From assembly GCA_013350285.1 (NCBI GenBank), contig JAAXWG010000001.1, positions 124,001 to 188,000 of the forward strand: a DNA stretch of 64,000 nt. The letters are read 5' to 3'. The notes beneath the pieces were generated by a model. The model worked only from the letters and a program-made list of their open reading frames with translations. It had not been told where the DNA came from and searched no databases. Position 1 is the stretch's first letter, and every line of letters starts with the position of its first letter. The stretch is from Candidatus Altimarinota bacterium (GTDB taxonomy: Bacteria; Patescibacteriota; Gracilibacteria; BD1-5; UBA6164). The position numbers and the translations under genes are program-made. This document shows positions 1 to 64,000 of the stretch, piece after piece.

Positions 1-2163
1 CTCACTTTCTTTGGGAACAGTATATTTTTTACACTCTTCTATTCTTTTTTGTTCAAGTCCTGTCGTATCTATATGACTTATTCTTTTTTTCTCTTTTATC
101 CCTATCTTATCTATATTTATAGCAATAAGTCCTTGGAAAAAATCTTTTCTTTTATAAGTCTCATTTGGGTAATTATAATAAAGTTGTGCGGGAAGGAGAA
201 GAAGTTTTTTACTTGCATTCCATATAAACATTCTTGGATTATTAAGAGCCTCACTATAACTTCATGAATCTCATAAAACGAGTGATTGTAATTGTTTTAC
301 ATCTATATATCAAGAAGCACTGCTTGATGGATTTTCACATTTTCGTACACATTGAAGAGTACAAATTTCAGCTCATGGAGGACAAGCACTTGCACATTCA
401 TTTTTTACACAAGAATTTGGACAAGCATCAAAACTATAACTTGTACAGTCAAGAGAAGAACTTTCTGCTTTTTTATCATAATTTATTTCGTATAAATCTA
501 CTTTTAACCCCCCATTTGTTGTTCCTCCCCATTGATTTATACTTGTATCATATCCAAGTCCTATAAGATGATTTTCATCATAAGGATGAAGGTATGTAGA
601 GTATCAAGGAATTTTTAGTTCTCCTATTATTTTAGGATGAGTTACATTTGCTAAATCTATAACAAAAAGTGGGTCAATCTGCTCAAAAGTTACGAGAAAT
701 AATTTGTCTCCTATATACCTTGAAGATTGAAAATTTTCTCATTTTGCAATTCATTCTAAAGAAGAAAGTTTTTTCAAATCTTTATCAAGAATAAAGAGGT
801 TTGTTTGTCTTTGAGGGGACCACTGAGTTGTAATAATTCTAAAATTTGATTCATATTCATCCATACTATATTGATTGAGTGGACTTCATGGAACCATTGT
901 TGTATTTTGATATTTTAATTTATTTTCATCAACATTTAATTTATGTATAAGTGTATTTTCTCAAGCTGGAAACCAAGGCATTATACAACGAGCTCATGCA
1001 GGACAACTATATTTTGAAGGACTATATATATGGCTTGTAAGATATAAATTATCAAGACTCATATAAATCTCTCCCGTATTTCCAAAAACCACTTTATTTT
1101 TTACTTCTTTTGAAGTATCTTTTATATTGATAATAGAAATAATATTGTAGCTTGGATTAAAAGAATATTGCTTCATAGTATCAGCATCAGGAAGTATATA
1201 TTCAATCTCATTACAAGCAATAGCTGTTCATGTTTTTACATTATAAGGAAATTTTTTTCATTTTACTACAAGGTTTTGATCATTTATATCACTTGTTTTT
1301 GTAATATCAATATCTTTTGGAAGACTCTTACTTAAATCAAACTCTGGAACTATTCATTTTGAGTCATAACTATAGTAGGGGAAATTTATATAATTATTAC
1401 TAATAATATAAAGATAATCTCCTATTTTTCTTGATTTTGTGTAATCACCATCTACTGAATATATTTTTTCTAATTTAAGGTTTTGTATATCTGTAGTATT
1501 ATAAACAATCACATAAGTTTTTGTATTTCTATTTATCCAATAATACGAATAATCATATTGAACATATCAAGTCGCAACTATAGCAAGTCTTCATGCATCT
1601 ATAAATATTTCCCCATTATAAAATGTTTCTGGGATTTGTATTTTTTTTACAACTTCTAACTCGCTTGATGGATAAGCTTTCGCTATATATACATATTTTT
1701 CATTTTTTTGAGAAGCATTATTATAAGATTCTGAAAAGAAATAGATATATTTTCCATCTGTTTTTACTATATCTGCTTCATCTACTCAGGCTACTTGTAT
1801 ATTAGTTTGAGAATAATCAGGAGTTTCAGAACCTCCTCAGAGCTCATTTGAGCTTTCTGTTGATGTAGTTTCTCAAACTAAAGCATCACTTGTTACGGCT
1901 TTTTCCATTCATCAAAGTAGTTGATCATCATAGTCATATCTACGAATAGGATTATTCTTATAATATTCCTTAAGAAAATTTGACATAACACTTTTCATAT
2001 CATCACAACTTTTGAATGTTTTAAGTTCAAATTTTGGATCATTTATAGAAGTATTATTTTTATTTATTTCGTTTATTATTTGAGTATCTTCAGTTGCTCA
2101 AAAAGTGATGGAAGTGAAAAATAAAAAAGGAAGAAAAAGTAAGAAAAGTTTATTTTTTTTCAT
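1..2163 (-). CDS. Secreted beta-propeller domain protein (3' end beyond window)
   Basis: A 721-codon minus-strand frame starts at the ATG at 2163 and runs off the left edge. The N-terminus (MKKNKLFLLFLPFLFF) is a clear Sec signal peptide, so the protein is exported. Around 1750-1800 the translation gives QVAGVDEADIVKTDGKYIY, the hallmark of the bacterial/archaeal 'Beta_propel' family (secreted C-terminal beta-propeller proteins distantly related to WD-40). The body is rich in aromatic beta strands, and a Cys-rich stretch near 320-440 (CPNSC, CPPGAEIC) suggests disulphides or metal binding. Glycine is often UGA. Role unknown, presumably cell surface. It stands alone, with a possible promoter upstream. 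Confidence 0.8.
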
Positions 2164-2233
2164 AATTATAAAGTTAAAAAATAAATTTTCTCTTTATAAA
2201 GAAAAGAATGTTTAAAATAAAGAGACAACTTAC

Positions 2234-2260
2234 ATTATACTGTAAAAAAATGAAAGTAAA
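2234..2260 (-). promoter_or_regulatory. Putative promoter of the beta-propeller gene
   Basis: On the minus strand a perfect TATAAT (2234-2239) lies about 70 nt upstream of the beta-propeller ATG. A weak TTTACT (2255-2260) sits 15 nt upstream of it. The short spacer makes this a tentative call. Confidence 0.3.
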
Positions 2261-2291
2261 CTTTATTTGTGTGAAGATTGTGTGAAGGATT

Positions 2292-4301
2292 TTAATTTAT
2301 TTTATATTTTTTGAGATAAAAGCCAATATCTATATTTTCTCAAAGAAAATTATACAATAAAATATCTGCATCTTTTCTACTTCCCTCAGAAAGAATAGAA
2401 TTATAAAATTTTGAAGAAACTGAAGTATCAAATATTCCATGTTTTTTAAACTGAGCAAAAACCTGAGCTTCTATTATTTCAGCCCACATATAACTATAAT
2501 ATCAAGCACTATAAGCTCCTGCAAATATATGACGAAAGCTTAAATAGGGTTTATAAAACTCTTTATCTTTTTTTAGAAGAGAATAATTTTTTAAAAAGTC
2601 ATTTATATTTTCTTCAAGTTTTGTATAAGTTTGAGGAAGATCCATCATGTGAAAAAATAAATCTAAAAGTGTAAATTCTATTTGTCTCAAAAGCATAATT
2701 CCCTGTCAAAAATTTTCAGATTCTTCCATTAAATCTATAATATTTTTTGGTATTTGTTCTCAAGTATTTATATCATAGGCAAATTCTTTTAGTGCATCAA
2801 ATTCTCTACACCAATTTTCCATAAGCTGAGAAGGAAGCTCTACAAAATCCCATTCCAAAGATCAAATTGATAAATCACCATAAGGACTTTTTAAAGACAT
2901 TTCGTGTAAAGCATGTCAAAACTCATGAAAAATAGTTTCTACATCACCGAGAGATAAAAGAGTATTTCATTCTTTATTTTTTTGAAATGAACAAGTATTT
3001 GTTACAAAAGGAAAAATAGTTTCTTTTCAAGAAATAAACTTATTTCTTAAATCATTTTCCCATGCTCATCCTCTTTTTCCTTCTCTATAAAAATAATCTC
3101 CCATAAAATAAGCAATTAATTTTCCTTCTTTTTTTACTTCATAGAGTCGTATATCTTCTCCATAATTTACTTTTTCCTCTCATATAATTGGGATAACATC
3201 AATATCATATAATTTTTTTACTATTTTCCAAAGTCCAGAAAGAACTGATTCAAACTCAAAATATTTTTTTAATACCTTTGCTTCAAATCCATATTTTTCT
3301 TTTTTATACTTTTTGAGATAATATCAAGTATCCCAAGTATTTATTTCTTGCAATGAAAAGAATTCTTTGAGAATTTTTATTTCTTCTTGTGCTTTTATTT
3401 CTACTTTTTTTTGTATTTCTTCTATCATATTTTTTAGTTTTTCTGGAGATTCTGCCATTTTGAGAGAAAGAGAATATTCTGCATAATTATTATAACCAAG
3501 AAGAAGAGCTTTTTCCCTTCTTAATTGTAATGTTTTTAATATAATTTCACTATTATCATATTTTCACTTTGATGCTTTATTATTTTTGGAATTATAAAAA
3601 TATCTTCTTATTTCACTATCAACACAATAAGCAAGTACAAGAGGATAAGATGAATATGATAAATCAAAAAAATATCATTCTTTTCCTTTTTCCTTTGCTC
3701 TTAAATGTGCAATTTTTATATCATCTTCTGGCATTTCTCAAAGAAGTGCTTCATCAGTGAAAAAATATTCAAATTCAAGCTCATCATCAAGAACATTATG
3801 TTCAAAATCTTGAGACATTTTTGAAAGTTCCTGATTAATTTTCTTAATTTTTTCTTGTTTTTCAGTATCCAAATGAATTCCTCTGTTGTGATAATATTTA
3901 AGGGCTTGTTCTATTACTCTTTTTTGGTCACCATCAAGATTACATCTTTCAAGACAAAAAAGGAGCTTTAAATAATATTTTTTTGAATAAGCAACTTCAT
4001 TAGAAAATTCTATATATTTTGGTTCAAAATCTTCAATTACCTTTCTTACTCTATCATTTGATTTCACACTATCTAGATGATCAAGAAAAGAAAAATAAAC
4101 ATCTAAATAAGAAAATTCATGGAATGCTTCAAAATTAATTTCCTCTTCTTTCATTTCTTCTTTTTTAAAAAAATCTTCTTTTTCTTCTTGTAATAATTCT
4201 TCCAAAAATTGAGGAGCAAATGATAAATTCTCCTCTTTATAAAAAAATTGTAAATCTGGAATATTTTCCTTTAGTTTTTTCTTTAATTCCTCTTTTTTCA
4301 T
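2292..4301 (-). CDS. M3 family zinc oligopeptidase (oligopeptidase A / Dcp / PepF type)
   Basis: A 669-aa protein, full length for the thimet-oligopeptidase (M3) family, read with UGA as Gly. The zinc-binding motif HEFGHALHEMS is encoded near 2890-2940; its two His and the Glu bind zinc and activate water. The N-terminal half is the acidic helical region typical of M3 enzymes. It probably degrades short peptides in the cytoplasm, since no signal peptide is seen. The ATG at 4301 (MKKEEL) is preferred over a TTG four codons upstream. It is transcribed divergently from the isochorismatase-like gene. The subfamily (OpdA, Dcp or PepF) is not resolved. Confidence 0.9.
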
Positions 4302-4490
4302 CTTTTTAAACAAATTAAAAAATATATGATTATATTACTTGCTTATAAAATAAGTCAAATTAAAACTCTGAGTTAGTGGCTTCTTATTTACTTTAAAATA
4401 TGATTTTAATAAAAAATCTTTTATTTTATTGATTTGTAGATATATTTTTCAAAGTGTAGAGTAAATTAATTAGTATTTAATAAAAAAATT

Positions 4491-5048
4491 ATGAAAGTAG
4501 CAATCGTAATAATTGATATGCTTCAAGACTTTTTTGAAGAAGGATATTTAAAATACAAAAAAGATATTATAGTAAAAAATGTAAATGAGCTTACAAAAAT
4601 GGGAAGAAGAAATCATATCCCTATTATTTGGGTGAGACAAGAATTTAAAGAAGATTTAAGTGATGCTCCTCTTTACAATAAAAAAACTGGAAAAAAAATA
4701 ACAATAGAATGAACTGAATGAGCTAATTTTTTGTGAGAACTTATAAGAGAAAATACAGATTTTGAAATAATGAAAAAAAGATATAGTGCTTTTTTTAAAA
4801 CAAACTTAAAATATATCCTTGATAAACTAGAAAGTGATACACTTATTATTGCTTGAGTAAATACGATGAGTTGTGTTCGTATGAGTGCTATTGATGCCTA
4901 TCAATATGATTATAAAGTTATTGTAGGTCTTGATTGTATAGAAGCTTATGATTTTGAACAACATGAAAGTACTCTTAAATATTTAAGACATTCTATCGCT
5001 GAATTGAAAACAAATAATGAAATACAAGATTTTTTAAAACAAAGTTAA
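4491..5048 (+). CDS. Isochorismatase-family cysteine hydrolase
   Basis: A 185-aa protein. The triad expected for the family is visible: Asp9 in IIDMLQDFF, Lys95/96 in MKKRYSAFF, and Cys128 in GVNTMSCVRMSAIDAY. The last motif is the classic 'GVNT..CVR.TA.DA' nucleophile block. Family members hydrolyse isochorismate, nicotinamide, N-carbamoyl compounds or oxamate, and the substrate cannot be told from sequence. UGA codons read as Gly at conserved positions. The start is preceded by AAAAAATT with no Shine-Dalgarno sequence. Confidence 0.85.
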
Positions 5049-5077
5049 AAAATTTAGACTTTTTATTCTTCGCTTAT

Positions 5078-7018
5078 ATGTTCCAAGATGAAAAAATAGT
5101 AGAAACTCGTATTTGTAGGCATTGTAGAGCAAATTTTGATATCACAGACAAAGACCTAGAATTTTATGAAAAAGTAAGTCCAGTATTCCCCCTATCCCAA
5201 CCTTTCCCCCCAAGGGAGAAAGGAGTAGAAGAAGATATTCTCCTCAATTGAGGGGGAACAAAAGGGGGAGTTTTGTTCTTATGAAACGGAAAAATAAAAT
5301 ATCTTATCCCTCCTCCTACCCTTTGTCCTGATTGCAGACAACAAAGAAGACTCAGTTTTAGAAATGAAAGAAAACTCTATAAAAGAAAATGTGATTTTAG
5401 TGGGAAAGATATTATTTCAATCTATTCTCCTGATAAACCCTATAAAGTCTATGAACAAAAAATATGGTGGGGTGATAAATGGGAGGCACTTGATTATGGG
5501 AAAGATTTTGATTTTAGTAGATGATTTTTTGAACAATATGAAGAACTGATAAGAAAAGTACCAAAAATTAATTTTCATTCTCATACATCAAATGAAAATT
5601 GCCCCTATACAAACTACTTTGTACAATCAAAAAATTGTTATTTTTGTTTTTGAGGAGGATATTCTGAAAATGTCCATTATTCTTCACTTCCAGTGAGTTG
5701 TAAAGACTCTATGGAAGTATTTTTTTCAACAAACTGTGAAAATTCTTATGAGATAAGTCATTCAAAAAATTGTTATAAATTGTTTTTTTCAGATAATTGT
5801 AATGAGTGTTCTCATAGTTATTTTTTAGATAGTTGTAATGGTTGTAAAAATTGTTTCTTTTGTTATTGATTAAGTAATAAAGATTATTATATTTTCAATA
5901 AAAAATCTTCAAAAGAAGAATTTGAAACAATCATAAAAAATCTCTTTCCTCTAAAAAAGGAAGTAATTTTAGAAATGAATAATTTTATAAAAAACATACC
6001 TATATTGTATAGTCGTATAGTAAATTCAGAAAATTGTTTTTGAGATTATATTTATAACTCTAACTTCGCAATTAATTCTTTTAATATAGATTGAGGAGAA
6101 AATATAAAATATTCAAATACTATTATAAAAGAAATAAAAAATGTATGTGATTGTTTTTGAAGTGGTATTAATTTAGAAAATATATATGAAGTAATGACTT
6201 GAAGTATACAACTTTATAATGTAATATTTTCTTCTATTGTTAGAGAAAATTCAAAATATATCTTTTATTCATTTGATATAAATAATTGTTCAAATTGTTT
6301 TTGATGTGTTTGACTCCGTAATAAATCCTACTGTATCCTTAACAAACAATATACAAAAGAAGAATATGAAAAATTGGTGCCAAAAATTATAGAGCATATG
6401 ATGACTCCCCCTAAATCCCCCTCAATTGAGGGGGAAAGCTGAGCGATAGTGAAGCAGGGGGAGCAAGAATGGTGAGAATTTTTTCCTAGTTCTCTCTCTC
6501 CTTTTGGATATAATGAAACGGTTGCAAATGAATATTATCCGATAAATACTCCCCCTATTCCTCACCCTATCCCCCAAAAGGAGAAAGGGAATAATTCCTG
6601 TCTTTTTTCTTTCTCCCTTGGGGGGAAAGATGCCTGAAAGGCAGATAGGGGGACTTTTAACTGGTCTACTTATGAAGCTCCTTTTCCTAAGGTAGATAAA
6701 ATTATTCCTGCAAGTAAGCTTCCTGAAAATATTGCAGATATTCCTGATGATATTTTGAACTGGGCTATTGAGTGTGAAGTTACTAAGAAACCTTTTAAAA
6801 TAATAAAAGAAGAACTCGCTTTTTATAGAAAACATAATCTTCCCATTCCAAGAAGACATCCAGACCAAAGACATCTTGATAGGATGAGTTTAAGAAATCC
6901 AAGATATCTTTATACAAGAAACTGTGATAAGTGTGGAAAAGAAATACAGACAACTTATGCTCCTGAAAGACCAGAAATTGTGTATTGTGAAGAGTGTTAT
7001 AATAAAGAGGTGTATTAA
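5078..7018 (+). CDS. Cys-rich zinc-ribbon family protein, paralogue 1
   Basis: A 646-aa protein of unknown function, of a type I recognise as recurrent in CPR genomes. It has an N-terminal CxxC (C13, C16), then CPDCRQQRR (C83, C86), then SFRNERKLYKR and the block IISIYSPDKPYKVY. The middle has many scattered Asn-Cys pairs (NCYFCF, NCYKLFF, NCKNCFFC). A conserved C-terminal part (NWSTYEAPFPKV, HNLPIPRRHPDQRH) follows, then a final ribbon CDKCGK...CEECYNKEVY. Three GC-rich in-frame inserts interrupt it (5187-5276, 6404-6464, 6548-6654). It probably binds zinc or another metal. First of three tandem paralogues. Confidence 0.75.
5187..5276 (+). repeat. In-frame GC-rich palindromic insert, paralogue 1 site 1
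   Basis: A C/G-tract segment in otherwise AT-rich DNA (CCCCCT, CCCCCCAAGGGAGAAAGG, CTCCTCAATTGAGGGGG, AAAGGGGGAG) containing nested inverted repeats. It adds about 32 residues between KVSPVF and NGKIKYLIP without breaking the frame. Related segments occupy the same point in paralogues 2 and 3. Confidence 0.75.
6404..6464 (+). repeat. In-frame GC-rich palindromic insert, paralogue 1 site 2
   Basis: ACTCCCCCTAAATCCCCC, then TCAATTGAGGGGG, then GCAGGGGGAG form an inverted repeat. It adds about 22 residues between the conserved HMM and EWGEFF. Paralogue 3 has only KTG at this point, so it serves as an empty site. Confidence 0.8.
6548..6654 (+). repeat. In-frame GC-rich palindromic insert, paralogue 1 site 3
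   Basis: The segment begins ACTCCCCCTATT and ends GATAGGGGGACT. Internally CCCCCAAAAGGAGAAAGGG is complementary to CTTTCTCCCTTGGGGGG. The frame stays open and encodes Pro/Lys/Gly-rich residues between EYYPIN and FNWSTYEAPF. Confidence 0.75.
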
Positions 7019-7053
7019 GAAAGGTCTGGAAATAATTTTGTCTATTTTAACAG

Positions 7054-7073
7054 ATTCCTGCTTTCGCAGGAAT
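7054..7073. repeat. REP-like palindrome (ATTCCTGC ... GCAGGAAT)
   Basis: ATTCCTGC-TTTC-GCAGGAAT is an 8-bp inverted repeat with a 4-nt loop, of the widespread 'IPAKAGI' palindrome type. It lies between convergent paralogue 1 and the TrmB-like gene. A close copy is inside the coding sequence of paralogue 3 at 11375-11394. Confidence 0.7.
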
Positions 7074-7116
7074 AACAAAAACTAAGTTTTTCAGACTTTC
7101 ATTAATAAGATTTTTA

Positions 7117-7896
7117 TTAATTTTTTGTATGTATATTTTTAAAAAGAAAATGGAGCATTTGTGCAAATTCTTGGCTTTCTATTTTTATTCAAAATGGAAC
7201 ACTTTTGAAAATAGCAATATAAATAAAATCTCAAAACAAATACATTTGTATTGCAGAGCTTGATGCTGGAAGATTTTCCAATTCGTCAATATTATAACTT
7301 TTTATAATACTCTCTAGATTTAGAATACCATTTCCAAGATAGACTTCTATATTAATTTTATTTTTTTTAAGTTTTTTTATAAAATCTCAAGAATAATCAA
7401 GGAAAATACTTGAATTTGTTGTCTTATTTTCTAAGGTATTTGAAGCAAACATTTTAATCATAACATATCAAGATTCTCTTACTGTATTATAAATATCTTC
7501 AAAAAAATATTTCATTTCTTCTTTTCCTTGAAAAAATCTCATACTTGGTAAAGGAGAGGTCTCATTTTTATCCAATTTTATAAATTCGCTTTCAAGTAAA
7601 GGAAGATGTTTTTGTTTTTCTTGTAGATTTTTCTTTTCTTCTTCAATTTTATGAGAAAATATTTTTTTATCAGAAATAAAAAAATATTTTATTCACTTTA
7701 TGCTTAATTCAGCAATAATTCATTTATAAACAAGTTTTTTTAAGGATTTATAAGTATTTGTTCTTTCCATTCATACTCACTTAGCAACTATTGATGCTGG
7801 ATTTTTTCCATATTGATATAAAAAAAGAAATATCTCTCCTTGTTTTTGAGTTAATCAAAACCTTTGAAAAATCTGTAATATTTTATTTTTTTCCAT
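7117..7896 (-). CDS. TrmB-like winged-helix transcriptional regulator
   Basis: A 259-aa cytoplasmic protein. The N-terminal 75 residues form a winged helix: FGLTQKQGEIFLFLYQYGKN, PASIVAKGVGMERTNTYKSL and KLVYKGII fit the TrmB pattern of an HTH read as 'one gene, alternative start of helix, wing'. A basic coiled region (residues about 85-115) and a C-terminal alpha/beta domain follow, as in TrmB-family sensors. The ligand is unknown. It lies on the opposite strand between zinc-ribbon paralogues 1 and 2 and may regulate paralogue 2, whose start is about 100 bp away on the divergent side. Confidence 0.65.
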
Positions 7897-7924
7897 AAAA
7901 GTTGTGCATTAGGTATTCACACTA

Positions 7925-7953
7925 TTTATACATTATTTCTTTAAAAAAGTCAA
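7925..7953 (-). promoter_or_regulatory. Putative promoter of the TrmB-like gene
   Basis: On the minus strand TTGACT (7948-7953) and TATAAA (7925-7930) are separated by 17 nt. They lie about 30 nt upstream of the TrmB-like ATG. The region is divergent with paralogue 2. Confidence 0.45.
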
Positions 7954-7997
7954 AATTTTTTTATTATACTCTTGACATTATTTATAATAATAGCTCT

Positions 7998-9836
7998 ATG
8001 GAAAAAATAGTAGAAACAAAAACTTGCAAACATTGTGAAGCAAGTTTTGATATCACTGATAAAGATTTAGATTTTTATGAAAAAGTAAGTCCAATATTCC
8101 CAAAACCTGGGGTTTCTTTTTCAACCCCGGGGTTAAAACAACCTTTCCCCCCAAGTGAGAAAGGAGTAGAAGAAAATATCCCCCTCAATTGAGGGGGAAT
8201 AAAAGGGGGAGTTTTGAATCTCTGAAACGGAAAAATAAAGTATCTCATTCCTTCCCCTACTCTTTGTCCCGATTGCAGACAGCAAAGAAGACTAAGTTTT
8301 AGAAATGAAAGAAAACTTTATAAAAGAAAATGTGATGCAACAGGAGAAGATATTATTTCTATTTATTCTCCAGATAAACCATATAAAGTTTATAATCAAG
8401 ATTTTTGGTGGAGTGATAGATGGGAGGCGACTGATTATTGAAAAGATTTTGATTTTGGTAAAAGTTTTTTTGATCAGTTTGAAGAGTTGATGAAAGATGT
8501 TCCAAGAAATACACTTATAAATGTCAATCCAGAAGAAAGTGATTATATAAACTGTGCCGCTTTTAATAAATCTTGCTATCTTTCTTTTGATATTTGATAT
8601 TCAGAAAAATGCTTTTATTCCCGTACAATTTATGAGTCAAACAATGTATTTGATAGTCTTTATATTGCAAATTGTCAAAACTGTTATGAATGTATAAATA
8701 GCTTTAATATTTATAAATCTATTTATAGCTTTAATTGTTTTAATAGTGCTAACTTAGGATATTGTGTAAATTGTCATAACTGTACAGATTGTTTTTTGTG
8801 TCACAATATTGAAAATCAAAAATATATGATAAAAAATAGACTCTACTCAAAAGAAGATTATGAAAAAGAACTTTTTAAATACAAAAATAGAGCATTGGAA
8901 AATATTTTTGATTATAAAGAAATGCTTAAAAATTCAGAAATAAATATGTTTATCAATTGTGAAGATTGTAGTTGAGCATTTCAAAAAAATTCTAAAAAAT
9001 GTTATCTTTCATTTGGAAATGTAGGATCAGAGGATTCAAAATATTTACTTGACTCATATCATGCAAAAAATTGTTATGATGATTGTTTTTGTGGTATAGA
9101 TAATAGTGAAATGAATTTAGAAACTCTTGGAAATCAAGATTCAAAATCAAGCATTGTTCTCTCTGGTTGCTTTAATGGTTCTTATAAAGTATTTTATTCA
9201 GATAGTTGTCATGCTTGTTCAAATTGTTTTGGCTGTATTTGACTCAGAAATAAAGAATATTGTATCCTCAATAAACAATATACGAAAAGTGAATATGAAG
9301 CTCTTGTTCCTAAAATAATAGAGCATATGATGACTCCCCCTAAATCCCCCTCAATTGAGGGGGAAAGCTGAGCGATAGTGAAGCAAGGGGAGTGGTGAGA
9401 ATTCTTTCCAAGTTCTCTCTCTCCTTTTGGATACAATGAAACCGTTGCTCAAGAATATTATCCAATAAATACTCCCCCTATCCCCCAAAAGGAGAAAGGG
9501 AATAATTCCTGTCTTTTTTCTTTCTCCATTGGGGGGAAAGATGCCTGAAAGGCAGATAGGGGGACTTTTAACTGGTCTACTTATGAAGCTCCTTTTCCTA
9601 AGGTAGAAAAAATTATTCCTGCAAGTAAGCTTCCTGAAAATATTGCAGATATTCCTGATGATATTTTGAACTGGGCTATTGAGTGTGAAGTAACTAAGAA
9701 ACCTTTTAGAATAATAAAAGAAGAACTCGCTTTTTATAGAAAGCATAATCTTCCCATACCAAAAAGACATCCAGACCAAAGACATCTTGATAGGATGAGT
9801 TTAAGAAAATCAAAAGAAAAAGTTTCAAAAATTTAA
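7998..9836 (+). CDS. Cys-rich zinc-ribbon family protein, paralogue 2 (lacks C-terminal ribbon)
   Basis: A 612-aa paralogue of the preceding family. It has the N-terminal CKHC pair, CPDCRQQRR and SFRNERKLYKRKCDATG, a different Asn-Cys-rich middle (NCQNCYECI, NCHNCTDCFLC), and the conserved PIPKRHPDQRH block. It then stops after MSLRKSKEKVSKI, so the CxxC...CEEC ribbon that ends paralogues 1 and 3 is missing. Three in-frame palindromic inserts sit at the same sites as in paralogue 1. Function unknown. The gap to paralogue 3 is 26 bp, suggesting cotranscription. Confidence 0.75.
8097..8215 (+). repeat. In-frame GC-rich palindromic insert, paralogue 2 site 1
   Basis: The paralogue 1 type insert is preceded by a second palindrome: AACCTGGGGTTT and AACCCCGGGGTT. 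The C/G tracts and the CCCCCTCAATTGAGGGGG core follow. The reading frame is preserved. Confidence 0.75.
9332..9392 (+). repeat. In-frame GC-rich palindromic insert, paralogue 2 site 2
   Basis: Nearly identical to the copy at 6404-6464 in paralogue 1, but a few bases shorter. The frame is kept, and it again separates HMM from EWGEFF. Confidence 0.75.
9471..9566 (+). repeat. In-frame GC-rich palindromic insert, paralogue 2 site 3
   Basis: A shorter version of the copy at 6548-6654; one CCTCACCCTATT unit is missing. The frame is kept. Confidence 0.7.
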
Positions 9837-9862
9837 AAAAATAATTTTAAAATAATAAATTT

Positions 9863-11869
9863 ATGGAAAAAATCATAGAAACTCGTATTTGTATACATTG
9901 TGGAGCAAGTTTTGATATTACTGACAAAGATTTGGAATTTTATGAAAAAGTAAGTCCAGTATTCCCAAACCCCGGGGTTTCTTTTTCAACCCCGAGGTTA
10001 AAACAATCTTTCCCCCCAAGGGAGAAAGGAGTAAAAGAAAATATTTCTCTTAATTGAGGGGGAATAAAAGAGGCAGTATCTCAAAGACCGGTCTCTTTTC
10101 ATGAGACCGGTCTTAATTGAGAGAAAAGTCCGGACTCTTTTTTTGAGTCCGGATTTAAAGATCTCTGAAACGGAAAAGTAAAATACCTTATCCCCTCTCC
10201 TACACTTTGTCCTGATTGCAGACAACAAAGAAGATTATCCTTTCGTAATGAAAGAAAACTTTATAAAAGAAAATGTGATGCAACAGGAGAAGATATTATT
10301 TCTATTTATTCTCCAGATAAACCATATAAAGTTTATAATCAAGATTTTTGGTGGAGTGATAGATGGGATGCTCTGGATTATTGAAAAGATTTTGATTTTG
10401 GTAAAAGTTTTTTTGATCAGTTTGAAGAGTTGATGAAAGAAGTGCCTCTTATAAACTTAAATACTATAAATAATGAAAATAGTCTTTATGTTCATTTAAG
10501 CTGATATAATAAAAATTGTTACTTAGTTTTTGCTTGAGAATATAATGAAGATTGCCTTTATTGTTCAAGAATTATCAATAGTAAGAATTGTATTGATAAT
10601 GTTGAAATATCAAACTCGTCTTTACTCTATCATTGTATAAATGTAGAAAATTGTAATAATTTATTTTTTTCTCAAAATTGTAAAAATTGTTCTTTTTCAG
10701 ATTATTTATATGAATGTGAATCTTGTAGTGATTGCTTATTTTGTAATAATTTAGTTTGAAAAAAATATAATATTTTTAACAAACAATTCTCAAAAGAAGA
10801 ATATAAAAATGAGAAGAAAAAAATACTTTCTCAAAATGATTTGAGAAAAATGATGATAGATTTACTCAAAAAATCAATTCATAAATCATCCACTATTATT
10901 AATTCAGAAAATTGTATTTGAAATAATATATTTTCATCAAAAAATTGTAAAAAATGTTTTGATACTACAAATACTGAAGATGCAAGTTATACTTATGCTT
11001 CCTTCAAAACAAAAAAAATAATGGATGTTACAAATACTACAGAACAATTTTTTTGATATGAATGAATGAGTATTTGATATAATAGTATAAATAGTTTATT
11101 TACAATAGGATGATGGACTTCTAATTTTGTTTATTATTGTTTTGATGTACATAATTCCTCTCATCTTTTTTGATGCATTTGACTCAAAAACAAATCCTAT
11201 TGCATCCTCAATAAACAATATACGAAAAGTGAATATGAAGTTCTTATTCCTAAAATTATAGAACATATGATGAAAACTTGAGAATGGGGAGAATTTTTTC
11301 CTAGTTCTCTCTCTCCTTTTGGTTACAATGAAACCGTTGCTCAAGAATATTATCCTCTTACTCGTAGAGATGTCATTCCTGCGAAGGCAGGAATCTATGA
11401 AAATGAAAACATTTCTTCTGAGACCGGTCTTGAGTGAAAAATAAATTATATTGATAGAGAATGAAATACTTATAAAACTTTGCAAGAAGCTTGAAAAAGA
11501 CCGGTCTTTAAATGGAGTAATTATGAAGCTCCTTTTCCTAAGGTAGAAAAAATTATTCCTGCAAGTAAGCTTCCTGAAAATATTGCAGATATTCCTGATG
11601 ATATTTTGAACTGGGCTATTGAGTGTGAAGTTACGAAAAAACCTTTTAGAATAATAAAAGAAGAACTCGCTTTTTATAGAAAACATAATCTTCCTATACC
11701 AAGAAGGCACCCAGATCAAAGACATCTTAATAGGATGAGTTTAAGAAATCCAAGAAAATTATTTGCTAGAATTTGCGATAATTGTAAAAAAGATATTCAG
11801 ACAACTTATGCTCCTGAAAGACCAGAAATTGTGTATTGTGAAGAGTGTTATAATAAGGAGGTGTATTAG
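9863..11869 (+). CDS. Cys-rich zinc-ribbon family protein, paralogue 3
   Basis: A 668-aa paralogue with every conserved block: CIHC at the N-terminus, CPDCRQQRR, IISIYSPDKPYKVY, the Asn-Cys-rich middle (NCIDNVEI, NCKNCSFSDY, CESCSDCLFC), NWAIECEVTKKPFRII, PIPRRHPDQRH and the terminal CDNCKK...CEECYNKEVY ribbon. Site 1 carries extra palindromes (two AGACCGGTCT copies and a GTCCGGACTC stem). Site 2 is empty. Site 3 carries an IPAKAGI-type palindrome plus AGACCGGTCT. The frame is open throughout with UGA as Gly. Function unknown. Confidence 0.75.
9965..10160 (+). repeat. Composite in-frame palindromic insert, paralogue 3 site 1
   Basis: Four stacked inverted-repeat units: AACCCCGGGGTT / AACCCCGAGGTT; the C/G-tract unit; AGACCGGTCT (10085-10094) with a second copy around 10104-10113; and AAGTCCGGACTC paired with GAGTCCGGA near 10125-10153. 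Together they add about 65 residues to the protein without a stop. Confidence 0.75.
11371..11508 (+). repeat. In-frame palindromes at paralogue 3 site 3 (IPAKAGI type and AGACCGGTCT)
   Basis: ATTCCTGCGAAGGCAGGAAT (11375-11394) is translated as VIPAKAGI. AGACCGGTCT copies follow at about 11421-11430 and 11498-11507. Paralogues 1 and 2 have an unrelated C/G-tract insert at the same place. Confidence 0.7.
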
Positions 11870-11967
11870 AGGAAAAATTAAAAAAGGTAAAAAGAAATTG
11901 TAAAGATTGATTAATATCAATTTAAAAAAATGACAAAAATTTAAAATAAGAAAAAAATACTTTTTCC

Positions 11968-13161
11968 TTATCCTTCCTTCCCATTTCACAAAAAATTCTC
12001 ACTATACATACAACCACAATAATTTTGTCTATAAATGTTATTCTTTTTTGTATATTCTACACTTTTTACAAAACCATTATCTTTACGAAAATCAAAAGCA
12101 AGAAATTGAGATTTTATATTTTCTAGATTATACTTTTCTCCTATTTCAAATATTTTTTTTATATCTTTGTGAGGGGAAATAGTAAGACTTGTTGTCCAAT
12201 AATTTATATTAAGCTCTGAAGCCAAAAATGCTGTCTTTTCAAGACGAAAATCATAACATTTTTGACACCTTTCTCATTTTTCTTTACATTTTTCAAAACC
12301 TTTTATTTTTGAAAAAAAAGTTTTTATATCATATTCTCCCTCTATATAAGGAATTTTTTCTATTTCACACACTTTTTTAAAAGCCTTTAATCTTCTATCA
12401 TATTCAGATTTTGGGTGAATATTTGGATCATACCAAAAACAAATAATATCATATTTTTCTTTTAAAGTTACAATTGGAATTGTTGCATCAGGTCAACAAC
12501 AAACATGAAGAAGAAGCTTTGGTTTATGCTCAAGAATTTTTTTTACTGGAGCATAAGTCAAACGATGAAATGAGCTAATATTTGCTTTTGTCTCCAAAAA
12601 ATCATTATGTTTTTTTGTTCCATATCATTTATGATTTTCAAGAGACATTTTTGGATACAAACAAGCATAAGTATCAATAATTTTATCCCTAAAAACTTTT
12701 GCTATGATAGAGGCTCATGCTATTTCTGCAACTTTTGCATCTCATCAAATAATATACAAAGGTTTCTTTTTAAGTTCATCAAAACTATAATTATCTTTTC
12801 CATCAATCACGACAGAATCTATATCATCCTGATTTATTTTCCTCAAAATCTCAAGAAGTGCCCTCCTCATCGCTTCTTTATTTGCTTGACGAATATTGAT
12901 ACTATCAATAACAAAATTATCCACAACTCCTATTCCAAAAAAAATTGAAGGAATTTCTTCATTCGCAAGTGTAACAATTTGAGAAAATATTTTTTCTCTT
13001 TGTTTACTTGTAAGTTTTTTTGAATCTTGAAGCTTTGAGATAAATTCTTTTGAAGGAATTTTTTCAGGATTTAAACAAAAACAAGCGGCAACAACTGGTC
13101 AAAACCAAGGTCATCTTCCTGCTTCATCTATTCCTATTTTTATTTTTTTTTGCAAACCCAT
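11968..13161 (-). CDS. Fusion of RNase HII and QueH-type epoxyqueuosine reductase
   Basis: A 397-aa single frame with two enzymes. Residues about 1-195 are RNase HII, which removes ribonucleotides and RNA-DNA primers: IGIDEAGRGPWFGPVVAAC carries the first acidic pair, IDGKDN and AEIAGASIIAKV follow, and HKGYGTKKH is its C-terminal signature. Residues about 205-397 are QueH, the last step of queuosine synthesis in tRNA: LLHVCCGPDATIP, GERCQKCYDFRLEKTA and NYCGCMYS supply its Cys ligands. The RNase part runs through RLTYAPVKKIL into the QueH start with no stop or new ATG. It is the third gene of a tmk-yraN operon. Confidence 0.85.
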
Positions 13162-13171
13162 TTTTTATTTT

Positions 13172-13534
13172 TTAAAATCAAATATCTACATTTTTATAAT
13201 GATGAACAATACAATCTTTTTTTGATAAATCTCATAAAAAAGTAATAATATGTACTTCTATATTTTCTCTATCTATCATATTTTTTAGACAATAAAATTC
13301 AAGAGAATAAAAAAGTTTTCTCTTTTTTGCTTTTGTAATACTTTCTTCAGGAATTCAAAAAAAATCATTTTTCCTATATTTTACTTCAAAAAAATATACT
13401 TTTTTTTCCTTTTTCCCTATTATGTCTATTTCGCCAAACCTTCAATATTTAAAATTTGTATCAATAATAGTATATCCTTGTTGTTTTAAATATTCTATGG
13501 CTTTTATTTCAGCCTGATCTCAAAGTTTCTTCAT
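13172..13534 (-). CDS. yraN: YraN / UPF0102 family nuclease-fold protein
   Basis: A 120-aa protein, the usual length. The core motif FGEIDIIGKKEKKVYFFEVKY matches the UPF0102 pattern of a restriction-endonuclease-like fold: Asp in GEID, then E-x-K in FEVKYRK. Members are linked to DNA processing or recombination, but the role is not settled. It sits 3 bp after tmk and 10 bp before the RNase HII-QueH fusion; RNase HII and YraN genes are common neighbours. Confidence 0.8.
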
Positions 13535-13537
13535 ACT

Positions 13538-14188
13538 CTAGAGAATACAAGATAATATTTTTTGAGTAATTTTCTCTTTTGTTAAAATATTTCCTCCCTC
13601 TACACAATCTATAATTTTCCAATCAAACTTTTTAGCTACATAATGAGCCATATTATAAGCATCTCTTAAATGATTTTCATCTTTTTCATGAATATCTTTA
13701 TTTTCTCATCATTTTATATACTCTCTTTGTTCTTTTTTTCCTATTAATTGACTAGAAATCTCTGGAGATACATCCAAAAAAAGAGTTATATCTGGTCTTG
13801 GAATAGAAAATATTGTATATTCTAAATCATCAAGCCATTCAAGATAGGTGTCTACTTCTTCTTTTTTTACTATTTTTCATGATTGATGAATCATACTTGC
13901 AGAAACATAACGATTAGAAATTATGTAATCATATTGATTTAAGTCCTCTTTTAACTCTTTTGAAGCATCAAATCTATCAAGAGCATAAAAAAGAGAGGCT
14001 AATTTTGGTTTTACAAAATTTCCATATTCACCATTGAGATATTTTTCTACAAAAAAAGCAGATTTTTCTCCATATCTTGGAAAATCTATTATTTTTACTT
14101 TTTTCCCCTGCATTTCAAGATATTCAGCAACAAGTTTGACTTGTGTTCATTTTCCTGCTCAATCTATTCAATCAATAACTACAAACAT
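13538..14188 (-). CDS. tmk: Thymidylate kinase
   Basis: A 216-aa cytoplasmic kinase that phosphorylates dTMP to dTDP. The P-loop GIDGAGKGTQV at residues about 7-17 uses UGA for three of its glycines. KVKIIDFPRYGEKSAFF follows as the substrate-binding region, then YALDRFDAS with the DR(F/Y) motif, and the YDYIISNRYVSASMIHQ block typical of thymidylate kinases. The start at ATG 14188 gives the expected short N-terminus. First gene of the tmk-yraN-rnhB/queH operon. Confidence 0.9.
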
Positions 14189-14280
14189 AGGAAATTTTGC
14201 TATTAAAAAATATTTATGTTAAAGTATATAAAAGAAAGAAAAAAAATCTAATAAATTTTATTTTTGTATTTAAAAAAATT

Positions 14281-14665
14281 ATGAGTGAAAAAATAGGAGA
14301 TGGTTTAGAAAACAGTATTAAAGACATAGAAGAAAACTTTAATAAAGTAGAAAAAAAATTATATAAATCAAGAAAAAAATTGAGAAAATACAGCTAAAAA
14401 TCAAGAAAAAATAATAAAAGATATAAAAAATTTAATAAAAATATTATATTTATTAGCTGAAAGGGAAGAAAAAAAATGAAAAAGAGTAATAGCAAAATTA
14501 TACTACAAAGAAATTTTAGCTCTAGAAAAAGAATATCATAAAAGGTTAAATTATTTTATAGTTCAAAATAAAAATTTTGATAGAGAAGTTTTTGAAGAAA
14601 ATAAAGTTAATGATTATGTTGGAAAATCTCAATCAAATTTAGATAAAATTAATAATAGTATCTAA
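14281..14665 (+). pseudogene. Small lysine-rich coiled-coil gene, apparently frameshifted
   Basis: The ATG at 14281 (MSEKIGDGLENSIKDIEENF) opens a frame that closes at 14397. The remainder (QEKIIKDIKNLIKILYLLAE ... SQSNLDKINNSI, stop at 14663-14665) continues in the +1 frame from about 14353. Both pieces are charged and helical and read like one protein of about 125 aa. The switch region has runs of eight (14351-14358) and seven (14373-14379) A residues. A homopolymer indel, sequencing error or real frameshift would each explain it. No family recognised. Confidence 0.4.
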
Positions 14666-14778
14666 ATTTTATTAAAATTACAAAAACTTTCTTTATACCT
14701 TTTCTTTTTTATACTATTTTAGATAATAAAGGTAGCCAACTATAAATAAAAAAATCTAATAAATTTTAATATTAAAAA

Positions 14779-15216
14779 ATGTCTTTAATTTCATTTAATG
14801 AAGAATTTTGAGAATGAATACCTCAAATAATAGAAAACTTAAAAAAAATTGACATAGCATGAATTATAAACGATGCTGAATATATAATACTTCAATTTAT
14901 GTCCATAGAATATATAAGCTATTTTTACAACCTAGTTTATTTCTTATTTGTAGAAAATACAAAAATAGCTATAAGTGAAGAATTAATTGAAACAATAAAA
15001 AAATTATCTTTAGAAGAAAAAATAATCGCTATAGAAGGACTTAAAGCTCAACATGAAAAAATGCAAAAGATAGAAAAAAAATATACTATAGATAGTGATG
15101 TATACTATCTTCTTGCTTTAGAGTATCCTAGCAAAGTAAACTACATATTAAATTTACCTGAACATAAAAGAACTAGAAAAATTGAAGAATTAAGGAAGAA
15201 ATATTACAAAAATTAG
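14779..15216 (+). CDS. Hypothetical protein, charged helical
   Basis: A 145-aa protein read with UGA as Gly in its first third (EEFGEGIPQIIENLKKIDIAG). It is strongly helical: a hydrophobic stretch YISYFYNLVYFLFV near residues 42-55, then a Lys/Glu-rich region (KLSLEEKIIAIEGLKAQHEK) and a basic C-terminus. No catalytic motif or family is recognised. It follows the frameshifted small gene on the same strand and is closed by a hairpin terminator at 15275. Confidence 0.55.
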
Positions 15217-15274
15217 AAGCTTCTTTTTCAAGTAATATACAATAATCTCCTCCTTCTTCCTTTACAAGACAAAA

Positions 15275-15310
15275 AAATTTCTTACAATGTAAGAAATTTT
15301 TATTTTTTAT
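15275..15310 (+). terminator. Hairpin terminator, possibly also in the dnaG leader
   Basis: AAATTTCTTAC (15275-15285), a 3-nt loop and GTAAGAAATTT (15289-15299) form an 11-bp perfect stem followed by TTATTTTTTAT. It ends the preceding gene. It lies only about 15 nt before the first possible dnaG start codon. Confidence 0.75.
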
Positions 15311-15313
15311 CTT

Positions 15314-16999
15314 TTGCCTCGCTTGTCTATTATCCAAGAACTTGAAGATTCTATAGATATTGTGGAACTTGTCTCCAAATATGCTAAACTCAAAAAAACT
15401 TGAGCAAATTACAAGGCTCTTTGTCCTTTTCCATGACACAATGAAAAGACCCCTTCTTTTGTTGTCAGTCCATGAAAACAAATTGCTTATTGTTTTGGTT
15501 GTCATCGTGGAGGATGACCCCTTAAGTTTATTATGGATATAGAAAATTGTGAATTTAAAGAAGCGGTTGATATACTTGCTCAAATAAGTGGAAGAAAAGA
15601 TATAAAGTTTGGTAACTCAAAAAAAGAAATAGAAAATGAAAAAGATATATTTTCACTTCATCAAGATATAGTCAACTATTATAAAAAAGCTCTTTTCGAA
15701 AATAAAGAAATTCTCAAATATTTGGAAGAAAGAGGAATGAAAGAAGAACAGATGAAAATATTTAATATTGGTTTTGCCGATAGTGGGCATAATCTTTATA
15801 GACATCTGGAAGAAAAAAATTATAAAGAAACTCTCATAGAAGAAGCAAAAATATTTTCTGATCTAAAAACAAGAAAAGATAAATTTCTTTGAAGACTTAT
15901 TTTCCCTATACAAAATTTAAGAGGTGATTTTGTCGGTTTTGCTGGAAGGATTATAAAAGTATGAGAACCAAAATATTTGAATTCTCCAGCGACAAAAATA
16001 TATGATAAAAGTGCTATTTTATATGGATTATATCAAGGAAAAAAAGAAATTATTGAAAAAGATTTTGTGATTATTTGTGAGGGATATATGGATGTAATAA
16101 GTCTTCACCAAGCTGGATATAAAAATACTGTCTGTGTCAGTGGAACAGCCCTTACTGAAAAACAAATTGAAATTTTAAAAAGACTGACACACAAATTTTA
16201 TCTTTGCTTTGATAATGATGATGCTTGAGAAAAGGCAACAAGGCTTTCTATTGAGAATCTAAAAAACAAAGGGATTGAAGTAAAAATTATAAAACTAGAA
16301 AACGGGAAAGATCCAGATGAGATAATAAAAAATTGAATAAATTTTCAAGAATTTATAGATAATGCTCTTTCCCCTATTGGTTTTCTTATACAAAATAACA
16401 AAACTAATCTCAAAAGTCTAGAAGAGAAAAAAATCTTTTTAAAAGAAGTTTTAGAAGTATTAAAAAGCTATTCTGATAATGTAGAAAAAGATTTTTATAT
16501 CAAAGAAATTGCAACAAAACTTGATATAAATATTAAAATTGTTTATGATGAATTTAATAAACTGAGATTTAAAAAAGAAGAAGGAAATGATGCAATAAAT
16601 TCACAAAATTATTCATATGAACAAGTAGCCATTGCTTATATTCTTGCTTATCCTCAATATAAAAATATTTGGCAAGAAAAAATATTATTTCTCCATAAAA
16701 TGCCTCCAAGTTTTTCTCAAATACTCACAAATGAAAAAAATACAGAAAGTCTTCCTCTTGAAGAAAAAGAACTTTTGAGAGGATTAAGTTTTGAGATAGA
16801 GGAAAAAAACAAAAATTCAAATGAAGAGATGATTATAAATTCAATAGAAAAAATAATAGAAAAAATAAATATTTCCCTTTTTAAAGAGGAAAGTTCTCGC
16901 CTAAAAAGCTTGATGCAAAAAGATAAAAACGACATAAATACACTTACACAATATAACGAACTTCTCATAAAAGCAAAGAAATATAAAATAAAAACATAA
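15314..16999 (+). CDS. dnaG: DNA primase DnaG
   Basis: A 561-aa primase. The N-terminal zinc-binding domain shows CPFPGHNEKTPSF, then YCFGCHRGGDPLKF; two residues (Pro-Gly) are inserted between the first Cys and His compared with the usual CPFH. The catalytic core has FVGFAGRII, and the TOPRIM domain has VIICEGYMDVISLHQAG (catalytic Glu) and LCFDNDDAGEKA (Asp cluster). The C-terminal helical domain is present but weakly conserved. No ATG is available: the frame opens after a stop at 15290, leaving TTG at 15314 or 15323 as start. Followed by sigma-70, as in many macromolecular-synthesis operons. Confidence 0.92.
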
Positions 17000-17005
17000 T
17001 GAAAC

Positions 17006-17032
17006 TTGAAAAAAAATATATTTTTATATAAT
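17006..17032 (+). promoter_or_regulatory. Putative promoter before the sigma-70 gene
   Basis: TTGAAA (17006-17011) and TATAAT (17027-17032) with a 15-nt spacer in the 90-bp gap between dnaG and rpoD. It may give rpoD independent expression. Confidence 0.35.
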
Positions 17033-17089
17033 TGAGATGTTCATAAAATAAATTTTTATCGTTTTTTAATCATTTCTAAATAAAAAATT

Positions 17090-18463
17090 ATGGGAGAAAA
17101 AAAAGCAAAAAAATGAGCTCAACAAGAAGAGAAAATAAAAAAAATCCAAGAAGTAGATTTAAATGATCTTGATTTTGAGGAAAATAGTTACGAAGAAGAA
17201 GAGGAAAGCGAAGACTTATTTGAAGAAGAAAATGATGATTTATTTGAAGATGATGAAATACTTCTTGTTGATAAAGAAAAAAACAAGAAAGAAAAGGGAT
17301 TAAAAAGAATGCCTATTGATAGGTCAGAAGATAAAAGAAGAATGGGGAAATGACTCAAAAAATTTATAGATAATGAGGTTCCTCAAGCTATGCTTGATGG
17401 TATGAGTGAAGAAATCCAAGAATTAATGAAAAAGGGGAAAGAAGAAGGAAAAATAACTCAAGAAGAGCTTATGACTGCTCTCCCAAATGCAGAAGAAGAT
17501 ATTGATATGCTTGATGAAATTTATACAAGATTTCTCCAACTTAATATAGATATTGTTGATAGTCTTGATAAAGATAAGCTTTTTTGAAAAAAAGATGAAG
17601 AAGAAGAAGATGCAACAAAAGATTTTATTTCTCTCTCAGAAATTAGTGATGATTCTATAAGAATGTACCTCAATGAAATAGGAAGAGTTGCTCTTCTTAC
17701 TTCTGAAGAAGAAATAGATCTTGGTAAAAAAATAAAAAGAGGAGACCAAGAGGCAAGAAAAAAACTTGCAGCGGCAAATCTTAGACTTGTCGTAAGTATT
17801 GCAAAAAAATATATGGGAAGAGGACTTTGACTCCTTGATCTTATACAAGAAGGAAATGTTGGACTTTTTAGAGCAGTTGATAAATTTGATCCAGAAAAAT
17901 GATTTAAGTTTTCTACTTATGCAACTTGGTGGATTAGACAATGAGTTACAAGAGCTATCGCTGATCAGGCTCGTACAATTAGGGTTCCGGTCCATATGAT
18001 AGAAACTATCAATAAATTTACTCATACTTATAGAAGACTCACTCAAGAACTTACAAGAGAACCACTTATGGAAGAACTTGCAACAGAACTTGATATGGAT
18101 ATAAGAAAAGTAAGACAAATAATGAGAATTAGCCAAGATATACTCAGTCTTGATGCTCCTGTAGGAAGCGAAGAAGATACTTCTTTATGAGATTTTATAG
18201 AAGATGATAAGACTCCTGCTCCAGATGAACAAACAAATATGAATCTCCTCAAAGAAAATCTTTATGAAATGCTTGATTTTCTCACTCCAAGAGAAAGAAA
18301 AATAATTATTATGAGATTTTGACTTGATGGATGAGACCTCCATACTCTTGAAGAAGTAGGAAAAGAATTTTGAGTAACAAGAGAAAGAATAAGACAAATA
18401 GAAGCAAAAACTCTTGAAAAACTTAAAGAACATCCAAATGCTGACAAAATAAGATTTTTTTAA
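17090..18463 (+). CDS. rpoD: Primary RNA polymerase sigma-70 factor
   Basis: A 457-aa protein. An acidic N-terminal stretch (residues about 20-70, Glu/Asp runs) precedes a region 1.1-like segment ([20 protein letters not shown]). Region 1.2/2 gives [38 protein letters not shown], then [20 protein letters not shown] and [12 protein letters not shown] for -10 recognition. Region 3 has [15 protein letters not shown]. Region 4.2 ends with the -35 helix [20 protein letters not shown]. Many invariant glycines (GLGLLDL, PEKGFKF, RQGVTR) are UGA, strong proof of code 25. Follows dnaG. Confidence 0.95.
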
Positions 18464-18477
18464 ATTATAAATTTAAA

Positions 18478-18804
18478 ATGTCATCGAGTAAAGATTTTGT
18501 AGAATTTATTGTTGATCAAATAGTCTCTATATGAAAAATACGATATAGAAAAATGTTTGGTGAATATGTCCTTTATTGTAATGAAAAAGTTGTTGCTCTT
18601 ATTTGTGATAATAAACTTTTTGTAAAACCAACTAATAAAGGAGAAATTTTTATAGGAAAACCTCTTTTTTCTCCTGCATATCCATGAGCAAAACCAAGTT
18701 TTCTTATAGAAGAAAATCTTGAAGAAAGTGAATGGTTAAGTGAACTTATACAAATAACTTATAAAGAATTACCTACACCAAAAGTAAAAAAATACAAAAA
18801 ATAA
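18478..18804 (+). CDS. TfoX N-terminal domain family protein
   Basis: A 108-aa protein consisting of the TfoX_N (Sxy) domain alone: RYRKMFGEYVLYCNEKVVAL, ICDNKLFVKPT and PAYPGAKPSF match the family's GxYGlY.dgk and PyegaKP.f blocks. Stand-alone TfoX_N proteins are common; the competence role of full TfoX cannot be assumed. It lies 14 bp after rpoD on the same strand and ends at a strong bidirectional terminator. Confidence 0.8.
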
Positions 18805-18833
18805 ATCAAAGGAAATTCTTTGATTTATTTTTT
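18801..18833. terminator. Bidirectional terminator between convergent genes
   Basis: ATAAATCAAAG (18801-18811), loop GAAATT, and CTTTGATTTAT (18818-18828), then TTTTTA. The other strand also carries a T run. It sits between the TfoX_N gene (plus) and the surface protein (minus). Confidence 0.75.
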
Positions 18834-18836
18834 AGT

Positions 18837-21323
18837 TTATTTAGTAAAGAGTGGGGGAGGAAAAGATGCAAGAAGAGGGTTATAATTTATAACAACAGGA
18901 TACCTTGCATATGGATAAGATGTTACATTAAAAGTCCCTGCATAATTTATTCCGCCATTTGCAGCAACATCTGAATTATCAACATCCCCATCTCAATCAG
19001 AATCATAAATATAATATCTTCTCAAATAATTTAAATCATATATTTGAGCATTTGTGACAGTACAAGAAAGTGAACTTATATAATATGGACACTTAAGTGG
19101 ATCTGTTCTTGATCAACCTATTGTATTTTCACTAAATACTGTTCCAAATATAAATAATTGATTATTTAATACATCTGCATCAGCATCTCAATCAATAATA
19201 TTTGTTCCATCATAACTTACTATAGATCTTTCTGTAAATATTGTAGCATCTATACGAGTTACACTTGGATCTATGTAAATATTTCACCCATTTCCATTAG
19301 CATCTTTTAATACTATAATTCCAAGTATACTATTTGAATTTGCATATCGTATATTGTTTCTTATATAGAGATTTCCTCCTTCAATTATAATAGTTTTAGA
19401 CCCAGATGCTGTTTCATTTCCATCTCATAAATCAACTCTTGCTCAATTAATATTTCAAAAATAAAGTATTGAATTATTTTTAAGCTTTGTTCAATCTGAA
19501 TTAAGAGAGAAGTCATTTAATTCATTTATTTGATATGGACTGGTTCAATTAATAGGAGTAACTGATTTTATAGTGGAATATGCATTTGTTGTAACATCTT
19601 TTTTAAGTGATGATTTATATATATTTCCTAATATTTTTAAATCATTAGCAAATTGATCTGTTATAATTTCTCAATTATTTTTTGAAGAACCTATTCATAA
19701 AATTTTTAATCCTACTTGATAAGTATTGTTATTTGCAACTAAATCTTCCCAATAATTTCATTTTCATATAATATCAGAATTATAAATAACATCATGTCAA
19801 TCTAGTTCATATCTTATATGGCTTGAAAGATAAGTTTTATTTAGATCTGAAATACTTCAAGTTCCTTGGATGATTTTTGTCCTTAGAGGATAATCTTGTA
19901 CAGAAAAACTAGGAGAGATAAATTGAGTATAATTTGGATTTCATTCTCACATAGTATTTGTTGGATTTCAAGACTGAGAATATGACATTTTTAATCTAGG
20001 AACAGATTCTCTTGCTCAGGAACCATATTCAAGATAAATTTCCCTTAAATTTCAATTATTTAATGAAAAAGCATTTTTAGAAACTCCAACTTGAGATCTT
20101 TGTACTGTTCATTCCATAAATCAATAAGTAACTAATTCTCATGAAAATGTAGTATTATAAAGAGGATTAAATCTTGCTTGTGTAGATGAGTTATTAATAG
20201 AAATTCAAGAATTTGCACCAAGTATTCAATTTATATCAGATGAAATTGAATTAATATCAAATCTACCATTAGGGTCAGCCATATATGTCTGATAAGTTGG
20301 AGTATAAACATTAAATCAAAAATTATAATTTCAATTTGATGAGTTTTGTCAATTAAAAGATGTTATAATACCATTTCCTAATGGAAATCTATTAGAAAAA
20401 GTTCAAGAATTTGGTATACTTGTAAATACTGAAGAATCTCAACTTCTTGTATATTGGTTAAGGTATAGAGTATTATTAGTATTAAAGTTAAAGTCAATTG
20501 TTCTATTTATACCTGTTGCTAGAACAATATTATTTCAATAAACATCTTTCAAGGTTATAGTAAAATCTCTCGTACTTCAGTCAGCTACATTATTTAAATC
20601 ATCAATCTCATTTGTAGTTACATCTGCTACTCATAAATTAGTAGAGTTAGCATAGATTGGATAATTTCTATCGCTAAGAGTATTTGTACAATTTCATGCC
20701 TCATCACAAACATTTATAAAATCTAAAGTATATTCTCTTGAGCCATTTGCTTGTCTATCATTATCAACATTTTGAGTCGAAACAGTCATATTCAAAACTG
20801 GTGAAAGAGAGATAAAATTTCAAGCCAAAAGGGAATTTATAGTATTCCAATTCTCAAATCTCGTTTCTATATAATTTATAGGAGCCCCTCCATTATTTCA
20901 TATATTAATTTGAAAGTTTTGACTATTATTAGCAAGAAGACCTGTTCAACTAGTTGGATTTATAATCAGATCTCATTCTGTTGGAGGGGTATCATCTCTA
21001 TATTTACAAAAAATCCTATAATTTGATCAAGAATATTCTATTTGTGATGCATATTCATCATTAGGACAAGAAAAATGAGTATTAAGACTTATCCAAGAAG
21101 ACCGATATCATGACCAATATCAATGCTCTTCACAAGTAAAACTTCATGATGTTGAAGCCGATGTATTTATTGAGCTTAAAATAAATTTATGCCCATTAAC
21201 ATTACTAATTATTGGATATTCGGAACAATTTACTAATCAACTTGATACAGTATAATTTGCTCCATAAGCAAAAGAACTTGAAAAAAAGAAAAAAAGAGAA
21301 AAAAGTATAATTTTTTTAAACAT
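18837..21323 (-). CDS. Large secreted surface protein with PilX-like C-terminal region
   Basis: An 828-aa protein with a clear signal peptide (MFKKIILFSLFFFFSSSFAYG). The body is Asn/Ser/Thr-rich beta structure with an Ig-like flavour (DDTPPTEGDLIINPTSGTG). Near residues 660-740 it has GGNLYIRNNIRY, GNIYIDPSVTRIDATIFTE and NQLFIFGTVF, a pattern seen in CPR proteins related to pilus-associated PilX C-termini. A DSDGDGDVDNSD calcium-loop (dockerin-like) motif follows near residue 790. The terminus NYNPLLASFPPPLFTK resembles the 'NP....PPP.F' ending of that group. Probably a cell-surface or pilus-linked adhesin. Divergent from the prepilin peptidase. Confidence 0.6.
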
Positions 21324-21376
21324 AATTATAAAAAAGAAAATAATCCATACATAATTACATCATATTTTTTATAAAA

Positions 21377-21404
21377 TTGCAAAATTTGTCCTTTTTTTTA
21401 TAAT
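21377..21404 (+). promoter_or_regulatory. Putative promoter of the prepilin peptidase gene
   Basis: TTGCAA (21377-21382) and TATAAT (21399-21404) with a 16-nt spacer. A second overlapping pair, TTGTCC (21386-21391) and TATAAT (21408-21413), has the same spacing. Located 25-60 nt upstream of the ATG at 21439. Confidence 0.45.
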
Positions 21405-21438
21405 TTCTATAATTTATAATCTTCTAGAAGACAAGAAA

Positions 21439-22770
21439 ATGTTTTTATCAAAACTTATATTTTATTCCATTTTTTTATTCTTAAATCTTTTTATTCTTTA
21501 TTTTGATATAAAAGCAAAAAGGATTCCTAATAAAATTCTTTTTTTTATTCTTTTTCTTTTTCCTTTTTATGTAATTTTTGAAATATATTTGTGAAATCCT
21601 TTTTCTTTTCTTTTTTTTATGCAACTGCTTATAAGCATTATTATATCGTTTATTCTTTATTATTTTTGAATTTGGTCAGCATGAGATGCTAAATATTTAC
21701 TTGTCTTAAGTCTTTTTTTGAAAGAAGTTTGAGTCATTCCTTTTATAGGAAATATAGCTGTTATAACAATAATATATTTATTTATTTATTTTATATATTT
21801 TTATATAAAAGTTATTTTTAACAAAAATTATAGAAAATCTCTTTGGGAAAAGATATGGAAAGAACAAAAAGATAAAATAATAATTTTTCTTAAACATCCA
21901 ATTTCTTGAAAAATAGAAAAAATATCAAGTATTATAAAAATATTAAAACAAGTACTTTATTTTCTTATTTTCTTTATATCATTAAGACTTTTTCGTTTAG
22001 ATATAATAAATGAATTAAAAGAAGTAGATTTTATAAAAAATAATATAAGTAATACAAAAAGTTATTTTTTTGCATGAGTAGGTATTCTAAGTTTTATGGT
22101 TTTTTATATTTATAAATTTATTTTTAGTAAAATTAAGCATTTATTAAAGGAAATTTTTAAAAAGAAAATTCTCAAAATTATAAATGAAGAAATACTTAAA
22201 ATTTCTAATATACTTATTTCTCTTTTTTTGCTTATTTTTATTATAGTTTTTGACTATATAAGAAATGGTTATGAGGTATTTCATAAAATTGAAATTATTT
22301 TAACAACTTATCTATGATTAAATTTAATTGTAAAAATACTTTTTTATAGTTACAAGATTACTTTTCAAATTTGAGAACAAATATTTATTCCTATAGAAAA
22401 ACTAAAAGAATGAGAAATAATAGATAAAGTTTACCTAATAAATATATTTTGAACTCAGGCTTGTTTATGATATGAGCAAAAAAAATGACTTCTCTTCCCA
22501 AATCCATGAGAAAAAATACAAAGTATAGAAAATCCTATTGATGAAGAAGGAGTGAAACTTATAAAAAAATTTTATTCTATAACAAATAACTATCATAAAA
22601 AAAATAAAACTCCTAATTTTTCCAAATTAGAAGCTATTAAAATACTGAAAACTTTTGCATTTTGACCATATATATTTGCTTGATTTTTACTTACTATAAT
22701 TTTTGGTGATTTGATTTGAATTATTATACAATACTTTTGAAATATTTTCATTCATTTTATTCATCATTAA
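21439..22770 (+). CDS. A24-type prepilin peptidase-like membrane protease
   Basis: A 443-aa polytopic membrane protein. DIKAKRIPNKI near residues 24-34 supplies the first catalytic Asp region of type IV prepilin peptidases, and WSAGDAKYLLVLSL supplies the second (GDxK). Several hydrophobic segments follow, then a large less hydrophobic part with IPIEKLKEGEIIDKVYL. The end, AFGPYIFAGFLLTIIFGD, resembles the terminal 'PFGPfla.g' segment of the family. The enzyme would cleave and possibly methylate type IV pilins. It is longer than usual because of extra helices and loops in the middle. Its last 14 bp overlap the convergent radical SAM gene. Confidence 0.7.
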
Positions 22771-23659
22771 TAGGAATAAATTCATCCCATCCATAAAGTT
22801 CTGGATATTCTTTCCAAGGACCTTCGCAAACTTTGTTTTTAAGACACTTTTTACAGTTTTCTCATTTCGCTTTTCCTTCACTCCATCTATAATCATTATA
22901 ACTTTCAGTTCTATATTCTGCATCTATCACTGTTGTTTCGGGCATAAAATTATATTCAGCAATAGCCCATTCATATCACTGCATAAGACAAAAAGGGATT
23001 GCTTCTGTCATACAAATAACATTATATTTTTTACCAATATCAAGAGCCTTTTTTATGTAAGGAATAATTTCTGTTTTTGTTGGAACTATTTCTTTTTTAT
23101 TTTTTTCTGCACTTCCTAAAATATGAACAAAGGCAAACTGAAATTGACTTACTCAAAGTTTGCAAAGAAGGAGAGCAAGAGCTGGAATTTCCGTGTAATT
23201 TTGCTTTGTAATTACAGAGTTTATAATTATATTTTGTTTTAGTTCTCTTAAGTTTTTAATTCCTTGTATCACTTGTTCCCAAGCTCATGGTGAACCAACA
23301 AGTATATCGTGAGTTTCCTTTTTAAAACCATGAATAGAAGGTCAAAATTCTGTTACTCATGCATGTATTAACTCTTTAACATACTCTTTATTTGAAAAAT
23401 TTCTTCCATTTGACTGAATTTGTAGAATATTATATCAAAGATTTCTCGCATATAAAACAGATGCTATTAAATCTTTATGAAGAGTTGGTTCTCATCATGT
23501 AAAAACGACTCACTTACAGCCATTTTTATACTCATTCTCAAGGATTTTTTTTATTTCTTCAAAACTTCTTTGTTTATAATGCAGTCTTTTATCTCATTGG
23601 ACACAAAACTTACAATGATTATTACAAGCAAAACCTACTTTTATATCTGCTCTTTTCAT
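22757..23659 (-). CDS. Radical SAM protein (short, single C-terminal Cys cluster) 1
   Basis: A 300-aa radical SAM enzyme and the last gene of the minus-strand run. The 4Fe-4S/SAM motif CNNHCKFC lies at residues about 12-19, followed by VVFTGGEPTLHKDL (the GGEP SAM-binding motif), GPSIHGFKKETHD and IINSVITKQN. It ends with CKKCLKNKVCEGPWKEYPEL, a single auxiliary cluster of 'CxxC.....C.G..KEY' type, then GWDEFIPI. The closest relative in the window is the next gene, sharing IIPTKTE and EAIPFCxMQGYE. Likely substrate: a peptide or other cluster product; not known. Confidence 0.8.
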
Positions 23660-23665
23660 AAATTA

Positions 23666-24562
23666 TTAATTTATAGGTATAAATTCGTCCCATCAAAATA
23701 AATCTGGATATTCCTTCCAAGGACCTTCACATTTATAAAACATTATACATGTTTTACATTTTTCTTGCTTTCTTTTCCCTTGATTTTTTCTATAATCATT
23801 AAAACTATTCAAAATATAAGCTTCATCAAAAACTGATGTTTCTACTAAATATTGTTCCGTAAGAGCATATTCATATCATTGCATAAAACAAAAAGGTATC
23901 GCCTCTGTTCTAGCTTCTATTCATGCTTCCCTTGCAATATCCAATCACATCTTTATATAAGGCATTACTTCTGTTTTTGTTGGAATAATTTCTCTCCAAT
24001 TTTTCATTGCACTCCCTCATATATGAGGAAAAGCAAATTGAAAATAATTTACTTTTAATTTTACTAAAAATAAAGCTAATTTAGGAATTTCTTTATAATT
24101 TTGTTTGGTAATAACAGAATTTATAATAACTTTTTGTCATAATTTTTTTAAATTCATTATTCATAATACTACTTTTTCCCAAGCTCAAGAAGTTTTAACA
24201 AGAAAGTCATGTGTTTCTTTTTTAAATCAATGAATAGATGGTTCAAATAAATTAGCTCATGCAGATACTAATGCCTTACATAAATTAATATTTGAAAAAT
24301 TTTGACCATTAGATTGTATATTAATTGATAAATATCAAAGTGATTTTGCATATCTAATCGTAGGAATAAGTGTATTATGGAGAGTTGGCTCTCATCCTGT
24401 AATAGTAAGAAATCTAGCCTTTTTTTGAAATTCATTATATAAAATATTTTTTATTTCATCTAAAGTCCTTGGAATATATTTTTTTCTCTTCTCTTCTCAT
24501 TGGATACAAAAATCACAATTATTATTACAAATATATCAAATCTTTAAATCTAATTTTTTCAT
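23666..24562 (-). CDS. Radical SAM protein (short, single C-terminal Cys cluster) 2
   Basis: A 298-aa close paralogue of the previous gene. CNNNCDFC is near residues 12-19, then ITGGEPTLHNTL, EPSIHGFKKETHD, VIINSVITKQNYKEIP, EAIPFCFMQGYEYA and a terminal CKTCIMFYKCEGPWKEYPDL with GWDEFIPIN. The six-base spacing and shared blocks indicate a tandem duplication followed by divergence. The same class of enzyme recurs upstream in the run. Confidence 0.8.
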
Positions 24563-24565
24563 ATA

Positions 24566-25510
24566 TTAAGCTTTAATTTTTTTTATAATATTTTCTTTTT
24601 CATCCTTATTTATTTTTTGAGGAACTACTTTTATATAATTATAATACTTATCTTTTTCATATACTCAAGCACAAATAGAATTTAAATCACAATTATTACA
24701 TTCTAGAAATTTATCATGTATAAAATCAGCTCATTTATCATTTATAGTTTCTCTAAAATCAAGAAAATAAACAAGTCTTTCTTCATTTTTTATTATTTTC
24801 CTCGTCTCTGTAGAAGCATATTCATATCCTCGCATAAAACAAAGAGGAAATCTTTCTACTCTAAAGGTCCTTCATGATAATTCTAAGAATTTCATAGCAT
24901 GGATAAGACTTAGAGAAGCAATATCAAAATCTGGAAGTGTAGAAAGAGCTATTTTTGTCTGTCTCATCATAAGTGGATCAAGATTATTCCAGACAAAATG
25001 TGTAATATTTGGAAAATTTTTTACAATAAATTTTGTGGTTTTATCAAGATGATTTTGATTATATTTATTAATAACACTATTAATTTGTACATTTATTCAT
25101 AAGCTCAAAGCATTTTGAATAGCTAATAAAACTTTTTTATAACTTCAAGGAGTATCTGTAAGAAAATCATGAATTTTAGGAATATAGGAATAGAGAGAAA
25201 AATGAATCAAAGAAAGTCATACATCTTTTAATTTTTGCATATATTCACAATCTGCACACATCATTCCATTTGAAATAACACGACATTCTAATCATTTTTT
25301 ATTGGAATATTTTATCCATAAAGAAAGATTTGGTGAAAGAGTTGGTTCTCATCAAGTAAATATAACTCCATCATAGTTTTTAGACAGAAAATCATCTATA
25401 AGCTCAATTCCTCTTTCATAAGTAATATCAGCACCATTTGAAGGATTAGAACAAAAATGGCATTTATTATTACAATATCTATTTACTTGAATATATCAAA
25501 TATTTGCCAT
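24566..25510 (-). CDS. Radical SAM protein (short, single C-terminal Cys cluster) 3
   Basis: A 314-aa protein. CNNKCHFCSNPSNG sits at residues about 13-20, with VIFTGGEPTLSPNL and VISNGMM following. The middle (IHFSLYSYIPKIHDFLT, VQINSVINKYN, FPLCFMRGYEYAS) parallels the two preceding genes at lower similarity. The C-terminal cluster is CNNCDLNSICAGVYEKDK. The ATG is followed by UGA at codon 5, read as Gly. Only 3 bp separate it from the next gene, so it is cotranscribed. Confidence 0.78.
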
Positions 25511-25518
25511 AAGAAATT

Positions 25519-26808
25519 TTATTTAATTGCTTTTAAAATACTAAATCAATAAGCTCGTATAAAATTTATATGAATTCATTCACATTCATTATTATATTTG
25601 CAATCCTTACAAGATAAAGATTTTTTTCTATAAAGATTTGTTATATATTTTTCTGTATAATCTTCTAAAGTATAATTTCAATCCATATCATCATAAGTTT
25701 GATACATTCAACTTCAAAAAAGACATTTCGGAATATTTATAAGTATATTTCATTTTTCTTTCTCTTGTTTTAAAAAAGTTATAAAATTTTCTTTATTTTC
25801 TCAAAATTCTTTATAAATATCACTCACAAAATTTTTTGATTTTATAAAAACTAATCTGTTATCTGATTTTTTATCTTTTATATTTTTTATTCCTTTATAT
25901 TTTAAAAAATTATGGCAATAATCTTTTTGAAAACAATATTCACAAGTATCTCAAAAACATTGTGGTTTTTGTTTTCATTTTGAAGAAATAAATATATCAA
26001 ATACCTCTCTTCATTCTCACATTACCTCTGATTTTATTTTTTTTGGATCTTGTATTAAATCTTCATATCATTCAAATGCTTCTGCTGGAAATCTATTTGT
26101 CCACATATACATTCATGAAATTCGTGAAAGCTTCCAAGTTTCTCTTAAATAAGCTATATTTTCTTTTATATTATAAAAAAGTCTCTTTTTATTTTGTGGA
26201 AAAAATGCTCTCCCAAAAGGAATAATTTGAAGAATATCAAATTCATATACTCCTAATTTTAGGAAAAACTTTATAATATCTGGAAGAAAAACTACATTTA
26301 TTTTATTTACAACTATATCTATATTTATAATAATTTTAGGGAAATTTTTCTTGATATGAATAAGTCAAGAAAGCGATTTTTTAAAAGCTCAAGGAGTTGC
26401 TACAAGATAGTCATGTAAAGTTTCATTATGTCCGTGAAAAGAAAAAGTTATTTCTTCAAGTCAAGCATCTATAACTTTTTTTACAAATTCTTGATTTCAA
26501 AACATCACTCAATTTGTAATAGTCTGAACTCTATCATATCCAATTTCTTTTGCATATCCTATATATTCGGAAAAAAATGGATTAATACTTGCTTCTCATC
26601 AAGAAATAATAACTCTATTTTCATATCAAGATTTAAATCCGTCTTTTATCTGTTTTTTTATAAGCTTTTCTTCTACAAAAGTACCATTATGAGAATAGGA
26701 ATCAAGACAAAAAATACAATTATTATTACAAACATTGCTTATTCTTACCCATACACGATTTTGTTTTACTGCTTTTTCTTTAAAAAGAAGTATTTCATTA
26801 TTTTCCAT
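25519..26808 (-). CDS. Radical SAM protein with extended C-terminus and two Cys clusters
   Basis: A 429-aa protein, longer than its neighbours. WVRISNVCNNNCIFCLDSYS carries the SAM cluster at residues about 27-34, then VIISGGEASINPFF and ITNGVMFGNQ. Two auxiliary Cys groups follow: CFGDTCEYCFQKDYCHNF near residue 290 and the terminal CKDCKYNNECEGIH. The layout recalls SPASM/twitch radical SAM enzymes that bind extra Fe-S clusters for peptide modification. Its start overlaps the end of the PEP-synthase-like ATP-binding gene by 11 bp. It could fill the HxsC role, but I cannot assign it. Confidence 0.75.
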
Positions 26809-27532
26809 TTGTTGTTATATTTCTAGTTTGTAATATATATATATCATTATTTTTAACTGTAAATTCTATATCTTGAGGATATCAAAAAATTTTTTCTATA
26901 TCTAAAGTCATTTTCAATAAATTATTTTTTATTTCCATAAATTTAGATTCATAATCTATAATTATATATTTTTTTAATATCTTTCATTCATTATTAAGAA
27001 AAAAACTAAAATTCTCTATATAAATATCATCAATAATAAAATTATCAAAATTATTTCTATCAAATAAATATATATTTGGAGAGACTATTCAATCTGTAAG
27101 AGGGAAATTTAATCAAGGAATAAATTCTATTCTTATATATTTTTTTTCATATTTTGAAAATATAACTCAACTAATATCTCAAACTATAAATTCTTGAATT
27201 ATATAATTATGTATAATATTTGCAGAAGCTAATTCTTTTGGTTTATAAATATCAAGTTTTTTTCAATCTGGACATAGTTTCTTATTTTTTATTATTGATT
27301 TTAGATCTTTTTTACTATTTATAGGATAATATGAATGGAAAATTCCAGCAAAAGAATATTTATCTCCATCTTCTCAAGAAAAAGAACTTCTAAGAATAAG
27401 AGGAAACTGTAAATTTATTTTATATTTTTCTTTATCACTATATATATAAAATTTAGGAATATTAAATCATTTTTTTTCTAATAAGAGAATTTTATCATAT
27501 TTATTTCAATATCATAATTCTTTTTTTGTCAT
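26798..27532 (-). CDS. PEP-synthase-like ATP-binding (PPDK_N) protein, split partner A
   Basis: A 244-aa protein matching only the nucleotide-binding domain of phosphoenolpyruvate synthase/PPDK-type phosphotransferases. LILRSSFSGEDGDKYSFAGI is the 'R.S...ED...SFAG.F' motif, IIQEFIVGDISGVIFS follows, and DIEFTVKNNDIYILQTRNIT is the closing 'D.E......lyiLQ.R.IT' motif. In the full enzymes this domain uses ATP to phosphorylate a swivelling His domain. Here that domain is encoded by the next gene upstream, which overlaps this one by 32 bp. The acceptor substrate is unknown; the PEP/pyruvate barrel is absent. Confidence 0.75.
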
Positions 27533-28520
27533 AATTAATTTTTAATTTAACTAAATTTCATATTCATAAAATAGTTTTATCTGCTCACAATATAAATGGA
27601 ATTCCCATTTCTTTTGCTATTATAGCTGTATGACTTAATTCTGAATTTGAAGTGGAAATTATTAAATCAAATTCTAAAATTTTATTAATATTATTAATAT
27701 TAAAATCTTTTGTTATAAGAACTCTTTTTTTTCAAATCCAAGTTTCTTCATAATTTTTATCTAAAATAGATTCTTGATATCCTAAGAAAATAATATTTTC
27801 TTTATTGGTATTAAATTCTTTTTTAAAATAAATTACATCAATATTATTTTTACTAGAATCTAGCAAGTTTCAAATAGTATTATATCATTTATCTAAGAGT
27901 ATCTTAATTAATCTTAATTTACTCCTAAGTAAAAGAATATTATAACTATTTCTATTAATTAGTAAAAATTTATATTCTTCATTTTCTATTTTTTTGAGAT
28001 ATTCTCTTAATTTAAGTTCATTTTTATACTCATTTATATATGAATTATAAGATATCTTTAAATTTTGAAATCTATTTATTAGTTTGATTATCTCATAAAA
28101 ATCTTTTACAAAATCTTTTTCTATATTTGATATTAAATTACTTATATTTTTCAAGGAAGATATATCTTTAGAAAGACTGATATCAAATCTAAAAATATTA
28201 ATTCAATTTAAGGATATTATTTCTCAAAAATTTTTCTTAGGAATAAATTCTATATCAAGTGCTATATTCTTTAATATTTCAAGATAAATTTTATTATCTT
28301 GAGGAAAATATACCGAACGATTATTTCATTCTATAAATAAATGAGTATTACTGAAATTGAAATAATTAAAATAATTTTCTATAAAAACATCATTTTTAAA
28401 TTTTTCATATAAACAAAAAATCTTTATTATATCAACTCAAGAATATGCTAATTTTTTATTATTAAACTCTTTAAGAGAAAGAAGGGTTCTTAATAATCAT
28501 AATTTTTTATTTATATTCAT
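27501..28520 (-). CDS. PEP-synthase-like phosphohistidine domain protein, split partner B
   Basis: A 339-aa protein. The first about 240 residues are helical, Lys/Asn/Ile-rich and unrecognised. Residues about 250-330 form a PEP-utiliser mobile domain: VLITKDF, then LIISTSNSELSHTAIIAKEM with the phospho-acceptor His in SHTAI, then GIPFILGADK. It overlaps and presumably pairs with the ATP-binding partner, which together resemble rifampin phosphotransferase or PEP synthase without a standard third domain. The unrecognised N-terminal region might bind the acceptor. Confidence 0.7.
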
Positions 28521-28531
28521 TTATTTTTCTA

Positions 28532-29956
28532 TTACCATTTAATATCTTTTTCCCAATGATTACTTTCAATACTACTTCTTATTTTATTTCTTCAAACAAT
28601 AAACATACAATAGAGCATTCTCATTTTTTTATTTGTCTCTAGAAAAATAATAAAATCCTCCTCTATTATTATTTTTTTCAGAAACAACAAAATATCTAAT
28701 TCTTTTTGAAATTCATTTAATATATCAATTCAGTATAAATGATAAAAATATTTTCTAGAAATTTTATCACAATCTCTAAAAGAGGTAAGGATAGTTTTTT
28801 CCATTTCATCTCTTTTAGTTAATCTACTTCATAAATATATTTTATCATTAGGAAAAAAATCATAAATAATTTTTTTTTCTCATTCGTAAATTATTTTTCC
28901 TTCTCTATAACTTCTTGCTGTTGGTCAAAATCAAAACAAATTAATGCTTTCCTCGGTAATATCTCAATATCAATATTTTTGCCTACTTTTGACATAAATA
29001 TTATTTTTCAAAGTCCAAGCATGATCATAAATATCTAATTTATTAAGATAAGTGAAATTATATCTTCCAGCTATTGGGGGAATAATTTTTTTTAATAAAC
29101 CTGAGAATTGGGTATACCATCAATTATAAAATTCATTTTTATTAATTCCATAATGTTTTTTTAAATAATATTCATTTGTTATTAAACCATATATATTAAT
29201 TTTTGAAACTCATAAACTACATAAAGTTTCTAAAGTATAAGAAAATTTTTCTATAGTATCTCATCTTAGTCATCTTATTAAATGAATAATTAAATCATCA
29301 AAATCATATTTTTTCACCAATTGAATTGCTTCTCTCAATTTATCTTCAGTATCAAGTGCTCTATTCATATTATCTAAAACTTCATTATCAAGAGATTGTA
29401 CTCAAAAATGAATTGTTTCAAATCATACTTTTTTTATTGCTCTTAATTTATCTTCATTAGTACTACTTGGTCGAAACTCTATTCCTTTATAAGAAAAATC
29501 ATCAAATTCAAACAGAGAAAATAATTTTCAAAAAAGTTTTTCAATTTGTTGGGCTGATAATATACTTGGAGTTCATCATCAAACAGATAAACATTTAAAT
29601 ATAGATCAATTAAAAGCTGGAGCATAAAATTCCATTTGTTTTATAAGATAATTAATATATTTTTCCAATATTTCCTCTTTGTTCTTTATTAAAAGTTGCT
29701 TATAATAAACACAAAAATCACAAAATTCTTCACAAAAAGGAATATGTATATACATTTCTAATTTATTTGAAGTAATTCATTTTTTTATATCTTCTCAGAT
29801 TCTTTCCCATTCTCTATATATATCAAAGGAAGAAAATACATTTTTAACTTTTGAACGAGTAAGATAAAGAATATCATAATGATCTAATTTATTTAAAAAT
29901 TTATCAAAATATACCAAATCTCTTTTTAAAATAATTAATTCTTTATTTGTTAACAT
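28532..29956 (-). CDS. HemN/HemW-like radical SAM protein 1
   Basis: A 474-aa protein. YIHIPFCEEFCDFCVYYKQ carries the CxxxCxxC motif around residues 95-102 and matches the 'HIPFC...C.fC' signature of coproporphyrinogen-oxidase-like radical SAM proteins. LSVGGGTPSILSAQQIEKLF and IHFGVQSLDNEVLDNMNRAL are the other HemN-family landmarks. It lacks the fourth Cys of true HemN (CxxxCxxCxC). A C-terminal domain of about 150 residues follows. Such proteins include haem chaperones and methyl or alkyl transferases; the substrate here is unknown. One of four HemN-like genes in the run. Confidence 0.8.
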
Positions 29957-29974
29957 ATTTTAATATTTAAATAA

Positions 29975-30922
29975 TTATATTCAAAATTCTCAATCTCAAT
30001 AAATCTCTTTATATTCTTTCCATACTCATTGACAAGAATGATTATATTTACAAGACTCACAAACTTTTAATTTTGTTTTTAATTCATTTTTTTTTCTCTC
30101 CACCCAATTAAATTCATCTGAAGTATTTATATTATCAACACTTGTAATATAATCTTTATCTTCTCATACAAATTTTTTTATTATGCTTTCCATATCTTGA
30201 ATTCATAATTTAAAAAAAATACATAGAGGAATTGCATCAAAAGTTATTCGTATGTCTTTTTTAAAAGAAATATAAATTAATTTCTTTAAATAGGGAAGAA
30301 ACTCTGTATAAGAAATTTTTAACTTATCCCGATTATCCTCTATATCTTCAGATAACCAAATAAAATTGATTCTTATATCCTTTATATTTTTTTTATAAAA
30401 AAAATATAAAACAGATTCAGTAATTGTTTCATAATTTATTTTATTTATAACCATATTTATTGAAAGAGGAGAATTAAGAAGTCAATTCTGTATTAATATA
30501 TTTAAATTATCAATTGCTTTTAATTTTCTTTTTAGGCCTCAAGGAACAGAAGTGAGATAATCTTCTATAGTATTGATATGAGAATGTATGGAAATATTAA
30601 ATCTTGTTGATCCTGCTTTTACTATCTTTGTAAGAAAACCAATATCATCAAATCGCATACTATTAGAAATAATATTTATACTTCTAAAATTTTTTTCTCT
30701 ACAATATAAAATTATTTCTTCCAAGTCAGGATATATAGAAATATCTCATCATAAAAATCAAATTGATTTATATCAATTTTCTTCATAAAAATCTACCTTT
30801 TTTTTTAGTAATTCCTTTTTAACAAAAATTTTATCAGATTTTTTTGCTTGGGAACTCATACAAAACTTACATTTATTATTACAAGCTTTTCAAATATTAA
30901 TTTCTATGTGTTTTAAATTCAT
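29975..30922 (-). CDS. Radical SAM protein (short, single C-terminal Cys cluster) 4
   Basis: A 315-aa protein. IGKACNNKCKFCMSSQA holds the SAM cluster at residues about 13-20, FLGGDISIYPDL is the GGEP-equivalent (Asp for Glu), and FNISIHSHINTIEDYLT follows. It ends with CESCKYNHSCQGVWKEYKEI, then YGDGEFGI. It resembles the later gene at 33659-34588, with shared FLGGxxSIxP, SIHSHI and SxNMVINKIN. The start overlaps the end of the next upstream gene by 26 bp, indicating tight coupling. Confidence 0.78.
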
Positions 30923-31826
30923 TACAAAAATTATTTAATAATAAATCTATATATTTTACAGATACTAAAACACTTTTATTATATTCTATTTCTAAAATTG
31001 ATGAAATTTTATTTATATAATCCTTTATAAAAACATTATTTTGAATATCAAATATTAATCAATTAAAAACATCTCAAATTTTTAAGTCTTTTTTATACTT
31101 TTTAAATTTTCAAGATAATATCAAATTTGTTCAATATATATTTCAATCTGTATCAATTATAATACCTAGGTTAAAAAAAGAAATATCACTATAATTTTCC
31201 AAATTTATAAGCTCAAAATCATTTCATTTTTTATAAAAATCATATATTTCATCAAATCATTTTTTCAAATTTACAAGTCAATTCTTAGTCCATTTTATAT
31301 AGTAGGCTGGTAAAAAATTAAATTTTCTTACTCATAAATCATATATATATGTGAAATTTTTGAAAAAATTAATTGAATTCTTTGGTGTAATTACTTGATT
31401 TATTTTCACAAAATTAGAATATATTTTTGTATTATTTATTATCTGTTCTGATAAGTTATCTCCATGAGCTAAAATCCTATTTTCTCTATTCGTGTCTAAA
31501 TCTCAATCTATACTAAAAGTTATCTCTATATTATTTTCTCTAGCAAAAATCATAAAATCATTATCTATTAGAGTAGAATTTGTAGTTATATAAAAATTTG
31601 TATTATACTTTTTAGGAAAATTATTTATTATAAATTTTATAAAATCTTTTTTTAATAATGGTTCTCCCCCAAAAAATTTTATTTTATTTATTAAAAAATT
31701 ATTTCTTTCAAAAAAAATAAAACTTTGATTAATTACATCTATTGAAATATTATTATTATGTTTATAAACATCACAATATTTACAACGAAAATTACAATCA
31801 TAAGTAAGTATATAAATAATATTCAT
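30897..31826 (-). CDS. Radical SAM protein, SPASM/anSME-like N-terminal half
   Basis: A 309-aa protein. The start is MNIIYILTYDCNFRCKYCDV with the cluster motif at residues about 11-18, close to peptide-modifying and anaerobic sulfatase-maturase types. FFGGEPLLKKDFIKFIINNF and FYITTNSTLID follow, then EITFSIDGDLDTNRENR. No C-terminal Cys cluster of the kind in its neighbours is seen, so it may carry only the SAM cluster. The gene is extremely AT-rich. It is separated by one base from the previous gene in the run. Confidence 0.75.
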
Positions 31827-31827
31827 C

Positions 31828-32739
31828 CTAAAATTTATAATAATCTAAATATTTATAAAAAACTCAAGTACAAGGTCTCATTTTCCATTTACATCCTTCA
31901 CATTTTCAGACAAAACACCTTGCTCTTGAATTATTAAAACTATACACATCTTTTAAAATAATTTTTCCATCTTTCGTTTTCAATCTCTCTATTGTATTTC
32001 TTTTTTCCCAATGTGAATCATTTGAATAGTCTACTAAATTATCTCATAAAATACAAAGTGGTAATCAAAAAAATCTTAATACCTTTTGTTTTTCGTTACA
32101 TAATTTTACAATTTTTGGAATATATAATTTAAATTCTTCCAAATTAAAAACAAGTTTTTTATAATTAATTTCTGCTCTTCATTCAGGAGCTAAAATAGAA
32201 ACAAGTACTTGCTTAAAACTATAACCTTGTTCCATTACAAATCTTATTATATTTTCAATATCAAAGTAATTATATTTATTTATTACTATATTTAAGAAAA
32301 AAAGATTATTATTTTTTTTATACTTTTCTATATTTACTACTATTTTTTGAAAATTTCTATAATGATATTTTAGTCAAACTTGTTTCTCACAAGTTTCTTC
32401 ACTATACCAATGTACTGATAAAGAAAGTTCATCTATATATTTTAAAGCTTCTTGAGTAAATTTTTCTGAAGAAAACATCGTTCAATTGGTTCAAATATAT
32501 ATCTTATAACCAAGATTTTTTGTAAATAGAAGTAAATCTAAAAATCATGGAATAATTGTTGGCTCTCATCAAGTAAAATTAATATGATTAAATCCTTTTT
32601 TCTTCCTATCAATTAATATAATTTTTATTTCTGAAAAAGAAAGTGGATATATTTTAAATTTATCCATTCTTTCATATTCACTACAAAAGATACAATTATG
32701 GGAACAAATATATGAGATGTGAAATTCTAATCTTTTCAT
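31828..32739 (-). CDS. Radical SAM protein (short, single C-terminal Cys cluster) 5
   Basis: A 303-aa protein. MKRLEFHISYICSHNCIFCS places the cluster at residues about 12-19. NFTGGEPTIIPGFLDLLLFT, LSLSVHWYSEETCEKQV, LNIVINKYNYFDIENI and FFGLPLCILGDNLVD follow in the order seen in its relatives. The C-terminal cluster is CEGCKWKMRPCTGVFYKY. The alignment of blocks with genes at 22757, 32743 and 33659 shows a common ancestor. Substrate unknown. Confidence 0.78.
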
Positions 32740-32742
32740 TTT

Positions 32743-33654
32743 TTAATAACTATTAATACAATTGATTCATTTACTTCCATAGAGTTCTTTATATTCTTTC
32801 CAAATTCAGTTACAAAGTCATTTATAAATACACTTCTCACATTCTTTAATATATATTTTATTATTATCTTTCTTAATAATTCAAGAATCTATTAACATTT
32901 TATTTTCAATCACTTCAATGCAATTTACATTATATTTATCCCATCACATAATACAAATTGGTAATCAACAATAAGGATTATTTACAACAAATCATAAATT
33001 ATAAACATAATCCAAAATTCAAAACAAATCCTTGTTTATGGTTTCATAATCAAGCATCAAATTAATATTTTTTTTTGCTTTTCCATGTGGCTGAATAAAT
33101 GATAGGGAAATATATTTTACAAAAGGAAATTCTTCTTTTACAAAATCAAAATAGTCTTTTAATTCTTTATAATTTTTTTTACTGATTACTGGATTTAATA
33201 TAACTTCTATATTTTTATATTTTCAAAGATTTTTTATATTACTTACTACCTTAGGAAAAATTCATTTCAATCAAACATAGTTTTCAAATATTTCTTGTTT
33301 ATGTGAATGAAATGAAATAAAAAACTTATTTATTCCATTTTTTATTAATTTTTCTGCTCTATCATTAAATAAAAGACTAGCATTTGTCTGCATTTCTATT
33401 GAATTTACTCATAATTTTTTTATTCATAAAACAATAAGTTCAATATCTTTTCTTAATAATGGCTCACCTCAAGATAGACTTATCTTTATGTCTTTTTTTC
33501 CTTCTCTTTTTATAATTTGCTTTACCAAAAAAAGTATTTCAAAAATACTCTTTTCTTTAAAATTTGGCTCTGTTTCTTGTGTTACATTACAAAAAGAACA
33601 TTTTTCATTACAAGCTATATTAAGCCTAATCAAATATGAACGAATATTATTCAT
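32743..33654 (-). CDS. Radical SAM protein (short, single C-terminal Cys cluster) 6
   Basis: A 303-aa protein. RLNIACNEKCSFCNVTQETE carries the cluster, with ISLSGGEPLLRKDIELIVLG, MQTNASLLFND and FFISFHSHKQEIFENYVG after it. The terminal cluster is CEKCIYKGLCNGIWKEYKEL, then YGSKGINCI. The ATG at 33654 is chosen because it puts the SAM motif at residues 14-21, as in its relatives. A GTG 17 codons upstream (33705) would overlap the preceding gene. Four bp separate it from that gene. Confidence 0.78.
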
Positions 33655-33658
33655 AATT

Positions 33659-34588
33659 TTATTTAATTTTATAATAATCAATGTATCTGTTCCATATTCC
33701 TTCACAATCTCATTTTAAAAAACAATAATTACATTTTGATATATAATCCTTCACTCTTCATCTATCCCATTTTTGACTAATAATATCTCTTGTTATAAAA
33801 TCAATATCATCTCTTGATAACTTATATTTTTCCTTATCTATGCTTTGTTCAGAGTATTTCAAAAAATCAAAATAATCGAGTCAAGAAAAACACCAAGGAA
33901 TAGACTCAAAATTTATTCTTATATCATTATGTTGATTCGCTAGATTTAATATATCCTTTAAATATGGAAGAAATTCTTCATATCTTAATGCTAATATAGA
34001 ATAATTTTTTGTACTTGTTCACTCAAGTTGAATAAAATTTATACGGAATGATCTTACTCATTTTTTATATAAAAATAATATTGTATCTTTTATTTCTCTG
34101 AAATTAATTTTACTTATAACCATATTAACAGAAAGTTCCCTTTTGAGAAATCAATTTTTATAAAGATTGATTATATTTTCTAGAGATTGTATTTTTTTAT
34201 CTAATATTCATATAATTCCTCACGATAAAAATTCTTCCTTTTTTGAAATATGGGAATGTATAGAAAGAGAAATTCTTGTTAATCAATCTTTTATAGCTTG
34301 CAATAAAAATTTTTTATTATGAAAAGTAGATGCATTAGAAATTACTTCAATATTTTGAAAATTATTTTCCTTTGCATAAAAAAGAAGATCAAGAAAATAT
34401 GGATGAATAGTTGGTTCTCATCAAAGAAATCCTATAGAATTATATCATTTGCTTGAAAGTAAACTTATCTCCTTTTCTATAAGTTCTTTAGATTCAAATC
34501 CTCTTATTTTTTCTCTTGTAATTCAAGACATACAAAAAATACATTTATGATTACAAGAAAGTCCTAAGTTTAATTCTACATGTTTCAT
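33659..34588 (-). CDS. Radical SAM protein (short, single C-terminal Cys cluster) 7
   Basis: A 309-aa protein. MKHVELNLGLSCNHKCIFCM sets the cluster at residues about 12-19. GFLGGEPTIHPYFLDLLFYA, RISLSIHSHISKKEEFLSGG and LSVNMVISKINFREIKDT follow, with the terminal CNYCFLKGDCEGIWNRYIDY. It is the closest relative of the gene at 29975-30922. A 105-bp gap upstream is the largest inside this part of the run and could hold a promoter, but no convincing one was found. Confidence 0.78.
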
Positions 34589-34693
34589 TCTACTCTAGTA
34601 TTTTTAAAAATAAATTTCTTTTTCTTATATTTTGAATTAAATATTTTTTACTTTAAAATAGTACCTTATAAAATAAAATTAACTATATTATGA

Positions 34694-36052
34694 TTATTTA
34701 TAAACAATAGATAAAGTATCTTTAAATTCTTTAACATAATCTTTATCTTCATTATATGAAAATTTATCTAAAATCACTTTTATATTTTCTTCTGAATAAA
34801 ATATTTTTGAAAAAAGTAATTTTTCGAAAACATTATTAATTTTTGTTTTAAAATAATTACCTCTTATTTCTAAGATATTATTTACTTCTAAAAATTTAAT
34901 TTCAAATTTATATAATTCTAGGAAATCAATTCAAAATTTCTCATTTAAAATTTTTATATCAAAACCATCTCTAAAATGTGAAATAATATATCTTGATATA
35001 TAATCTTTTGTTTCTAATTTAATTCACATATATACAGTATTAGATTCATTATACATATCATATCATGTAAAATACATAAGATTTTTATGTATATATGACC
35101 TTGTAGGGTATCAAAATCATAGTATAGAACAATTATTAATTATTTTATCAACTTCTTGTTCATTTCTTGCACTATCATTCTTTCACCAAGAATCATTCTC
35201 TACTCAATAATATCAATATTTCTCTATCAATTTCACTCATAGCTCATACATTAAATCTCTGTTTTTTATATCATTTTCTGTATAAATAAATCATTTTTTA
35301 TAAAATAATGTATCTTCCGATGGTCTAAAAGGATAAAGATGAATCATATCAGGATTCATCTGAATAATTCTTCTAAGATTTAATAAAAAATTTTTTAAAT
35401 TTTCTCAAGGAATTCAAGGCATCAAATCAATATTTATATTTTCTATTCAATACTTTCTTATCCAAGAAAATATATTTTCAAGTTTATCCCATGTCTGAAA
35501 TCTACCATTAACCCTTAATGACTCTAAAGTCATTGTTTGAATTCAAATAGTTACCCTAGAAACTCAATAATTTTTAAGAATTTTTACTTTTTCCTCTGTC
35601 ATTGTGTGAGGACTTATTTCAAAATTCCACTGAGCTTTTTCTTCAAAAGAATATAATTTTCTAATACTTGATAAAATTTTTTTTAGTTGTTCTGTATTAT
35701 ATATTGACGGAGTTCATCATCAAAAATAGGCATGATTTAACTTAATATTACTAAAAATTGCTGAAAAATAAGTAAATTCTTTTATAATTCTAGAAATATA
35801 AATATCTAAAGTAGTTCATCATACTACCTTTTCACTTCAACAACTACAAAAAAGACATTTTGATTCACAAAATGGAGTATGAAGATAAAATCATAATTTC
35901 TTATGTATGAAATAATCATTTTCTATATAATTTTTCCAATTTTTAGAAACAATACTTTTAGAAATATTTCTTGCTATATCTTGAGGAGGATATATATTTC
36001 ATCATGATGTATGTAAACAAATGAAAGCCAATTTATTAAGATTTATTTCCAT
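34694..36052 (-). CDS. HemN-like radical SAM protein 2 (CxxxCxxCxC)
   Basis: A 452-aa protein. YLHTPFCESKCLFCSC contains the full CxxxCxxCxC arrangement of HemN/HemW-family enzymes near residues 60-69. HAYFGGGTPSIYNTEQLKKI and VTIGIQTMTLESLRVNG are the family's SAM-binding landmarks, and INIDLMPGIPGENLKNFLLN follows. The C-terminal about 150 residues resemble a HemN-type domain. Its paralogue is the next gene upstream, which overlaps its start by 17 bp. Haem biosynthesis is unlikely from context; a role in the peptide cluster is inferred. Confidence 0.8.
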
Positions 36053-37334
36053 ATTTCTCTTTTATTTTATTCATTACATTTCTTGAAAAAAATATAGTAT
36101 TTAATATTATATTATCTATTTTTTCAAAGTTTATTTTAATTTCTTCATCCGAAACAATAATACATTCTTTTCAAAATTTATTTATAAGAATTTTTATTTT
36201 ATTTCCATAATCACATAAAAAATCACTTCAAAATATATTTTTATACTGCTTAAAGGATAATCAATCTATTAAATTTTGCAAAACATATCTATGTTTTTCT
36301 TCAATTAAATCATAAGAATATCATATATATGAAGAATTAGTATATATATTCTCATTGTATACTCAAGAATTAACATAAGATATTTTTCAAAAAATATTGC
36401 TTCTTGCCGTATATCAAAATCCAATATTAGAACTTGCATTTTCTATTCTTTCAACTATTGTCATATTTCTCGCATCCATAGAAAATCAAAAATCATCATT
36501 TCTTAACTTTTTTCTTCAACTCTTTAATAAAATTTTTATTCCATATTGATACATTTTTTCTCTTAAATCAATATCATATTGAGTGTATTTCTTTCATAGT
36601 TTAGAAAAATTTGTCGTTTCAGAAGGATTAAAGCGATACAGGTGAATTATATCAGGATTGAGTAAAATTATTTTTTTCAATCAAGTAGAAAAACTTTCAA
36701 AAGTTTCTCACTCTAATCAACAAACAATATCAATATTAAGAAAATCTATATTATTTTTTACATAATATATTATTTCATATAAATTATTTTCATCTTGTAT
36801 TCTATTATTATTAACAAGAACTCAAGAATTAAGACTTTGAACTCAAAGTGACAATCTAGAAACTCAAAAATTTTTGAGAATATCTATTTTTTCATAATCT
36901 AAAGTTTCTGGCATTGCTTCAAAACAAAAAGGAACTTTTATCATAAAGTTAAACTCTCAAAATAAAAACCATAGAAAATCTTTTAATTGAGTATTCGATA
37001 ATATTGAGGGAGTTCCTCATCAAAAGTAAATATTAGAAATCTTCTTATTTTTAAATAATGGAGAAAAATAAAGTATTTCTTTTTTTAAATCATTTAAATA
37101 AGCATTTATTTTTTCATTACTAGCAATAAGACTATTACAATGACAAAAATTACATTTCGTTCTACAAAAAGGAATATGAATATAAAGTCATATTTTATTA
37201 TCAACTCAAGATTCTATATAATCATTCCAATAACTATAAATTTCTTTCTTTTTAATAGGAAAATATATTTCCATTGGAGGGTACATATTATCTCTTCATA
37301 GTATCTTTCTAAATATATTTAAAGTTTTATTCAT
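36036..37334 (-). CDS. HemN-like radical SAM protein 3 (CxxxCxxCxC)
   Basis: A 432-aa paralogue of the previous gene. YIHIPFCRTKCNFCHCNS carries CxxxCxxCxC, then IYFGGGTPSILSNTQLKDFL, LSLGVQSLNSGVLVNNNR and LNIDIVCGLEGETFESFSTG. Both begin with a stretch containing YPP (NMYPPMEIYFP here, GIYPPQDIARN in the partner), a shared N-terminal feature. RYxSY-type aromatic blocks later (NIGFGYTARSNIFGKISYVN) parallel GFGYPTRSYIHKNLMYFTG of the partner. The pair may work together. Confidence 0.8.
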
Positions 37335-37355
37335 TTTATTTAATTTTATTTCCTT

Positions 37356-39302
37356 TTAATAAATTTTAAGATAAGATAAATTAATATCATTAATAAAATT
37401 TTCATTCATATAAAATCAATTTAAGTAAAGATTTAATACATTTGAAAAAGAAGATGCCTTGATATCATTACTAAAAAATCATAATTTGGAATAATTATTT
37501 ATTAAATATTTAAAATAATTATCCTTAGAATTTATAAAATAATAATATATTTTTGATTTTTTAATTTTATAAATTATATGACTATCTATATATCCTATTC
37601 AAGATTCTCAAAAGGCAATTATATTAGAATTTTCTTTCTTTCTAAATTCAATTATATATTTAGAATCATCACTTGTTTCTAAAACATCTCTATTTTTCTC
37701 TATAATATTAGAAAAATACTTATTTTTAAGTAATAAATTATCAAAAACATCATTCATTCAATATTTTTTTATAAATCAATCATTAAAGAAAGGTCTATAA
37801 TTATTCTCTTGAATAAATATTTTCATAAAAGAATTATTGTATTTCTTTAATATATCAGAAAATTCTTTTATATCATTTAGAAAAATATTTTCTCAATATC
37901 AAAAAGGAAATCACCGTAAAAAATCAAGTTCAAGGGTAATATTCTTTTCTTTTTCTTTAGAAAGAACATACATATCACTTATTATTCTATATACATCTTT
38001 TTTATTTTGAAATCTGTTTAGGTATTTTTTATTATAATTATTATCAAATGTCTGGATTCAAAATAAAAAACAATTTACTCAAGAATCTATCATTTTCTCT
38101 AATATAGATTTTGATAATCCATTATGAGGAAATAATTCAATTGTAAATTCTTTTACACCTTTATTTAAATTACTATTTATAAAATCTATAAAATCTAATA
38201 AAAGAAAATGATTTAAGTTCCAAGTACCTCATCAAAGATAAATATTATCAATATTATAGTTATCAATTAAAGATTTATTATTTTCAAAATCCATTTTTAA
38301 TCAATGAATATAATTATTTATAGTTTCCTTAGAAGTTCAAATATTTGAGTATATATAACAAAAATTACACTTACTAAAACAAAAAGGAAAATGAAAATAA
38401 AGTTGGGTAGAATAATTGTTTTTAGAATTAACTATATCAACTAATTTACTATCCGTAATATTATATTTTTCTTGTAAATAAGAATCATATGGATATTGTT
38501 CAGAAAGTCCTTTTCCAGCATAAAAAGAGTTTAAAAAACTATGTATTTCTATTTTATTCTTATATTTCAAAATAAAATTTGAAATATCTAGATTTAAAAT
38601 TGATATAAATTTTTTCTTCAAATTCATTAGAAATTTTAATCTTCTAGGGTAAATATTTTTTAAAATATTTTTTACATAATTTTCTCACTTTATATTATAT
38701 AGTATTGCTATATCATAAAAATCAATTGGTGCTTTTATATCAAGTCATAAAAAATAAGTCTCTTCTCAAATTATATTATTATCATAAATAATTCATTTCA
38801 ACCACCTTTTATTCTTTTCTATTTCAAAATCTAAATATTCTAGTATTTTAAAAAATAGATATTTATTTTTTTTTAAAATCGCAACAATTAAATTATTATC
38901 TAATTGGTATAAAAAATCCTCACTAAAGAAAAAAGATTCTATTTTTGAGAAATCTTTTTCTAAAATAGAATTATCAAATATATGAAATAATACTATAATA
39001 TTATTCTCTATATTAAAATTATTTTTATAAACTAGTACATTTTTTTGATAGGATTTTATAATATTTTTTGGGTTCTCATATATTATAAATACTTGTTCAA
39101 AATAATTGCTTTTCTTCAATAATATATAGTCCTCACATCATCATATATAAGTATTTCATCAAGAAATATGAATATTTTTTCATACATTTTTTACTTTCTT
39201 TAACTCTTTTTTTATAAGAGAATCATCTTCAGAAGAAAGATAATATGATAAATTACCTATATATTTAACATTAAGTTGGTTTAAAGATATAATAGTAGAC
39301 AT
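37356..39302 (-). CDS. HemN-like radical SAM protein 4 with about 225-residue N-terminal extension
   Basis: One 648-aa frame, although an internal ATG at 38627 makes it look like two genes; no stop lies between them. Residues about 1-225 are an unrecognised domain (ISGGNTYIGGCEDYI, ILEYLDFEIEKNKRWLKG, YIPRRLK-like end). Residues about 310-500 are a HemN-like core: YFHFPFCFSKCNFCYIY, YLGGGTGTWNLNHF and FLFGIQTFDNNYNKKYLNRF, followed by LELDFLRGFPFGYGENIF. It lacks the fourth Cys. The N-terminal half could bind the substrate peptide, but this is speculation. Confidence 0.7.
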
Positions 39303-39307
39303 ATTTT

Positions 39308-40375
39308 TTAATTAATTTCTAATCCTTTTATATATAAATGAAATGGGTCTTCATATAAACTACAAATATCCCTAAGAGATAAGAATTCTTTATGTAAAAT
39401 TTCTTTTTTATTATAAAATAATCTTTTTATTATCTTTTCTCTATAATTTTTATTCCAAGTGGAAAATAAATTTTTATCAAATATATATTTTTCTATATCC
39501 AAATAACTCTCTAAAATATTTATATTTGAAATAAAAAACTCATCCTTTATATCCGATAGGTTAAAAAAATCTGGACACACAATGTTATATATATCTCAAT
39601 TAGGTTTAAGAGATATAACAGGGGTAACTCAAATATCAACTATTTGAACTAAAAAATCTCAATAAAAGTTTTTAATAAAAGTTTTTAATAATTTTATCCT
39701 TTCCATTGTATTTTTAAATAAATTAATTTTTTTTTCTTTATCTATAAAATCAAAATTTCCATTTACATCTTGTTCTAAAATAAATGTTATATTCTTTAAT
39801 CATAACTTAAATAAAAAGGAAAGTGAATCAAAATAATTAATATTTTCATATGTAAGAGGAATAACTGAAGAAAGAGAAATTCATAAATTTAAGTATTCTT
39901 TTTGATAAAATTTTAATAAAAAAATATTTTCAACTATTTTATTAAAATCTGAATTAAGCATTTTTCTATTTATAAAATTATTATTAAAATCTCAATCCAG
40001 ACTAATAGTTATATTTATAAATAAATATGGATTATTTTGAAGTAAATTCAATATTTTTTCTATAAAAGATTTATTTAAAAGTATTCCATTAGTAGAAATA
40101 TCAACTTTAAAAAATTTCTTCTTAAAAATAATTAAAGATGATATTTTATTAAGAAGATATAATAATCTATCTTTATATAAAAAAGGTTCTCATCAATAAA
40201 TGTTAATACTATAAAAATTATTTAATATATAATCTCCTAATTTAGAAAAAAAAGAATCTATTATTGCCTCTGATATAAAATATCATTTTGTATGCTTTTG
40301 TGAACAATAAGAACAAGATAAATTACAATCTTTAGTTATATAAATAAAAATTTCTTCAAAAAATTTAATATTCAT
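39308..40375 (-). CDS. Radical SAM protein, SPASM-type family (anSME-like)
   Basis: A 355-aa protein. FIYITKDCNLSCSYCSQ carries CxxxCxxC at residues about 16-23. INIYGGEPFLYKDRLLYLLN (both Gly encoded by UGA), VDISTNGILLNKS and ITISLDGDFNNNFINR follow, typical of peptide-modifying radical SAM enzymes. Near residue 260 VSLKPNGDIYNIVCPDF recalls the start of a SPASM domain, with one Cys. It lies between the membrane protein gene next to the precursor and the long HemN-like gene. Confidence 0.75.
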
Positions 40376-40377
40376 AT

Positions 40378-41076
40378 TTATAGATTATAACATTTTTCTA
40401 AAAATAATTTATTCACCTTCTTTTTATATCCTTCTTCTCATAAATTTAATAATAATTTACCTCGCTCTATAGCACCTATTTTAAATATATCTTCTGATAA
40501 AGAAGATCAAGTAGATTCATGTATAAATAATTCAAAAGTACTATTACAGTCTTCTATTGATTCTAATTGTCCTAAACTCTTACATTTATTTTTTCAATTT
40601 ATAAAAGAATCTAATAAAATATAATTAAATGAATTTTTATCCACTTTTGCTAATTTTATATCTTTCTGTTTATAAGCTTCACAAAAAAATTTTTCTTCTA
40701 CTTTTTCAAATTTATCACATAATCACTGTTTTAAATTAACTAATACAGTATATTCATTTTTCTCAATAACTAACAATGCATTTTTATATTCATTAACTAG
40801 ATTTCACTCATTTTCATCTAAATATTTTGATTTATTTCATTTTATAATATTTTGACATTCTCTCTCTAAATCTTCTTGAGTAAATTCTTTTTCTTTTTCT
40901 ATTATTAAAAATCAAGTTGAATCAAAACTTCAAGTATTAGATTTAGAAATAACAACACTTCAAGTTGATAATCGTTCTAATCTTGAATTATTTCTATTTC
41001 TAAAAGAAATAGAAATAATAATTATTAAAGCTATAAATAAGAAAATAAAAACAAATAATCAATATAATTTTTTCAT
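40378..41076 (-). CDS. Membrane-anchored hypothetical protein beside the precursor gene
   Basis: A 232-aa protein. MKKLYGLFVFIFLFIALIII at the N-terminus is a single transmembrane signal anchor. The rest is a soluble, Lys/Glu/Asn-rich domain with six or more Cys (ECQNIIKG, LCDKFEKVEEKFFCEAYK, NKCKSLGQLESIEDCNS, LEKCYNL). Paired Cys suggest disulphides, so the domain is probably outside the membrane. No family recognised. Its position directly after the His-rich precursor (25 bp gap) points to a role in export, anchoring or immunity for the modified product. Confidence 0.6.
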
Positions 41077-41101
41077 AATTTAATAATATTAATAAGATGT
41101 A

Positions 41102-41626
41102 TTACCGTTGTCCATGACTTCCATGACTTCCATGACTTCCATGACTTCCATGACTTCCATGACTTCCATGACTAGAATGTCAAGGATCAGCACTCGCATG
41201 CCAATTAGCCAATCTAGCAACATCAATAGTTCCTCAATTAGGAGTTCAACTATAATGTCAATTTACTAATCAACTACTATGGCTTGTTAATGTGCCATTT
41301 GCATGTCACCCATTCCATATACATTCACCATTATAGTGTCATGGATCAACACTACTATGTCATCATCGAGCATTATTATCATGACTTCAATGATTACTAT
41401 GAGAAGGAGCATAATTAACATGTCATCAAGCTGGTCAAGTTGAACTACAATGTCAACCATTTGTATGTCAAGAATTAGCATGTACAGCATTAACCAAATC
41501 TATTGAAGATAACAATAATCATCAAACAGATAATCCTAATGCATCTTTTTTACTAATTTTTCCACTTTCATCTGTAAGAAAACCTTTAATCTTTTTTGTG
41601 ATTTTTGGAAATATTTTTTTTGTCAT
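41102..41626 (-). CDS. hxsA: His/Gly/Ser-rich precursor protein, HxsA-like
   Basis: A 174-aa protein with a Lys-rich leader (residues 1-30, KITKKIKGFLTDESGKISKK), a hydrophobic segment ALGLSVGGLLLSSIDLVNAV (29-48), and a His-rich core from about residue 49. The core has 21 His, mostly in GGH, NGGH, DPGH and SHG contexts, and ends with HSS, seven SHG units and QR. This gives His-Xaa-Ser spacing, the defining feature of HxsA precursors. Seventeen codons are UGA, so it is unreadable in the standard code. The HxsB-like and HxsD-like genes lie just upstream. The HxsA name is inferred from composition and neighbours. Confidence 0.65.
41111..41173 (-). repeat. Seven tandem 9-bp coding repeats (Ser-His-Gly)
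   Basis: AGTCATGGA repeated seven times without variation at the 3' end of the precursor gene. It is frame-neutral, so copy number could change by slippage without breaking the protein. Confidence 0.95.
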
Positions 41627-41653
41627 AAATAAGAATATTAAAAATAAATTATT

Positions 41654-43147
41654 TTAAGAAGGATTAGAACATTCTCAATTTAATAGCCCTCATTTTATTC
41701 AATTTGTCCAATTTTCAAAAACTTTTTTTACTTCTTTATCTCTCATATTACCAAAAATAAAATCAAGTATCATGCTATCAAGTTTTCTTTTTTCATCTTT
41801 CATAAAATTTGGATATAAGCTTCCATTTACTTTATAAGAATTTATAGGACAAACTCCAATATAAGATTTATAAACATTTTCATTATATCAAGGAAGTCCG
41901 TCAAGAGTTGATGCCTGAACCATAATTTTTGTTGTTTCACTTTCTATCATTACTTTATAAGTATCACTTCATGTTTCTTGTAATTTTGCCATCATAAAAT
42001 TATCATCCCCCATTCTTCCAAGCATTCTTCCTTCATCACAACTATAAATCTTTCCATCATAATTATAAGCAACTTGCCCTATACAAGCACCACAAGGACT
42101 TCTATTATCCATAAAATTAGGATCTTTAGGATGAAATATTTTTGCAAGGTAAATATTTGTCAATTGCTCACAAAATAATACTCCGTTTTTATTAAGTTCT
42201 ATAATATATTCCATTGAATTTTTATAAAAATCAAAAAAATCTTCCGAAGAATATCAAAGATTTTTTAAATCAACTTCTGCAAATCCATAAGGATTAAGTG
42301 AACGAATAAATATACTATCAAGTCCAAGTTCCACATAAGTATCTATAATTTCTTTATATTTTGGAAGTGCTTTTTTTGTAACAGTTAAAAGTGCTCACAT
42401 TTTTTTATCAAATCCCCTTTTTTTATATTCCTCATTAATTCTTTTTATCCAATAAGTAACTTGTTCAAAACTATTTCCTCATAAAAAAACTCTATTATAA
42501 TTATGAATTTCTTCATCTCAATCTAAAGATGAAGAAATAGAAATATTATTTTGTATCAAAAAATCTAATTTATCTTCATTCATAAGAGTAAGATTTGTCA
42601 CTAATGAAAAAAATACCTTTTTTCATAAATGAAAAGATCGTATCTGAGCTTGTTCTACTATATATTTTGTCACTTCCCAATTAGCAAGAGATTCCCCTCA
42701 TTGAAATTCTATTGTTATTCACGGTGATGAAGTATGAAAAATGGTATCAAGAACTCCATCAGCCGTTTCTTTTGTCATATCCATATCATGAGCTTCCATA
42801 GGAGCAACCGCCGCATGACAATATTGACACTTATGATTACATCTAAGAGTCGTTACAATAATATGAAGAGACGGTCCATAAGCAAGGAAATGATTTTTTG
42901 TAGCATAAGCTTGTGCCATATCATTTTCAAACCCTTCTTTTTTTATAAATCAATTTTTTAATAATTCTTCATATTTTTCTCAAGACTCAATTTTCCCTTC
43001 AATAAAAAGAGAAAATTCTTCTTTTGTGAGGAAACTATATTTTCCAATATCATTGGTTATAAGATAAGTATTTTCATCAAATTTTTTAAAGCGGAAAAAA
43101 GCTATTTTTTCACTTCTTAAATTTTTAATTTTTTCTATAGATAGCAT
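41654..43147 (-). CDS. hxsB: Radical SAM/SPASM maturase, HxsB-like
   Basis: A 497-aa protein. An N-terminal domain (FFRFKKFDENTYLITNDIG, FLTKEEFSLFIEGKI) resembles the leader-binding start of HxsB maturases. LHIIVTTLRCNHKCQYCHAA holds CxxxCxxC at residues 103-110, followed by IEFQGGESLANWEVTKYIVE, FFSLVTNLTLMNEDKL and ISSSLDGDEEIHNYNR. A SPASM-like C-terminus has CGACIGQVAYNYDGKIYSCD, then VCPINSYKV and a final CSNPS. It would modify the adjacent His-rich precursor. Base composition is less AT-rich than most of the run. Confidence 0.7.
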
Positions 43148-43161
43148 AAAAATAAGGTTAA

Positions 43162-43362
43162 TTACAAACTTTCATTATATAAGGCAAGAACATAATTCAT
43201 AAATTCATTAAAAATTTCTTCTTGTTCTTGTTCGTTTTCTCAAAATATAAAAACTTGTCAATTATCATAAGTAATATCATAATCACTAAAATCTTCTATT
43301 GCCTTATTGATAATATCAATTGGATATAAACTAATCTCTATTTTGAAATTTTTTTTTCACAT
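43162..43362 (-). CDS. Short HxsD-like protein (66 aa)
   Basis: MGKKNFKIEISLYPIDIIN, then KAIEDFSDYDITYDNGQVFI and EEIFNEFMNYVLALYNESL. The plan of beta strand, helix with a KA pair, strand, and a terminal 'F.Ny.La' helix parallels the N-terminal domain of HxsD, whose hallmark is an LLNDYxLRE motif. Its ATG lies inside the end of the longer HxsD-like gene (32 bp overlap), so translation is coupled. It precedes the HxsB-like gene by 14 bp. Probably a partner that binds precursor or maturase. Confidence 0.55.
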
Positions 43363-43915
43363 TTTCTATTGCATTAATATCTAAATGAATTTGTGGTTCT
43401 TGCTCTCAAGAAGAAAAATTTATCTCTCCTTCTGTTTCTTCTTCTATTTCTTTCAATATTCTTTGTATTTCCTCTTCATCTATTTTTAAATCAGGATCAT
43501 TTTCTATTTCTCTTAAAATTTCATCAATATCTTTATCAAAATCAATTTCATTTCTTTCTTCTTGTCTTTTTTCTGTGTCTATTTGAATAAAATTATTCAT
43601 ATCAAGACTATTTGCAATTGCTGCTCCAACTATTTTTTCTCTTATTTCTTTATTATCTTTTTCAAGTGTATCTCTCAAATATACAGAAAGTATTTCATCA
43701 CTAAAATCTGCAAGAATTGTTTCTATATTTTCTTCTTGTTCCTTCTTTGTACATTGAAGTATAATATTTCCATCCGTGTCAAGTTTAAAGAAAAAATAAG
43801 CTCTATTAAGAAAATTATAAGCTGCCTTTAAAACGATATTTTGAGAAAAAATATTTGTATCAATGAGAAGTTCAAATTTATTTCACTCAATTACTTCTTT
43901 TAAAAAAGATTCCAT
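43331..43915 (-). CDS. hxsD: HxsD-like protein with acidic extension
   Basis: A 194-aa protein. Residues 1-105 follow the HxsD pattern: FELLIDTNIFSQNIVLKAAY, NFLNRAYFFFKLD, DEILSVYLRDTLEKDNKEIR (compare LLNDYxLRE) and EKIVGAAIANSL. Residues about 120-175 are strongly acidic (DKDIDEILREIENDPDLKID, repeated Glu), probably a flexible or coiled linker not usual for HxsD. HxsD is a small partner of the HxsB/HxsC maturases; its biochemical role is unknown. It starts 20 bp after the pyrophosphatase stop and is likely cotranscribed with it. Confidence 0.6.
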
Positions 43916-43935
43916 ACCTATATAATTAAAAAATA

Positions 43936-44520
43936 TTAATCAAACTTTGGAAGATATTCTTCTCTATATCTTTCCTCACACTCTTTTATAATTTTTACTG
44001 CTTCTTCTTTTCAAAAAAATCATTCCACTTTTCCTGTTCAAGGTTTTTTAAGATATTTATAATATTCCCAAAAATGTGTTGTTTCTTTTTGCCAATATTC
44101 TCAAAGTTGAGCAATATCTGTGATATGATCTTGTCTTTTATCATCATTAACAACTGCTATTATCTTATCATCTACTTCTCCCCCATCAACAAATTTCATC
44201 ACTCCAATAATACGAAGCTCAACAAGTGTTCACGGAAGTATGTCTTCTGTAAGATTTATAATTTCTACATCAAGTGGATCATTATCCAAATCCCAAGTAG
44301 ATGGAATTGCTCCATAGGAAAATGGATATGCAAGAGAAGAATACCCAACTCTATCGAGCTTCAGAGTTCAGGTTTCTGTAATAAGCTCATATTTATTTAT
44401 AAGTTTTGCATTATTTTCAACTATTGCATTTATTATTCATTCTTCTTCTGAAACAAATGCTGGAAGTACATGAAGAAGATTAAGCATATATTTACTTGGC
44501 TTAATATTTATATTTGCCAT
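43936..44520 (-). CDS. ppa: Inorganic pyrophosphatase, class I
   Basis: A 194-aa soluble enzyme hydrolysing PPi. The metal-binding pattern is visible: YPFSYGAIPSTWDLDNDPLD gives the DxDPxD block, and VMKFVDGGEVDDKIIAV supplies the DxxxxDDK block. ELITETGTLKLDRV replaces the usual EIPKGSR.KYE.DK start. The start at ATG 44520 gives a normal length. It lies between alr and the HxsD-like gene on the same strand, with 20 bp to the latter, so the peptide cluster may be read from a housekeeping promoter upstream. Confidence 0.92.
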
Positions 44521-44598
44521 AAATTACATTAAAAAATTAAAATCCTAATAAGTATATATTTTTTACCAAATTTTCAAATATTTTTCTCTTTTTTCTAT

Positions 44599-45741
44599 TT
44601 ACTTATAAACTCTTTTAATTTGTGTTTGAAATCTTACAAGAATCTCATAACTAATTGTTCCAATATTTTTTGCAATATTTTCAATACTATTTTTATCTTC
44701 TTTGTTTGTTGAAATAATTTCAATTTCATCTCAAACAAAAACTTCTCTCTCTCAAAAATCAAAACTTGAAATATTCATAGAAATTCTCCCAACATAAGAA
44801 ATATATGTTCATTTATATTTCACAAATCCATTATTTGAAAGCCTTCTATCCAATCCTTCAAAATATCCAAAAGGAATACTTGCAATATTTGATTTTTTTT
44901 CAAGTAAAAAAGTTCCATTGTATCCTACTTTTTCTCATATAAAAAGATTTTTATGAATACTTACAATATGAGAGTAAACAGATAATACTGGTTGAAGTTT
45001 TTCTCCAAAAGCATAAAATTTATCATCCTTCTCAAGTGGATTATATCAATAAAAAGCAATTCATGGACGATAGGCATTAAAAAAATTATCTCGTATTTTG
45101 AGAAGTCCTGCACTTGCTCCTATATGTCTATATTGTGGCGAAAATCAAGCTTCTTTTATTTTTTCGTAGAGATTTTTAAATTTTTGTATTTGTGCTTCCA
45201 TAGATTTTCCATCACTTTCATCCGCTCCAGCAAGATGACTACATACTCATTCAAGAGTAATTTTCGAATTATTTTTTAGTAATTCAAGAATTTCTCTCAA
45301 ATCTTTTTCATCAACTCCTTCTCTATTCATTCAAGTATTGAGAAAAAGATGAATTTTTATTTTCTTCTTTAATTGACAAAAATATTGCAAAGTAGAAAAA
45401 TTATAGATACAAAAAGAGCTTATATGAAAATCAAAAAATCTATAATTTTCCTTAAACATCTCTGATAAAACAAGAACTTTTTTATGCGAATATTTTTTTA
45501 TATATTGATATTCTACAAAAGAATCTATTGCTACCATAGGAGTGTTCAATTTATTTATCATTTTAGCTATTCCTTGAAGTCCGTGTCCATAAGCATTCGA
45601 TTTCAAGACTGGAAAAAGTATTGCATCTTTTTGAAGTGATTGTAAATATTCAAAATTACTACAAAGCTTTTTTGTATCAATTTCTATTCTATTGATACTT
45701 TGGTAGTTTTTTTTAAATATTTTTTTTATTTGGTCTATCAT
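44599..45741 (-). CDS. alr: Alanine racemase
   Basis: A 380-aa PLP enzyme making D-Ala for peptidoglycan. The PLP lysine is in LFPVLKSNAYGHGL at about residue 47. MNREGVDEKDLREILELL carries the usual MnR.G motif, ASAGLLKI and AYRPGIAFYG follow, and the second catalytic Tyr is in KVGYNGTFLLE. SYVGRISMNISSFDF matches the conserved 'GrisMD' block, with Asn for Asp. It lies just after a terminator that ends the ATP synthase operon. Confidence 0.92.
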
Positions 45742-45771
45742 AATTTTTATATTAATTTCTTGTTTATAATA

Positions 45772-45806
45772 TTTAAAAAAATAAAAACTCCAATTGGAGT
45801 TTTTAT
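45772..45806 (-). terminator. Terminator after atpC
   Basis: ATAAAAACTCC-AATT-GGAGTTTTTAT (45781-45806) is a perfect inverted repeat followed on the minus strand by a T run. It overlaps the atpC stop codon and separates the ATP synthase operon from alr. Confidence 0.75.
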
Positions 45807-46234
45807 TTTTTTAAATCATAGAGTTTCAACTGAGCAATAGATTTGAGAAGCATATCTTCAGCTTCTATAAACCTTTCCATATCCATTCTATCACTAGAAT
45901 CTTTATATCTTTGCATAAGTTCTAAAGCAAATGTTCTTGCATGTTCCGCTTCATGTATGCTTACATCTTCAATATCTATAAGCATATCAGACATTATCTT
46001 TACTTGAGAATCTTTTACTTCAACAACTCATGATCCTATCGCAAAATCATCTCTTCTTTCAACTCCATTTTCATCACGAATAATAAGATACATCGTGCTT
46101 GGACGAATAGAGGTAATAAGTGGTGCATGTTTTTCTAATATAGTTATCTCTCAAAGTCCTGTCATAAGAGACAAAGAAATAACATTATTTGACACAAATG
46201 CTTCCCCATTAAATGAAAGTATTTTTACATTCAT
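45803..46234 (-). CDS. atpC: ATP synthase F1 epsilon subunit
   Basis: A 143-aa subunit of the F1 stalk. An N-terminal beta sandwich (MNVKILSFNGEAFVSNNVIS, LGEITILEKHAPLITSIRPS) is followed by a C-terminal helical hairpin (IHEAEHARTFALELMQRYKD). GEITILEKHAPLI is the family signature. The ATG at 46234 is 27 bp after atpD, so they form one unit. Membrane-associated on the cytoplasmic side. Confidence 0.9.
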
Positions 46235-46261
46235 AATAATTATATTTTCTTTATAAGTTAA

Positions 46262-47656
<1,395 letters not shown>

Positions 47657-47684
47657 AAATAGATATTAAAAATTAAGTTATTTT

Positions 47685-48089
47685 TTATTGTTTTACATCC
47701 ATTGCTTTGTTTGCAAGTCTATCAGCTTCTTTGTTTTTTTCTCTTGGTATCCAAGAAAATACAATTTTTATTTTATTTTTATTTATTATATCTTTTATTT
47801 CAAAATAAATTCATTTCAAATCATCATTTTTTACTTTCCATACTCAAGATAATTGACTCGCAACAAGTTTTGAATCCATAAACATTTCTACTTGTTTTGC
47901 TTCAAGCTCTATTGCTCGTTTTATTCAAAAAAGTACAGCACTATATTCAGCAAAATTATTTGTACAAATTCATAAGTAACTATATCTTCTTTCTAAAATT
48001 TTTTCATTTTCATCAATAATTACAACTCCTATTCAGGATTCTCAGGGATTTCCTCTACTTCCTCCATCAGTAAAAATAGACAACTTCAT
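47685..48089 (-). CDS. rnhA: Ribonuclease HI family protein
   Basis: A 134-aa enzyme cleaving RNA in RNA-DNA hybrids. FTDGGSRGNPGESGIGVVI carries the first catalytic Asp and the GGSRGNPG loop. NNFAEYSAVLFGIKRAIE has the Glu, VEMFMDSKLVASQLSG the second Asp, and EADRLANKAM the final Asp. The form resembles the short RNase HI domains of many bacteria. It sits between small membrane protein and atpD, an unusual insertion in an ATP synthase operon. Confidence 0.9.
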
Positions 48090-48091
48090 AA

Positions 48092-48385
48092 TTATATTGT
48101 TGTATCAAAATTATCCTTTTCTTCATTTTTACTTATTTTTTCCTCATGAGCTCAAAATCCAACATAAAAATATTTTCTAAAAACAATTGTAAGTACAAAG
48201 ATAAGAAGGAGAAGAATAAGAGCAAATTTGTTATAAACAGAATCTCATGTTGGTGCTACTTCATATCAAAAAATTTGACCTCAAAATCAATACAAAACTC
48301 ATAAAACGAGACTAAACAAAACCCAATATACAACAAAAAGAATTATATTAAGAATAAGTTTAGCAACTATAGGAAAATCTTTCAT
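48092..48385 (-). CDS. Small two-helix membrane protein
   Basis: A 97-aa protein read with several UGA glycines. Two hydrophobic stretches are visible: VAKLILNIILFVVYWVLFSL (residues about 7-26) and KFALILLLLIFVLTIVF (about 52-68). A charged C-terminus (GAHEEKISKNEEKDNF) follows. No family recognised. It is 2 bp before rnhA and lies inside the ATP synthase locus, so it may be an assembly or I-like factor, but there is no sequence proof. Confidence 0.55.
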
Positions 48386-48442
48386 ACTATTTTTATTAAG
48401 TTATAATATATGGATTTTAATAGTTTTTTTAAAAAAGTAAAA

Positions 48443-49366
48443 CTATATGTCTTTTAAGGCTTCTACTCATCAAGTTATTTCAGAAACCTCTTTTGTAATC
48501 ATTGCCTGTCTTGCTTTATTATATTTCAAAGTCAAGGCTCATGCTATTTTACTTGCATTATCTTTTGCACTTTTCATTGCCACCATTCTCGCACTATGTT
48601 CTGAAGCTTTTGCTTCAAGAATTATTTCATAAAACATCAAATCAAGTATAAGTGGAATAATTTCATCAAGTATTTCTTCTTTGTTTGGTTCTATCTTATA
48701 TTCTGAAAAATCACTTCCAATCAATAACTCTTTTTCTAAATCTATATCTTCTCCAACAATTGTGAGAAGATAATCTTTTATTTCTTCTGGAATAATTGGC
48801 AAAAAAGGTCTCATTGTTGGAACTTGTTTAATTGTATTTATATAATGATTATAAAAAATAACAACTTTTTTGTATTTTCCAGATAAATATTCGTCTCTTA
48901 AATCTTTTGAAACTGTTTTCATCATAACCGGCTCAATATGATCACTAAAAATAGAAGAATAATCCGCAATTAAATTATGACCTGTTTTAGCAACAAACTT
49001 GGCACCCCTCTTTCCCATAGTAATAAAATCCATATTTTCTCATAAATTTTCTTTTATATAATTACTTACTTTTTTCATTACATTGATATTATATCATCAA
49101 CATAATCCCTTATTGGAAGTAATGATAATTCAAAGAACCTTATCTCTAGGAGTCTCTTCTTTTCAAACAAAAAATGGATGATTTGGAAGAGAATTATGGA
49201 TACGAAAAAATACCTTTAAGATTTCAAAAACAAAATCTTTTTTACTAAGTGCTTTATCTTGTGCTTTTTTCATCTTTACCGTTGAAATAAGCTCCATTGC
49301 TTTCGTTATTTTTCAAGTATTTTTTATAGAGTTAATTTTTCTCTTAATTTCTTTTGCTGATGCCAT
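48443..49366 (-). CDS. atpG: ATP synthase F1 gamma subunit
   Basis: A 307-aa central-shaft subunit. The N-terminal helix MASAKEIKRKINSIKNTGKI, then TKAMELISTVKMKKAQ, and the C-terminal helix LKYNKARQAMITKEVSEITG are the coiled-coil ends that turn inside the alpha/beta ring. GLCGGYNINV is the conserved central block. It is 22 bp after atpA. Length is at the upper end for the family. Confidence 0.95.
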
Positions 49367-49388
49367 TTTATTTTAAAATAATTTATAA

Positions 49389-50894
49389 TTATTTATATAA
49401 TTGAACTACCTTTTCTATAAGATCTTTTAAATTTTTTTCTGTTTCATCATTCATTGCCTTTTCTGTTTCTATTGAATTCAAAATAGTTTTTTCTTCTTCA
49501 AGAGAAGTATAAAAATCTGATTCTAGTTTTCCTATTTTTGTAACATCTATTTCATCAAAGAAACCATTTCCTCCTGCATATAAAGCACAAACTTGTTTTG
49601 CTACAGATACTGGAGCATATACTCCTTGTTTTAATATTTCCATCATTCTTTTTCCTCTTTCAAGTTGTTTTCTTGTTGCTTCATCAAGATCAGAAGCAAA
49701 TTGAGAAAATGCAGCAAGTTCTCTATATTGAGCAAGATCAAGCTTTAAAGTTCAAGCTACTTTTTTCATAGCTTTTATCTGTGCAGATCCTCAAACTCTC
49801 GATACAGACAATCAAACATTGATTGCTGGTTTTTGTCCACTATTAAATAAATCTGATTCCAAAAATATTTGTCCATCAGTGATAGAAATTACATTTGTCG
49901 GAATATAAGCAGATACATCTCAAGCTTGTGTCTCAATAATTGGCAAAGCTGTCATACTTCAAGCACCAAGTTCATCATTGAGTTTTGCAGATCTTTCAAG
50001 AAGTCTTGAGTGAAGATAGAATACATCTCAAGGATAAGCTTCTCTTCATGGTGGTCTTCTAAGAAGAAGCGACATTTCTCTATATGCATTTGCTTGTTTA
50101 CTTAAATCATCATAAATAATAAGAGCATGGCGACCATTGAACATAAAATATTCGGCCATAGAACATCATGAATATGGTGCAAGATATTGCATAGAAGCTG
50201 GAGCACTTGCTCAGGCACTTACTACAATAGTATATTCCATTGCTCCTCTTTTCCTTAACTCTTCAACAATTCTTGAAACTTTTCAATCTTTTTGTCCAAT
50301 TGCTACATAGACACAAATCATTTTTTTTCCTTTTTGATTCAAAATAGCATCAATTGCTACTTGAGTTTTACCTGTTTGTCTATCTCAGATGATTAATTCT
50401 CTTTGTCCTCTTCCAATTGGTACAAGTGAATCTATTGCTTTTATACCTGTTTCCATTGGTTCATGAACAGATTTTCTCGTCATAACTCATGAAGCAACTC
50501 TTTCTATAGGATAATGGTCACTTGCTTGAATATCTCCAAGTCCATCTATTGGATTTCAAAGAGCATCAACAACTCTTCAAATAAGATTGTCTCCTACAGG
50601 AACTTCAAGAATTTTTTTTGTTGCTGTTACCTTATCTCATTCTTTAATAGTGTTAAAACCATTAAGAATAACAATTCCCACAAAATGTTCTTCAAGATTA
50701 AGAGCTACTCAAACAGCTCCTGACTCAAAATTTACTACCTCATTGTAAGCAACTTTTGTAAGACCTGAAACATTTGCAACTCCATCTCAAAGATAAAAAA
50801 CCTCTCCAACATTTTCAATTTCAGGATTAAAATCAGCTGAATCTATATGGGTTTCTATATCCTTAATCAGGTTTATTAAAATATCGTTTGACAT
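49389..50894 (-). CDS. atpA: ATP synthase F1 alpha subunit
   Basis: A 501-aa subunit with non-catalytic nucleotide sites. [18 protein letters not shown] is the P-loop, its first Gly encoded by [42 protein letters not shown] and [16 protein letters not shown] are family signatures. Full length. On the minus strand between atpH and atpG in standard order. Confidence 0.97.
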
Positions 50895-50919
50895 AGGATT
50901 TAACTTTTAAAAATTAATA

Positions 50920-51267
50920 TTATTTTCTTATTTTTTTCTCAATATTACTAAAACTTATATCAATCAATTCATCATCTCTATAAATTTTTATTCCTCCTCA
51001 TAAATTTTCCTTAGCAATAAGAACAATTTCTTCTTTTTGTGGATTTTCATTAAATACTGATTCAAAAATTCTCAAGGCTTCATCTAAAACAACTTGTTTA
51101 GAAAGACTTGGATAGTATTCAACAATATAATCCTTTTTTCAAAGAATATTTTTCTTAAAGTATTTTGCTCATCTTTTTCAAAGTTTTTTCTTTAAGTCCA
51201 TATACTCTCGTATTCCAACTAAAAGATTTTTTAACTCAGAGATTTCTAATTCTTTAATAGAATTCAT
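50920..51267 (-). CDS. atpH: Short ATP synthase delta-like subunit
   Basis: A 115-aa protein in the position of atpH between atpF and atpA. Only the C-terminal part of delta is recognisable: EEIVLIAKENLGGGIKIYRD then DELIDISFSNIEKKIRK, corresponding to the 'GG..i...d.viDgS....L' end. The first about 70 residues are helical. Usual delta subunits are near 175 aa, so the N-terminal helical bundle that binds alpha seems reduced or missing. Identity rests mainly on the C-terminal motif and gene order. Confidence 0.65.
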
Positions 51268-51286
51268 TCTTTTCTTTTTTTAAGTT

Positions 51287-51760
51287 TTAATTTTTTATAG
51301 AACTAATTTGTTTTTCCATAAAATCTCTATTTACAATTTCTTTATCAAACAATTGTTTATTAAGTTGAAGTGAAAGGTCTATAATTTTTGATTTCATAGA
51401 TTCAAGCATTGTATTTCTCATTTTCTCAACATCTTCTTTTGCTCCATCTACAAGAGCTTGAGCATCTCTTTCAGCTTCAGAGAGAATTTTTTCTCTCGTT
51501 CTTTTTGCGATTACTTCAGATTCTCTTTTCATTTCCTCTGCTTGATTTCTTGATTCAAGAACTATATCACTTGCCTCTTTTTCAGCCGACTCTATTTTAT
51601 CTTTTGCAACTCTCTCACTTTCATTAATATTTTTTAATTTTTTTCTTCTTTCTTCTATTAAAAGAACTATTTTCTTTCAAAGAAAATGTTTAAATAAAAA
51701 TACAAGAAGTGAAAAATTAATTATTTGAGCTACAACGACTCCTATGCTTATTTCTTCCAT
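51287..51760 (-). CDS. atpF: ATP synthase F0 b subunit
   Basis: A 157-aa stator subunit. One N-terminal transmembrane helix (GVVVAQIINFSLLVFLFKHF) is followed by a long charged coiled coil (LIEERRKKLKNINESERVAK to KQISSIKN) rich in Ala/Glu/Lys heptads. It lies between atpE and atpH in the standard order. Confidence 0.9.
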
Positions 51761-51814
51761 ATTTTTTAAATAAATAAAACGAATAAAGTTCTTTTTCTTA
51801 AATTACAAAAATAA

Positions 51815-52255
51815 TTATGCTAATATCTTATTAGCAATAATAAGACCATAAATAGCAACTACTTCAATAAGAGCAAGAAATAATATCATAAATGCAAGTA
51901 CTGAACCTTTTGTTGCAGGATTTCTATTCATTGCTTCTAATGCAACCGAAACAACTGGTCATTCAAGGAATCCTACTCAAAATCAAGTTATTCAAATAGT
52001 AAGAGCTGCACTGAGTGCCTTTGAAGGATCAAGTCCTGTTTGTCATAAAATATTTAAAGCAATAAGAAGACCATAAATAGCAATTGATTCAATTATTGCA
52101 AGTCAAAGAATTGTAACAACAAGGAAAAAATTAGATAAACTTGGATTTTTTCCCATAAGTGTTATAGAAGTTCTTACAAGATTTGCTTGCCCTATAGAAA
52201 CTCATACTCATGGTAAGATTATTGCTAAAGCGGCACATAAATATATTAAATTCAT
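51815..52255 (-). CDS. atpE: ATP synthase F0 c subunit, tandem-duplicated (four helices)
   Basis: A 146-aa protein made of two c-type hairpins. The first has GVSIGQANLVRTSITLMGKN and ILGLAIIESIAIYGLLIALN; the second has GVGFLEGPVVSVALEAMNRN and LFLALIEVVAIYGLIIANKI. Each hairpin has an ion-binding Glu in the outer helix (AIIES, ALIEV). Typical c subunits are about 75-85 aa with one hairpin. A four-helix c with two carboxylates gives a ring with as many sites per helix pair as normal but half the number of chains. Whether it pumps H+ or Na+ cannot be told, though the Gln in SIGQA deserves comparison with Na+ types. Confidence 0.9.
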
Positions 52256-52299
52256 AAAAATAAATATTAAAAAATAAAAACAAATTCCCTATTTCCCAA

Positions 52300-53109
52300 T
52301 TAATGTAATTTTGCTACCTTTATAAATATCGCTACAAGAAGTGGGAATACAAAGGCTTGTATAAAAGCCACCATTAATTCTTGTATATAAACAATAATTG
52401 GTATAATTATAGGGAACTCAAACTTAACTAAACTCATCGTCATTCAAGAAAGTATTGTAAATATCATCATAAGAAGAGCTCATCACGAAGTAATATTTCC
52501 AAAAAGCCTAAAAGATAATGAAATTATTTTTGCCAAAATTCCTATTATTTCAAGAAGTCATAAAAATACTGAAATAACAATATCAAAAGCTTTTATAAGT
52601 ATAAAAAGAGGAATATCTACAAAAATAGGAAGTTTTCCTCTTTCAAAAGGAATATAATTTTTTCAAAGAAGAGGAAAATACTCATATACAAAATGTCCAA
52701 ATCAAAGATGACTCATTTGTTGGAAAAGCATATAAAAAATTGCACAAATAGCCATTCATAAATTAAAATTTATATCTGAAGTAGGGATTTTGATATAATG
52801 TTCCATTTCATGACCAAAAATAGGAACAAAAAATTCAAGAAGTATTCACAATAAATTAGAAAAAAGGATAACAAAAAAAAGTGAAATTATAAAAAGTTTT
52901 GGACCTCTTTTTTCTTCAACTCATAAAAGTTCTTCAAAAAAATCATAAGCTTTTTCAAAAAGCATATCAAAAAAAGTAACAAATCCTGAATTTTTAAAAA
53001 CATTAAAAGAAATGATAAGAATAAGAACTATTCCTAATTCCAAAAGAAGTCCATTAAACACTCAAGAAAATTTATAAACATCCAAAAATGCTGGTAAAAA
53101 TTCCTCCAT
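52300..53109 (-). CDS. atpB: ATP synthase F0 a subunit
   Basis: A 269-aa polytopic subunit. ISLSFRLFGNITSGGLLMMI carries the essential Arg of the ion path, and VAFIQAFVFPLLVAIFIKVA is the closing helix. Earlier ISLFFVILFSNLLGILLEFF and FGHEMEHYIKIPTSD are typical of the family. First gene of the atp operon, with a good promoter upstream (53140-53167). Confidence 0.92.
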
Positions 53110-53139
53110 CTTTAATTATTTATTTTTAAAACAGCTTGG

Positions 53140-53167
53140 ATTATATTTTAAACATAAAAAAATGCAA
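53140..53167 (-). promoter_or_regulatory. Putative promoter of the atp operon
   Basis: On the minus strand TTGCAT (53162-53167) and TATAAT (53140-53145) with a 16-nt spacer, about 30 nt upstream of the atpB ATG. Located in the divergent region with lysC. Confidence 0.5.
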
Positions 53168-53281
53168 ATGATTTTATATAGTTTTTTCTCTTGGAGAAAA
53201 GAAAAAAATTATACAAAATATTTTGCGAGTTTTAAAATTATGAATATAAATAAAAGGATAATTATCATTTTATAAAAAAAT

Positions 53282-54616
53282 ATGAAAATCTTAAAATTTG
53301 GTGGAACTTCCGTTTGAAGTAAAGAAATGATAGAAAAAACAGCAAAAATTGTTGTGGATGCAAAAAAAGAAGATTCTATCATTGTTGTTGTTTCAGCAAT
53401 GAGTGGTATAACCAATACTCTCATAGAAATATGTGAACTTGCTAAAAATTGAAAACAAGAAACATTTTTTCCTCTTCTTGAGAGTATCAAAGAAAAACAT
53501 ATTCAAGTAGCTCAAGCATTATGTAATAATAACTGTGATATATTTTTTACCAATGAAATAAATAAATATATTATCCAATTAGAAGATATTTTAAAATGAG
53601 TCTCTTTACTAAAACAACTTTCTGATAAATGAAAAGCAAAGATACTTTATTTTTGAGAAATCTTATCTTCATTACTTGTATCTCTTGCAATAAGCCAAGC
53701 TTGATATCCTTCAAAAAATTATTTTTCAAGAGATTTACTTATATGTTCCTGAAAATTTATTGATTGAGATTGTAATTATAAAAGTTCTGAGGAAAAAATT
53801 ACTGATTTTCTAAAAAATAAAGATCTTGAAAAAGAAATTCCTGTTATTACTTGATTTTGATGAGGAGATGAAGAAGGAAATATTTATCTTTTTGATAGAG
53901 GTGGAAGTGATTATGTGGCAACTTTACTTGGAAGATTTTGACAAGCAAGTAGCATAGAAATATGGACTGATGTAGACGGAATAATGTCTGCTGATCCAAG
54001 AATAGTAGAAACTCCTATTTTATGGGAAGAACTTGATTATTCTATCTGTGCAGAATTTGCTATTGCTGGAGCAAAAGTATTACATCCAAAAACAATTTCT
54101 CCGGTACAAAGAAAAGAAATAGCTATCGTTATAAAAAATACATTTAATCCCAAAGCTCCTTGAACAAAAATTTGTAGCAATAAAAGTGAATGAATAAAAG
54201 GAATTCATATAGATGATAATCAAGTAATACTTTCTTTTATAGACCCTGCAATGATAGGATCTATTGGATATATATCAGAAGTTGTAAAGGTTTTTAGTAG
54301 TCTAAAAATTTCTCTTGATGCTATTGCAACAACTGAAACTTCTTTTTCTCTTTCTCTCAGAAAAAAAGATTATACAGAAAAACTTCTTGAGGAATTAGAA
54401 AAAATAAAAGAATTTTTTCATCTTGAAGTTCTTGAAAATATAACAAAAATATCCCTTATTTGAACTCATATAAATGAATATGATATTTTAAGAGATGTAT
54501 GAGAGATTGTAATGATGTCAAAATGAGCTTATGGAAAATCTCTTACTCTTTTTGTAAAAACAAATGATTCTAAAAGGCTTATCCAGACCCTCCATAAAAA
54601 AATTTTTCAAAAATAA
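53282..54616 (+). CDS. lysC: Aspartate kinase
   Basis: A 444-aa kinase making aspartyl phosphate, the entry to lysine and DAP. MKILKFGGTSVGSKEMIE is the N-terminal signature, DRGGSDYVATLLGRFGQASS the substrate and ATP site, and WTDVDGIMSADPRI the conserved core. C-terminal ACT domains (IGSIGYISEVVKVFSSLKIS, then SLIGTHINE) suggest feedback control by lysine or threonine. First plus-strand gene of the DAP group. Confidence 0.93.
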
Positions 54617-54657
54617 TTTTTATTCTTTTTTACTTTTATTTTTTAAATCTTTAAATT

Positions 54658-55671
54658 ATGTATAACATTTGAATTGTTTGAGCAAGCTGAGCTGTAGGAA
54701 TTGAAATGATTGCTTGTCTTTTTGATTTGCATATTCCAGTAAATGAGCTTCGTCTCTGAGCTTCTGAAAAATCAGCAGGAAAAATTATGAGGACTCCTTT
54801 TTGAGAAAAAATAATCCAAGAAGTTAATGACGATTTTTTTGAATGACTTGATTTTGCTCTTTTTTCTGCTTGAGGAGATAATTCAAAAAAATATGCTCCT
54901 ATTGCAATAGAAAAATGAGTAATTGTCATAGATAATTCTTCGGCTTTTCGTTATGATGAAAATATTCCCCTTGTCGTTCCTCAAATAAATGCAAACACTA
55001 TCTGAAATGCAAAACTTATTGCCAATCCAAACTGTACTACTGCTATTGCCGTTGTTGCTCTCTATCCTATCTATAAAAAATATGGTCTCAAAAAAATAAT
55101 TATGTCAACCTACCAAGCAACAAGTTGAGCATGAGCAAAAGGAATGCAAGAACTTCTCGAAAATACAAAAAGGTATTTTGACGGACAAGAAGCAAAAGTA
55201 GAAAATTTTGCTTATAACATTGCCTTTAATCTTATTCCTCATATTGATACTTTTCAAGAAAATGGCTATACAAAAGAAGAAATGAAAGTTGCTTGGGAAA
55301 CACATAAAATTTTTTGAGATGATAATATTGCAATAAGTTGTACGGCAGTAAGAATACCAACTCTGAGAGCACATAGTGAATCTATTGTCCTTGAAACAAA
55401 AGAAAAAGTAGATATAGAGGATATTAAAGAAATACTTAAAAATGCTCCTTGAGTAGAGCTTGTAGATGATATCACAAATAAAAAATATCCTATGCCACAA
55501 AATGCCACAAAAAAATATGATGTAGAAGTCGGAAGAATTAGAAAAAATCTTGTTTTTTGAGAGTATGGAGTGGAACTTTTTGTTTCTTGAGATCAGCTTC
55601 TCAGAGGAGCGGCTCTCAATGCCGTAGAAATATTACAAGAATGTATAAAAAATAAAGAATTACATAAATAA
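54658..55671 (+). CDS. asd: Aspartate-semialdehyde dehydrogenase
   Basis: A 337-aa enzyme reducing aspartyl phosphate. [20 protein letters not shown] is the NADP-binding Rossmann start (Gly in UGA), [16 protein letters not shown] contains the nucleophilic Cys at about residue 126, and [19 protein letters not shown] carries the substrate-binding Arg and the active-site His. It is 41 bp after lysC. Its last 12 bp overlap the convergent RAYT gene. Confidence 0.93.
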
Positions 55672-56259
55672 ATTTTCTGTATTGTTTTTATCAAATTCCC
55701 ATTTTAAAGGATTTTCAATAATATATTTTCGTATTCTTTGTAATTCATCTTCATTTCTGATAATTCTATCATAATAATTTGATTGCCATAATTTATTTCA
55801 CACTGAATTTTTCAAGATATTTATCTGTTTTGCAGTTATCATTTTAAATTTTCATACAATTTTTGGTATCAGCATATTTCTGCGATTATTTCTATTTTCT
55901 GCCGTTTTCATCGTTGTTGTAGAAACAATTCACACATTCTGTTCTGTAGAGACAATTCATGAATTGTCTCTACGATATGACACCATAATAATCAAATGCA
56001 AATGGTTCGGCATGACAACAAATTCATCAACAGATGAAAATTCATTGTAATTTTCTATATTTTTTATTCCATCAAAAACAATTTTTCCCCATTCATTCAA
56101 AACCATTGCTCAATCCGCAATTTCTCCAAAATAATTTTCTCTATTTTTTGTACAAATCGTGATAAAATATGCTCAACCAGACGAATAATCATAATCTTGC
56201 AACCTGTTTGATTTTTGGTTATATTTTTCTTTGAATTTATAATCTTGAGATATAAATAA
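55660..56259 (-). CDS. REP-associated tyrosine transposase (RAYT, Y1_Tnp) with internal palindrome
   Basis: An open frame of 199 codons. AYFITICTKNRENYFG, then VVMPNHLHLIIMV with the HUH metal-binding motif, then QSNYYDRIIRNEDELQRIR with the catalytic Tyr, and IIENPLKWEF form the Y1 transposase/RAYT signature. These enzymes move or maintain REP palindromes as single-stranded DNA. A perfect 28-bp palindrome sits in frame after the HUH motif. No ATG opens the frame: it begins right after the stop of the upstream gene, so TTG (56202) or another rare start, or 5' decay, must be assumed. It is inserted between asd and the aminotransferase of the DAP group. Confidence 0.75.
55946..55973. repeat. 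Perfect 28-bp palindrome inside the RAYT gene
   Basis: GTAGAGACAATTCA followed directly by its reverse complement. A degenerate copy (GTAGAAACAATTCACA) begins about 30 bp upstream at 55917. Both are translated in frame (RRDNSGIVST, GIVSTTT). Confidence 0.85.
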
Positions 56260-57153
56260 TTAATCAAAATTAATAGGGATATATAATCCCAATTGTTTTA
56301 TAAATAATTCTGGAACAGGATTTTTAGCCGTTATATTTGGAATAAATTGAAAACTATTATTTTCTACAAACATATTATCATTATCTAAAAAATTTATTTC
56401 TCATTCTAAATAAATTACTCAACTTATATGAGAATATGAAGAGTTTGTGAAATATCAAACATCTATATTGTCTCATATTTTTGATAACTTTTGATAAGAT
56501 ATATTGCCATGAATATCAATTTGGGTTAATCAAATTCAATACAATATTGATAATATACCTTTATCTGTAGACCAAGAATCAACTTGATTTCAGTCAATTG
56601 CAATTATAAAAATATCATTTTCAGAGCATCAATTTTTTCTATATACTTTTTCCCAATGATTAGCTTTATCGCAGAAGCCCTTATTTAATCTCTTATACCT
56701 AGGAATTGAAATATCAAGTAAATTATAAGTTTTATTTCACAAGTTTTCAATAAAGGAATGTTCCGCTGGAGTTCTTGCTTCTATCCGAATTTTTTTTCAC
56801 TCATACTCTACCAAAAAATCAGGTGTTCAATTTTCTTGTTTCTTTGTTTTTTCAATTAAATTAAACTTTTTTGTAATTAAAAAATCACATAAAAATATTT
56901 CCCATAATCTTCAATAAAATTCTCATTTTTTAGGAAAAATACTTATAAAATTTTTATCTAAGTATTTTTTACATTTTTTATAAGATTCGTTTATTATTAA
57001 TTTAATTTTTTCACGAGTTTTATTATGTGTAGCCCGTTTTATGAATAACTCTTCATAATCACTATATTTTTTCAACTTTTCTTGAAAAACTTGATTATCA
57101 TTATTATAAAATATATCTTCTTCTCAAATACAAGAAAAAATATCCTCTTCCAT
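56260..57153 (-). CDS. Putative nuclease (PD-(D/E)xK-like)
   Basis: A 297-aa protein. TPDFLVEYEGKKIRIEA near residues 113-129 fits a PD...E-x-K/A nuclease core: Asp in PDF, then a strand with Glu. The N-terminal half is charged and helical; the C-terminal half is beta-rich (IFIIAIDGNQVDSWSTDKGI). Otherwise no family is recognised. It lies directly upstream of the RAYT frame on the same strand with no gap between stop and the following ORF. It could be part of a restriction or mobile module. Confidence 0.45.
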
Positions 57154-57300
57154 ACTATTAATTTAATAAAGTACTATTTTAATATAGACTATACATATAT
57201 TTTTATTTTTCAAGAAAATTTTTATCTTTTTCTTTATTTTTTTTATTTTTTTGATACTATTTGATAAGTTTAAAAATTATTTATTTTTTAATTATTTTTT

Positions 57301-58527
57301 ATGAAATACTTGCCGGAATCGTGAGAAAATTTATTTCAGAGAATGAAAAGACTTATAAGACACTATGAGGAAGTAAACGGAAAAGGAAGTAGTATAAATA
57401 TTGCTGTTGGGGAACCAGATACAAATCCACCAGAATTACTTAGAAAATTTGTCGCAGAAGAAGTGATGAGAGATGATAATGCAAATCATACTTATTGGGA
57501 CAATAGAACAACTTGAGAACTGAATGAAAATTTGATAGAAATAACCAGTGGTGTTGATATAAGAGGAGAAGAACATCTTGCAACTTTGCTTCTTCCATGA
57601 GAAAAATCTATGATAGGACTTTTACTTATTGCTTGTGGAGCAAATAGAAATGATTTACCAGTTGATAATGTTGGCTATATTAGAACCGCTCCATCCTATG
57701 ACTTAGTTGGAACTTGGTCAGAGTATTTATGAGAAGAATCAGATATTTGGTCTATTTATAGCCACGAAAATTTTCGCCTCAAAGTAGAAAATCTTCCTCA
57801 ATGAAAAAAGCCAAGAATGATTATGACAGTAAAACCGTGAAATCCTACTCCTGTAGGAGCAAGTAAAGAAGAATGGGAAGAAATTATAAAATATTGTATA
57901 AAAAACAAAATTCGTCTCGTAAATGACGGAGCTTATACGGGAGTTGTACATAAAAATCATGTACCACTTTCAGCAGTAGCAAAAGATTACAAAGAACTTG
58001 AGTGGATAGAACTTTTTTCTATTTCAAAAACTTTTAGTGCTTGTGGATGGAGACTTGGAGTTGCTGTCGGAAGTAAAGATTTTATTGCTGAGTTTACAAA
58101 AATAAAAGGAAATTCTGATTCTGGAGGATTTGGTCCACTTATTGTTGGACTTGCAAAATATCTCAAAACAGATGATGTGAGAAAAGAAGCAAGACTTGCT
58201 CAAGAAATGTATAAAAAAAGACTTGATATTCTCGTGCCAATTTTTGAATGAGCTTGATTTAAGTTAGCCTGTCCATGTGATGCTGGATTTTTTATGCTTT
58301 TTCATTGTCCAACAATGCTGAATGGAGAAAAAATAGAAACATCAGAACAATTTAATCAAAAAATGATTGAAGCAATTTGACTTGTCGGAGTTCCTTTTGT
58401 TGGAAGTGAAATAAGTTGAAAAAAAGAACAATTCATCAGATATTCTGCTTGTTATAATGCTCTTGATGAAGAAAAAGTAAAAATACTGAGAGAAGCTCTC
58501 AAAAAAATAAATATTTCTTATTCTTAA
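57301..58527 (+). CDS. Class I/II aminotransferase, probable LL-DAP aminotransferase
   Basis: A 408-aa PLP enzyme. INIAVGEPDTNPPELLR is the N-terminal substrate region, VKPGNPTPVGASKEEWEEII the Asn-Pro motif, VNDGAYTGVV the Asp and Tyr pair holding the ring, and FSISKTFSACGWRLGVAVGS has the PLP lysine with the following Arg. IRYSACYNA near the end has the carboxylate-binding Arg. The substrate is inferred from position between asd and dapB/dapA: the step from tetrahydrodipicolinate needs an aminotransferase (DapL) if no succinylase route exists. It might be another amino acid aminotransferase. Confidence 0.75.
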
Positions 58528-58535
58528 AAGAAAAT

Positions 58536-58823
58536 ATGAATTTCAAAGATTTTTTAGCAACACAAAAACCACTCAAAGATTTTTCTGTAGAAATAGAACT
58601 TAATTCTTGAGAAAAAATGCTGATAGAAAACAAAGAATGAAAAAGAGGAAGCCTCCAAGTGCTACAAAATTTTCTCGGATGTAGAAAAGAGAAATGCTCT
58701 CCTTTTCCACTAAAAAATTTTTGCGAACATTATGAAGAATGGAAAAAAAATAAAATATGACACGAAACTATTGCCTTTTTGGAAAAATACAATAAAAAAG
58801 GTTGAAAAGTAAGAAAAATTTAA
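58536..58823 (+). CDS. Small hypothetical protein between aminotransferase and dapB
   Basis: A 95-aa protein with four Cys (LGCRKEKCSPFP, NFCEHYEEW) and basic ends. NFKDFLATQKPLKDFSVEIE opens it. The RKEKCSPF-type Cys pair may bind metal. No family recognised. It starts 8 bp after the aminotransferase stop and ends 17 bp before dapB, so it is part of the operon. Confidence 0.55.
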
Positions 58824-58840
58824 TTTTTTATCAAAAAATT

Positions 58841-59578
58841 ATGAAAATAGCTATTGTCTGATATGGAAGAATGGGCGAATTAGTAGAAAAATATACAAAA
58901 GAAAGATGACACGAAATTGCTATAATTATTGATCCAAAAAAAGGAACAAAAAAAGAGGATTTACTCACTATTGATTTTGATGCTATTGTTGAATTTTCTC
59001 TTCCTGAAATAGCTCTTGAAAATATGAAATTTTATGCAAAAAATGATATGAAAGTAATTATGGCAACAACTGGTTGGTATAATCATATAGAAGAAATAAA
59101 ATCTCTTTTTAATAATTCAAAATGAGCTCTCCTTTGGTCTGGAAATTTTTCTCTTGGTGTTCATATTTTTTGGAAAATCATAGAACAAGCTTCAAAAATT
59201 ATCAATAAATTTGATAATTATGATGTTTTTGGACATGAATTTCATCACAATAAAAAAGCAGATTCTCCAAGTGGAACTGCAATAAATACAGCTCATATTA
59301 TTCTTGAAAATGTAGAAAGAAAAAAAACACTTATCACAGAAGAACTGAGTGATAGAGCAATAAAACCAGAAGAACTTCATTTTTCTTCTACCAGAGGTGG
59401 AAATATTCCTTGAATTCACTCTGTCTATTTTGATTCTCCTTTTGATACTATCAAGATAGAACATTCTGCAAGAAGTCGTGATGGATTTGCTCTTGGTTCA
59501 GTTATTTGTGCCGAATGGATACAAGATAAAAATGGCTATTTTGAAATTGGTGATTTTATGAAATATCTTGATGTATAA
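58841..59578 (+). CDS. dapB: 4-hydroxy-tetrahydrodipicolinate reductase
   Basis: A 245-aa NAD(P)H-dependent enzyme making tetrahydrodipicolinate. IAIVGYGRMGELVEKYT is the nucleotide-binding start. GHEFHHNKKADSPSGTA is the DapB signature, with the catalytic His and Lys pair. SARSRDGFALGSVICAEW closes the C-terminal domain. Preceded by AAAAAATT and no Shine-Dalgarno sequence. Confidence 0.93.
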
Positions 59579-59606
59579 AATAATTTTTATTTTTTAAAAT
59601 TTTACT

Positions 59607-60506
59607 ATGGAAACAAAATCTTTCAGATGACTTTGGACTGCTCTTGTTACTCCTTTTAAATCAGGCAATGGACTTGATAACAAAGTAGATTACAAAGCTC
59701 TAAAAAAACTCCTTGAAATGCAAATAGAAGCAAAAGTTACAGGAGTTCTTCTTCTTGGAACAACGGCAGAAAACCCAACTCTTGAAAAAAAAGAAGCAGA
59801 AAAAATAGTAAAATTTGCAGTTAAAATCCTCAAATGAAAAACAAAAATTATGGTAAATATCTGAACTTATTGTACAAAAACAAGTAAAGAAAATATAAAA
59901 AAATACAATAAATTCAAAGCTATTGATGCCTTTCTTGTAGTTAATCCATATTATAATAAGCCAACTCAAACAGGACTTTTTCAGCATTTTACAACTCTTG
60001 CAAAAGCAACAAAAAAACCAATTATTCTCTATAATATAAAAGGAAGAACGGGTGTAAATCTTGAAACAAATACTCTTATTGATATTATTTCTGAATGTCC
60101 AAATGTCATTGGAGTAAAAGAAGCAAGTGGAGATATGATACAAATGAAGGAAGTTATAGAACAAACTTGAGACCATTTTCTTGTATTTTCTGGAGATGAT
60201 GGACTGACTTATGAGCTTATTCAAAATGATGGAGATGGGGTAATTTCTGTCGCTTCAAATTGTATTCCTGAGAAAATGAAAATTTTTGTTGACACTTGTT
60301 TTAAGTGATGAGAAAAAGCAAGTAAATTAAATGAAAAATACCAAGAATTTTTTGAAAAACTTTTTATTCAGACAAATCCACTTCCAGCAAAAACTTTTCT
60401 TGCAGAAAAATGAATTATAAAAGAAACTTTTAGACTTCCTCTTTGCCCAATGGATCAAGATAAGAAAGAAGAATTTTTGAAAGTCATAAAAAAATACAAA
60501 TTTTAA
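59607..60506 (+). CDS. dapA: 4-hydroxy-tetrahydrodipicolinate synthase
   Basis: A 299-aa aldolase condensing pyruvate with aspartate semialdehyde. GVLLLGTTAENPTLEKKEAE carries the GTTGE-like block (A for G), VVNPYYNKPTQTGLFQHF the catalytic Tyr, and IGVKEASGDMIQM the Schiff-base Lys at about residue 170. FSGDDGLTYELI matches the conserved GdD motif. Last gene of the DAP group. Confidence 0.93.
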
Positions 60507-60538
60507 ACAGAAATTTCTTCTTAAAAAAAACTAAAAAT

Positions 60539-60568
60539 TTTGTATTTCAAGAAAAAATGGGATACAAT
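60539..60568 (+). promoter_or_regulatory. Putative promoter of the cNMP-binding gene
   Basis: TTGTAT (60539-60544) and TACAAT (60563-60568) with an 18-nt spacer, 30 nt before the ATG at 60598. Confidence 0.4.
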
Positions 60569-60597
60569 AAGTGAGTTAATAACTAAAAAAACTAAAA

Positions 60598-60990
60598 ATG
60601 ACAAACATATTAGACTTAAAAATTTTTAGCTGAATTGATGAAGAAACAGTAAAAAAAATCATAGAAGTAGCTCCAAAGGCTCATTTTGACGAAGGAAGTA
60701 TCCTTTTGATAGAATGAATGGATTCAGATGGGAAAGGATATATTATAGAATCTTGAAAAGTAAAGGTAAAGATGAAAGATGAGACTATTGCTGAACTTGG
60801 GGAAGGAGATATTTTCTGAGAAATCGCACTCTTGAATGAAGAAAAAAGAACAGCAACAGTAGAAGCTATGACGGATTTAGAAGTAATTGTTCTTAGTCTT
60901 GATAATCTTATAGAAATGATAAATAATGATGAAAACAAAATCAATAAAGAAATCATAAGAAGACTAGAAGAAAATCTTGGAAGAGAGTAA
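60598..60990 (+). CDS. Cyclic nucleotide-binding domain protein (no DNA-binding domain)
   Basis: A 130-aa protein consisting only of a CRP-type cNMP-binding beta roll: PKAHFDEGSILLIEGMDSDG, KGYIIESGKVKVKMKDETIA, LGEGDIFGEIALLNEEKRTA and TDLEVIVLSLDNLIEMI. The FGEIALL...RTA phosphate cassette has Glu and Arg in the usual places, so it may bind cAMP or another nucleotide. The helix-turn-helix of CRP/FNR is absent, so any regulation would act through a partner. Ends at a strong terminator. Confidence 0.8.
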
Positions 60991-61013
60991 ATAAAAATTT
61001 TTACTTTTCCCTC

Positions 61014-61048
61014 AATATTCACACTAACTTGGTGTGAATATTTTTTTA
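61014..61048 (+). terminator. Terminator after the cNMP-binding gene
   Basis: AATATTCACAC (61014-61024) and GTGTGAATATT (61032-61042) form an 11-bp stem with a 7-nt loop, followed by six T residues. Confidence 0.85.
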
Positions 61049-61057
61049 TAAAAAACT

Positions 61058-61085
61058 TTGACATTTGTAATAATAATATTATAAT
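61058..61085 (+). promoter_or_regulatory. Consensus sigma-70 promoter of the lipoprotein-like gene
   Basis: Perfect TTGACA (61058-61063) and TATAAT (61080-61085) with a 16-nt spacer, 35 nt before the ATG at 61121. The strongest promoter in the window. Confidence 0.7.
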
Positions 61086-61120
61086 AAAATTTATTATTTA
61101 ATAATTTAATTTATAAAAAT

Positions 61121-61885
61121 ATGTGATTAAGAGAAAAAATTCTTTTTCCAATTGTTTTTGCAGGAACAATGGCATTAGGAAGTTGATGTGCAGATAAACC
61201 ATCAAATGTTTTGGTAAAGGCTCAAGTCGGAAAAGTCTGTCGTATATTAGAAATTCCATGAAATGAAGCGGAAGAAGTTAAACTAGGAAAATATGTATAT
61301 ATTGCTAAAACCAGGACTGGGGAAGATTTAAATGAAGATTGAATACTTCAAAAAAATGAGCCAAGTGCTAATTATATGCATCCTTTTTATTGAAGAAATC
61401 ATCCTAACTATAAAATATATCTAAATTATAAACCCCAAGAAGATACGATAATTTCTACTAGATTAAATGGCAAAAAAAATGTACTTACTGTTATTGATAG
61501 TATAGAAACAGGGGAAACAATAAGAATAATTCCTTCTATAGAAAATGATAGAAAAAATGCCTCAGTTATACTTCAAATTGAAGGGGAAGAAGGACAAATA
61601 AAGATACCTATATCTTCTGATATTGCTCGTCTGTATAAAAAATGAGATTGGGTTGAATTAGCTAATATTCGTACTTATGGAGATGCGAATAATGATCAAA
61701 AAGAGAACGAAGGTGAAAAACCTTGTTTTTTAGATGATAAAAAAATAATTAATTGACCAGCAAAAGAAGGCGATATATGGGCAATTATATTCAACCAGTA
61801 TGATAATGATAATGTCAATAAAATTACTCATATTAAAAATATAAAAGTAGCCGAAGTCGTGGAAGTCAATCTTCCAAAACAATAA
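61121..61885 (+). CDS. Putative lipoprotein, secreted
   Basis: A 254-aa protein. The N-terminus REKILFPIVFAGTMALGSGC looks like a signal peptide with a Cys that could be lipidated, though the residue at -3 is not the usual Leu. The rest is charged beta structure (KLGKYVYIAKTRTGEDLNED, DDKKIINGPAKEGDIWAIIF). No family recognised. It has its own consensus promoter and a terminator, so it is a single-gene unit; possibly a surface or periplasmic-face protein. Confidence 0.6.
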
Positions 61886-62218
61886 AAAAGATTAAAAGGA
61901 AAAAATGTAATGCGAAAAAATAATCCCTTAAGGATTATTTTTTTATTGTTTTGTAATTTTTTCTATGAGAAACAAAAATTTTACCCAAAAAATCTGCCAT
62001 TTAGACCGAGAGGGAGAAATCTTTTTCCCCACTTTTTTTATTTTTTTAGAACTTTTATATAGCCAATTATTATTATAGTAATCTAACTTAATTTTAGTAA
62101 TAAAAATCTCGACTTAAAGGGAAAAAGTCCGGATTTCAAAAGTGTTAAAATTATAATAATATATTATAAGAAGAATTTCTCACTTCATTCTAAATGACAA
62201 ATTATCCGTGTTTTCCCT
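61886..62218. other. Intergenic region without a gene (333 bp)
   Basis: Between the convergent lipoprotein-like and FemAB-like genes. It holds the hairpin near 61915-61945 and an inverted-repeat pair at 62114-62134 and 62204-62222. No open frame with coding character was seen. Confidence 0.6.
61915..61950 (+). terminator. Terminator after the lipoprotein-like gene
   Basis: AAAAAATAATCC and GGATTATTTTTT form the stem around CTTA, followed by a T-rich run. Confidence 0.7.
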
Positions 62219-62222
62219 TTAA
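62114..62222. repeat. Inverted repeat pair, possible small MITE-like element
   Basis: TTAAAGGGAAAAAGTCCGGAT (62114-62134) faces ATCCGTGTTTTCCCTTTAA (62204-62222), imperfectly complementary over about 19-21 bp with about 70 bp between. The right end overlaps the stop codon of the FemAB-like gene. The TCCGGA core also occurs in the palindromic inserts of zinc-ribbon paralogue 3. Confidence 0.4.
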
Positions 62223-63058
62223 ATAAATTTAAAATAAGCATCTTTGAAACTTATTTTGTAATCCATAAAATTTTCTTTAAAGTCACTATATCATTTTTGG
62301 TCAAAACTCATATATTTATCTCTTAAATGATCAAAATTTATATACTTTATTCATTTTTTCAAACTATCATTAAACCAATAATCAATAAGCCCTGTTCCTG
62401 CTTGATATTGTTTTCATTTTTTTGTGATAAATGAAACAAGATGAACAGAAGAAGTTTCATTATAATCAAGAACTGAAAGTCATGCAATTGCTTCATCATC
62501 ATAAAAACAAATAAAATTTCTTATAACTCATCTTTTATCTATTTGAGATATATTATGATGATATTCTATAAAATTTCTTTTCAAAACTTGTTTGATTTTT
62601 AATTCTTTATAATATTTTTGAAATATTTCTTCATTTACTTGTTGAATAGAAAGATCTGGATTTTCTAAATATTTTTTTCTTGCTCGCTTTCCTCTTGTTT
62701 TCCATTTTTTATAATAGTTTTCATCTTCAATAACACTAAATCAAGTAAGAGTGAATTCAAAATTTATCCACATTTTTTTCCATCATTTTGGTATATTTGT
62801 TGTCAATTTTGGAACCCAAATAAGCATTCATCGTTTAAATCATTTTTTTCTTAAATCTTCAACATTTGGTTCTTCATCAATTCTTTCATATTTTACTATT
62901 TGAAATAATCCTCAAAATATATGTTTCATCCATCCATATTGTTTCCCAATTTCTATAATCTTGATTCAAAGAAATTCTAAATATTTTCAGTACTCATAGG
63001 AAGAACTTCTATGATACATATATTCGTTTATTCATTCTGTCCTATTAATAACTTTCAT
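62219..63058 (-). CDS. FemAB/GNAT-like acyltransferase-fold protein
   Basis: A 279-aa cytoplasmic protein. The order of blocks suggests two GNAT-like halves, as in FemX/FemAB-type peptidoglycan cross-bridge enzymes: YGWMKHIFGGLFQIVKYER, LIWVPKLTTNIPKGWKKMWI, then TRGKRARKKYLENPDLSIQQ, NFICFYDDEAIAGLSVLDYN, and the end QYQAGTGLIDYWFNDSLKKG. KGIKYINFDHLRDKYMSF matches the terminal 'G...~dfg' of such proteins. Its function, transferring amino acids from tRNA or other acylation, is inferred. Six bp follow to tyrS. Confidence 0.5.
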
Positions 63059-63064
63059 ATTTTA

Positions 63065-64000
63065 TTATTTTTTTATCACTATTTTATAATTTTTCTTCCC
63101 TTTTCTCAAGACCAAAAATTTTCCATTTACAAAATCAGCGGAAAAGTCATATTTTGCATCTTCTATCTTTTTTTCATTGATAAACATTCCGCCCGATTGA
63201 AAAGTTTTTCTTGCCGTAGAATTACTTTGCTCAAGCCCAGAAGAAACAAAAAGCTCAAAAAGATTTTGCTCTTTGTATTCAACTCATCAAATCTCATTAT
63301 ATGTTTCAAAAATAGCTTCATCATCAGAGTTAGAAAGTAATTCTATTACACTTTGAGGAACATTTTTTTCTATTTGAGATAAATTGAAGTCTTTAAAAGA
63401 CTTTGAATATTTTTGAACAAAAGAATTTCACCATCAAAATATAACACTTGATAAATGAAATGAAAATATTGCTGATTTTTCTCAATGAATTATCTCAACT
63501 ACCTTATATGCCAACATATTTTGCCCATACCTGTCTTCTGGACAAGCTTTATGTGTCTTTATAATGTTTTCTATTTTTTCTAAATCAAGTAATGTCAAGA
63601 TTTTGAGAAATTTTTCTACATCTTCATCGGCAGTATTGAGAAAATATTGATAGATCTTGTAAGCGGAAGTTTTATTTTTATCAAGAAAAAGAGCATTTCC
63701 TTCTGATTTTCCAAATTTTTTTCCACTTGCATCAAGCATCAATGGCCAAGTAAAAGCATATACTTCTGCTTCTGTTTTTTTACGAACCAGCTCAATTCAG
63801 GTAACAAGATTTCCCCATTGGTCTTGTCCGCCGATTTCTACTTGCACATTATTTTCGCTAAAAAGTTTATAAAAATCATAGCCCTGTAAAAGCATATATG
63901 AAAATTCTGTATAGGAAATAGATTTACTCGGATCTTCAATCCTCTTTTTTACCGTATCTTTTGCCATCATCTGATTGACTGTATGGTATTTTCCGACTTC
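63065..64000 (-). CDS. tyrS: Tyrosyl-tRNA synthetase (5' part beyond window)
   Basis: 311 C-terminal residues of TyrRS, cut by the right edge. [20 protein letters not shown] is the tyrosine-binding GGxDQxxN block, [20 protein letters not shown] is the KMSKS-loop equivalent (KFGKS) contacting ATP, and the end [20 protein letters not shown] is an S4 RNA-binding domain. The enzyme charges tRNA-Tyr. It is transcribed ahead of the FemAB-like gene on the minus strand. Confidence 0.93.

Follow-up and report, generated by a model that had tools for sequence, protein, structure and literature searches.

A probable HxsA-type precursor of a divergent His-Xaa-Ser system and its row of radical SAM genes

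Reading frame, composition and genetic code

A small histidine-rich reading frame within a stretch of 64,000 nucleotides from Candidatus Altimarinota bacterium (the whole stretch is called the window here) raised the question of what kind of protein it encodes and what the enzymes encoded beside it may do to that protein. The preliminary description of this DNA had reported 21 His residues, seven perfect Ser-His-Gly repeats and 17 UGA-Gly among 174 codons, and these figures were confirmed by a minus-strand ORF read in NCBI code 25, in which UGA stands for Gly (Table 1). The reading of 41102-41626 in the plus strand is interrupted by stops and was ruled out. The translation, MTKKIFPKITKKIKGFLTDESGKISKKDALGLSVGGLLLSSIDLVNAVHANSGH...LTSHSSGLVNGHYSGTPNGG...(SHG)7QR, also contains 26 Ser, 32 Gly and two Cys, and the tail is encoded by seven perfect 9-bp units of AGTCATGGA. 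Past the leader, 13 HxS motifs were counted versus 3.3 in shuffles (0 of 5000 shuffles reached 13), and six remained when the tail was excluded, versus 1.65 in shuffles (5 of 5000 reached 6).

The use of code 25 in this DNA is independently supported by two comparisons at the sequence level. The P-loop of AtpD in the window has TGA at conserved Gly positions (GGA TGA GCT TGA GTA GGA AAA ACA, i.e. G-G-A-G-V-G-K-T), and TGA codons of hxsB fall on alignment columns where 20/20, 20/20 and 18/20 standard-code homologues have Gly. The 17 TGA codons within the ORF support the claim that standard-code gene callers would miss hxsA. The UGA density, which had also been singled out, turned out not to be special: TGA accounts for 17 of the 32 Gly codons of hxsA (53%) versus 592 of 1091 (54%) in the whole window, and hence it is a by-product of the Gly content, and an enrichment in UGA as a special signal was rejected.

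Gene row and placement in the His-Xaa-Ser system

The ORF, which had been described as a precursor-like protein without catalytic domain, indeed adjoins true HxsB and HxsD genes. It starts 27 bases past hxsB, and hxsB, a gene for a 66-aa protein and hxsD lie directly upstream; the HxsD assignment is borne out by 10 of 10 aligned homologues. The row runs from hxsD to the gene at 22757 and comprises 21 genes, all in one direction and separated by -32 to 105 bases; 15 of them carry CX3CX2C and match radical SAM families. The membrane-anchored protein encoded directly after hxsA has homologues of 31-34% identity at the equivalent place in three other genomes. Toward the far end of the row, the split PPDK_N/PEP-utiliser pair could serve the phosphorylation or activation of something; a pair resembling it closes the cassette of genome G035 (L047:2238-3976). 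After the row, at window positions 18837-22770, there are a prepilin-peptidase-like (A24) gene and a gene for a large surface-type protein, and several Hxs cassettes likewise have genes of these two types at their far end.

Table 1. Positions in the window of hxsA, its parts and the other genes of the row
Feature	Positions	Strand	Length	Remarks
hxsD	43331..43915	minus	194 aa	TIGR03976, 55.8 bits (cut-off 50)
small conserved protein	43162..43362	minus	66 aa	beta-alpha-beta-beta-alpha, HxsD-like topology
hxsB, radical SAM/SPASM-like maturase	41654..43147	minus	497 aa	TIGR03978, 472.8 bits (cut-off 370)
hxsA-type precursor	41626..41102	minus	174 aa	code 25, ATG start, 17 TGA-Gly
hxsA leader	41480..41626	minus	about residues 1-49	Lys-rich, ESG..KKDA block, hydrophobic stretch, small-x-Ala site
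hxsA core motif H-S-S-G-L-V-N-G-H-Y-S	41249..41281	minus	residues 116-126	26-homologue alignment
hxsA tail (SHG)x7	41111..41173	minus		7 perfect 9-bp units
membrane-anchored protein	40378..41076	minus	232 aa	directly after hxsA; no family match
radical SAM enzyme	39308..40375	minus	355 aa	PF04055
radical SAM enzyme, HutW/HemN-like	37356..39302	minus	648 aa	family match
radical SAM enzyme, HemN/STM4012-like	36036..37334	minus	432 aa	family match
radical SAM enzyme, HemN/STM4012-like	34694..36052	minus	452 aa	family match
radical SAM enzyme, HxsC4-like	33659..34588	minus	309 aa	NF038332, 90 bits, below cut-off
radical SAM enzyme, HxsC/MoaA-like	32743..33705	minus		family match
radical SAM enzyme, HxsC-like	31828..32739	minus	303 aa	family match
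radical SAM enzyme, PapB/HxsB-like	30897..31826	minus	309 aa	family match
radical SAM enzyme, HxsC4-like	29975..30922	minus	315 aa	family match
radical SAM enzyme, HemN-like	28532..29956	minus	474 aa	family match
PEP-utilising mobile domain protein	27501..28520	minus		PF00391; half of split dikinase-like pair
PPDK_N ATP-binding protein	26798..27532	minus		PF01326, 67.4 bits; other half of pair
radical SAM enzyme	25519..26808	minus	429 aa	semi-conserved far end, in 20/48 genomes
radical SAM enzyme	24566..25510	minus	314 aa	semi-conserved far end, in 20/48 genomes
radical SAM enzyme, HxsC4-like	23666..24562	minus	298 aa	family match
radical SAM enzyme, HxsC4-like	22757..23659	minus	300 aa	NF038332, 155 bits, below cut-off

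The His-Xaa-Ser system (HxsA/B/C/D), attributed to Haft and Basu (as cited in PMC9062424), is covered by the NCBIfam models TIGR03976-03979. As in that system, true HxsB and HxsD genes accompany a His-x-Ser repeat protein that adjoins the maturase gene, and the RiPP-type features of a conserved leader, a variable core and adjacent modifying enzymes are present. In contrast, the window has no HxsC over the cut-off and its precursor has no TIGR03979 match, and many radical SAM genes and the 66-aa HxsD-like protein are added. No HxsC scored over the 267.9-bit cut-off in any of the 48 family genomes (best, 145.9 bits), and HxsC over the cut-off was equally absent from 18 of 18 genomes of other groups with HxsB loci, most of them with a GSH-type HxsA nearby, so that the missing HxsC does not define the branch. 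Since this holds here and elsewhere, the branch is taken as an HxsA3/A4-type variant rather than as the originally defined four-gene system.

The models for HxsA3 (NF038309; 32.1 bits, E 7e-8, cut-off 65 bits) and HxsA4 (NF038313; 29.4 bits, E 1e-6, cut-off 55 bits) both match the window precursor below their cut-offs, and they match 25 and 18, respectively, of the 26 aligned HxsA homologues. The precursor shares with these families the leader FL..E.GKI.KK and the GSH tail, but it has an inserted variable region (~50-100 aa) with a conserved HxSGxxNGHxS, and it ends in HGQR with no aromatic residue, whereas most HxsA relatives have a C-terminal W or Y. On these sequence criteria we treat it as a divergent relative of HxsA4 and not as a member. 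We hold that the ORF is very probably the HxsA-type precursor of a divergent His-Xaa-Ser system, and the system of the window, as judged from its gene families, forms a divergent branch within a peptide-modification system already known. The literature search returned no HxsB product, no paper on His-Xaa-Ser chemistry and none on HxsA3/HxsA4 or GSH repeats, and radical, histidine and S-adenosyl went unmentioned in some papers on Gracilibacteria/Absconditabacteria.

Among proteins of solved structure, HxsB has relatives of the general radical SAM type only, the nearest in sequence being the thioether maturase CteB/SCIFF (PDB 5WGG, E 7.5e-26); thioether chemistry, however, requires Cys, and HxsA has two Cys only. 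In an alignment of 19 HxsB homologues CX3CX2C is invariant, and the auxiliary-cluster candidates C352, C370, C433 and C493 are replaced by Ser, Ser, Asp and a gap, respectively, in five of the 19. The model of HxsD (core pLDDT about 90) weakly resembles RPB11/Pcc1-like dimer and type III secretion chaperone folds, and a classical winged-helix RRE was not supported by the fold search, where the best E was 4e-3 and pointed to other folds. The 66-aa protein is conserved across loci and was modelled by AlphaFold with a pLDDT of 94.9; its profile matches HxsD weakly but in register, and its own fold search gave weak matches only. These predicted folds suggest that HxsD and the 66-aa protein may form a chaperone-like pair.

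Conservation and distribution of the precursor

Re-annotation in code 25 and a search for homologues, both proposed in the preliminary description, recovered the hxsA ORF and allowed the conservation of HxsA to be analyzed in an alignment of 26 homologues, whose profile was then run on the 48 family genomes. Ten leader columns are invariant in the 26 homologues (P7, K11, F16, E20, S21, G22, K26, K27, D28 and A29), the leader holds the invariant block ..TDESGKI[ST]KKDALG.., and an AxA-like site, by a loose pattern, is present in 26/26. The core motif HxSGxxNGHxS is near-invariant, with S118, N122, G123 and H124 invariant and H116 and S126 conserved in at least 90%. In contrast, the region between leader and tail varies freely in length and composition, and in the loci read HxsA measures 121-241 aa. 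The profile detected HxsA in 35 of the 48 family genomes, and HxsB (35/48, 33 over the cut-off) and HxsD (34/48) have a near-identical distribution.

As to homologues without adjacent radical SAM genes, 34 of the 35 HxsA-positive genomes also have HxsB; in the exception, G008, hxsA lies ~270 bases from a contig end and radical SAM genes lie on its other side, which explains the lone HxsA, since the contig ends just where hxsB would lie. Outside the family, 379 genomes were sampled from the phylum, and only 2 of them have HxsB at E <= 1e-60. In G025 (L031), HxsA is 75% identical to that of the window and HxsB just 56%, a difference that may have arisen if the precursor gene alone was transferred or recombined. 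G041 and G038 (L035 and L036) have a second HxsB, divergent (38-39% identical to that of the window) and with no HxsD or HxsA adjacent, and it adjoins a surface-type protein of 1080-1122 aa.

These conservation data bear on whether HxsA might be a secreted, unmodified or lightly modified His-rich protein that binds Ni, Zn or Cu, the radical SAM genes serving another purpose. Such a function would suit 21 His in 174 aa arranged in dense GSH and GGH arrays, and the longest unbroken [GA]SH run varies freely across species (from 3 to 29 units, with a few precursors lacking a run), as expected of a bulk chelator. Nevertheless, bulk chelation needs neither the non-repetitive HxSGxxNGHxS nor the invariant leader, both of which are kept; the distribution of HxsA tracks that of HxsB and HxsD, and no metal transporter is encoded within the 21-gene row. 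We consider a plain metal-binding function quite unlikely.

Related proteins also occur in other phyla, where a scan of genome contigs with a single protein gave no matches but an alignment-based scan did. Proteins with GSH/ASH arrays and a leader similar to that of the family (FL.SEEGKI.KK) adjoin HxsB in Elusimicrobia, Omnitrophota, Myxococcota, Parcubacteria and Schekmanbacteria, several of these non-family proteins score over the HxsA4 cut-off, and relatives of the 24566 enzyme at about 44% identity lie near HxsB in other phyla. The locus of Schekmanbacteria GWA2_38_11 (L083) has the order hxsD-hxsB-hxsA-membrane protein-radical SAM genes, as in the window, and four of its radical SAM genes are 37-51% alike to the window genes 30897, 22757, 31828 and 29975/33659; it differs from the window in its standard code and in an 87-aa precursor without the core motif.

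The enzyme cassette across the family

At about 30 loci hxsD is immediately followed by the small gene, hxsB and hxsA, frequently right behind the ATP synthase operon, and HxsB in those genomes is mostly 51-69% identical to that of the window. Family-wide, hxsD-hxsB-hxsA forms a fixed head, and the radical SAM pair of the far end is semi-conserved. The genes in between are hypervariable: when 255 downstream genes were clustered at 40% identity, they gave 174 clusters, of which 133 were singletons. The 25519-like and 24566-like genes of the far end recur at about 60-73% identity, and every genome that carries either of them is Hxs-positive (20/35 versus 0/13 for each, Fisher p = 2e-4). The median number of radical SAM genes per genome is 18 with Hxs versus 6 without, with a Mann-Whitney p of 7e-7 that is optimistic because related genomes were treated as independent. 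The preliminary description had missed the hypervariable cassette and the broad occurrence of related GSH proteins, as well as the strand, the 21-gene row with its 15 radical SAM genes and the HxSGxxNGHxS motif; its view of the precursor nature and of the neighbours stood.

Besides radical SAM enzymes, the cassettes encode DegT aminotransferases, asparagine-synthase-like proteins, carbamoyltransferases, 2OG-Fe(II) oxygenases, glycosyltransferases, an epimerase and, in G034, a tryptophan-halogenase-like protein (L045:16420-17733; PF04820, 247 bits). The cassette of G003 holds NifH/CfbC-like (280 bits, below cut-offs) and BchB/nitrogenase-component-1-like proteins (L062:16515-18539), and a nitrogenase-like reductase is unexpected in this reduced genome.

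Two further explanations were weighed against the cassette contents. According to one, HxsA would be a structural surface protein, an adhesin or coat, that the enzymes decorate and whose Gly/Ser/His repeats have a chiefly mechanical function. The signal-peptide-like leader, the prepilin-peptidase-like gene and large surface-type protein after the locus, and the glycosyltransferase, sugar epimerase and aminotransferase genes of cassettes elsewhere would fit this role, but sugar enzymes are fewer than radical SAM enzymes and the small precursor is compatible with a peptide-type product, so that a structural role appears unlikely. According to the other, the product would be a cofactor-like or redox-active modified peptide that serves metabolism and is not secreted. 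Radical SAM/SPASM systems elsewhere yield cofactors such as PQQ and mycofactocin, and the nitrogenase-like genes of G003 would also agree with such a product. Nevertheless, hypervariable cassettes and the fact that about a quarter of the family lacks the system speak against a core metabolic role, and the small-x-Ala site past the hydrophobic stretch against a product that is not secreted; we regard a cofactor as very improbable.

If the cassette enzymes recognised the variable core, similar cores should share cassette genes. In this sample no correlation was found between the similarity of the variable core and the shared cassette genes (partial Mantel r = -0.05, reached by 713 of 1000 permutations). 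The closest relative of the window HxsA is that of G025, yet the fetched cassettes share 0 genes at 40% identity; conversely, G039 and G040 have most of the fetched cassette in common and their cores differ. The Mantel result and the G025 case thus do not show a tight partnership of core and cassette. Cassettes were mostly read ~12 kb beyond hxsA, and since the far end is conserved, sharing is understated; G025 has the far-end pair on another contig, so that part of the cassette is common to the window and G025. Possible explanations are that the enzymes recognise the conserved features of the precursor (leader, HxSGxxNGHxS and tail), that core and cassette are exchanged independently of each other, or that incomplete cassettes mask a link.

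Working model and its meaning

The reading that we favour, and consider likely as a whole, is that HxsA is an exported, heavily tailored RiPP-like protein and the substrate of a divergent His-Xaa-Ser radical SAM system, in a bacterium of Gracilibacteria type that uses code 25. Judging from the spacing, the 21 genes would be co-transcribed. HxsB would bind the invariant block of the leader (around F-L-T-D-E-S-G-K-I-S-K-K-D-A) jointly with HxsD and the 66-aa HxsD-like protein, the latter two acting as a pair of escort proteins. HxsB would then act on the repeated His-x-Ser units of the core motif and the tail and, given that it is a SPASM-like radical SAM enzyme, the likeliest product would be a His/Ser-centred C-H modification (cross-link, epimerisation or oxidation). 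Species-specific radical SAM and other enzymes would add further modifications. Finally, the hydrophobic segment with its small-x-Ala site would direct Sec export and removal of the leader, and the modified His/Gly/Ser-rich protein would be exposed at or beyond the cell surface.

A more far-reaching proposal, which we put forward tentatively and hold to be possible rather than probable, is that a fixed exported scaffold (leader, HxSGxxNGHxS core and GSH tail) is chemically diversified from species to species through exchange of the tailoring enzymes (up to ~15, radical SAM and others) that lie between conserved ends. This would amount to a RiPP-like surface chemistry of combinatorial type, whose logic would be analogous to that of variable surface glycans. 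The bacteria concerned are tiny, have reduced genomes and are probably host-dependent.

The His-Xaa-Ser system, whose original paper reportedly dates from 2011, has been known from sequence for years, and here it appears in very small genomes that devote 15 radical SAM genes to a single operon, at a locus that is wholly invisible to standard-code annotation. The unusual feature is that so large and changeable a set of enzymes surrounds a small, fixed scaffold in reduced genomes. The family thus offers dozens of natural experiments in which one precursor scaffold meets different enzyme sets, which makes the order and the site of the reactions testable.
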